Below, piece by piece: positions 1-64,000 of a stretch of DNA of 64,000 nucleotides. Source of the DNA: Steromphala cineraria. Its lineage: Eukaryota > Mollusca > Gastropoda > Trochida > Trochidae. The DNA lies in assembly GCA_916613615.1 (NCBI GenBank), contig OU744731.1:54938289-55002288 (forward strand), in the 5' to 3' direction. The translations under genes were made by a program, and so were the position numbers. Each line of letters starts with the position of its first letter. Positions within the stretch are counted from its first letter, which is position 1. The notes beneath the pieces are model-generated. The model was not told the DNA's origin, searched no databases, and saw only the letters and a program-made list of their open reading frames with translations.

Positions 1-952
1 AATGTTGAACTTCTCAAGAGATAATATATACAAAATCTAAACTTCATAGCACAAAAACTTTTCAAGTTATTGTGTTTAGAAGGAATTGCAATAACTCATA
101 TCTCATGACCTTGACCTTTGACCTTCAAGGTCACACAATAATTGAACACTTTTTATTGAGTATAACAATCATGTATTGATTAAAAATGATCATAGTTAAA
201 ATTAAGCATTTTCGCTAAACCATGCTTAAGTCATGACCTTGCTGTGACCTTGACCTTTGACAGATTGTAGCCGAAACCTTTTCAAATTTTTTTACTTTTC
301 CAAGGATGATATATACCAAGTTAGAGCTTCATAGCACAAAAAATTTTCAAGTTACCGTGTTTACAAAGAATTTTGTGGTGATTTTATAACTCGTGACCTT
401 GACCTTTGAACTTGAAAGTGAACATGTCATAATGATTCCCTGGAAGTATTAACATTTAGACATGTTCATGAGTTCTGAAAAGCTAAATGGGATAAAGTTA
501 TACCCCAATTTAGTGCATTTTGTAATAACTCATATCTCATGACCTTGACCTTTGACCTTCAAGGTCACACAATCATTGAACACTTTTTTTTTAGTATAAC
601 AATCATGTATTGATTAAAAGTGTTCATAGTTAAAATAAAGCATTTTCGCTAAAACATGCTTACGTCATGACCTTGCTGTGACCTTGACCTTTGACGGATT
701 GTAGCCAAAACCTTTTCAAATTTTTTTACTTTTCCAAGGATGATATATACCAAGTTAGAGCTTCATAGCACAAAAACTTTTCAAGTTATCGCGTTTACAA
801 GGAATTCTTAGTGTGAATACATAGCTCGTGACCTTGACCTTTGACCTTGAAAGTGAACATGTCAAAATCGTTCCCCCGAGGTATGAGGAGTAAGGTATGA
901 ATAAGAGTTCTGGAAAGCTTAGGGGAAAAAAATTATAGCTAGTAGTACGAGT

Positions 953-986
<34 letters not shown>

Positions 987-1040
987 TGGAAACTTCACAA
1001 AAACTGATAGCAGCCCCGTCCTTAGACGGGGCTGCTAATG
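1..1040 (+). repeat. Interspersed repeat, near-identical inverted copy at 54133-55175
   Basis: This AT-rich repeat carries many copies of the phrase tgaccttgacctttgac. It contains an internal direct duplication of about 433 bp: the same phrase ttccaaggatgatatatacc starts near 299 and again near 732. It ends in a (GGC)n tract at 953-985 and a 28-base perfect-arm palindrome at 1009-1036. The reverse complement of nearly the whole block lies at 54133-55175 and looks almost identical base for base. The left side is cut by the window edge; the partner continues to about 55445. There is no coding potential. It is probably a non-autonomous mobile element of unknown class. Confidence 0.85.
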
Positions 1041-1752
1041 AAGATATTTAAATGTAAGTATGTATATATGTGAAAGAATGAAGATATTTAAATGTAAGTA
1101 TGTATATATAGCAATATAATATAAAATGAATGTATGTGATGAAATGTGAAAGACTGAAGATATTTAATGATAATGATATGATAAAATATATGTCTCTCTA
1201 AAAATCAGACTGCCAACTGTCTCTTTCTGGGCCAGTCCATTATTGTCAGAGGTATCTGGCTTGAGATTAGCAGTGCAATGGACCATAACTTTGTTGTTAT
1301 AAGCTGTAGGGGAAATGGGTTGTAGGGGTTTTGGGGTACTACCGACACTGTGATGCTTGCAGCCTGTATCAGGATGTGTATTAGAATAAACACTGTGGAC
1401 TCTAGAGGCATATCTGAACTCTGGTTGACCCCTTATGTGTGGTATTTAAAGGAATATAAGGGAGATACCATTGTTTAAAATTTAACATGATGTTTAATGT
1501 GATTGGGTTTTTGCAGCTAGTTGCCATGAAGATTTTAAGCAAATTAATTAATTATGTTTGTCTTATATATCTTAATTTTTTTTTAAAAACACTTAAAAAT
1601 ATAGAGCAACTTGCATGACAATCTTAAATATTCCGTATTCAAGATAATATTATGATTAGTAAGTTCAAATTAGAGAATTTATTTGATGCAAGTGATCACT
1701 TGATGAAAGCTTAAAATTTAATAATAATGATGTGTCATTGCAGCTGAAAGGT
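1041..1752. repeat. Repeat flank matching 43140-43600 in inverse orientation
   Basis: A short duplication (tgaagatatttaaatgtaag at about 1041 and 1078) is followed by sequence whose reverse complement is found at about 43140-43600. Examples are the phrase accccttatgtgtggtattt and the stretch around aagtgatcacttgatgaaag. It is the 5-prime flank of the tandem core array that follows. The short frames here are not genes. Confidence 0.7.
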
Positions 1753-2640
1753 CAATATGGCTGCTTTTGCGGCCATCTTGGATTCTAAAAATTGAAACGT
1801 CTACCTTTCTGTGCGGAATCACTATAGGTATAACATACTACAATTTAGAAAGTATATCTAGATTGGTTTAGGAGAAGTAGTCTTTTTCATGAAATCTAAT
1901 TGAAAATTCAATATGGCTCCCATGGCAGCCATCTTGGATTCTCAAAACTGGAACATCTACCTTTCTGTGAGGAATCACCTTGGGTATAACATACTACAAT
2001 TTCAGAATGGTATCTGGATTTGTATAGGAGGAGTAGTCTTTTTCGTGAAATCTAATTGAAAATTCAATATGGCTGCACTGGCGGCCATCTTGGATTCTCA
2101 AAACTGAAACATCTACCTTTCTGTGAGGAATCACCATGGGTATAATATACTACAATTTCAGAATGATATCTGGATTCGTATAGGAGGAGTAGTCTTTTTC
2201 ATGAAATCTAATTGAAAATTCAATATGGCTGCACTGGCAGCCATCTTGGATTCTCAAAACTGAAATATCTACCTTTCTGTGAGGAATCACCATGGGTATA
2301 ACATACTACAATTTCAGAATGGTATCTGGATTCGTATAGGAGGAGTAGTCTTTTTCATGAAATCTAATTGAAAATTCAATATGGCTGCCATGACGGCCAT
2401 CTTGGATTCTCAAAACCGAAACGTCTACCTTTCTGTGAGGAATCACCATGGGTATAACATACTACAATTTCAGAATGATATCTGGATTCGTTTAGGAGGA
2501 GTAGTCTTTTTCCTGAAAGTTTACGGACGGACGGACGGACAGACAGACGGACGGACGGACGGACAGACAGACGGACGACGGACGAAGCGCCATGACATAA
2601 GCTCACATTTACTTTGTAAAGGTGAGCTAAAAATCTTGTA
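1753..2640 (+). repeat. Tandem core repeat (about 156 bp x 5) with ACGG microsatellite tail
   Basis: Five tandem units of about 156 bp begin with caatatggctgc near 1753, 1911, 2068, 2222 and 2378. Each contains gccatcttggattctcaaaa and ctacctttctgtgaggaatc. The array ends in an (ACGG)n/(ACAG)n microsatellite at about 2523-2577, then a short end containing cgccatgacataagctcaca. This is the layout of bivalve pearl-type elements. The inverted copy at 41640-43140 has about nine units. The Val-Arg-Pro-Ser translation of the microsatellite is an artefact. Confidence 0.8.
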
Positions 2641-3262
2641 AGTCATATTTATTTGTAGAAGACAATTTCACATCTAATTTACGTAAATACTCGTTAAATA
2701 ACCTATCAAACATTATCAACGAACTGTCATTTTGACAGCTAAAGGAAAGTTTCCAAAATTATGTTTGACTGATTATTGTCCAGTTTTATATCACACTCCA
2801 AACTTCAAACCTTCCTACTGTCAGCTATCAACATCTATTGGCTTAAACTTTGCCATTTGAAAAGTTTATGTTGTGGGGTAATGAATTGATGTGTTTCAAA
2901 ACCAGATTTGTTTTAAAGTAAACAAGTTGAATCTAAGATATTAACAGTTGTTTGAGAGGCAAGTTGGAGATATCAAGAAGACAAGTAGTTTTGGTATAGA
3001 TTCTAATACCGTTTTCAAGCTAATGGGAAAATGGTAGTACAGCAATTTATCATCCAAAACTGTGTTCCACAGGAGATATTGCTTTGACAGTAGATTTTGA
3101 ACAATGCCCTGTCAACAGAAGGGACATGACATCACAAACATTTTGCATCATCAGAAATGACGTCACATTGTTATGACGTCACTGGTTTAGGAGTTTTAGA
3201 GCTATGCAGTGTTCAAAGATGTACATTTTTCAAGCAAATGTGATAAAAAATGATTTTGGATG
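2641..3262. other. Intergenic, nothing recognised
   Basis: AT-rich sequence downstream of the PDCD11 gene, with no open frame, RNA gene or repeat that I recognise. A few TGACGTCA-like tetramers (tgacgtcac near 3160-3180) are present but isolated. Confidence 0.5.
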
Positions 3263-3412
3263 ATAAATAGAATCACACCCTCGTGTCTTCTGATATCAAA
3301 TATATCAACACTCGTTGATAAAAGTAAAATATCCTTGGATATTTGTTACTTTTATCAACTTGTGTTGATATATTTGATATCAGAAGACACGAGGGTGAGA
3401 TTCTCTATTTAT
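3263..3412. mobile_element. Palindromic fold-back MITE
   Basis: Two arms of about 70 bp are almost perfect inverted copies with almost no loop. The left arm begins ataaatagaatcacaccctc and the right arm ends gagggtgagattctctattt. The block is non-coding and would fold into one long hairpin. It resembles fold-back miniature elements. Superfamily unknown. Confidence 0.75.
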
Positions 3413-3599
3413 GCATACATGATGATGAGATAACAATAACAGTAACAACAGGATGAGATAACAAATGCATCTTACTTAACAACAACATATAAGAATCTAT
3501 ACCGAAATGTCGCTGCATTCTATAATAAAGAATTTGATAATCCACAAACTCCTTGTCTTCAAGATATTTACTCTTTCCATGATCTCTCAACTAGCTAGT

Positions 3600-4737
3600 T
3601 TGCTGAAATGTAGACAACACAACCACGTTCTCTTCAGAAAGTTTTATTTTCTTTGATATCAGAGCCAATTCGAATCAGCTTTTACAAAGTTAAAACAGGT
3701 TTTCATATGTTGCAGCGAAGGATTTTGTAATGACACATCAATTGAAATAAGATTTCATTTAAGAAGAAATTTATTATATCTGCAATTAAATTTGGTAGAA
3801 ATTTGAAATTAAATCGATTCTCACGATTGAAAAAACACATCATCATCCACAATAGTCTTAGATTCTCTGAGCAAACAACTTATTCATACATCGCACAATC
3901 ATATATTATACAATCAATATACTTCAAAATCCTTCATCTCCCTTTCCCAACATTGGTTTTTACAATATCTTTTTCAATAGAGAATTTTGTTTAATTTTTT
4001 TTCTACCAAAGTACCTGTCCGTTCTTTAAATCTGAAAGCACCATAACAATCAGTACGTGTCCTTTAATTGTATAGGAATCCATCAATGTAGACTCAAGCA
4101 CAGTCAGGCTTTCTTGTAATGGTTCTAAACACATTAGTTTTGTGAAGTCCTAATACAAGTAAGTCTGCCTCTGCGTACCATTGAATATTACCATCTGTGG
4201 TTATTGGATCTTTATACTTGACAATCTGTCTAAGACCTCAAATCTTATCTACATAAGCATCCTCAAAGCTTTCAGTCTATTGTCTTGATACATCCATAAA
4301 CATCAGTCTCTCCCAACTCTGTCTCACTGACCATCTGTCTGTAGCCTCCAACCTCCGTAGCCTCCAACCTCATCAACATTACAGCCTCCTCAAACCTCTC
4401 AGTTTGTTGTTTTGAAAACTCAACAAAATTCAGTTTCTGTGAATTATTCAAACATCAATAACCTTTTTGAAACATCAATAACCTTTTTGAAACATCAATA
4501 ACCTTTTTGAAACATCAATAACCTTTTTGACATCTGCATCCTGTAATCACATCAGCATCTGTGTCCTCGAACACCCATAAACTTTTTCTATATGAGGCCC
4601 ATATCACATCAGTCAGTTTCTGTGATTTTGTCAAACATCCTGAAATGTTTAGACAAGGTATCGCCAAACAACATCAGTTTGTTTCCGTCATTCATCAAAA
4701 ATCCACAAATGTTTAGACTTGGTATCCCCCAACCACA
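3600..4737 (-). other. Probable PDCD11 3-prime UTR and downstream flank
   Basis: Sequence directly after the PDCD11 stop codon on the minus strand. Candidate AATAAA poly(A) signals on the minus strand lie at 3643-3648 and 3770-3775. It includes a four-unit 20-bp tandem repeat at 4449-4530 (unit aaacatcaataacctttttg). Where the transcript ends is inferred, not shown. Confidence 0.4.
4449..4530. repeat. 20-bp tandem repeat x4
   Basis: Four consecutive copies of aaacatcaataacctttttg, almost without mismatches, the last one shortened. It lies within the probable 3-prime UTR of PDCD11. Confidence 0.9.
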
Positions 4738-7700
4738 TCAGTCAGCTTCTGTGAAGCCCTGAGCCTCTACGTAATCGACTGCCTTCTGCTTCACTTTCTC
4801 CACCAACTTGGAGTCCCCGTGCTTCCTCTCAAACTCCAGATACTTCTTGAAGAAGAACTGCATCTTTTTAGAGGACATCTTCATGTGAATCACCCTCTCA
4901 AACAGCGACCTGAAGAGTAAACAGTTACAACTGGTCAATAGCGGGTATGAAAACTAAAACTCTTGCTCAAGAGATCTGATTAGCTACGATTAGAAAATAG
5001 TTGGCTTTGAATAACAGTGTATGAAACAAGCCTGAAGGCTAGCCAGCCAAGAGTAATATTTTGATTATTTTAATGGTAAAATTGAAGAAAGACCTTAATT
5101 ATGAAACAATCACAATTATTGTTAGTAATTATAAGAAAACTTACCTCTAAACCAACCTTGACTTATATCTCTCTTTCGGAGAGATCGTACAGAGTGTGAA
5201 AAATAAATTATTTTTAGTGGTCTGTGTGTTGTTCTTCCTGAATTATCTCCCCTTGAGTTATCTCCCTTGGATTTTCAAACTCAGCTGTCATTCTATTCGA
5301 TGTAAAGAGAGCTGGATAACGGGGAGGAGGGAGGGAGTAATTCGTTGGTTTAGAGGTAAGTTTTCTTATAAATACTAACAATAATTGTGATTGTTTCATA
5401 ATTATTGCAAAAAAACTTACCTCTAAACCAACATTGACAGAATACCACGTAAGGAGGAGGGTATCCAGCCCTCATTAAACGGTAGAATTCATCTCCAAAT
5501 TAGCGGATTCTCGCTTAATTTATCAGAATAAGGGGAGATAATTCTTAAGAAAACGGTAAATTCCATAATTTTCATCCCAAAATCACCCAATTAACGGTAA
5601 TTTTTGCCGATCTTTCGAGGAGAATGAAATATAACAGTCCCAAATCTTAAGAATGGGTCTTAGGACCTCAACACGAACTGGAGAAATACCCCAAAATAAA
5701 AGGGCAAAATACGTAATTCTGGGTGAATTCGGGAGAGCTAACCCTTAAGCGGGATTTAATATCGGAATTCACATAATTTCAAGAACCTGTACTCTCCACT
5801 CTGAACTAAGTTACAGGGCAAGGAAGGTGCTGAGGAGGATTAATATTCAACTTGAAGGAATTAGTATTCCCAAAGAGTGATTATACCAGTACCACCACAA
5901 CAAGAACTAACAGGTTCAGGGAAATTATGCCCACCTTGGGAAATGGTTGAAGTCTACCATCTATGTTGATAGGTCGCAACTGGAACAACGCGCCCTCGGG
6001 AACCTCCCCCTTGCGATGAGGATAGGTCCCTAAGATAGGCCCTGGTGAAGGAACTAGAGGACTTCCACTGACAGGAGGCTACAATCTGGTCGATAGATAC
6101 GGACTTCCAAGCCGCCAGCGAGGTGGACAGCGCCCAAATTTCATGAGGAGAAAACTTGGAATCCACGGACTCCTGGTCTGCTGTGGAATAGGCTAAGGCG
6201 ATGGTCTTGTGGAGCCAGGACACAATCGTGTTCTTGGTAATTTCTGTGGCTAGAGCCAGCTTGCAGGGAATAAAGAGGCGCCTTCAACCATTCCTGATGG
6301 AATGAGTTCTGTCTAGATACCATCGTAGAACTCGAATCGGGCAGAGGAGGCGCGCCTTGTCCTTAGCGTCAGCTGGAACAGGGAGAGCCGGAAAGGAGTA
6401 CACCCTGGCCCCTAACGGACCTGAGACAGTAGACTGGTTCTAAGCGAGGAACTCAGACAAAGCTCTAAAGAACACTAAGGCATATTTGTGGGCAAAGTCA
6501 ATAGAAGAGACATCTATGGCATGTAACTCCGAGATTCTAGCGGCAGAGGCAAAGGCAATCAGAAGGCAGTCTTCCAGGCCAGGAACTTGAGAGATGTAGC
6601 GTACAAAGGTTCATAAGGCGCTCGTTGTAAAGACTGTAGCACGTGCAGCAAGTCCCATTTGGGGAAGGTGATAGATTTTATGTCCTGCAACTTATGGATT
6701 TCAACAGTCTCGTGAGGGTTATGTCAGCTCCAATGGATAGGCCTTGCAGTTCAGATACGGAGGCAATGGCAATGGCAGATCTGTAGCCTTCAATAGTGCT
6801 GGCTTTCAACTTGCGATCTTGGCGTAAGTGGTTAAGGAAATCTGCTATCATAGGTATGGAAAGCAGGAGACCAGCTTATCCTCTATCTCCTCTCCACTGC
6901 TGGAACTTGATCCACTTATGGTCATAGAGGGCAGAAGTGCTAGGTCTGATTGATCTTGAAATAGATCAGAAGTGTCCTGCGCATAGCTGCGCTCCTGCAG
7001 CGCTCTCTGGATATTTTCCAAACGTGAAGATTGAAGGATTGTAGGTTCACGTTCTCCGGGCTGCCACCTCGGCTGTTGGAGCAGATTCCACCAAAGGGGG
7101 AGTTGGAGCGGAGGTTCCAAGAGAAGATCGAGCAGCAATGGGAACCATGATCTTTTGGGCCATGTTGTGTAGCCTGACCTTGTTGAGGACTTCCGGTATG
7201 AGCTTGAAAGGGGAGGAACACGTAAGCTATGAGGTTCTCCCAAGATATTGACAAGGCTTCCACGGCTACTGCCTGGGGATCTGGAACTGGGCTCACGTAT
7301 GTTGGAGTCTGAAGTTCCATGACTTGCGGATGGATCGTCCATTCTGAGGACGTGATAAGCTTCTGACGAGACAGTTCAGCTTCCCAGGAATGTGTCTGGC
7401 TTGTAGCGTTATGGACCAAGCGTCTATCAGAATGTAGAGATCCCTGGTTAGTTGCATCGACGGGGCTGATCTCATGCCTCCCAGCATGTTAATGTAGGCC
7501 ACTACAGTTGAGTTGTCCGTTGCTATCAGTATGCTTGAGCCCTGTAGAGAGACTTTCCAAGAGCGAAGCACCAAGATCACCGCTTTTATTTCTAGCAGAT
7601 TGATGTGAAGCTGTGAGTCGACTTGGTCCCAAGAACCGCTCAGGGTGAACTGCATCCAGTGAGCGCCCAAGCCCTGGTTCGACGCATCCGTGTAGATCGT

Positions 7701-10700
7701 GTGACGCGGAGGGGGAAGAGTGAAAGGACAACCCGTCATAACATGCACACTGGAGCTCCCGGCAGACTACCTTCGTTTGGGTGATCTTGGAATCCAGGGA
7801 GAGGTGGCGACAACTGTTTACCCAGGATTGAATGTGGCGTAGATTCAGGCGGCCTCTGGAGGTGAACGATTGGATCCAGGTGAGAGATCCGAGAAGGGAC
7901 ATCCACATCCTGAGAGAATGCGTCTTGTTGCTGTTCGATAACTGTAGGATGAGAGCCTGAATCGAAGTCCAGCGGGATTCCGACAGGGCAATAGTGGCTG
8001 AGGTCGTATCTAACATGGCTCCCAGGAACATGATGCGAGACGACGGTATGAGCTCCGATTTGTCCTGATGGATAATCTAACCCAGGTGTGAGAAAACATG
8101 TATGACCAGATCCATATGATGTAAAGGATGGCTTGATCCTGATGGCGGAGCAGGAAGTCGTCAAGGTACCCATGGATGAAAACATAGCGAAGGTGCAGGA
8201 ATTGAAGGACAGGAGCCTTAACTATGGTAAAGAGCCAAGGTGCCACTGAGATTCGGAAGGGGAGCACTTGGAACTGGAAGCGGCGGCCATTGAGCGCGAA
8301 GCGAAGATACCTCCGGGACTTGGGATGAATCGGGATGTGCAAGTAGTCATCCTTTAAGTTGAGTCTTGCGAACTTGGAATGCGGGAGGATCAGCTTGCGG
8401 ATGTTGTTGAGAGACTCCATGGTGATCTTGGGAGGCCTGCTTAGGAATGATTTGTTGAGCACCTTGAGATCTATAATCATCCTCATTTCTGTCATGTCTT
8501 TTTGGGTACCAGAAAAACGGGAGAGTAAAAGCCTGGAGATTCGTCGGCGGGATCCAACTCTGTGACAGCATTCTTTTCCAGTAGCTGCACGATGGCTGCG
8601 AGCGTGGCTTGAAGATTTTTTCCCTGGAGGAAAAACCTTTTTCCCTGTGGATGAACGGCAGTCGGGGGAATTCAATCCCACTGAAGGATATATCCCGAGG
8701 CTATGATCGACAGGATCCACTGATCGTTGGTGATAGTCTCCCAGTTCTGAAGGAATATCCCCAGTCGGCCCCCCACGGGCGAGAGAGAGATCGGCTGGGG
8801 AAAGGGAATCGTTGAAGACAAGTCGATGGACGGAAGCGGTCGTAAGGGTTGGTTGTGTTGACGTGACGGAGCATGGCAGTCAACGTCTGTAGCCCCCTTT
8901 TTGTCCATGAAAGGATCTTGATTGCTCCTTGTTGGTGGACCTTGGCTGCTCTCTGGACTGAGGGGGGTGAAAATCTCTGCGTCCCCGATGGCCGCCCCGG
9001 TACTGCAAGGATGGCGGAGGAGGGGCAGACTGTATCGACGGAGGGTTAGGCCTAGGGTTGCTGTTCCCGCGACGCTGACCATGGAAGGAACCCCTCGATA
9101 GTAAGGCTTGGGTCAGCTTCAAGTTGAGTGACTTAGAGGTCATGGCATCCTGTGACCCTCATCCCCATGCGAAGCCCATGCGCTGGGCGCCCTGGCATTC
9201 TCGAGTGGGTCACGAGCAGTTGAACTGCTGGGCTCGTGCCGGCCGTGGAAAGCATCGGGGTCGCGACCCGTGCAACCTTGGCTAGGCAGAGGAGCAGAGA
9301 CAACCGCCCGCTCCACCGACATTCGGGTAGGGGAGTCAGGCCGCGTGCGACTCGTTGATTGGTTGGCCTCCAAGGCAGTGAAGCGTTCAGCAGACTCCTT
9401 CTGAGTGGCAGCCATAGAAGAGGTTAAGGTGGCTAGCATGGTCTTAATTTGATCTAGCTCTGAGGGCTTTGGCTCAGGAGTAGAAGCGGGAGGGGTTTTG
9501 GACTTCTTACTAGCCGTCGGGGTGGACTTGGCCGTAGCCTTACGCTTAGGGGTCTTAGGCTTGGTCCTAGTGTTGTGCATAACTTGCCAGTCGTCAAGAG
9601 TTAGATGATTGCACATAAGACATCGCTTGGTAAAAGTGCAAGAGGACTTATCACAACAAGCGAAACACAAAGAATGAGGGTCACCTTTACACAGGTATCG
9701 CTGACATTCTACACACTTCTCCTGAGTGGAGGACATAATGGAGAGTAGTAATCAACACGCCAGGAAAAATCTCACCCAAGTCAACTTCCAGGAAAACACA
9801 TGTAATCCTTTAGAATCACAAGAATAATTCACGGGAGAAGTAATCCAAACTTGAGTAACAAAGATTCACACTAAGCACGACCGTACTCGCTGCGTACAGA
9901 GAAAAGAATGACAGCTGAGTTTGAAAATCCAAGGGAGAACACTCAAGGGGAGATAATTCAGGAAGAACAACATGCAGACCACTAAAAAAATTATTTTTCA
10001 CACTCTGTGCGATCTCTCCGAAAGAGAGAAATAAGTCAATGTTGGTTTAGAGGTAAGGTTCTTAGCAATAATTAACTACCAGCCTCGATCTATTTCATAC
10101 ACTATTTCATTCTGTTTTCTTATTATTTGCATACAGATTGTATCATGTTGTATTTGGATATCATGTAACAGCTCTTACTGAAATCGTCTTATAGGAAATA
10201 TTTCAGATCCTGCAATACTTGTTACACAGTAGGGAAGAGGATATATATCTTGCTTTAAGATAACTTCTAAACCCTGTCATACGATGTTGAAATGTGGCTA
10301 TGTTACTTCTTCTCACCTTGCATCATCCAGTTTCCCGGCCTTGACCACCATGTCGATGTAGACAGACCAGAGGTCAGTTCGCTTCGGGTAGTTGGTGAGA
10401 ATGTTCTCGAACATGGTGCAGCCCCGCTGTGCGTCACCGTACTTGTACTCCAGTTGGGCAAACTTGGAGATCATCTCAATGTCTGTAATCAGTTCAACAT
10501 TACCTACTTACATTCATAACTACATAGCTTCACAATAAATAAGATAAGCCATCTTTTATTATTTGTGTTGACTTTAGTCTTACCCTGTCTTTACCCTTCA
10601 GAAACTTCACACAAATATGCTTATGTGCCTATATCACTACATAATCTCACTATCAATGATAGGCCTTGTTTTGGTACTTGTGGTGACATAAATCACCAAT

Positions 10701-13273
10701 TCAAACCAGTAAGAGGTTGTCCACTTTAAACTCTAGCCAGCAAACAAAAGTCAACAATGGCTTTGAGAAGAATAAAGAAATTGGAATAATTAATGAGAAA
10801 TATTTTTTATGGGTTAAAATCTTGAAAGCAGCAACAACTTATCACAGATTGTTACACTCTTGCATGATAAAAGTTTCAAATCCAAAGAACTCATTTTTCA
10901 TTTAACGTGCAGAGGACAAACCATACCTCTACGTAGTCAAGATCATTGAGATTAAACTATTTGACGATAAATGAGGTTGTGAGAGCTACTCACGGTCCCT
11001 ATCTTCTAGACACTTGAGACAGCGCTGGAGAAGTTTGCGGGCTGGCTCGACACGTTTGTTCCTGAAGAAGAACTGCCCGAAACCAGTCCACACACTCTTG
11101 TCTTGACTGAACTTCTTACACATTACGTTGTACAGCTTCTCTGCCTCCTGTGTACACACAAAGCACTGGTGAGCACAGGACAATGAAAAATGATTACTTA
11201 TCTAACAAATATATTCTTCCATCATCACCAAATTTACAATGACTGAAAAGCGTCATTACTTATCCAGACTTATAACTTTTACTTAACAAGTGGTGACTGT
11301 TAATCAAATGCTTCAAAAATCTTATACTGTCAACAAATGTAATTTCATACAAAACCCTTACCATTTTCATTGGAATCAAATTTGATGAATCTGTTTGGAA
11401 GCTTTAATTACAATAGCATTTGTTGGATTGGAATACAAGTGTCAGGGGTTTGTAAATAGATGTTTATCCTCGAGAAAGTCTGTTATATGGTGCCTATTCA
11501 ATAATAAAATCATAAAATGAAGTTGTGAAACTATTTCATAACAAGATGTGTTTGTGAAACACGAATGCCCCCGGATGCATCCTGCTCGCTGTGTCAAGGT
11601 CAAAGTCACAAGGTCAAATGTCATGGTGTAACTGAAAGGTCTCATCACAAGGGATCCATATGTCAAGTATCAAAGAGCTAGCTCTGACCAATCAAAAGTT
11701 ATGACCAAGGTTAAAGTTTTTGTGGACAAACGGACAGACGGAAGGACGGACGGAAAAGGTCAAATATCATGGTGTCATCTGAAAGGTCTCATCACAAGGG
11801 ATACACATGTCAAGTATCAAAGACCTAGCACTGACAGTATAGAAACTATAGCTAAGGTTAAAGTTTTCATAAAAGGCTCGCTGTGTCAAGGTCAAGGTCA
11901 CAAGGTCAAATGTCATGGTGTCATCTGAAAGGTCTCATTACAAGGGATCCATATGTCAAATATCAAAGACCTAGCTCTGACCAATCAAAAGTTATGACCA
12001 AGGTTAAAGTTTTTGTGGACAAACGGACAGACGGACGGACAGACGGACAGGTGAAAGACGATAAACCCCCGGAATCTGCGATTCGGGGGCATAAAAAGCA
12101 AAATCTTGACTTTAGACAACTCATGTGTTAAGAATGTTAAAATTGACCTCCATCTTGTCACTGCCGATGTAGATCTGCGCCATCTGCTTGTAGACTCTGA
12201 TTGGCTCGTTCTGCTGCACCGCCCGGTCAAACACGGCCTTCACAGACTCCGCCCCTCCGTACATGTTCTCCACATTGAGGTACGCCCCCCACACGTTCAG
12301 CTTCTCCTGCTCCTCCCTGGGGACAAGAACAGCTTATTGTACAACTTCTTCTCCTGCTTGAGGCTCTAAATAGAGCTTCATCTTACAGGGTCTCTTTTTT
12401 AAGGGACAATAAGAGCTTATTGTGCAACTTCTTCTCCTGCTCGAGGCCCTAAATAGAGCTTCATCTTACAGGGTCTCCTCTCTAAGGGACAATAAGAGCT
12501 TATTGTACAACTTCTCCTGCTTGAGGCCCTAAATAGAGCTTCATCTTACAGGGTCTCCTCTCTAGGGGACAATAAGAGCTTATTGTGCAACTTCTTCTCC
12601 TGCTCGAGGCCCTAAATAGAGCTTCATCTTACAGGGTCTCCTTTCTAAGGGACAATAAGAGCTTATTGTGCAACTTCTTCTTTGAGAACCTTCATGGAGC
12701 TATAGGCACCCAGCTCACGAGGTATCAGCAAGATAAACATTTAAAATAAGACATTGCCTTTGTCTCACGACACTTTGAAATATATTCTCCTGCTTGAGAA
12801 CCTAGATAGACTAGACTATGTAACTCATCAGGTATCATCTCAAGTTGTCAAAATGTCAAATGATATGAAATAACCTATATACTTAAAATACTGCTTATTG
12901 TACAACTGACAATTTAACTGTCAACACCACACAAGAAGCTTCTACTGCTGATCTGTGGGAGACAACATCAAGAACAGCGCATTGTTCAACTGATGAGATG
13001 GTAAATGTCTGCTTCAAGTTGAGTCAAATCCCCTCTGAAGGAAAGAGTGATTACAAGTATGTATGAAAGTAAAGGAGGCATCTGTCACCTGAAGGAGATG
13101 GTTTTGAGAGCTCTCTCCGCCACGGCCCGAGCCTTATCTATCTCGACGGTCTCCAGGTGGTGCGCCATGTAGCGGGTCCACACCAGGGAACTGTTTGGTG
13201 ACTGGAGAGTCAGTCGGTCGAAGTCCTCGCTTGTAAGGGGCACCTGTCCTCCCTCCAGCTGCTGCCTCTCATA
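4738..13273 (-). CDS. PDCD11 C-terminal HAT-repeat exons (five exons)
   Basis: These five exons (13273-13089, 12316-12148, 11147-10994, 10482-10317, 4909-4738) encode the half-a-TPR region that closes every RRP5. Visible family landmarks are [80 protein letters not shown] and [20 protein letters not shown]. This region folds into helical repeats and in yeast is required for small-subunit (A0-A2) processing. It is complete and highly conserved, so the gene does not look like a decayed pseudogene at this end. The last intron (4910-10316) is filled by a DIRS element. Confidence 0.93.
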
Positions 13274-16200
13274 CTGGGGATATACAGGGAGAATATTAAC
13301 CATTTATCTGCTGAATTCTTTTAGGAAATTTATCTTCTAAATCATTTAGGCCCTCAACTTGTACATTTATTTTTTGTATCTGAACTTATTTGGGCAATCC
13401 ATAAAAAATTTCATCAAATTCTTGACGCAGACACTTCAAGCCACAAGAAAAAGAATTCACATTTCATATTATTGTAAAATCAGAAGTTCAAAAGAGAATA
13501 CTCATAAAACAAGGCAACACATAAACTATATATTTGATAAAAGTTTGCCATCCCTAGATAGATATCAAGGTTGGTAATACAGTGGTCCCTCGTCATACTG
13601 CTTGCTTTGGGGTCCAAAAAACTAACTCCGCGTTTTTTTAGTGGTCTGCGTGTTGTTCTTACTGAATTATCTCCCTTGGAGTTAACTCCCTCGAATTTTC
13701 AAATTCAGCTGTCATTCTTTTCAATGAACAGAGAGATGGATAACGGGGAGGAAGGGAGGGAGAAATTCGTTGGTTTAGAGGTAAGTTTTCTTATAATTAC
13801 TAACAATAATTGTGATTGTTTCATAATTATTGCGAAAACGGTTACCTCTAAACCAACATTGACTGAATCCCACGTACGGAGGAGGGTATCCAGATTGTAT
13901 AAGAAATGTTTAATGGGAATAATTATACCCAAAAACGTAAATTCCCGGAGGAAATACATCAAATAAGGGGAGATAATTCTTAATAAATTCCAATTTCTTT
14001 AGGATAAAGAACACATGAAAAGACCAAATACGAAAATAAGCCCTAAAATATCCCCGATTCTACTTAATATTTCTTAAGGAAGGGGAAACTTTTAAGGAAA
14101 ACATCGTAAAATACATCGTTTTTTGGTTGAAATAAGCGTAATTTTGGGAGTTATTTGGGATTTCCCGAAGAATTACGACATGAGGACCACGTAATTTGAC
14201 ACCTGTAGAATCTACTCCGAAGATAGATTAATAGGAGGTTTTGTGCTGGGGAGGATTATTAACCAACTTCAAGATTAGTGTTCCAAAAGAGTGACTATAC
14301 CACATCACTCGCCACCTAAATAACTAAATGTCGTTAATACTTCCCAGAATTAATAAGGTGCAAAACCTGGGGAATATTGTAATGCCCACCTGGACAAGTG
14401 GTAAGATCCACCATCTACGTAGATAGGTCGAGACTGGAAACACATACACCCTCGAGACACATCTGCTCTGATAGTCTGTAGAGTATCCGGGGCTATCTCC
14501 TCATAATCCTCGAACTTGGCAGGAAGCATCTCCCTGACTCCTGCGCAAAACCAATTCATATTGGAGAGAATGTCCATAGACGCACGAACATTCCGTTCGA
14601 TTTCGGAAGCATCAGTCTTGGAAATCGCAATTTGATTGAAAGACACAGCCTTAGGATTAAGCCTATCAAAATCCCTATCTAGCAGAGGGGGCTCTTGGGC
14701 CACGAATCTGTTGTGCATCTGATATGCCGTTTTGGGTCTAAACTTGGGAACTGTAACTTGACTAGGTAGATTGGATAACTTTTCATTAAGTCCGTTGCAC
14801 GCTGTCTTAATGACTGTAGAGTGTGGCAAAGAAAACTTGGCAGGCCGTGAGGGGGGAAGCGATCCCGAATCTCCCAACTCGTCGGGCCTAGGAGAGGCCG
14901 TATCCTCCGAAATAACAGGAGCCGTGCACGGCTTAAGTCGTTGGAGATATTGGATTTTGTCAGGAAAGGTCCAATCCGGATTAAGAGCAAAGTCAAAAAC
15001 ATCCGGAGGAATGATCAACTGTCCTTCCCGAGAAAACACTGAGAAATCCGCAGAGTCCGTGTCTGTAAAGGCGTGACAAAAGGCAGGCTTGTTAGTGACA
15101 TCGTGAATCACGGGGATAAGCGGCGGGTTAGACGTGTCAATGAATGTGGTCTGCTGGTCACGGGCCGTCCGTGCAGGGGCCTGGATACCGCTATCAACCG
15201 TCGGCGCGGTAGGACCCGTGCCGCCCGTGCTAACGGGCTGCTTAACGGGATCCCCCGAGCTTCCCTGACCTCCCTGTGAAGTCCGTGCACCGCTGGGAGC
15301 CGTGACATTCACGAGAGGATCACGGGCAGTCGAACTGCCTTGCTCATGCCGGCCTCGGATAGCAACGGGGTCTGGGTCCGTGCTACCTTGGTTGGGCAGA
15401 GGAGCTGAACCGACCGCCCGCTCCACTGACACCGGGGTCAGGGAGCCGGACCGCGTGCGACTCGTTGATAGGCTGGACTCCAAGGCCGTGAAGCGCTCGG
15501 CTGAGTCCTTCTTAATGGCGGCAACAGAGTAGGTTAAGGTGGACAGCATAGCCTTAATCTGCTCTAACTCCGTAGGCTTGGGAGGCGAGGACTTGGCTTT
15601 CTTAGAGCCGTGGACTTACGCTTGGGCATGATAGGCTAGGATCTCTTATTGTGCATAATTTGCCACTCATCCAGGGGCATGTGATTACACATCAAACAAT
15701 GTTTTTTTGGCAGTACAAGAGGACTCGTCAGCACAAGAAAAACATAGAGAATGTGGATCGCCTTTATAAAGATACTTTTGACATTCGACACATTTCTTTT
15801 GAGAAGCCATTTTGGAAATACAACACGTAAGATGATCTCACTCAAGAAAACTTCCAGGAGTACAAGTAATCCAAAAGAATCACAATCCAAGGAAAACACA
15901 CAGTAATCCAAAAGAATCACAAATAATCCAGATGAATCACAGAAAATCCAAGGAAAAAACGTATCCAGAAGTAGTCCAATGAATGAAAGAAAATGAATTC
16001 ACACTGAGTACGACCGGTCTCTCGGCGTAAAGAGAAAAGAATGACAGCTGAATTTGAAAATTCAAAGGAGTTAACTCCAAGGGAGATAATTCAGTAAGAA
16101 CAACATGCAGACCACTAAAAAAAACAAGGCAAAAGTGAGCGCGGCTCACATACCCCCGCCTGTAGTTTGACCGCCTTCACGTAACATTAATTTGAAAATT

Positions 16201-19200
16201 TATGAAAATTACTCGTTGAATGATTATGACTTTGAACACAATGATCTTGCAACCCTAAAAACTATTTCACTTCAAAACATCCCCGGCTATGTAGTTTTTG
16301 AATAAAATTCTGGGAACCCTGGAATTACCCCTAAAAGGCACAACAGCACTATACAGTCGAACCTTGTTTTGGTTACAGGTGAAAATTGTCCGGATAGCAA
16401 ATCGTCTGGTTAACTGGGTGATTTTTCTTAAGAAATAAAGACACATTGTTTGAAAAATCTGTGTCAGGGTATCCGAGGTTCGACTCTATACTTCCATACC
16501 AAATTTGAAGTGTGGAAGTCATTTGGTATTTATATATACTCCGGAAACAACACAAAGTCCAAAAATTGGACCGTTTTTGGTCAAAATAAAAAAAATTATT
16601 CAGAACATTGAGCTGAAACCCCTAAAAGGCACAACAGCACCCTATAGGCTACGTCCATACCAAATTTGTAGTTTCAAAGTGGTATAGTTTTTCAGTTATG
16701 CTCCGGAAACGAGACAAAGTCCAAAAATCAGACCGTTTTTGGTCAAAATTTCAAAAATTATTTGGACCATTGAGCTGAAACCCCTAAAAGGCACAACAGC
16801 ACCATATAGGCTACTTCCATACCAAATTTGAAGTTTCTAAGTGGTATAGTTTTTCAGTTATGCTCCGGAAACGAGACAAAGTCCAAAAATCAGACCGTTT
16901 TTGGTCAAAATTTAAAAAATTATTTGGACCATTGAGCTGAAACCCCTAAAAGGCACCACAGCACCATATAGGCTACTTCCACACCAAATTTGAAGTTTCT
17001 AAGTGGTATAGTTTTTGAGTTATGCTCCGGAAAAGAAACAAAGTCCAAAAATCTGACCGTTTTTGGTCAAAATTTCAAAAATTATTTGGACCATTGAGCT
17101 AGAACCCCGAAAAGGCACCACAGCACCATATAGGCTACTTCCATACCAAATTTGAAGTTTCTAAGTGGTATAGTTTTTGAGTAATGCTCCGGAAACGATT
17201 TCGGACGGACGGACGGACGGACGGACGGACGCACGGACGGACGCACGGACGGACACGCGGAGCGCTATATACCCCCGACTACGTCGTAGCGGGGGTATAA
17301 TTATTTTTTATTCACACTCTGTACGATCTCTCTGAGGGAGAGAAATAAGTCAATGTTGGTTTAGAGGTAACCGTTTTCGCAATAATTAACTTACTCCGCG
17401 TTACAGGCAAACAGCGGTACAACGAGCAAGTAAGTTGGCAGAAAAACAAAGAGTTGACTGCAGCTATTTATCATCTAAAACATCTTTCTGCAACTATTGG
17501 ATCATTAATCACATTAAATGTTTGTTTTGTGTTGTTTTTGTTGACAATAATACTGAATAATGCTAAAAACAAACAGATGTGATTTCATAAAAAGCAAAGA
17601 ACATATCATCCTAATTAAAAGTTATATACAAAAAATCTTGTGTTTTTGTGAGGACTTACAATATCAACACAGAAACAACTAGAAAGTGTTTTTACCCGTA
17701 AAAACAGATGTCTCCCCCTTCCTCAAATGCTCCAAACCTCTAAACAATACTATCATAAAGCACCATTAATGTTCTCTGTATAATTGTATCAACTCCACAA
17801 TTGCAGCAAACAAAATATTCAAAATTCTAAATGATTTGATACTAAAACACTTGAAAACGACCAAGTCCAAATGGTTGCCATGGAAATAAAACAAAACAAA
17901 AATTTAAAATTTTATAAGCTCCTAAAGGCACATGTACATGATATGGAAAGACAATATACCAAGTTTGGTGATGATCTGTCACATAGTTTTAGATATATGC
18001 TCCGGAAACGAAATGGGAACGCCAACGCCGACGGGAACTCAGCTAAAACCAATATGTCTCCCAATATTTATATCACGTACAGCAAGGTTAAGCTTGTTTA
18101 TATTGCAGACAAATTATTTACATTGAAATAATCTACAAGTCCGTTATCAGCTGGGAAATCTTAAATTACATTACGCTGGTTTGGGGCCTCAGCAAAACCA
18201 AAGCCGGCCTTGATATGGATAAACAATTTAATATCACAGCTCCCCACAACACCATATTAGAGTTAACACTGTAGCGAATCCTTTATTCGATGTAAGGAGT
18301 ACATCTTGTTCATTGTTTTGTAAACATGGCTTTGCAAATCGAGTCACGATCGAGTGAACATTTACGATCTTTTGGTTTAATTAAATTATACAAAGGTGGA
18401 AATACTTTATTTTTTGACACATTGTTTAAATTTTATATGGCGGTATGGTCAACAATCACAATTGGGAGCCTTGCATCGTAAGTTGAAACCAATAATGAAT
18501 GGAAACAAACACGTTGTTTTCAACACTTTTGATGGAAGTTAGATAAAGGTTTGGCTTATCGTTTTTTGGGGTTTTTTTGTTAACAAAGCTTGAAACATTG
18601 ATGAGATTAGTTGTATATTTAGATGTTAACATTATCAGTTTTACTCACAAAGCAATTTATATAAATTTTGGGAGCCACAGTTTACCCCGCGGTACAACCG
18701 AGCCCGCGTTACATCAAAGGGCGATATAGCGAGGGAACACTGTACCATCTTCAATAGTGAATACTTACAGCAAATATTGCCTTTTCTTCTTCCATTCTTT
18801 CCCTGCGGAGTTCTGATCCAGTTTTCTTGGCAACTTTCTGACATACAAAAATTGAAATGTTAATTGAAAATAACAATCTAAACCAATTTTGCATCCAAAA
18901 TACAGAGAATAATTAACCATTCACATAGCAATTTTTTTTAAATTGGTCATTCATGAACATTGCAATTCCTTTTTCGTCATCAATAAATATCTCACTTGAG
19001 GATAATTAAGCATTCAGTTTGCAAACAATTTTCAAAAATCATTTGTCATACCAGAACATTGACATTTCTTTATCATCAATTAAGTTCTCACTTTAACCTC
19101 TGTGTCCTTTATAAGTCAGAAAAACTATTATCATCATCAACAAATCACTAACTTTCTCCTCTGTGTCCTCATCGCTACTATCGTCACTGTCCGGTGTTCC

Positions 19201-22200
19201 GGGGGTACAGAAATCTTCACTCCAGGAGAACCCAGTGGAGAGCGACAGCCGGGCGGGATTCTTACCAACCTTTGGAACCTGAAGGGAACACTGAATTATC
19301 AACATTGTTTCAACGTTGTTGTCCATGTCTTTTTTTTAAATAATCAACAGAAGAAACAAGTGACAGATGAATTATCTATTGATGTGAAAAAGCACCTGTT
19401 TTATTAGATCTGGTGGTAATGTAAATTGCACATAATTAGAAGTAAGTCTATGACTGATATGTAATTAGAAGTAAGTCTATGACTGTTATGTGTTGAAGAA
19501 TAAGTGAGTGCAGTTACCCTTTTTTTGGCCATTGAGATGCATGTACAAAGAGTATTATATGACTTTCCATGGCATACTACATTGCCTAAAGTATTGCCCA
19601 GGGAATAAGTGTCAAAAACAAAGTGTCATGGTCACAATATAATATTCTGTTTTTTACCATTGTCACAAAATACTCAAAACCTACTTCTCAGCATAGGCGG
19701 ACTAGCCGCTGGGCCCTATAGAAGGCAAATTCTAAGACAAATGGTGATGTCAAAGCATTGTTTATAACAAGATGTCACTTTGAAAAGGTGATTTTTTTGC
19801 CCTTATGTATCATATGAAAATTATGAAACTCGATATGACTGCCCTCAAAAAGTAATTAACAATTATTTCATATAAATTCTCCCCAACCTACCTTCAAATC
19901 ACCCTCATCATCAGAGTCAGACAGTTTATTGACTTCTACTCCACTGTCAGTCTCCTCAGGGGATTTCTTCCCAGGAGTTCTCTCCCCTTTCTTCCTCTTG
20001 CTTGGAGTCTCAACCTCTACCGGTTTCTTGACCTTTTCTTGACCTTTCTTCTTCTTGGCTGCTGGAGTCAAATCTTCATCCGAATCTGAATCTGAAGAGT
20101 CTGAATCTGAATCATCTAAATCTGAGTCTGAATCACTGGATTCTTCACTTTCATCTTTCTTCTGCTTTTGGGACACCTTTTTAGTGTCACCAAACAGACA
20201 AGTTTTCACTTTGTTAGACGAAGAAGGAATGTCTGCGTCAGAGTCGGAATCTTCAGAATCCGATTCAGAATCATCATCACTCGATTCACTTTCATCGCTT
20301 TCATCTTTTGCTTTTTTGGCTGATTGTGATATTTCTTTCCTTTTGGAAGGAATTTCTTCATCTTTCATCTTTTTCTTCTTCTTAGCCGACAATGACATAT
20401 CTTCTTCCATTTCAACATCAGAATCAGCCTTCTTCTTCTTCTTCTTGGAGGACACTGACATGTCTGATGTCTCTTCATCATTCTCGACTGCTCCTTTCTT
20501 CTTCTTCTTCTTTGCAGATGACAATTCTGTGTCTTCCTTCATCGATTCTTCTTCTTTGAGCTTTTTCTTCTTCTTATCACTCTTTTCACTATCGACTTGT
20601 TCAGCCTTTCCACTTTTCTTGGACTTTTTCTCACTCTTAGGAGTCTCTGTTACCTCGTCATTCTCCAGTTTCCTCTTCTTTGCGGACTTAGTTTCTAATG
20701 CGGTGTTCTCCTTTTCTTTTGTCTTCTTCTTCTTCTTTGATGATGTTGTATTTGTGTCTTCACTGTCACTCTCACTTCCTGGTCTGAAGCAGAAAATATT
20801 TACTTCATTATGATTGGTCAATTTGCTGCAGGCAACAACACAATGCAAATGTGCCACTAGAAAGTAAAGACAATTTAACAATCTTTCCCTCTGTGCATCA
20901 GAAGGTTAAAATAAAACTTTCCTTAAGAAAAAATACTTTGAAATACAATTGAAAGTCCATATTCAACAAGACAAGGATGTTTTTAAGTTCTAATTCCTCT
21001 TATTTTTGTAAATAGTCAAAGAATAAGTAAGTAATAAAATAAGAAACTTGTAAGTATCTTACTTGTGAAGACGGACAAGGAGGACATGGTCGACCAAATT
21101 GAACCCAATCACTTTACAGCTGAAACAAAGAAATCACAAGATCACATGTACAATTAAAGCTAAACAAATAATGATAAAATGTTTTGTTTGAGGTAAAAGC
21201 ACAGACCATGGTCTAGATTCTCAAATTTTCATTGAACTAAGATAGTCGTAGGTCAATATCAATGTATGATAGTTAAGACTATCTTAGCCATAAAATATAG
21301 CTAAGTTGGTGGAGCAAACACCTGTAAGTTTTGAGTTCGATTCCAGACTGCATCACACAAAAATAGGTTAAAAATTGGACCTCATTATTAAATAACATAA
21401 AACATCCTTTGGTGTCGCACTGTGACCGTCTAGTGCCATTATGAGCTTTGTAATGCGGACAATAAAGAATTTCTAATACAATATAGAAGAGTCTCTCCCT
21501 TCTTGTTTAAGTTGTACTCATAATTGATATGGCTGCTTTATTTCAAAACCCTTACCTATGTTTTGTTCCGAACTTGAATGTTTTGTGCAAGGGAGTCTTG
21601 TAGTCACATACTTTGACCAGATTTGAGAGCTGGAATAAAATGTTTGAATAAGCAATCATGAAAGAAATTGTTTCTCTTCCTTGGGTCTACCACTGAGTCC
21701 TACAGAGAAAGGATCCTTTGTCTTGTATGTTAACAAATATGGTCACAAAATGAACATAGAGTTAATATGTGACGTTATGGAGAACTCAATCATAAGAAAA
21801 TAGTTACATATGTAAAATTTTAAGGATTCACAGTTCTTCAAAACACACAAATACCAAGAGCGTTTGATGAATCAATAGACTAATATCAAAATAAACAATA
21901 CACCTACAGTGGCAAGGGCCTTCAGACCACCCTCCATGTTGAAATACACGGCCTTCTTAAGAGCGTCTAGTGCTGACACCTGGTGGAAAGTCTTCCTGTC
22001 GGCGAGCACTGATAGGGTCTCGTACACCTCCCAGCAGGTGGAACCCGCCAGATGGGGGAGAAGGGACAGGTAGATGGTCGAGTTGTCGTTCAATGTGTAT
22101 AGCAGAGTCGCGGACACCTGCAAACATACAACTCTCAGTGAGACATGGAGATAGCATATTCCCTCTTATGATCAGGACTTTTTACTGTCTCTGTTGGGAG

Positions 22201-25200
22201 AGAATGAGAGAGAGAATAGGACTTATAAGGAAGATAACTTAAAGGGGGAAAGATTGAATTGACATTTAAAATGACACCTGCAAACATACAAGTCTCAATG
22301 AGACATGGAGATAGCGTTCTCTCTCACAACAGAGGTTAGATCAGGATTTTTTACTGTCTCTGTTGCGAGAGAATGGGAGAAAGGATAGGACTCATAAGGA
22401 AGGTAACTTAAAGGGGGAGATTGAATTGACGTTCAATGTGTATAGCAAAGTCGCGGACACCTGCAAACATACAACTCTCAGTGAGACATGGAGATAGCTT
22501 TCCCTCTTCAACAGTGGTAAGATCGGGATTTTATTACTCTTTTTCCTGAATAGGAGAGATTGGGAGATAGTAAAGAAAGTTAAGGTTGTTAACAAGAAGA
22601 AATGCACAGAGGAAAGTTAATAAGATCTAAAATCTTATGGGGTTTTTGCATACAGCTCTAAGATTAGGGCGGAAACTTAAGTAAGAGGCTTGAACACCAA
22701 GTTTCTTGAAATAATGGCTAGAAAAGTGATTTCATAAACTTAGTGAGAAAGAGCTGATTTCCTGGAAGTGGAAGGACTAAATAAACATCGATAAGGATAG
22801 ATCTTGCTCTTGGAATGATTGAAGACTTTTTTATCCACACCTATACCATTCTCGTTCATTTAAACCTAGAACACAACACTTCAATAAACTCCATCTAGTC
22901 ATGGAGGATGAAGAGAGTTTTGACAGGATTTGTTTGAACCATTTCACGCCTACAAGCTAGACGTCAGACAAAAAAAAATTATTTGTTACTGGTTTCTTTT
23001 GAGTGAAGGAGCAATGCACTTTTAGCACAGCTTACCTGATCGCCGGGAGAGAATGACTTCTTGTGCTTGTACTGGGTGGTGTGTGTCCGATGTACGTAGC
23101 CAACTTTACCATTGAAGGACACTGATAAACCATCCTTCAGGACCTAGGACAAGAGAATATTGCATTGAGTTTTAATTATTCAGAAGTCAAGAAAATTGGA
23201 TCCGCCCTTGATGTTATTTTTATGTTAAGACACAAATATTTCATATGAATCATTATTATATTCAATTTATTCTTTAACAGACAGCAGATCATGTAGCATC
23301 AATTGTAGTTTCAATTCTCTTTTTACTCTACCAAATAATCAAAAGGGTTGTCTCAACACTGACATTATTACCGGAAGCCCATACAAGAGGCAACAACCAC
23401 TTACACAAGATATTGGAATAACATTACAACCACTTAATGATAAAATTCATTGATAAGGTTTTTCTGAAATTTTGTTTAACTTACTTTCAACCAAAATGAA
23501 CAAAACTCATTAAATTCCACTGACAAATAAATGGATATCAAGCAAAAATTAGTAAGTCCTCTCTCAACAGATACAACAGCAGCACCCACCTCTTTCACTG
23601 TACCGGTCACCTGCAGGCCAGATTGTAGAGTAGTGGAGTCCAGCTCACTGTCCTTCGGCATCTGAAATAATAAAGAAACACCTGATTGTACATCCTTTCA
23701 TTGACATCATACTGGTATACTCTTGGAATGTACAATAAAAACCTTCTCAGGCTTCAATCACAAGGAAGAAAATCAAATGGTAGCAACCTTACATGTTTGC
23801 TTCAATGGAAGTTAATTATTCAAGCCTTAACACCATTCCTCTGGTCAGGAGATTTCAAGATCATAATCACAAAATAATGTTAAGAAGGAAAGCTAGAGTT
23901 AACCCTTTTAGTTCTATAATGTACATTGTTTGTTCTATTCTATCTCTTATATGTAGTATCTACCCTAGTGTTCATGACATAAAGACATTTGCACAAACAA
24001 ATGGGTGAAAGTTTTGCCGCACCATCAACAAATAGATCAAATATACTTCCCAGCCCAAAACCTCCGTGACAAAGTTGCTCTTTCAAAGCAAGTGATGAGT
24101 AACATTACCATAGGCTCTATTATATTTCTGACAGATACACTGATTGTTCTTCCTGTTTTAATGTTTTACCTTTGATCAAAACATTAAACATTTACACAAC
24201 CAAGATGGTGAAAGTGGAACTGCTCATACCTTGACCTTGGCCAGCTTGTGAGGGTTGATGCTGACAGTTACCAAGTTGCCTTGTACGGAGAGAACCTGGC
24301 ATCTCAACACCTGGCCAACGTGGATCGGGCTGTCTGCAATAATGGGTCAACAGTAATGCATGAGTCTTTCTTGGAGAATAGATATACTGGACAATGATTA
24401 ATAGTCAAGGATACATACAGTCTATTCACTCTACTGTAACATGACTTGTAACAAATACTTGATTCTGAATGGCTGATTATTAAGATTTCCCTACGTTGAA
24501 TAGCAATGAACACCCGCAAATACTATACCGTCTATTTAATTAAAAAATATCCCTCACTTACTGTGTTCAGCAGTCTGATAGGTGATCCTTATTAACAACA
24601 ATCAATTGAATTATAAAAAATAGAACATACCCTTTTTAAATGAAAAGAAAGATCTTTCAATTAAAATTTCAACAACAACAATTTTTTTTTTTTTTTTTAA
24701 TTTAATGCCCATTTCATATTATTTTATGGACGCAATCAATGGATGCACTAACCATTGTTGAGCTTGCTGATGTACTTGTGAGCATGTTTGTCGGGGAGGA
24801 AGACCCTGGTCCCGGCCACGCCCACCTCCAGTGTGTAGCCATGCTCCTCACACCCCGTCACTGATCCACACAGCATCTGCAGGCAACATTAAATTATTAT
24901 ATGAAGATATTTATATGGCCTCTATACCAGGTGCTGATAATCTGCTCTAAGTGCTGCCTACATCATTATCCTGAAGGATTTAAAAGAAACATTAAAGCAA
25001 CAAGCTGTATACCTTGTTTTTAGTTTCTCATTATGGATGAGACTGAGAGCAATGTGGATGAAGTGCCTCACCAAGGGACCCAACACAGTATGAGACCCAG
25101 GTCACAAATGTTTGGTGTCTTCACCTGGATTCTTATTCAGGCCGGCATGGTAACAACCACACCATTGTGCTCTACTTCTCCTAAGTTAATGAAAATTATC

Positions 25201-27809
25201 CAAACTCTTACCATTCACATGATAAAAATAAATAAATACCAAAATAATCTTTGATAAATTTGTTGTCAAGATCGCAAGACCAAATTTGTCGGGATTTTCA
25301 TAAGAGAAATGTATACAACTCCAATGTACTACAATATTTACCAATCCCTCCTGAATGTGAGATTTGACGAGATCTTTGTTGACGACGCTGGGGTTCATGC
25401 TGAGGAATATCTTCTTCTTTGATCCGGACCGGATCTTGATGGCGGCGACTCTACAGGGGAAGATCATCCCGGCCTGGTACATGGCACTCAGGGGGACAAC
25501 TGCCTGTTGGTCAAGATCACTGTTTTCTTTAAACATTCAAAAACTAACTTGCAAGGTACTTAAAAACTGTCTCTGCTATTAACATCACTAGCTTGCATCA
25601 ATGCGTTCAACTTTAACTTGTTGAACCTTGAAATAGCTCCCTGCCTTTTATAACATAATACTAATCATTCATATTCCTCAATTATAACTATTTATCACTG
25701 ACAAAATGAGCTTCAAACTTACTTTAGATGGTCAGAAAACCTGTACGAGTAACTTAGCCCAAACACCTCAGAAACAAGATGAACCTCATTTTTCAATAAA
25801 ATTTACCTCAATCATTCTCAATAAAGGTCATCAATCAGTAATCAACAAGAGCAGAAAGCTAAAGCAGTCATGACTTATCTCTTTGCTTATGAGTCAATAA
25901 CTGCATAAATAACTTCATGTGAAATTAACTAATGTGATCCCCAATTCAATTTCAATAATGTCATATAATAGAGCTTATGGCTTTGACATCACAAATAATG
26001 AGCTTCTAAGTATGTTTCTGATAACTGCTGCAAAATATTTTCTTTTCATATTTTTGACATTTTACTGTCTTTACTATACCATGATTACTCAAGAACATTG
26101 TGTACTATTTTCAACATCTCTCACCCCTTCCTCACTATCCTCCTCCTCATCACTGTCCCGACTTGTCAGTCTCTTCAGCTGTTCAGTGTACGTGTCCGAC
26201 ACCGCCGTGATCGGAACTTCCCCCTGGAGACCCCCGGGCAGGTCAAAGGTCAAGCTGTACTCGTCGACCCTTGCCACACAGCCCAGGATGTGCATCCCGA
26301 CTTGCACCCTCTGTCAGTTAGAAGTAGTGGTTAGTAGTGGTCATATAAAAATGGATTGTACTCTACATCATTAACTTGGATTTGTTTTCTCAAGTGGCAA
26401 AACAAAAGGGGGGATTCAAGGTCCTTCCAGCACCCAGACCCATGGAATCCGTTAAAAGGGTCGACCATTGTCATTTTTCCAATTTTTTTATCTTGCACCT
26501 CAAAGGGGACCTTTGGAGATCATATCAAAATATTTCAGAGACTTCAATGATTTTGCCACTAGTTTACTTCAGATATATTTCCCATATTTAATTCTAATCA
26601 TAGCAAAACCGTTCTTTGTTTCAATTTAAAATCTGAGGGCAAAAACTAAAAGTAAGAGTGCATGTTTTGCACTAATGAATAAAGAAGCGTTGTCCTATTA
26701 CAGTAATTAAACTCACAGTGAGTTAATGTTTTGCAGTTAGAAATAAGGAATACTTGACATATGACAGTAATTAAACTCACAGCAAAGTGAAGTTTCTCCA
26801 CTCTACCCAGACTTTCTTTCTTATCATGGTCCACTTTCTCTGCTTTCTTGTTGCCTTTCTTCTTCCTGTTTCTTCGCTTCTTCTTCTTGTTGCCCGACGG
26901 AGATTTGTCGTTAGATTCACCATCTGCCTTAGACTTCATTTGGACCTTGCTATTATTTTTACCTTTCTTTTTCTTGCTTTTTGTTTGTGAACCATTCTCT
27001 TTGTCTGAAGTCTTATTATCTTTGTTGTTTGGAGTCTTTGGTTGACCTTGACTAACATTTTTTTTCTCTTGATTATTTTCATTGTCGTTCTGTTTCTTCT
27101 TTTGTTTATTTTTCTTCTCATTGGAACCTTTTTTTGGTGTCAATGTCTCTGAAGTAGTTTTCTTTTTCTTTGGTTCTTCATTCCCAGTCTAAACAAAAAG
27201 CAATGAGATATGTTAATGTATGAAATAAGCTACCGTTTGACATGAATACAGGCTTAAGTTAAATAATGCAAGGTATGAATAATTATCCTATTATGCTACA
27301 CCTAAATGGTCATCCAGTTATTTACTAATTGTCATTTGAATTCACTACACAATTATGATATTAACTTTATCTGATAGAAAGTTTAAATTATGAGGAAATA
27401 ATGATAAAAGTTTGGTGGCTGTAAAAGCATTTTGAGACCTCAGATAGTTGCTGTGTAATGCTTTATCAATTGTTCTATGGTTTTGAATTAGGTAGCCTGT
27501 GCCATGCTATATGATAACACATGAAATCATTTCTTTAGGATATACCCTCATTTCAATGAAGTTGTAAATGAGTTAAAAACATTTTGATAACAAGTTTCCC
27601 CCGGAACCAATTTTTATCAATAAATATTGTAAAATTAAATGCAATAATTATTTGATTTGAATTATTATAAATTTCATAAACCGATTGTCATTATTGTTTG
27701 TACACCACACCTTGAAGAGATCCTTCTCTGTATTTTGTAGTTTCCTCTTCTTTCCCTTTTGTTTTGCTCCACCCCGGGGGAAATCCCCCTCTTCTGTTTG
27801 TTGTGGCAT
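4738..27809 (-). CDS. PDCD11/RRP5-like rRNA biogenesis protein, 19 coding exons, short S1 array
   Basis: RRP5/PDCD11 is a nucleolar pre-rRNA-binding factor needed for early cleavages on both subunit pathways. Coding exons, 5' to 3': 27809-27711, 27188-26781, 26310-26125, 25503-25342, 24876-24753, 24333-24230, 23661-23590, 23143-23036, 22117-21908, 21629-21556, 21119-21063, 20783-19892, 19278-19153, 18837-18769, 13273-13089, 12316-12148, 11147-10994, 10482-10317, 4909-4738. Every junction has AG/GT and joins in frame, totalling 3537 nt (1178 residues plus stop). The N-terminus has the family motif DFPRGGAK (residues 9-16). Four S1 domains follow (about 170-534), then a Lys/Ser-Asp linker (535-832), the conserved [10 protein letters not shown] segment, and HAT/TPR repeats (about 898-1178). 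Vertebrate and yeast orthologues have 12-14 S1 domains and 1700-1870 residues, so about ten S1 domains are missing here. Introns are rich in mobile elements. Confidence 0.88.
5144..5299. repeat. DIRS left inverted terminal repeat
   Basis: It matches the reverse complement of 9899-10060 with few differences: cttacctctaaaccaac, tctctctttcggagagatcg, acagagtgtgaaaaataa, gtcattct. A 47-bp outer extension (5097-5143) matches half of the internal complementary region. Confidence 0.85.
5335..5435. repeat. DIRS internal complementary region
   Basis: This segment reads ggtttagaggtaagttttct ... cttacctctaaaccaacatt. One half is the inverse of the left outer edge (5097-5155). The other half resembles the right outer edge. 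In DIRS elements such a region is thought to template joining of the ends into a circle. The same structure recurs at 13770-13860. Confidence 0.8.
5954..6900 (-). pseudogene. DIRS tyrosine recombinase, broken
   Basis: Fragments in overlapping frames match the phage-integrase-fold recombinase of DIRS elements. The C-terminal part reads [20 protein letters not shown] then [14 protein letters not shown]. In active members the His of this HxxR box is followed three residues later by Arg; here the codon is TGG (Trp), a likely C-to-T change. The final [10 protein letters not shown] box holds the catalytic Tyr. Several frameshifts separate the N-terminal part, so the enzyme cannot be functional. Confidence 0.75.
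7293..7748 (-). pseudogene. DIRS RNase H domain
   Basis: The fragment contains the RNase H-like motifs [14 protein letters not shown] (first Asp), INLLEIKAV (Glu) and [13 protein letters not shown] (second Asp), in the order usual for DIRS and Ty3-like RNase H. It follows the reverse transcriptase in another frame, showing frame loss. The region after it (7200-7420) keeps [19 protein letters not shown], typical of the DIRS segment between RNase H and recombinase. Confidence 0.8.
8010..8720 (-). pseudogene. DIRS reverse transcriptase
   Basis: The fragment shows reverse transcriptase blocks in order: [29 protein letters not shown] (block A), [20 protein letters not shown], and the catalytic YxDD box as [10 protein letters not shown]. 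It is separated from the RNase H by a frameshift and the N-terminal part is interrupted, so no full polyprotein remains. Orientation and position between gag and RNase H fit DIRS. Confidence 0.85.
8880..9736 (-). pseudogene. DIRS gag-like protein, internally shortened
   Basis: The N-terminal 198-residue frame (9736-9140) starts with a Cys-rich box ([20 protein letters not shown] ... [12 protein letters not shown]), followed by a Pro/Lys/Ser-rich stretch. An overlapping frame (9143-8880) is Arg/Gly-rich ([25 protein letters not shown]), as in nucleic-acid-binding Gag tails. Compared with the related 14350-15549 frame, the central region is missing. Start ATG at 9736 follows the terminal repeat leader. 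Confidence 0.7.
9899..10060. repeat. DIRS right inverted terminal repeat
   Basis: Inverse of 5144-5299; reads gaatgacagctgagtttgaa ... cgatctctccgaaagagaga ... ttggtttagaggtaagg. It ends next to ordinary PDCD11 intron sequence containing gcaataattaac. Confidence 0.85.
11540..12095 (+). repeat. ACGG-tailed interspersed repeat (pearl-like) in PDCD11 intron
   Basis: This repeat opens with aaacacgaatgcccccgg and closes with gcgattcgggggcataaaa, a short inverted end pair. The middle holds two to three tandem cores of about 170-185 bp with gtcaaggtcaaagtcac, tctgaaaggtctcat and agttatgaccaaggttaaag. Tracts of (GGAC)n follow at about 11728-11755 and 12024-12050. It is a different family from the 1.7-kb and 16-kb arrays but has the same architecture. 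The in-frame peptides are artefacts. Confidence 0.75.
12318..12690. repeat. 83-bp tandem repeat, 4.5 copies, abutting PDCD11 exon
   Basis: Units of 80-84 bp start with gggacaataagagcttattg at 12402, 12485, 12565 and 12648. A first variant at 12318 begins inside the splice acceptor of the 12316-12148 exon. Each unit contains ccctaaatagagcttcatc and acagggtctcctc. The array lies in the intron immediately upstream of the acceptor (minus strand). Confidence 0.9.
14350..15549 (-). pseudogene. DIRS gag-like open frame, 399 residues
   Basis: The longest transposon frame in the window. It is Ser/Thr/Pro-rich, with [20 protein letters not shown] and [19 protein letters not shown] matching the first element's gag. 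A more globular part includes [20 protein letters not shown] and [14 protein letters not shown]. Its true N-terminus, a Cys-rich box ([15 protein letters not shown] region, 15810-15640), is in another frame after a frameshift. The C-terminus runs into former recombinase 3-prime sequence. Because only gag persists, it may be a cis-element passenger rather than a functional protein. Confidence 0.65.
16125..17298 (+). repeat. Pearl-like repeat (about 165-bp core x5) inserted in DIRS terminal repeat
   Basis: Ends are gcggctcacatacccccgcc (near 16141) and gtcgtagcgggggtataatt (to about 17300), a short inverted pair. About five cores of 160-170 bp carry aaaggcacaacagcaccata, ataccaaatttgaagtttct, tatgctccggaaac and gaccgtttttggtcaaaat. 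A (GGAC)n/(GCAC) microsatellite at about 17199-17262 follows. The element interrupts the DIRS right terminal repeat, which continues on both sides. Confidence 0.85.
16354..16486. mobile_element. 133-bp pogo-like MITE
   Basis: Inverted ends cagtcgaaccttgttttggt and tatccgaggttcgactc are flanked by TA (16352-16353 and 16487-16488). It interrupts the first pearl-like core between gcac and cttccatacc, which are adjacent in the other cores. No coding capacity. Confidence 0.75.
17871..18060 (+). repeat. Short repeat fragment within the Tigger-like MITE region
   Basis: The stretch atggttgccatggaaataaa ... gatatatgctccggaaacga resembles the cores at 16.2-17.2 kb and 29.7 kb (the shared ctccggaaacgaaat phrase) but is only a single degenerate unit. 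Its open frame of 86 codons is not conserved coding sequence. Confidence 0.5.
18769..19278 (-). CDS. PDCD11 exons linking the acidic linker to HAT repeats
   Basis: Two exons. The first (19278-19153) encodes [15 protein letters not shown] followed by an acidic tail [15 protein letters not shown]. It corresponds to the short conserved motif found in animal and fungal RRP5 between the S1 array and the HAT repeats. The second (18837-18769) encodes a basic/acidic helix ([19 protein letters not shown]). Both splice in phase 0. The intron that follows holds the four-level transposon nest. Confidence 0.85.
19892..20783 (-). CDS. PDCD11 giant NOPP140-like linker exon
   Basis: A single 892-nt exon encodes about 297 residues with no globular domain. 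At least eight basic clusters ([58 protein letters not shown]) alternate with Ser-Asp-Glu stretches that look like casein kinase 2 sites ([20 protein letters not shown]). The pattern recalls NOPP140/treacle. RRP5 proteins normally have an acidic/basic linker here, but this one is long and sits directly after S1 domain 4. Acceptor cttcag at 20784 and donor GTAGG at 19891 are clear. The opposite-strand frame is a shadow. Confidence 0.85.
21063..26310 (-). CDS. PDCD11 S1 domains 1-4 (nine exons)
   Basis: Nine small exons encode four S1 RNA-binding folds. S1-1 is [20 protein letters not shown] plus [20 protein letters not shown] and [13 protein letters not shown]1-2 is [49 protein letters not shown] and VTVSINP. 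S1-3 is [29 protein letters not shown] and [17 protein letters not shown]1-4 spans the end of the 22117-21908 exon through [20 protein letters not shown] and LLVRLHK. By residue order these correspond to the first four S1 repeats of PDCD11. The last one ends at a domain edge and the next exon is the linker. The intervening intron is only 279 bp, so no exon can be hidden there. Confidence 0.88.
22250..22500 (-). pseudogene. Tandem partial duplicates of a PDCD11 S1 exon and its splice acceptor
   Basis: Two degenerate copies of the intron-exon junction at 22117 lie upstream. One near 22276-22330 copies mainly the intron side (cacctgcaaacatacaagtc, gagacatggagatagcg). One near 22425-22500 includes the first part of the exon (ttcaatgtgtatagcaaagt cgcggacacctgcaaac). 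The second would splice like the real acceptor but soon hits non-homologous sequence, so it is a pseudo-exon in the intron. Confidence 0.8.
26781..27809 (-). CDS. PDCD11 N-terminal exons
   Basis: The first coding exon (27809-27711, 33 residues) opens [20 protein letters not shown], carrying the DFPRGG motif that begins RRP5 proteins. The second (27188-26781, 136 residues) is a Lys/Asn/Gln-rich, probably disordered segment ending in VEKLHFA before S1-1. An acceptor at about 27828 (ttgtcag) indicates a spliced 5-prime UTR. The start was chosen as the first ATG after that acceptor. Confidence 0.85.
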
Positions 27810-28082
27810 ACCACTCACACCTTAAGCTGACAAACAGATAGAAGTCTTTTGAAGGCAATCTAGAAGTGCTACAAGTAAGTAGACTTAGTATAATTGTCCG
27901 ACTTACTGCTTTTACTTCAGTTTCATACGATTTTAACTGTCCATCTCTGAGAGCCAACATTTTAGAAATTATGGTACAAACTGTTGTGTTAAATGATCAA
28001 ATTCTTTTATTCTTGAACGTAAACGATTGTTTGAATAGAAATAATTATGAAATATTTATATCCATGTTTCACATGAAGACCG

Positions 28083-28231
28083 ATTGATATATATGAAAAT
28101 AACCGTTTCAGAAAAGTTGGGGGGGGGGGGGGGGGGGGGGGAATTATTTATATCCATGATTCACATGAAGACTGATTGATATATATGAAAGAAACCGTTT
28201 CAGAAAAGTTGGGGGGGGGGGGGGGGGGGGG
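28083..28231 (+). repeat. Duplicated segment ending in poly(G) tracts
   Basis: About 95 bp (ttatatccatgtttcacatg ... cagaaaagtt) occurs twice in tandem. Each copy ends in an uninterrupted G run, 23 G at 28119-28141 and 21 G at 28211-28231. The pair lies in the first (5-prime UTR) intron of PDCD11. On the transcribed strand these are C runs; the G strand could form quadruplex structures. Confidence 0.85.
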
Positions 28232-28639
28232 CTTTGTTGCATGGAAATCAAACGTTATCTCCACTTAGGTATCATGTCAGTTTAATGATCAGATCATCAC
28301 AACATTCATAGCAATATATTTTCACTGGACTTTGAATATCGTGGATATACACTATTGACAACGTATCCTCAAATTCGTTTCTTGGAACGGATTGTCCCTG
28401 TTGGCTTGAAACTGAATGTTTTATGACGTTCTTATGTGTAGATAATTTTCGATTCATTCTATGCAACCAAACTTTTAGGTATCAGGGTATAAGGCTGTTT
28501 ACAAGATATCTAGCAACTAGCATCGTTTTCTGATGATTTCAAAAGTAAATAATAAACATATGTCATTCATTATCAAACTAAAATACATTAATGGTTTAAC
28601 CCGTTTTAGTTAGTTTGGAAATCCTGTTTGATTACCTAC

Positions 28640-28745
28640 CTGTAACGATGTAAACGCGATGGATTTAAAGCTGTATGTTGTTTTCAGTAGACCATGTGGA
28701 CAAGTCTCGCCGTTTCACTAGTCAACTTCCGGTATTACGATTGGA
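28640..28745 (-). promoter_or_regulatory. PDCD11 promoter region and non-coding first exon
   Basis: On the minus strand a strong donor (acag followed by gtaggtaatc) at 28640-28635 ends a probable non-coding first exon. Just upstream is ACCGGAAGT (plus coordinates 28725-28733), a consensus ETS-family site typical of TATA-less housekeeping promoters. No TATA box is seen. The exact transcription start is inferred. Confidence 0.55.
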
Positions 28746-29690
28746 AGAGTTATCTCCCATAGACTACATGTTAAATAATTTTGGTTTTCATGGTTCCATA
28801 TTTCAACTGTTATGATTTATCTAATATTCATAAACGCTCATTTTAAAACTAATGTTACTTCTTATGTACGAAAATATGTTATAAAATAAAGGAAAATATT
28901 TTTATTTATACTTTGTATAAATTTCTGATCAATGTTTGTTTTAATTTATAAAAACTGCATGTCCAGTCAGATACTGCAAAATTTCTAAAATTCTTCTTTG
29001 GGCTTGAATTCCTTTCGACAATGGAGATAATATATCATTGTTCTTATGATTCTCTTTATTATACTCCAAAGCTAATACCATTTAGGTCACCATATCTTTT
29101 GAAACAGAGCACAATTTCTTTGCCAAAAATGTTTATGAAATTCATTGAAACTTACCAGATACAAGATCGAATTACTTGTTCAAAAATTGGTGACCATTTC
29201 TCCTCTCAAGGGCAAACTCCTCCAGGAAATTTTTCTATCAATTAATACTCTTAGAAAATGTGTATGGTAAAACTTTTTTCAATTGTCTTAAATTAATCAT
29301 TATATTATTTCGCGCTGACTTTTTAAACTTTTCGCACATTTTTGCATCCAATTGATTTGAGCCTGATTTGATGGTTGCATTATGAGAGAATAATGTTGAA
29401 ATTATGGTAATGCATGTTGCTCATATGGCCAATTTTCCCAAGCACATACCGGGGTAGGTAAATTCATCTTTCTCAAATAAACAGCTTTTCAAAGATTAAA
29501 TTTTGTGTGCTTGTTCCTCTTGATGAAAGGAATACTTATTTACAATTAAGTGACATTTTGACCATATGTATTGTACGATAAGAACAACAAGAGTCATCAG
29601 AAGATGACATATCCCACCGGTTCCACATGATCGTAATATGTAAACCTTTGAAAGATAATTGTAAATTTTTCAAGTAAGGTTCATAATAGT
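28746..29690. other. Intergenic between PDCD11 and NOP56, nothing recognised
   Basis: AT-rich, with no conserved frame. A 74-codon plus-strand frame near 29021 has no recognisable family, no splice partners and no conserved motif, so it is not called. Confidence 0.4.
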
Positions 29691-29699
29691 ATAAGCTAA

Positions 29700-29950
29700 T
29701 ATCCAAAGAGTCCAAATAAGAGCCGTTTCCATGGAAATAATAAAAAATAAAATTTTCAGAAATTTGAAAAAATATAAAAAGGCACCACTTCAGTAGGTGG
29801 GCAATACACATGTAAAGTTTCAGAAAGATATGTGGACCTGTTTTTGAGTTCTGCACCGGAAACGAAATTATTACGGACGGACGGACGGACGGACATACAG
29901 ACGGACAGGGCGATGACTATATCCCACGGTATTACATACCGATGGGATAA
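29700..29950 (+). repeat. ACGG-tailed short repeat
   Basis: A single core (ccgtttccatggaaataata, aaaaggcaccacttcagtag, gttctgcaccggaaacgaaa) is followed by (GGAC)n at 29875-29907 and the hairpin-like end tatcccacggtattacatac cgatgggata. Same modular architecture as the repeats at 2.5, 11.7, 17.2 and 41.7 kb. Confidence 0.7.
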
Positions 29951-30007
29951 AAAATGACCTTATTACAGGCTGTCTAAAAAGCTCAATTTTGTACGATGCT
30001 AGCTTAA

Positions 30008-30114
30008 CCCTCGTTGATATATACACAAAATCTAGTTCAATCAAATACATTTATATATGTATTATAGACAAACACCAGCTGGGGTCAGATTGACCCTGTT
30101 AAGTCGTACGAGGG
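30008..30114. mobile_element. 107-bp piggyBac-type MITE
   Basis: It starts CCCTCGT, ends ACGAGGG and is flanked on both sides by TTAA (30004-30007, 30115-30118), the target duplication of piggyBac elements. The interior has no coding capacity. Confidence 0.7.
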
Positions 30115-31129
30115 TTAAAATCTATTCCTGCAAGAGATTTTAATTCAATTAAGACAAAAGTGCCATGTCTCATCATTGCTGTCATTGTGGGTTTGAATAC
30201 TTGTCCCTAAAGAGATTTATTTTATTGTAGATTGACTTTGTAATAGCAAGCAAAACTATTTTTTCACTATGTCAATAGCATGTTCATCTGGTTGAACACT
30301 TTCTCAAGTCATATCCAGTGTAACATTGGTTTCATCACCTCATACTCGATTACCGGTATTTTGCAGTTATTGTGGTGGTGAAAGGTTACGAGATTCCTGC
30401 CATGTCAATTTTTGAGGGAGTGTCAGTCCTAAATGTGGAAACTTGTGCAGGGCAACTCCCCCACAAAATGTAAGATTCAGGGATGCAGCAGTTCTGGTGA
30501 TGTTAAACGTTTACAGACAATACAACAAGCCCATCTGGCCATATAGGCCTGGTGAACATAAAGACAACGCTCTATTTCTTTAAATGATGTTTAATGAAAA
30601 TAGCTTTACATTCATGATGCAGTATAAAGAAGCATTGACAATTTCAGCATGCTTAAACTAATTTCATTAATGCCTTGAATGGTTTTTCAATGTCAGCTTT
30701 TCAATAATGCAGTTTCCATTCGTACAATCATATTAAATTGAAAATCTTCAATCAAACTAAAGCTATTCAATCCTGAATTGCATATATTTTTGCTTTTCTG
30801 CCAAAACATTTGTATTGTCTTACAATAAACAAATCTTGTAAATAAATCATGTAACAAAACAAATGAAAATATTCACATGATGTATGGTTTGAATCTAAAA
30901 AGGAAGGAAAGCTTAATAGCTTCAAATGTCTTAATGAGGATGAGAATGTGAGAGTCATACAAGAAAATGACTGTTTTAGATAAAAATCAAAATGCATCTG
31001 TAAACAGAACCAGCAGAGTGTGAGGAGAAAATAAATGCCAGAGTATGGGTTGGTAAAATAGTTTTTCATTACCAACCAACAACGTGCAGTCATCCCATCG
31101 TTTGGATCTGATAGTTCCAAGATTTCTAG

Positions 31130-31802
31130 TTCATATCTTACATAACAAGCAACTTCTGCAAAGAATATAGATTAACTCTTCTTAACCTTTAACTTGTCTA
31201 CAACACAAGAAGAATTTATTTTCAATAATACATATCAAATATCTAGATATCTTTTTTCGCAAGTAATCACCTGCCAACAACAAGAACTCAAATCGGTAAC
31301 AAATTCACCATTTTTTGACAGATAGTTAGATAACATGATAAAAGTTCAGATATTTTTTTCTGAATCATATCAGATGTCGTCTTTGGCTTCTCCGGTCCCT
31401 CTTCATGTTTTATAAGAACCAAATAGAATGCTCAAATATACTTCTAACTAATCTAAATCTCTTCCATTAAGTATAACTCATTTCCCTTATGTTCCCATCA
31501 AACAATCTGAATGATTTAATCAAAATTTATCTTTATAACAATTAATGTCGTTTCAAACCTTGTTCTTCAAAATATTCTTTTTATCTTCTACTTGGTGTCA
31601 AATTCTTCTTCAGGATTCTCCAAGAACCATGGTAAATGCTCAAATATATTTCTAATCTACATCTCTCCCATCAAGTATTTCACTCATATTCCTTATCTTC
31701 TCAAACAGCCTATATCAAGTAATCCATGATTCTCCAAGAACCATGATAAATGCTCAGATATATTTCTATCTAAATCCCTCTCCTCGTATTTCACTCATTT
31801 TC
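31130..31802 (-). other. Probable NOP56 3-prime UTR
   Basis: AT-rich sequence after the NOP56 stop. A minus-strand AATAAA lies at 31215-31220. Three related phrases (ttctccaagaaccatg with aaatgctcaaatata nearby) recur at roughly 100-bp intervals, suggesting a degenerate tandem repeat. 30120-31130 beyond it shows nothing. Confidence 0.4.
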
Positions 31803-34800
31803 CTAATTCTTCTTCTTTTTCTTCTTCTTCTTCGGCGTCTCCGTCTCTTCCTCCTCCTGAACTTCCATTGGTTCTTCTTCATCCTCGTCTTCCTCCTGCG
31901 ACTTCTTCTTTTTCTTTTTCTTCTTCTTAGCTGGCTGGTCGTCCTCCTGGGTCGTGTCGAGGTCGCCGGTCGTGTCGGCGCCCATGCTCTCCTCAAGTCT
32001 CTTCTTCTCCTTCTTCCTTCGTTTCTTCTCCTTCTTCGCCAGCTTGGCCTGGATCGGCACTGCCTGTAACAGGAGGATCAGTGGTTTGTGAGAAGTGAAT
32101 GGATAAATTACCATAAATATCAGTATGTTAGCAGCTTTGCCGTGACCATTGCTACCTGTAGGATGAGACAGGAGCATTTGTTTGGACAAAATCTGAATTT
32201 AAAATTGTATTTCACCAATATACAGATCTAACGACTACCATTAATCCTTATGATCTGGTAATTATTCAAGGAAGGCAATTATATTTACAAGGTAATGGTA
32301 GGTGTTTAGCAATATTTTAAAATTGAATTCATAACATTTCGAGAGATGTTTAGGTAGATATTTTGTATATTATCTACATTACTAATCTAGCCATTGTTCA
32401 AGCCATGAGACTATTCAAGGATTGATGGTAGGATGTATCAAAGTTATTATTTATCAAAGAAGGAAGGATCACCTCTTCCACTGCCTGTTTCATGACATCG
32501 ATGTTCTTGGCAGGTTTGTCTCCGCTCTCGTAGAAGGTCAGTCTGTCCTCGACCTGCTGTTTGAGATGTTCTCCGAACACTGTGGTCGGGTACTCTGCAA
32601 TATAGTCAACATACATGGATTAGAACAGAGAGTCATTATATCAAAAATCATACATGCTCAAAATAGAAACATTGTGCCATAATTTACACGAGAACAAAAG
32701 TTAAAGTTAAGGGTATAAGGCTACATGGTTCCTTTGAGGATCTTTATTTTAGAAATCTATCGGTGCAAAGCCAAGTTAGCAGAGCTTTTACTTATAAGGA
32801 ACTTCCGAAATAAATAAGTCAAATATCTCAAACCAAACATCAATTTTTTAAAACAGTCATACTCAACATAGATTATTGAAAGAAGAATTGAGATTAATGG
32901 GTGTTAGATCTTAGCTACTCTTAATATTATCAATTTAAGTAGGATAGTTTTGGCTCTAAGTATATGTGATAAAACAAGTGTTAACAGTCTCAATTACCTG
33001 CAAAGCAGTCAATCCTTGAGGCTATGGAACACTTGTTGGCAAGGTAGCGGGAGATACGACCCTTATTCTTTGATCCAGCTCGTCCAATGAAAGTGGAGTG
33101 GAAGATGAGACCATATTTGGGAGTGTTTCCTCGGGTCTTCAGGGCTCTGTAACACAAAGATACATAGCTGTGAATATTTGAAAATATAAATCTTGAACAT
33201 GGTAGACTTGTGCAAAAACACATTCAATAATATTTGATAATGGCAGTGGCCAATAAAAAGCCCAAAACTGACATAGTTTAGGACGCTTGCACAACAATAA
33301 TCAAAATTGTTTTATTTATGTTGAACAAAAACTTAAAGAAATTAATATTTTCCCTTAAATTTTAGTGTCACTATTCATAACTTTGGCACAGCAACCTTGT
33401 ATTTCTAATCAAATGTATGGCGAGGGGGTCATACTCTTTCTAGACAACACCTAAACTTGATTTGGTGAGATTAAACATAATCTATGCAAAGACGTGTTTT
33501 CAGATTTTTTATCTTCTCACCTGAAGAGTGCTTTCTCTGCTCCGAGGATCTGCACTGTGGAGGCAGGGTACTTGGCCAGGTTTGTCAAACTACCCGAGTG
33601 GGCGATCAGACGAGCTCCAACCTGGAGATAGTCAATGAGAGAAGGTGAATGAAGGTGGTGTAAAAATGGTGCAATTCACAAAATATAGGAGTTCTGCCTA
33701 AACTGCTATATATGTATCAATCTATTTGAAATTTGAGCCAATGCTTGCTTGCTTGCATCAACATAGGAATCCACAGACACTACTGCGATGAAGTGCCAAA
33801 TACTTATCAGAAAAATTACCTATTTACTTATACTTTCTTCCTATGACTAAGCAAGAAATGATTTTCTTAGCTGATACTTGAACATGCCCAAAACCAACAC
33901 AGTTATTGATTCTGTTGCGTCTACAGAAATGAATTGTTTGTAAAACAACAATATAAATTGAAAGTTTGGAAAGCGTCAAAAGAGTCCATCAAAGCATTAC
34001 AATGATCTTATAAAATTGTGTAAATTGAGGAATCCCCATTGCAAGATCCAGATACAAATGCCCAGATTGAAGGAGTACCTGTTCGCCAATGAGTGTAGCT
34101 AGATTTGGCGCCACCACGCTCATCTTGGTCCTGAGGTACTCCGAGAGCTGCTTCCTGTACTCTGTGAGACCGATAACACGAGTAGCAAACATACTGATGT
34201 TCATCAGGTCGATAGGGGAGATGTCCATTCCTGACAAAATAAGACAAAATATTTAGTTCATATGTGAAATTAAATAAATAAAATTTCATAATACGACAAA
34301 TATACACTTATTTCAGTTGTTGCTAATTATTTTTTTTAAATCATTTCTTACATTTTTTCTACCTTTACCTTAAGATAATGAAAGCAGTAGTGCACAAAAA
34401 TTTTGATCGTTTAAACGTACCCATAGATGACCTTGCAGCATCAGAGATAGCCTTGACCTTTCCCTCATCCATTACAATCTCCTCAAGCGCTTCAAGAGTT
34501 TCCTCGGATATCTCCTTCCTGTTCTGGAGAAGCTTGACGACTCTGGCGTACGTGTAGTTGTCTCCCACGATCTTTACCAGCTCTGGGAAGTGGTAGGAAT
34601 ACCACTCTCTGGGGAATAAATGTGTATATTAAAACCCAAGTTTGTCATTTTCATTCATCTCTTTATCATAGCATATCCCTTTGAGGCTTTCTGCTATGCG
34701 CCCTTGTGTTGGACATTCAGCTATTACCCAGTCAAAAAGTTTTTCCCCACTAGGCATTTTATGTTCGTTTTACCCTTAGGTCATCAAAGCCATTCAATAT

Positions 34801-37669
34801 ATAAGATCGTATTGGCATTTCAGTTAGCCCCAATGGAGTATCTTTTCACATGTTGTCCTCAATAAAATGTCTGTATTGACAAACTTGCACAAAAGAGCAC
34901 ACAGATCACATTTATCCAACAGCTCCATCTAGTCTTTAATGGGTATATCACTTTAGGTTTCTTAAATGAAATTGTGACTTAAAGCTGATTTTAGGGTCAA
35001 TGTTACTTTCAAAATCATGTAACTTTAATACAACCAGTCTAAACTTAAATTCTTTAACTCTCAAACGTTAAGAAATATTTGATGATATAAATTCATCAGT
35101 GCGGACTTCAACTTCTCTACTACAACGATCTTATTTTTGCTAGAACTGCGAGTACTCACTTGATCCTCATAGAGAAGGTGTTGACGTCCTTGTCCAGCTG
35201 GTCGAGCAGACTGATGCTCTGGATGATCATGTTGTCCACTCGGTTCACGTTGAACTTCACCTTCGCTCTAGAGTAGCTGTGTCCCAGACCTAGCTGAGCC
35301 TTGGAGGCTGATGTGTCCGTCAAACCCTTGACAAGGTTGTGGAAGTGAGCTCGCACACCTAATAATGAACAATCAGCTATCAAATTTGTACCTTTGTGAA
35401 ATGTAGGTCAAACCAACAGGGATTAGGAAAGACTTTTTTCACAATGAGCAATTTCTATTCTTAGGAGTATTTTTTTTAATTTCAATGGTCCTTATGTCAA
35501 TAGAAAACTTCAAAAGGCCATTTTGCCCAATCACTGAACCAACTATGTTTTAAATCACTCCCTCATGATCTTGATATGGAAGTGATCTTGCACACTTTTA
35601 TACAAAAACATGTATTTTGGAAAGACTGTTACAAATGATTTTTATCAGTTATTTAAATATTTGAAAATGTACCATTTATCATTTATTGTACAACACAGGT
35701 CACACATTATAACAATAATATTCATAGCAAAAATCCTCCTTACAGGGATGATGTAGAAAATAATTTACTTTTTCCTATTGGATCAGCTGGTTAATTCATA
35801 GTAAATCTCATGTTGACATTTGCTGAAATTTTGCCCAAATGAAGCACAACCAAACCACCTCAAGCTTAGAACATGACAAAATATTTATTTCTTATAATAA
35901 TTCTTATCCAAAACAAAGATCATTCAACAATTTCTTGTATGAGCCTATGATTACCTCTGAGAATCTCGGGCATGACGCCCACATGACTGCATTTTACTCC
36001 CAGCTCCTCCAAGATAGCAGCTCCGATCTTGCTGTCTCCCACACCAAGAGTTACCTTTTCCTTCTTGCCTCCTTTTGGTACATTGGTTTCCACAAAAAGC
36101 CGCAAATCTTCATGCAACAATCCTACAAAAAAAAAGTAAAACCTATTGCTAACAAAATTTGGTCTTTGGGACATCAGTTTCATAAATCACTGTCAGTAGC
36201 TGGAAAAGGCTTGTTGCAAAATTTGCTAAGCAGCTAAAGAGACTTCCTTATTTGTAGTATTTGTCTATCATATCATTTTGGTGCAGGGTTCGAAATTAGC
36301 ACTAGCCCCGTAGTCAATGGCTAGTTAAAAAGATGATGGGCTAGTAAAATGCAATGACTGGTAGTCCAAGGACTAGTAAGATTTGAACTTCTTTTGATTA
36401 TGTAGATGTATTTGGCTAGTTTAAATGTGTTGGGGCTATTACTCTCTGGAATGCACTGGTCCGAATGGTTAGTACAGCAATGGGACTAATTTCGACCCCT
36501 GTGGTGTATGCAAATTTTCGAGAAGGAATGGTTGATTTTTTTAAATGCTTTCAAGCAGGAGAGATCAGTGTTTGAACCATGTTTAAGACTCTTGACATGT
36601 CACATGTGTCCACCTTACAAATTGACAAGCCTCACAATGTGAAGACCGATAGTATCTTCTCCAACAAGCCCCATCTAAAAGTGACCAGCAATTTGCAGAC
36701 AGGCACAATTTTGAAAATTGGTGGAGACTTTAATATATTCCATTCATGCCTTAGAGACTTTTATGGAAAGCAAATATACCTTCGGAGATGCTGTTCATAT
36801 TGTCCAAGGCATTTGTTCCACTCTTGAAGGGGGAGAAGGCAACCAGTTTAACAATAGATTGGAACTTGCTGTGGTCTGTAACACTCTGTTCCACCTGAGG
36901 TTGAAGCATTGCAACTTCTTCGAACTCTCTCACTCTGAAGAGAGCATACCCGGAGGCATGCTCATACAGCACAAACATACTCTGTGCCTGTAAACAAAAC
37001 AATAACAAATATATACATAAATTCTTAAAATAAAATTTGATGAGTAAATTGTTCTGGGTGGAAATAGCAGTTAGCTCTTCGATCTTTTTGTATGATGCTA
37101 TTTCCATTTGGTGCGGATTTGAAATCTTCATGGACTTTGATGTCACATGCAACAAATCCAATAATGGTAAACAATATATTGATAAATATCAGCTTTTTTA
37201 AATTAGTTGACCTATACTATGTAGTCCAGTATATCGGACATCTACCAACATGATATGAAAGGGCTTCACAAATATTGTTGTAGCCTACAAAAATGAGTAA
37301 CAAGCGTTTTGCTCAGTTCTGAGCAACAGATTTCAGATAGTTTAAATTCAAGCGAAAAACGAGTCTGTTAAATGAGTGCAGTATTTATTGATAATGTCAA
37401 TGTATGACTGAGAAATATGTGAATAGGTAATGGTTTTAGGAATCATGCGAAAGGCTGAACAGATTGAGATTGCACATTCCCTGTCGGTTGTTTTGTTTAC
37501 AAACAATTACAAGAATAACAACTCGGAAACATGCAAACAAAACGAAGAAAATAATGACTAATTATATATTTATTATATTTATCACATGTCGTTAAAGTAT
37601 CTTTCATGTAATTTCAAGTTAAATCGTTTAATATTACTGTTTGTTCTCTAAACCACGTGTACCCACCAT
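31803..37669 (-). CDS. NOP56 box C/D snoRNP core protein, 10 exons
   Basis: NOP56 is a scaffold of box C/D snoRNPs, which guide 2-prime-O-methylation of rRNA with fibrillarin, NOP58 and 15.5K. Coding exons: 37669-37667, 36987-36780, 36122-35955, 35358-35160, 34608-34421, 34230-34079, 33621-33521, 33146-32998, 32594-32473, 32063-31803. All join in frame to 516 residues plus stop. The N-domain reads [21 protein letters not shown] coiled-coil region follows ([40 protein letters not shown]). The Nop RNA-binding domain has [14 protein letters not shown] residues, [20 protein letters not shown] and [13 protein letters not shown]. The tail is Lys/Glu-rich, as in all eukaryotic NOP56. Length is usual for the family. 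Its introns often host snoRNAs; I found none convincing here. Confidence 0.95.
36284..36501. mobile_element. 218-bp hAT-like MITE in NOP56 intron
   Basis: Ends cagggttcgaaattagc and ctaatttcgacccctg are inverted copies. The 5-bp direct repeat tggtg flanks it on both sides (36279-36283, 36502-36506). The interior repeats the word ctagt/actag. It is non-coding and sits in the intron between the second and third NOP56 exons. Confidence 0.65.
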
Positions 37670-37815
37670 TTTGGATCTGTGCTTCTATTACGGCTCGTCT
37701 TGTTGTAACGTGGTAAATCATTGGCTGATTGAATATAAAACGACCAATCAAAATGCCTCTATATAACGGGCACCTGCACTTCCGTTAGCAGCCAGCTTGC
37801 CGGGAGAATGCCACA
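37670..37815. promoter_or_regulatory. Divergent promoter for NOP56 and the PCGF6-like gene
   Basis: The NOP56 start codon lies at 37669-37667 on the minus strand and the plus-strand gene follows. Between them, two CCAAT boxes face opposite ways: attgg at 37721-37725 and ccaat at 37743-37747. A TATA-like ctatataacg sits at about 37757, with an ETS-like cacttccg just downstream. The short spacing suggests shared regulation. Start sites are inferred. Confidence 0.55.
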
Positions 37816-38256
37816 ACGGGACCACTAGCAGACGAATTTAGGTCATATAACGGTTAAAATATGTACTAAAACATCAGCCTATCTTGCTGACAAGTATTAT
37901 GCTATTCTTTGAACGAAATGGAATATAAAGCATTGTTTGTTAATGAAATTTCAACCGTGGGAACCAAATGGAAGAACAGGAAAGGTGTTTACATTTTACT
38001 TTCGATTTGTTGGTCTTATTATACAATAAAAGAATATATTTTTAATACTGTTATAATAAAAGAATATATTTTTAATACTGCCTATCAATATGTAATATCT
38101 GTACCGAGATAATTCATTAAATGATTTAAATGAAATCATATAACACTGTTATATTTTAAGTAAATTTATGTCTCAGAATGAATAAATAGCTAGATAAATT
38201 AGGTAAATGGAACTTGTTTTGTTTATGCATACAAATGTAGAACTACTATCAAATAG

Positions 38257-47534
<9,278 letters not shown>

Positions 47535-49455
47535 GGACTCACGAGCTTCATTGCCTTACAGACTGAAGATGATAAACTATTTTGTTATTATATTGTATTG
47601 GTCTAATTGCCATGGGTACCTAACCACATTTAAGATTGAACTCTTAAAAAGAGCTGCTTAGTTGATCACGCCAGCTTATATCTAACATCTTACACATTGT
47701 TTGCCTTACAGATTGAAGATGTTAATACTACTTTATTATTGAATTGTCTGGGTATAGTGTCATGATTAAGAGCTGCTTAGTCAAGCATGACAGCTTAGTA
47801 ATTTATGCATCAAGAATTTATCAAGTGCATTCCTTTTGTTATTAATGTTAATATGTTTTGGATCTATTACAAGTTTATGGTGTATATTTTTTATCTGTTA
47901 CAAGTGTATGGTGTATGTTTATGTATGAATGGTGTACTATAAGGGATCTGCGATACCTTGACTTTGACATGTTTCTCCCTTTGAGTAAAACAGAAGTTGA
48001 TAGGCCTTTCCGAAAGGACAATTCAGAATTTCTTTAGAGGGAAATAATGGGCCTTTCCAGAATAAACATGATCCATTTATGTAAAGCTTGGTACACATGT
48101 GTGAAAATATTTGACCTTTCTATATTAACATTCTCCTTGTCAAGAATTGTCAGATTTTGAAATTATTATGATGTTGACCATGCGAATATCTCCAAAATCA
48201 TTGATACACAACGAATAGATCATCAGTTACAAAGGGATGACAAAGGAAAATTCATCAGACCATTTTATTTGGTCTCGGTAACTTACATTGCACTGTTTTA
48301 CTAACAAAAAGGCAGAGTGAATGATAGGTTGCCTTTGTTTATCTAAATGGCATTTATCTTTATCCTATCACCAGTCAAGTATTAGTTCAAAAAGTAACAT
48401 GGTAATTTATTACCCATATGGTTGAAAATAAGTAGTGACATACTTTCAATATGAGCACTAGTGCACATATCACTTTTGCCTAGCAACGATTGTTGTAGCG
48501 CGAGTTCCCGTATTATTTCGCCTGTGACGTCATAACACCATTGTTAGTGACGTCACTGTAGCAGGCCGTCGCGAGGGAAGCGGCCCGTTTCTTGGATATT
48601 TCTTAGATGGTAAAATGGAATAGAATCGGTAATAAAGAAATTATTACCCCCGGAAGTGTGTCATATGACTTTTTGAAAATCGTGCAAATTTATGTATAAC
48701 CCTCGCTCTCGCTCGGGTAATACAAAATTTCACACTCGTTTCGTAATAGTCATATGAAACACTTCCTCGGATAATAATCTCTGTATATTGTCTTCATTGT
48801 TCAAACTGTTCATGGATTTCACTATTGTCAAGTTGTTTGTTAGGGTTTCTCTTGTTTTAAAGGGAATGGTGCAGATAACCAAAATCTAATACCCACAGAC
48901 ACCAGTTTTGTTGATTAATGGTATTACTTAAAGGACTGGTAATAATATTCTTTACCAAGATGCAACGAGATAGTTTTCTACTTCATTGATTTGTATCATA
49001 TTCTTACCCGCCCACCCTCCGGAGTGCCATTCCACGAAGCAGTTGTTGAGTTGTGATCAATTGTTGACAATTCTTTGAATGTTGTTTACAGTCCATCATT
49101 GCTTTACAATCGATTGAAATGTGGAATGTTTGATCTGAACCCATGCAGAGTAATATGCTGCTAATTCCAGTGACATGGGGAATTGTTGTACTGAAACTCT
49201 TCTTACTATTCCATAAAAATTCAAAATATGACTTTCATGTTGTGGTCTGCATTATAGCACTTTAAACTTCCTGTTATTGATATGTTCAAAAGGTTATCTG
49301 CCACATAACAATTGTTCTGTATTGGTACGAAACCAGAAGCATTTGAGATGTTCTTCAATTAATGAAGACTTCAGTTACTAATATATATGTATATATATAA
49401 CAGATATTATCACTGATATTAATTATTTCTTTGAGAGGCATTTTAGAAGTTGAAT
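47535..49455. other. Downstream of PCGF6-like gene; one inverted-repeat element
   Basis: AT-rich with no open frame of note. The only structure is an inverted pair at 48640-48669 and 48748-48778 (ttattacccccggaagtgt and acacttcctcggataataa), which probably marks a small MITE. An AATAAA at 48631-48636 lies at its edge. Confidence 0.45.
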
Positions 49456-49461
49456 GACAAT

Positions 49462-49577
49462 AATGCTGAGGAATATATGGATGACAATTTCTTTGTTCAT
49501 TGTATGCGACGTTTCAACACAGATTCTTGTCGCATACAATGATCAAAGAAGTTGTCATCCATATATTCCTCAGCATT
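49462..49577. repeat. Long near-perfect hairpin
   Basis: The 49-bp arms aatgctgaggaatatatgga ... ttgtatgcgac and gtcgcatacaa ... tccatatattcctcagcatt pair with only a few mismatches around an 18-nt loop. Flanking acaataatg and tttattattg weakly extend the stem. Non-coding; a fold-back element or a transcribed hairpin. Confidence 0.85.
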
Positions 49578-50042
49578 TTTTATTATTGCTTTTTGGGCAG
49601 CTTTCTAAAGATAATATTTAATTTTTATTATATATAATTTTCACTTGTAACTGACTTATGTGCCTTACTAGCCTTTTAAGAAGATATGAGAATTACTTGT
49701 GTCTTGTGCATGTAACAATCTGATTATCAATATGATAGTGCCTCTTTACAAGTGCAGCATGTACCGTACATGCCAACCAACCAAGAAGACATGCTTTTAA
49801 TATCACAAACATGACTTTGTAAACACATACTACAGTTATTTGTGCCAGTCTGATGAAAATCGACTGCGCTCCGAGATATTATTATTTTTCAGTATTGTCT
49901 CTTTCTTTATCCACTTAGGATATCCCACGTACTGGCACGGTCTGAATGTAGCCAACCTATAATCAGTTAAGCGCAGACAAAACCAAGGCATAAGCTATCC
50001 AATGACATTGTTGTTTTAAAAGAGCCCTTAGCCTTGATCATG

Positions 50043-50479
50043 TACCGTATCCTCACGGGTATACGACCAGGGGGCCCGGCAACAAAATATCTTGAAAATA
50101 GGGGGATGGGCTTTATCACATACATCGTGATCGAAATTTAACAGCATACTTGAATGATGCATAAATATTTTAAAACAATAGGCCTATATTATTTTATTTC
50201 TATTAATTCACAATGTATATAGTCATTAAAAACAACAACAGGACAATGTATTTTTATTTTAACAAGTTCAATACTGAAATGACATCGATGTAAACTTGTG
50301 CATTTTGCTTCCGGTGGTGGTGTAAACATCGGTAACTTGATCGTCTGACATCGATCGTGTCAGATCTCCTAGAATTGGGGGATGGGCTTTAAACCGAGAA
50401 TGACCCCAACCTGCTCAACCCTGAAAAATGGGGGGGGGTCTTTAGTTCGAGGGTGGTCATATACTCGCAATATACAGTA
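50043..50479. mobile_element. MITE with tatac/accagg-type inverted ends
   Basis: Left end taccgtatcctcacgggtat acgaccaggg and right end ggtggtcatatactcgcaatatacagta are imperfect inverted copies. The interior repeats gggggatgggctttaaa-like text twice. No coding capacity. Confidence 0.55.
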
Positions 50480-51106
50480 TAATGAATGTTACACTGGAGT
50501 AACCTGACCCTAGCATGATATCGAAAGCTTTTGTCGCCGTCCTTGGTTAGATGAGCTTACATCAGAAACATGCAACAGAAATATGAAACAAAGGTTGTAC
50601 ATTCATCCAATCACATATTTAATATTTCTGTCTGAATGAATTATGTTTTCACAATAAGGCCTGGACTTTTTGTACTTAGATAGCAATAATAATACACAAT
50701 TTCATGTTTTTATATTTTCTTTAAGAGTACATGAAATAGTCCAATGTTATATTTGTAAAATATGCAAAATATTTAGTTTACTGATCAAAGAGTATTAGTT
50801 TGCCAGGTACAAGAAATAGTAGAGAAACTTATCATTACAGTGACCAGAATTTGGTGCTTAGGTACATTTAATGATGATTACCCTGATTGTCAAATTGAGT
50901 AGTAAACCATTCTCACTTTTGACAGGGATCTTATAATCTTATTATACTTCCCTGCTTTTGAGTAAGAGGGCAGGATGCTACATGACATACCGGTTCTTCA
51001 TCTTTTTGCATCAAATGGGTTTGCTTAAACCAATCTGATCTCAAATTTGAAAAATCCTGATTGGTTGGCTTGAGGGCTGCAAGCACCAATAAGAACCACT
51101 GGGGTT

Positions 51107-51202
51107 AGATTTCCGAAGCTCTCTTAATATAAGATAGTCTTAAGTACCATACATTAACATTGGCCTACGACTATCTTAGCACTAAGAGAGCTTCGAAAAT
51201 CT
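51107..51202. mobile_element. Palindromic MITE
   Basis: Arms agatttccgaagctctctta and agagagcttcgaaaatct enclose further inverted words (aagatagtctt, gactatctta). A partial relative is at about 21226-21310 inside a PDCD11 intron. Confidence 0.6.
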
Positions 51203-52008
51203 AAGCTCAGGGCACTTAAAGATCTTCATATCTGGTTAAAGTTGGAGATTCAGTTTTGCAAGGCATAAATATTCAATCACCTCTGACATATATTAATAAT
51301 TTACATCGATCTTTCCACTTGCATTTTGAACAATTTTCTGTTTTGGCCATGTATTCTATCCCTCAATATTGAAATTCAAACAGTACTTATCCTGTCGGTT
51401 GTCTCAAGACAAGTCATAATCTAGACTAGAAGTGGACTCGTGCAACATTGCAATTGATTGCATCGGACAACCTGTACTCATGTACTGTCCAAACATTGAC
51501 CAGTCTCATTCTTACCATTTGGTTAATTCTAATGAGGGGAGAGTATAATGCGACGAAGATATCTAATACCCAGAAATAAAGACCAATAAATACACCAATA
51601 GAAAAAGACTCCAAAAATCTTGGTTGACATGGCTAAATCATATTTTATAATATATTCTCTAAGCTCCTACTTTCATAGGTTTTGTTTAGCTTGAAACTTA
51701 AAGATCTGCCTTGCAACAATGAGATTTGACTTTAACAGCCCTGAATTACTGTGGAGGTAGTGTATTCGTGAATGAACTGTTGATGTTTTATGGATACGCA
51801 CATTATCTTTGTTTTATTTTATGTGTTAAATCTCATCAAGACGCACAATTTGCTTTTATATTTATACTGTTTTTGTGAAAATTTTGTTGAAATAATCTTT
51901 GGTATTAAATACCAATACAATGGGATAACCTGTACATTTCAAAGATTCTGATTTTCATATTTTTCCACAATGACAAACATATTAATCCTCTCTAGATTTT
52001 ATTCCAGT

Positions 52009-52416
52009 GTAGGGATGTCACGATACAGGTAACTTGCGATACGATACGTATCACGATACTGAGGTCCCGATACGATACATATCGCGATACACTAAATGCG
52101 ACATTATTACGGGGAGATAAAATTTCAGGGATCTAAATTTAATATTCCTAAAGAGACTTATCTGAGTAACCAGCATATAAAGACAAAAATAAGCCAACTT
52201 TTTCATGAAAAGTCAATTAATGCTATATTAAAACTATCTTAACAAGAAATTTAACTAACTCTGGATGTCTTGATTCGATATTCACACAACCACACAACGA
52301 TATTCACCAAAAATATAAACGATATTCACTAAAATTTGTATCACGATACAGTTGACTGTATCGTGAATTGTACCACGACGATGCATCGATGCATCATTGT
52401 ATCGTGACATCCTTAG
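52009..52416. mobile_element. 408-bp hAT-type MITE
   Basis: Inverted ends gtagggatgtcacgatac and gtatcgtgacatccttag; subterminal words cgatac/gtatcg recur many times. It is flanked by the 8-bp near-identical attccagt (52001-52008) and attccact (52417-52424), the target size of hAT elements. No transposase. Confidence 0.75.
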
Positions 52417-52446
52417 ATTCCACTATGACTTACTTTCAGCAAACAA

Positions 52447-52585
52447 AGCTCGAAACATTTATCAAAGTGGCTGTTTATTTAGATGTTAACATCGTATAAG
52501 ATTTACTCCGTAGAAATTGATATAAATTTTCAGAGCCACAGTTAACCCAGCGGTACATCGATGGGCGGTTTAGCAAGAGACAAAC
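52447..52585. mobile_element. Remnant of the Tigger-like MITE
   Basis: Matches the right portion of the 13580-18742 MITE (about 18590-18735): caaagctcgaaacatt, tatttagatgttaacat, tataaattttcagagccaca and agcggtaca. Confidence 0.6.
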
Positions 52586-53526
52586 CCCTATAATCAATGA
52601 TTATACAAAGTAACTGCTGGAAGTTAAAGTTTTAAGATAAAAAGACTTTGTTTAATCGAGATTGAACTTGGGTAGAGCAGTCATGACTCTAATCCAATTT
52701 ATTTACAAAACGTTTATCCTATATACATGAATCTATACATCATTTTATCAACATATTTTAAATTTCTTTTAATAAAGCCAACATCATGTTTCTAACTGAA
52801 TGATGACAGGGAATTACCAGGAAAACATAGCGTTCGGAGAGGAAATAAAATCTTTGATAATACTTCTCCATTTAAACTTTTTTTTATTTTGTATTCTCAA
52901 GTTTTGTATTATCAATGTTTGTTTTCACTAAGGGTTTTTAATTCTTTTCTGTCCAACTTAATCATTACTGTTTGAATGTATCATGGTTGGTGTTCTTTGA
53001 AATGTTAAAGTTGTGATTTGTAGTATAAAAATTATTTGATCATAGTTATTCTTAAATTCTTTATAAGTTGCATCATTTACTAATGTTTTACTAAGTACAG
53101 ATTTAGTCATCACAAGAAAATGACATAAAATTGTTGAATTTTCCAAAAACATTTTTAACTCTTTAAAATACTGGGCCTTTTAATTTCACTTGATAAACAT
53201 CTATGCTTTGAAAGAATTAATCTTTTCTTTATTTTCCTAAGAATATTCTTACCGGTAAGACATTTCTTTTTTTATTTATATAGGTCATTTAAGAAATGTT
53301 TAAGTTGGCTTGTTTGAAAAAAACCATTCAATTCAGTAAGGGAAAGATGAAATAAATAAAATGTGGCCTTTGTTCATTCCCGTTGTTAATGCCTGAAATA
53401 TTGCCCAAGCGGTGCTAAACGATATCTTAAGTTTCTTGATCCACCAGAAGTGATTATTGCAGTGATTGGTCAGAATTGATGTATTGTACCATTATTGAAC
53501 CATATTGTTTGTATGATATTGTCTTG

Positions 53527-53759
53527 CAGGGGTTGGGAAAGGCAGGGCCCGTCGGCCATTTTTCATATTGGATAAAAAAAATAATAATTTAATATTTGAA
53601 GCCTGCTATTGATAGTCTTTTTATGTCATTTAACATTGGACGTACAAAATATTTAAAGTTGACGACTGATATCAGGGCAATGGCCAATTTGAAATTGAGA
53701 AATTTACCGTACTAAAATCTTGAAAATGGCCCATTGTCAGATGTCCTTCCCCAATCCTG
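53527..53759. mobile_element. 233-bp MITE with CAGG ends
   Basis: Ends caggggttgggaaagg and ccttccccaatcctg are inverted copies flanked by the 5-bp direct repeat tcttg (53522-53526, 53760-53764). It resembles the element at 36284-36501 in end type and duplication size. Confidence 0.65.
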
Positions 53760-54132
53760 TCTTGTTGATTTACCATTGTATGCAATCTTCTAATTACTCA
53801 AGATGTATTTTATACAGTTGAATAAAAAGAAAATTGTTTTTATTATGTGTTCAAAATTAGTTATGAATAATTGTTTCATATTCATTTCATTTAGATCTGA
53901 GGATAGAGCTACAATAACTGTTTGACCACTAACTAAAAGTGATGTTAATTGCTTGATACGAATTACCATGACCACTCAATAGCTGTACACAAATATCCAA
54001 AGAAATGTACCTTTGAGGCATTTTCCTGACAATATTGGCAATGATTTCAGACAGGGATGCAGATTCAAAATTTTGCCAAAAAGTGAATGAGTACTATTAA
54101 AAAAAAAGATTTCTATTATCAGTTGCATTTTT

Positions 54133-55445
54133 AGCAGCCCCGTCTAAGGACGGGGCTGCTATCAGTTTTTGTGAAGTTTCCATCGCCGCCGCCGCGTCCG
54201 CCGCCGCCGCCGCCGCCGCCGCGCTCGTACTACTAGCTATAACTTTTTTCCCCTAAGCTTTCCAGAACTCTTATTCATACCTTACTCCTCATACCTCGGG
54301 GGAACGATTTTGACATGTTCACTTTCAAGGTCAAAGGTCAAGGTCACGAGCTATGTATTCACACTAAGAATTCCTTGTAAACGCGATAACTTGAAAAGTT
54401 TTTGTGCTATGAAGCTCTAACTTGGTATATATCATCCTTGGAAAAGTAAAAAAATTTGAAAAGGTTTTGGCTACAATCCGTTAAAGGTCAAGGTCACAGC
54501 AAGGTCATGACGTAAGCATGTTTTAGCGAAAATGCTTTATTTTAACTATGAACACTTTTAATCAATACATGATTGTTATACTCAAAAAAAAGTGTTCAAT
54601 GATTGTGTGACCTTGAAGGTCAAAGGTCAAGGTCATGAGATATGAGTTATTACAAAATGCACTAAATTGGGGTATAACTTTATCCCATTTAGCTTTTCAG
54701 AACTCATGAACATGTCTAAATGTTAATACTTCCAGGGAATCATTATGACATGTTCACTTTCAAGTTCAAAGGTCAAGGTCACGAGTTATAAAATCACCAC
54801 AAAATTCTTTGTAAACACGGTAACTTGAAAAGTTTTTGTGCTATGAAGCTCTAACTTGGTATATATCATCCTTGGAAAAGTAAAAAATTTTGAAAAGGTT
54901 TCGGCTACAATCTGTCAAAGGTCAAGGTCACAGCAAGGTCATGACTTAAGCATGGTTTAGCGAAAATGCTTAATTTTAACTATGATCATTTTTAATCAAT
55001 ACATGATTGTTATACTCAATAAAAAGTGTTCAATTATTGTGTGACCTTGAAGGTCAAAGGTCAAGGTCATGAGATATGAGTTATTGCAATTCCTTCTAAA
55101 CACAATAACTTGAAAAGTTTTTGTGCTATGAAGTTTAGATTTTGTATATATTATCTCTTGAGAAGTTCAACATTTTCAAAAAGTTTTGGGTACTAACTGT
55201 CGAAGGTCAAGGTCACAGCAAGGTCAACATATATGGAGAAAATGGATTAATTGTATTTTTAACACTTTATTTCATTACAATAATGTTATACTCAATGAAA
55301 TGTGTTCATTGATTGTGTGACCTTGAGTGTCAAAGGTCAAGGTCACGAGAAAATTCCCAATTTGGTGAGGCCTGTAAAAGGCGGAACAGGGTAAGGCGAA
55401 ACCCAAAGTTCCGGGGCTGCTCTGCTTTTGCGGTATCCCGCAAAC
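54133..55445 (-). repeat. Interspersed repeat, inverted copy of 1-1040
   Basis: It begins with the 28-bp palindrome (54133-54160), then (GCC)n at about 54184-54222, then the reverse complement of 1-1008 with very few differences. It continues beyond the part seen at the window start to an end near 55445 that contains another ggggctgct and the inverted words tgcggtatcccgca. No coding capacity. Confidence 0.85.
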
Positions 55446-55915
55446 GCTAATCTAGTTTTTAAATAATGCTTAATTCTTGGATGAGTGAAAGTAATGGATA
55501 ACAAATTTTGCATGAATCTTTAAAAATTCTTTTCATTGATTTTCAATTACCATAAAAGTAAGATTGTGAATAGAAAGAAGCAATCTCATTGAAATCAAAT
55601 TAAGATTTATTTAAAAAATTTCAAGTGTTTTTTGTCTGCCATTAGTAATAGAACTGAAGAAAGAAATAAGGAGTTATCTTTTGAACTGATTATGTATATT
55701 CTTATTGCCATATAAGATAGATTTCATAATTATGATATCGCAAAGTTTGTGCAGTATTATTGTATTCATTTCATTACTTTTAATCCATTGTGAAAGCTTA
55801 TATTTATGCTTTAGATATGAAGTCTGCAAGTCTTGTCCAGTGTCTGAAAAAAATTTAGAAACCTGGAATCAAAATGAAATAATTCAATAAGAAAACCATA
55901 ATGAAGCAAAACTAA
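55446..55915. other. Intergenic, nothing recognised
   Basis: AT-rich sequence with no supported feature other than an A-run (T-run on the minus strand) at about 55907-55910, the probable terminator of the tRNA gene next to it. Confidence 0.4.
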
Positions 55916-55997
55916 TGGCAGCGGTGGGATTCGAACCCACGCCTCCGAAGAGACTGGTGCCTTAAACCAGCGCCTTAGACCGCTCGGCCACGCTACC
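55916..55997 (-). tRNA. tRNA-Leu (anticodon AAG)
   Basis: On the minus strand the cloverleaf begins GGTAGCGTGGCCGAGCGGTC and ends GGTTCGAATCCCACCGCTGCC with discriminator A. The acceptor stem GGTAGCG pairs with CGCTGCC. The anticodon arm is CTGGT-TTAAGGC-ACCAG, so the anticodon is AAG, decoding CUU/CUC after inosine modification. A long class II variable arm (TCTCTTCGGAG) is present, as expected for Leu. A- and B-box promoters are intact and a T run follows within 10 bases. Confidence 0.96.
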
Positions 55998-56855
55998 TGA
56001 TTCACTGAGCGGCGAATCGTTGCTTATAATGGAAAGGTCCCATATGCCGGACAATTAACTTCAAATATAATATGTGTAATATGGGGCACCTTCATTTTTC
56101 ATCAGCATGATCAGTAAAGGATATATATTTCATCATGTATCTTATCTTATCTTATCTATCTTTTAACCGAATCGCCACGTGCGAGATGACCCAGTTTTCT
56201 AACCGTGTTGCGCCTCGCTATCTGCGCGTCAGGAATTGCTTTGGAACAGCCACCCATATATATATCGATCGTTCTTGCTGTATTGATTTAGAATAGGAAA
56301 GAAATTTCGTAATTCGAGAGAAACAATTTGTTTCACATTCCGCCTTATGTCTTCACATTTTCATTACATTAAGTCAACATTACTTCTCTGTGTGTTTATC
56401 GACATGGTAAAACTCCTTAAAGCAACTCTATTTTTTCGTCTCATAAATTTTCCTTTCGTCTCAGATATTTAAGGGATGAATAAGTTTTTATAAAGACTGA
56501 ATTTCAGTCCAAAGAAGGTTGCTCACTCACACAAAACTTAAAGTGATGTAGGTCTTGATACGAACCAGTAAATATTCTAAGCTGATACTGACATTTTCCT
56601 CTGATAAGGGTGATTATGTTGTTATAGGTAACAAGTGTACCTTTGATGTTAAATGTAATGTTATTATGATTCCAAAATTTGGTTTTCAAAATCCTCTTTA
56701 ATGACCAGATTATCAACAATACAATTATTTTATTCCGTGAAATATTACATTTACAATAATCCTAATATAATTCAAAGTCAAAGTGTTTCTTTAAATATAA
56801 AAAGTGTTACTTTTTTCCTGATACTTTTTTTCCTACATTCGGTGAAAGGGACAGG

Positions 56856-57031
56856 CCTATCAGGGTATTTTTTGTGGAAACGAAATTTGCTTTTGTGCCC
56901 TCCTTTATCAAACTGTCAAACATGAATAGATAAATCTTGCCCCAAGTGTTAAAATCCTGTACTAATAGCAGTATGTGTACAACATGAAATGTCCCCTTGA
57001 ATTCCGTTTCCAAAATAAATACCCCGATAGG
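56856..57031. mobile_element. MITE with cctatc ends
   Basis: Inverted ends cctatcagggtattttttgt and aaataaataccccgatagg continue into ggaaacgaaattt/gaattccgtttcc. The interior is related to the element at 38800-39229. Confidence 0.6.
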
Positions 57032-57570
57032 AATGTAAATTAATCAGACAATATTTGTAAAAAACAAATGCTAAATACTTATAGATTGAAAGGTGAAAAC
57101 AACAGTGATGTAAGATGTCTCCTTCAATCCCTTTTAATGCAATTAAATTAACGACGTACATTCCTTTCTTGAATAAGACTTGGAGGGAAAAGGAAAAATG
57201 GGAGTGCTAAAATGATGATGTTATGTTAACTAATGAAAGGTTATGGTTTAAAATTTAAGTCCAGAATGAAATCTTTGATACCATTTCATCATAGAAAAAA
57301 ATCTTGATTTTTATGATTATATATAATGTTTGAAATGGATTGTTTTAATGAATAGAGTTTTACTCTGAATTGCGTTGGTAGAATCCTTACTTGTCACTGA
57401 GGCCAGTTGGTAAGAGAACCAGAATCATTTGGTATAGCTTTAGGTAATTCAATTCGTAATTGGCTTCAACCAAAATTTAGGGTCTGAATCACAGACTACC
57501 TCTGCTCTAAAAAAGTCAAGTGGATGAATAAATTGTCACCTCGATGTGAAAGCGAAGCAAAATATTACGT

Positions 57571-57652
57571 TGGCAGCGGTGGGATTCGAACCCACGCCTC
57601 CGAAGAGACTGGTGCCTAAAACCAGCGCCTTAGACCGCTCGGCCACGCTACC
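57571..57652 (-). tRNA. tRNA-Leu (anticodon TAG)
   Basis: Same 82-base gene as 55916-55997 except for one base. The anticodon arm is CTGGT-TTTAGGC-ACCAG, so the anticodon is TAG (reads CUA and other CUN). All stems, the class II arm and the A/B boxes are intact; an aaaa run (T4 on the minus strand) lies about 10 bases downstream. Flanks are unrelated to those of the first gene beyond the tRNA. Confidence 0.96.
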
Positions 57653-57784
57653 GTACAGCCTCGATCAGCCAGTTTCATCAAACTGATCAATGAGGCTTGC
57701 ATTATGCAATAAGAATACTTCGTGTATTTCCGTGTTGTTCCATCCGAGGTAACGAAAACATATCGACATTCCTAATGCAAACGA

Positions 57785-57820
57785 TCCACCATCTTTGTGG
57801 GAAACATCCGCCATCTTTAA
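57785..57820. promoter_or_regulatory. YY1-like sites upstream of THAP gene
   Basis: ccgccatctt at 57808-57817 matches the YY1 core (CCGCCATNTT). A weaker tccaccatcttt lies at 57785-57796. They sit about 65 bp before the start codon. Binding is inferred only. Confidence 0.4.
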
Positions 57821-57879
57821 GGTCAAAAGGAAAGTAACTGTTCACTGAGAAGTTTCGACTATAATATGTACTTCTAACA

Positions 57880-60145
57880 ATGGTAAACTGCTGTTCGGTT
57901 CTTGGCTGCTCAAACAGATCAAACAGAGATGGGAAATCTTACCACTCGATTCCAGCAATCATCGTGAGCCAAGGCGAAAAGACACGCGAGCTGTCAGAAG
58001 AACGGCGGGTAAAATGGATAGCAAAACTGGGGCGCGAAAAGTATACTCCGACAAAATACACCAAGATTTGCTCGGATCACTTCGTCTCAGGTAAATTAAG
58101 ACAAGATATTCACGCATTTTAAGAAATGATAATCCCGTCGATTGCCTTATCGATTAAAATGACACGAACTGGTCGAGGAGCGGGGTGGAGATACTGCATG
58201 GTTGGCCCGTATTATATATAATAGGCCTATAGGCATTTTCGACAATCTTTTTTTCATGAGTCGCATTTTAAAAGTTGAGCATGATTTTATACGGCCGACA
58301 ATTAGTCACTAATATAATCCACGATTTTGTAAATAGGCCATTATAAAAGACATTAAAGACGAGATCTCTGCAAAGTGATTGAGTTTCCTCATATGTAACA
58401 TGTTTTCCTTACTATTCATTATATGTCTATCATATTAATTTATAAACATCACATTCACCCAGTAAAAACAGAATCACACACGCAAGGGGTCACAAAATCT
58501 ACAATTTAGAATCCTCATTGGCCAAGGAGTCTAGACCTCTTGGAACTGGAGGAGAAGATAAAAATAGGTTTTTAAGGTTTTGACCCCTGTGACCCCATTT
58601 GCTGTCATGGGTTCACAAAATCTTCAATTTAGAATCCCCATTAGCTAAGGAGTCTACACATAACTTTTCAGCTCTATAGATCTTTTCCATATATATATAG
58701 ATCCTTCAACGAAAGGTCGTATATTTTCAACAACAACAAAATGTTAGAATTAACTTTGCCTTCATATTCTTAGATATTAGATATAGACTATATTAATTAT
58801 CTTGAAACTCGAAAAATGATCATCTTGAAAATCTTCATCAAGAAACTTTCAACCCTGAAATATTATCCATATCTTACGCGTTTTCCCTCATTCAACTGAT
58901 ATCATTTATTTAAGTTTTCTACGTCAGTCTAAGCTCTTACATACTATGATTCTTAATCGAAAACGTATGTTTCGTCTGTAAGGCTGAGAACAAATAGTTC
59001 GTCATAATGGTCTTATTTTTGTACATACAAGCATACATTCTACAAGAAAACTGTTTCTGGTGACCAATGTTGGGGAATTTCTTCTATATCCTTTTCATTT
59101 TGAATAGAATATAGTAAAATTAACCAACCTTTTCCTCGGGATAATCAAGTTGTCGTCCATAATTTTGATCCAATACTTGAACCCCAACTTCTCAACTCTT
59201 TGACAACATTCTAAACGAAGCACCTTTCTTAGCTAGTCTAGAGAACATCCAGATTATAGGTTGAAATCTTACCCAATATCCTCTTGAAAAGCAAATCTAG
59301 ATCTGAAATCTAAAAGAGCATCTTCTCTAAGGCTCTTTCTACAGTTGCAAAAGAATCAGTCTGATTAAAATCGACTTTGCTCCGAGGAATAATGTAATTA
59401 TAGGAACATTATAAGTTCGAAGTTGTATGCTTTTGATTAGGGTAATACGGTCTGATGTACCATCTTTGTAGAAATGTTGCCCAAACCGGAAGGCGAGGGT
59501 TGACATTTCTACAAAGATGGTACATTGTCTGTAGTATCCAGGTTCGAACTATATCCAGCCAGGATATTCCCTCCCAACCGATAGAGCCACTATTTTCACA
59601 ATATTATTTCTCGGAGCACGGTTGATTTTAATCACACTGTAAGAAAAGAATCGTTTTAGTGAATGAAATTTTAATATTCACTTTCTCTCTTAGGTAAACC
59701 CTCCACGCTGTACGACGTGTCGAACCCAGACTGGGTTCCTAGCGTCAACATGGGGACCGGTCTCTCACTCAAGGATGCGCAGACGCTGAGCAAATACCGG
59801 AAGGCGCAGCGGGCCCAGAGAAAGAAAGTGTTGGCCGCTGCTCAGATGCTCGTGGAGATGTCTCGACCAAAGAACACGAAAACTGACCTCTCTCTGGAGA
59901 ATACTGTAGATACACAAGACTCGGTTCAACTCGAGTACCCGGATGCCACTGGAACTGTTCAACTCGAGTACCCGGATGGTACAGGAACAGTTGAACTAGA
60001 TTATCCGGTGCATGCGCAATCTGCCATCGAGCTGGAGTACGCAGAGATGCAGAATACACAATATGTTGATCTGGAGTACGAAGATTTGGGTGACCATCCG
60101 ACGTACTGTGATGCTTCCACTGAAACAACAGTTGATGCAGAGTGA
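57880..60145 (+). CDS. THAP-domain protein, two exons
   Basis: THAP domains are zinc-dependent DNA-binding modules derived from P-element-type transposases. Exon 1 (57880-58090) and exon 2 (59694-60145) join in frame (G|GT) to 220 residues. The THAP zinc site is C2CH: CCSVLGCSN near the N-terminus and CSDHFVSG at about residues 63-70. YHSIP, WIAKLGR and the terminal KPSTLYDVSNPDWVPSVNMG are typical. A basic helix follows (LSKYRKAQRAQRKKVLAAAQ), then acidic repeats of about 13 residues containing VQLEYPD. No transposase core or other domain is present, so it is a short host THAP protein of unknown target. The intron (58091-59693) holds a MITE. Confidence 0.88.
59357..59639. mobile_element. MITE in the THAP intron
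   Basis: Ends cagtctgattaaaatcgact and ggttgattttaatcacactg are inverted, followed inwards by gctccgag/ctcggagc. A central palindrome (59456-59525: gtaccatctttgtagaaatg and its inverse) adds a second hairpin. A lone similar end lies at about 49853-49885. Confidence 0.65.
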
Positions 60146-61090
60146 CAATATGAAGATACCATGCAGAGATTCAATGGGCCCTCTATCAGAGGCCCTTATG
60201 CACATACTTTGGTGTCTGATAGCGGAGCCCATCAGTGTTCCTATAGGTTCATGGGTTCGGCCTGATATATAGATTCATTGGAGGGAGTTTCTTGACAATA
60301 TAAAGTTACCAGAGATGTTCCTAGGAGATCAGTTGATGGGCTAGGCCTTCTGATGTTGAATGATGGAAGGGGTTTCTCGGCAACATAAAATGACCATATT
60401 TGTTACACGGTGGTCAGTTGATGAGGCAACTGATGTCAAGTAATCGTAGATGAGATTACTCGTAACTGTGCCAACTTCTCAACGGATGCGACTCCGATGC
60501 AATTGCAACTGTTCCCTCCTTCTAAAACTTTTAAGAAATACAAGCAAAAAGGCTTGAAATATAATCCTATTTAGAAACAACGATAAGTCTCCTCTGCTTG
60601 TAATGTACCCTTCAATTTTGGATGGGGATGTTCGAGAGATTACTTTATTCCCCCTTGTTGGTGTCCTGAGTACTGTATAGGGTTTGATGTTATCCACCAA
60701 GCTCTTTCAATCATAGTACAGGACCTGCGAATTACAAAACTATTATTTCCCCCCTGAATACTTTGTTTTAAGTCTGTAACTGTAAGTTCCACTTGTTAAT
60801 ATCAAGTTTATGTTACACTGATTATGATAGTGAGGCTAAAACGACCCACATTTGATATGAATATGAATATGGATGATGTGATCTCAAATAAATAAGCTTA
60901 ATTTCCTTTGGGTCGGGGATGTTTCAAGTTGAATCGATCTGAAGTCGCCGACAATGTACACAGAGGCTTTTCATATTACATGTTCACGGCAAATATTCTT
61001 ATGTCAATGTTTCTACTTATGATTTCTCAACATGTTCTCTTGTCGAAATCGATATTATTTCCATTTTTTATTGCTTATTCACAATAAAGA
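60146..61090 (+). other. THAP gene 3-prime UTR
   Basis: The sequence after the stop codon contains AATAAA at 60887-60892 and 61083-61088, the latter followed by a T/GT-rich stretch. No further open frame. Confidence 0.5.
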
Positions 61091-62390
61091 TTTGTCATGT
61101 TACATACTCGATTGTTTTTCTTTGAGATATGGACGTTAATTTTGGTAATATTCGAATCACCCCGGACAAATTACGTATAGCATGCACGTATATATATCAA
61201 TTTACAAGAAAAGCAAGATTTCACTTAAAATATTTTTATAAGTATTTTAGTGTATGCTTAACGGGTTGAACACCAAATCGCCTGTTTCTATAGAGTTGGA
61301 ATGAACTTGAACTAATGTCAACAATGCATTTACTAAATGGATTCCTAAGTTGAATGCATTGAAAAGTCACTCGTTAATATCTTGAATAGGTAACAGTTGT
61401 AAGCGCTTGAATCGACGAATCACGTCTGTACATTAATCAAGATAAACTTAAATCAAGGGTCATTTTTAATTAATTTTCCGAATAAGTTACGCGACAGTAT
61501 ATAAATTTGTTTAGTTTGCTCCGCCCACAGACATATAGAAGATATATCGTTGATATACATTCATTGTTTCAGTTTTGCAAATATAGATTTATATTCTCGC
61601 AGTGAAAATTTTCAGCCATAACAATCAAATTCCCAAAAACATTTTCTTTGATTTTCCTTTTTTTAATTTTACTGTTTAAGTGACATTTCCCTATACACGG
61701 CTCCTTAGCTGCTTAGTCACATCGCGACACCGTATACAAAAGAGGTCAAGGGTCAAACCTATTTTCTATGATCACTTTCTGGCAATATCGGATTGAAACG
61801 GGTATTATTGAGGCTAGGTTTACTTACACTAACGGGCAAAAAAACGATACCATATAAAATGCATGATAGGTTAAGCTACGAGTGATAGTTACCGCTAACA
61901 CAGGGTTATTTCATGTCTTCGAGAACTAGGCGTTTACTGTCAAAGCTATATTTGTAAACGCTTTTGAAAAACACGCCTTTCAAAAAACGCCGTTTAAAAA
62001 TCTTCTCAACTAGACGAGAAATGATAGTGATAATTACACTTTTTTAGAGCAACCTACAGACAAAATGTCTGAACAAATTAATTTCTGTCAGGATTTTCTA
62101 TATGGATAACATCTTTAGTTTATCAAATTTATACATTTCATAAATGTTCTATTCCAATTCCAAAGATTATGAAATAACATTTAGAAAGCTGTTTTAGGAC
62201 CCCTCGTTTATTTGAACAGCCATACAACTAGAAGTATCATACATTGGTGTTTGAAATTGTGAGTACTTCTTCACAACTGATGTGCCTATCACAAGGGTTC
62301 GTGTACAGTCGCATTTCAATTACAACAAGATTTTGTTTTGTACTCTTTTGAAAAGTCTTTGCCCCTGAGTGTAGACTGCACTTCGTGGCA
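61091..62390. other. Intergenic, nothing recognised
   Basis: AT-rich; a lone GC-box-like ctccgcccac near 61520 is the only promoter-like word. No open frame or RNA gene supported. Confidence 0.4.
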
Positions 62391-62394
62391 ACAT

Positions 62395-62560
62395 GGTGAT
62401 TGGCTCCTACTAAGTCTATGTGCGACGTTTATATAAGCACGATGCAGCCACTCAATAGTCTTTTCTCTTCTTTTGATTAGTGTATTTATGACAAGCACAT
62501 TTCTCATTGCGATTATCATCTTTTAATTAACATTGTATATCTAAAACAGTAAGCATGAGT
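62395..62560 (+). promoter_or_regulatory. Candidate CCAAT/TATA promoter with 5-prime exon
   Basis: gattggct at 62397-62404 (inverted CCAAT), ttatataag at 62429-62437 (TATA box) and ctcaata near 62451 (initiator-like) are spaced as in a strong animal core promoter. About 90 bases further, acagtaagcatg offers a 5-prime splice site at about 62551. No coding frame follows inside the window, so the gene would continue to the right or be non-coding. Confidence 0.45.
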
Positions 62561-64000
62561 TATATATTTCATCTAAGCTGTTAAATTGTATGTGCTTTGC
62601 GTCACGATTTTGCAAATGACTTGTCAATATCTTTAAGAGACAAAAGGAAGATGTTAGTAACTTGAAAGTCTGAGGGTAAGAATGCACGCAAGAATCTGAA
62701 ATGCAAACGTCTGAAAAACATTGATGAAAATTAAGTACATGTATTTTCCTTCACCTCCCAACTTGCCTTTCAAAATAATTGAGACAATGACGTAATGTTT
62801 ATATATATACTGTCATAGAGTAAAATAATCGAGAACATATTCATTGACTGAGTGATAGAGTGGTTGACAAATATTATAATCAACTTAAATTGCCATCCTT
62901 TACCGTTGAATGTCATTCATAAGTGCATTGCATTCGGTACATAACTCTTGATTGTTAAATACACATCGTTGATGGTACAATTTTCTTTCGTGAAATCTAG
63001 GGAACACCAAAATGGGATGCATTAATATTTTAATGCATGGCAAAGAAAATAACTACTTGCATTTCTGTTATCGCTACTCTTTGGGTTACTACATGTAAAA
63101 AGTGATACACAAAAAGACCAATCCATATATTTTCCTCCATGGGAATAGGCTAAATTGATGTCTTTATTAATTCAAGTATAATTGTGTTCTTTGTATCATA
63201 TATGCATACGAATATACAATCTTTGAATACCCAATTTCAGTTTGTATATATATATACAATGAATACAAATCTAAAACATAAAGGTTCACTCTGAATATTA
63301 TACCAAATACTAACAGGATTGTAAGGAAATATTCAAAGCGGCAAGAAATTTCACAACGAACACAAAATTTGATATAAGTTTACACCAACATTTTTACTGT
63401 TATGAAACTGACAATAAACTTTTGAAAGAAACGAGTGTAATCCTATAAAATAGTTTTCTAATTTTTAGTACGAGGTCGTTTTGGATACGAATTCACGTTC
63501 GGGACGAATTTATTTTGGTTACGAAAATACCTTTACGTCAACGAAATTCGAAGTTTTCCGAATGTTTTTACTGTAGAAATAAGGGAGGTAACTAGCTCGT
63601 GCAACTTCCTTGACTCGGGTCAGCTGTGTTTAGTCAGTCCCACAAGAAGAACTTGAAATGTAACTATATTGCTGCAACCATGCATATTTCAAGATAGATT
63701 TAATTATTTATCACATAATACGAAAGTTTAACATAGATGTAATCAGAAGATATTATTAGATCAATTGACCAGATTAGGTTTGTTTACTAGTCCTATGATT
63801 GATATGGATTGTATTGTTTTATTTCAAATAAATTCAACTAATAGATTAAAGATACACCTAGAGAGATACATCAGCAAAATATTTATATAAAAAAGTATTA
63901 CAGGTCTATAAATGTACTGCTATAGAAAATGTTGATTGCTATTGATACATGGTTATGAAATTGTTATAATTTGATGATATTAAACATGAAAATATGTATT
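62561..64000. other. Nothing recognised
   Basis: AT-rich sequence without a supported gene, tRNA or repeat family; only low-complexity stretches such as the TA-rich run near 63244. Confidence 0.4.

Follow-up and report, generated by a model that had tools for sequence, protein, structure and literature searches.

RRP5 acts in making both ribosomal subunits and is an essential gene in yeast. In Saccharomyces cerevisiae, Rrp5 comprises 12 S1 domains plus TPR and is built of two separable parts: the N-terminal part (S1-1 to S1-9) and the C-terminal part (S1-10 to S1-12 plus TPR) are reported to function in trans, with slower growth, the former being needed for cleavage at A3 and the latter for A0-A2 (PMC3991325). 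As described for the binding of yeast Rrp5 to 40S, removal of the first four S1 domains has little effect and removal of the fifth weakens it, while the last three are important for 40S binding and the sixth contributes to the binding of Rok1 (PMC4900678). The yeast N terminus presumably recruits Noc1-Noc2 (PMC10191850).

The number of S1 domains varies among RRP5 proteins, a survey giving a range from one to fourteen (PMC11641769). Full-length animal proteins (RRP5/PDCD11), such as those of Gigantopelta, Lingula, Pecten and bonobo, have, where measured here, some 13-14 S1 domains and a linker close to 100 aa long. The RRP5 of the gastropod Steromphala cineraria shares with them the N-terminal FPRGG motif, the order S1-1 to S1-4, a charged linker bearing a GFSW-type motif and a complete HAT domain, but lacks S1-5 to S1-14 and has a linker of 313 aa. 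We found no published report of S1 loss in vetigastropod RRP5 in the open-access literature.

Gene structure and domain content of the short RRP5

The window, that is, the whole 64,000-nt stretch of DNA analysed, contains a PDCD11/RRP5 gene on the minus strand (27809-4738), at 54.94-54.97 Mb of chromosome 12. Rebuilt from the sequence, it consists of 19 exons forming one open frame of 1178 codons plus the stop, in which all introns are GT-AG and the exon phases agree throughout. The gene is intact, and it is the only RRP5 found. Its features, in window coordinates, are as follows.

Exon 1, 27711..27809, minus strand: start codon and N-terminal DFPRGG motif (FPRGG invariant in the model, Haliotis and frog)
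Exon 2, 26781..27188, minus strand: long Lys-rich N-terminal extension
Exon 3, 26125..26310, minus strand: first part of S1-1 (S1-1 class HMM, E 6e-20)
Exon 4, 25342..25503, minus strand: end of S1-1 (S1-1 class HMM, E 1.6e-4)
Exon 5, 24753..24876, minus strand: S1-2 (S1-2 class HMM, E 1.8e-13)
Exon 6, 24230..24333, minus strand: end of S1-2 (general S1 HMM, E 0.01, and alignment to Haliotis)
Exon 7, 23590..23661, minus strand: start of S1-3 (alignment to Haliotis; no HMM match alone)
Exon 8, 23036..23143, minus strand: S1-3 (general S1 HMM, E 1.6e-5)
Exon 9, 21908..22117, minus strand: end of S1-3 and start of S1-4 (45% identity to Haliotis rufescens residues 329-399, E 3e-14; no HMM match alone)
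Exon 10, 21556..21629, minus strand: S1-4 (tblastn with Haliotis, E 0.25)
Exon 11, 21063..21119, minus strand: 57 nt, end of S1-4, final bases AA (S1-4 class HMM, E 0.042)
Intron 11, 20784..21062, minus strand: 279 nt, phase 2; expected site of S1-5 to S1-14
Exon 12, 19892..20783, minus strand: 892 nt, charged linker rich in Lys, Glu, Asp and Ser
Exon 13, 19153..19278, minus strand: LSLSTGFSW motif, upstream of the HAT repeats
Exon 14, 18769..18837, minus strand: stretch before the HAT domain
Exon 15, 13089..13273, minus strand: HAT repeats
Exon 16, 12148..12316, minus strand: HAT repeats
Exon 17, 10994..11147, minus strand: HAT repeats
Exon 18, 10317..10482, minus strand: HAT repeats
Exon 19, 4738..4909, minus strand: final HAT repeat and stop codon

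An initial annotation of this DNA had described an exon that ends where S1-4 ends and joins the linker exon in frame, a 279-bp intron that hides no further exons and a protein otherwise intact and in frame over 19 exons. The rebuilt gene model, with its 1178 codons and canonical splice sites, agrees with it on all three points. Exons 11 and 12 join in frame (phase 2/2) through the split codon AA+A, encoding Lys, and the splice sites of intron 11 read TCACAA/gtaaga at the donor and cttcag/ACCAGG at the acceptor. No long open frame is present on either strand of the 279 nt of intron 11, and there is not a single N in the whole window.

A general S1 profile derived from full-length animal RRP5s detected four S1 domains in the model, four in each Haliotis protein and 14 in the Gigantopelta protein. 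Position-specific profiles, which resolve 14 positions in the bonobo protein, identified those of Steromphala as S1-1, S1-2, S1-3 and S1-4, in that order. Given four S1 domains here and 14 in the full form, S1-5 to S1-14 (10/14) are missing. The loss claimed in the initial annotation, of about ten S1 domains and with a clean cut at a domain border, is thus upheld by the position-specific profiles, with S1-5 to S1-14 absent. The 247 proteins retrieved include 107 with a length of at least 1650 aa and an N-terminal FPRGG motif, and in these the number of S1 matches (cut-off above 10 bits) ranges from 11 to 15. Measured by an array of 12-14 S1 domains, the Steromphala protein, with four, would fall outside RRP5; considering the surveyed range of one to fourteen (PMC11641769), the S1 number alone makes it a variant rather than a non-member.

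The N-terminal motif and the HAT domain are retained. The FPRGG motif lies at residues 10-14 of the model and is invariant in the model, the two Haliotis proteins and frog. The HAT domain is complete, residues 826-1175 aligning with residues 1380-1725 of yeast Rrp5 at 254 bits; it is 75.6% identical to that of Haliotis rufescens, and residues 910-1178 are 78% identical to Haliotis asinina RRP5. The linker, measured from the last S1 domain to the GFSW motif, spans 313 aa in Steromphala and 329 and 298 aa in the other two short proteins, while its median in full-length proteins is 101 aa and its maximum 143 aa (n=53; proteins of at least 1650 aa passing both motif patterns, Pecten, Mytilus and Liolophura being among those dropped). 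That the linker of each of the three short proteins is roughly three times as long as usual suggests that it may have a role of its own.

RRP5 in other lineages and the timing of the probable loss

A database search with the S1 part of the model aligned the whole query part to the RRP5s of Haliotis rufescens (1105 aa, 48% identity) and H. asinina (1079 aa, 46%). Both of these database gene models encode S1-1 to S1-4, a long charged linker and a complete HAT domain, the same architecture as in Steromphala, and the junction between S1-4 and linker is as in Steromphala in both of the Haliotis proteins retrieved (2/2). They differ in that their Lys-rich N-terminal extension is shorter.

The RRP5 of the neomphaline gastropod Gigantopelta, by contrast, is 1810 aa long and has the 14 S1 domains. 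Using BLASTP, the Steromphala model matched Gigantopelta residues 38-446 (36% identity), 1423-1809 (58%) and 3-64 (35%), with further matches of the repeat or low-complexity type at 1004-1559 (20%), 1415-1787 (18%) and 1017-1057 (33%, 49 columns). The Haliotis proteins gave weak matches of 20-22% identity into residues 589-1167. The strong matches of all three short proteins are thus confined to the first 446 and roughly the last 390 residues of Gigantopelta, and between them lie only weak ones, again of the repeat or low-complexity type, with identities of about 20-22% or lengths under 50 residues. The initial annotation had taken bivalves as the relatives to be compared; the animal is a gastropod (Trochidae, Vetigastropoda). 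As for bivalve PDCD11, among the best 120 of 1114 matches, 11 of the 17 named bivalve entries are at least 1700 aa long.

Shortened RRP5s with an intact N-terminal motif and five or six S1 matches were also seen in a mite and fungi, and three of these proteins were mapped by position. Those of Halotydeus (mite) and Suillus (fungus) keep the N-terminal motif, the HAT domain and S1-1 to S1-6, and that of Allomyces (fungus) keeps the motif, the HAT domain and S1-1, S1-2, S1-5, S1-6 and S1-14. All three thus retain S1-5 and S1-6, whereas the vetigastropod form has neither and has fewer S1 domains. Three oyster-type RRP5s of about 1620 aa (Saccostrea and a relative) have 10 S1 matches; S1-9, S1-11 and S1-12 were not found in the one that was mapped by position. 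Several other short proteins were set aside as parallels. That of Tegillarca looks like an incomplete model with S1-8 to S1-14 only, and that of Pinctada looks incomplete, starting at S1-1 without the N-terminal motif and skipping Gigantopelta residues 930-1275. Those of Lytechinus, Latimeria and one of Xenopus tropicalis, which match only the later part of Gigantopelta, look incomplete as well.

Limpets present a separate case. The annotated RRP5s of Patella vulgata (519 aa) and P. caerulea (477 aa), among the matches listed, consist of the HAT domain preceded by a charged N-terminal stretch, and their last 275 residues are identical. No S1 domain was found in them by position-specific profiles (both species) or by Pfam (P. 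vulgata). They may be partial models, the product of a split gene or the result of a total loss of S1 domains. It is possible, and offered here tentatively, that gastropods dismantled the S1 array more than once, vetigastropods keeping S1-1 to S1-4 and limpets only the charged stretch with the HAT domain, or a split gene. If so, RRP5 would not depend on the S1 array as its core, and the essential work could be done by a HAT domain attached to a disordered, charged tail.

In a tree of the HAT domain, the model and both Haliotis proteins form one clade (100/99), while the placement of Gigantopelta is unresolved and 10 of the 20 inner branches are open. Because of this, the timing of the loss rests on the published species tree, which groups Neomphalina, to which Gigantopelta belongs, with Vetigastropoda and, in larger data sets, places Patellogastropoda as sister to both (PMC9048639). 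Considering that Gigantopelta has the full array, the simplest history would be a single loss in the stem of the sampled vetigastropods (two genera among the matches listed, Haliotis and Steromphala), after the split from Neomphalina and before Haliotis and the trochid diverged. Such a loss may in addition be useful to gastropod phylogeny as a rare genomic change.

The rate of change along this stem is uneven across the protein. On a species tree fixed by hand as a constraint, the stem branch of the short clade measures 1.43 for S1-4 and 0.87 for S1-3, and 0.41 for S1-1, 0.34 for S1-2 and 0.18 for the HAT domain. Relative to Gigantopelta, the path of the short lineage is 3.4 times as long for S1-3 and S1-4, and for S1-1, S1-2 and the HAT domain it is 1.5 to 1.8 times as long, the latter ratios indicating that the acceleration is partly general. 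Per-domain identities, calculated for the short form with the model and H. rufescens, follow the same lines. Compared with ten other animals, S1-4 averages 20-21% identity in these two, as against 31-33% in Gigantopelta, Pecten and Lingula, and S1-3 averages 27-30% against 34-38%; for S1-1 and S1-2 the deficit is small. Beyond the stem, the identity of S1-4 between Steromphala and H. rufescens is 45%, level with the 46% between Pecten and Mytilus. The domains adjoining the cut thus appear to have evolved fast at about the time of the loss and then settled, as would be expected of a working protein.

Search for distal S1 domains and a second RRP5 locus

The region of 264 kb around the gene was searched with S1 profiles, which, at E 0.05 or better, recovered six of the nine S1 exons that the gene retains; no other match was better than E 0.48. 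In tblastn searches of the same region with eight full-length donors (E up to 1), exons 3 and 5, encoding parts of S1-1 and S1-2, were matched by all eight. For the lost S1 domains, there was one match, with the Mytilus donor, 68 kb outside the window (E 0.17, 28% identity), which we took as chance.

The search was extended to the whole genome (1,270,125,005 bases in 281 contigs). As a control, Gigantopelta S1-1 to S1-4 matched the RRP5 locus at E 3e-12, whereas Gigantopelta S1-5 to S1-9 and S1-10 to S1-14 found nothing better than E 5 and a frog S1-5 to S1-14 query gave no match. No S1 profile match below E 1 was present in the frames of the weak Gigantopelta S1-5 to S1-14 matches, and neighbouring frames have, by eye, the look of zinc-finger or retroelement genes. 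The Pfam profile PF00575 matched two places genome-wide, by eye eIF2-alpha and SRBD1, and missed all RRP5 exons; PF23459 weakly matched RRP5 exon 3 (E 0.12) and an SPT6-like frame (E 5.5), and no distal RRP5 domain. With full-length, HAT-bearing queries, no second RRP5 locus was found genome-wide at E <1e-3, a search of limited power. The Haliotis donor likewise found only the RRP5 locus at E <1e-3, its matches elsewhere being to the linker (E 0.035 and worse).

Genome-wide, the full-length donors recovered no more than one or two of the nine S1 exons that the gene retains, and the Haliotis donor four, so that power is limited at this scale, while that in the 264 kb is good. Within these bounds, the exons encoding S1-5 to S1-14 that the initial annotation had proposed to look for were not found. 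The diverged second locus that it had raised as an alternative is unlikely, given that only the RRP5 locus appears at E <1e-3 and that, in single-sequence searches of this limited power, Gigantopelta S1-5 to S1-14 match nothing better than E 5.

Possible working of the short protein and surroundings of the gene

Taken together, we consider it very probable that the vetigastropod stem truly lost ten consecutive S1 domains (S1-5 to S1-14, about 965 residues), so that a charged linker now tethers the two modules at the ends of the protein. A collapse or misjoin that dropped S1-5 to S1-14 from the assembly, which the initial annotation had raised, is very unlikely because H. rufescens and H. asinina show the identical layout; in addition, intron 11 is ordinary, with good splice sites and no N, and the Steromphala assembly is described as built from long reads, scaffolded with Hi-C and curated by hand (PMC11074690). 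As RRP5 is essential in yeast, a deletion of this size might also mark a decaying pseudogene or a non-functional paralogue, yet the 19 exons have no internal stop, all splice sites are canonical, the HAT domain keeps its 75.6% identity to that of H. rufescens and no other RRP5 locus appears at E <1e-3, so that this reading is scarcely credible. Gene fission, with S1-5 to S1-14 made from a separate gene elsewhere and acting in trans, has in its favour that the parts of yeast Rrp5 complement in trans (PMC3991325) and that the genome-wide searches are of limited power, so that they may have missed a strongly diverged gene of this kind. However, the Gigantopelta S1-5 to S1-14 queries reached no better than E 5 against E 3e-12 for the matched S1-1 to S1-4 control, none of the weak-match frames matched an S1 profile below E 1, and PF00575 and PF23459 revealed no distal RRP5 domain. 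We therefore regard fission as improbable.

It is also conceivable, though rather unlikely, that the loss is real and the linker has no replacement role, the distal S1 domains having become unneeded after a change in pre-rRNA processing, such as a compact ITS1. ITS1 of Steromphala (18S to 5.8S, Rfam boundaries) measures 279-283 nt in five rDNA copies, of nine 5.8S loci found, a figure for a single species, and the shortened RRP5s of the mite and fungi show that other subsets of S1 domains exist. Against this, the roughly threefold length of the linker in each of the three short proteins suggests, without proving it, that it has a role. A true loss with a tethering linker has to contend with the contribution of the lost domains to binding in yeast.

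Under a true loss with the two ends tethered, we infer that the short RRP5 works as two modules, a layout that it shares with yeast Rrp5 and its separable N- and C-terminal parts (PMC3991325). The N-terminal motif and S1-1 to S1-4 would serve the large-subunit side and the HAT domain the small-subunit side, while the linker of some 300 residues, probably disordered judging by its composition, would tie both modules together. The pre-40S, helicase and ITS1 contacts that the lost S1 domains make in yeast would most likely fall to the lysine-rich linker or to partners, unless they are no longer needed. A role of the short protein in the assembly of both 40S and 60S would follow from its orthology. 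In yeast, S1-5, S1-6 and the last three S1 domains are reported to have 40S or Rok1 contacts (PMC4900678); their counterparts, by position only, are missing in Steromphala. If the numbering carries over between yeast (12 S1 domains) and animals (14), vetigastropods would have retained the S1 domains that matter least to 40S binding and given up those with 40S and Rok1 contacts. A lineage without counterparts of the S1 domains that help to hold pre-40S particles in yeast would be a natural experiment on what replaces these contacts and which S1 domains are needed.

Several other elements lie in and around the gene. Intron 8 contains a 169-bp tandem repeat (window positions 22113-22538) whose units, by eye, include decayed copies of the exon 9 acceptor and first bases. 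Introns 18 (about 5200-10050) and 14 (13600-18300) carry related interspersed elements, which, by eye, may be DIRS-like; one piece of the intron 18 element matches the reverse transcriptase profile PF00078, and two other scanned frames gave no Pfam match. Upstream of RRP5, on the minus strand at 36751-37161, an open frame looks, by eye, like the N terminus of the nucleolar protein NOP56.
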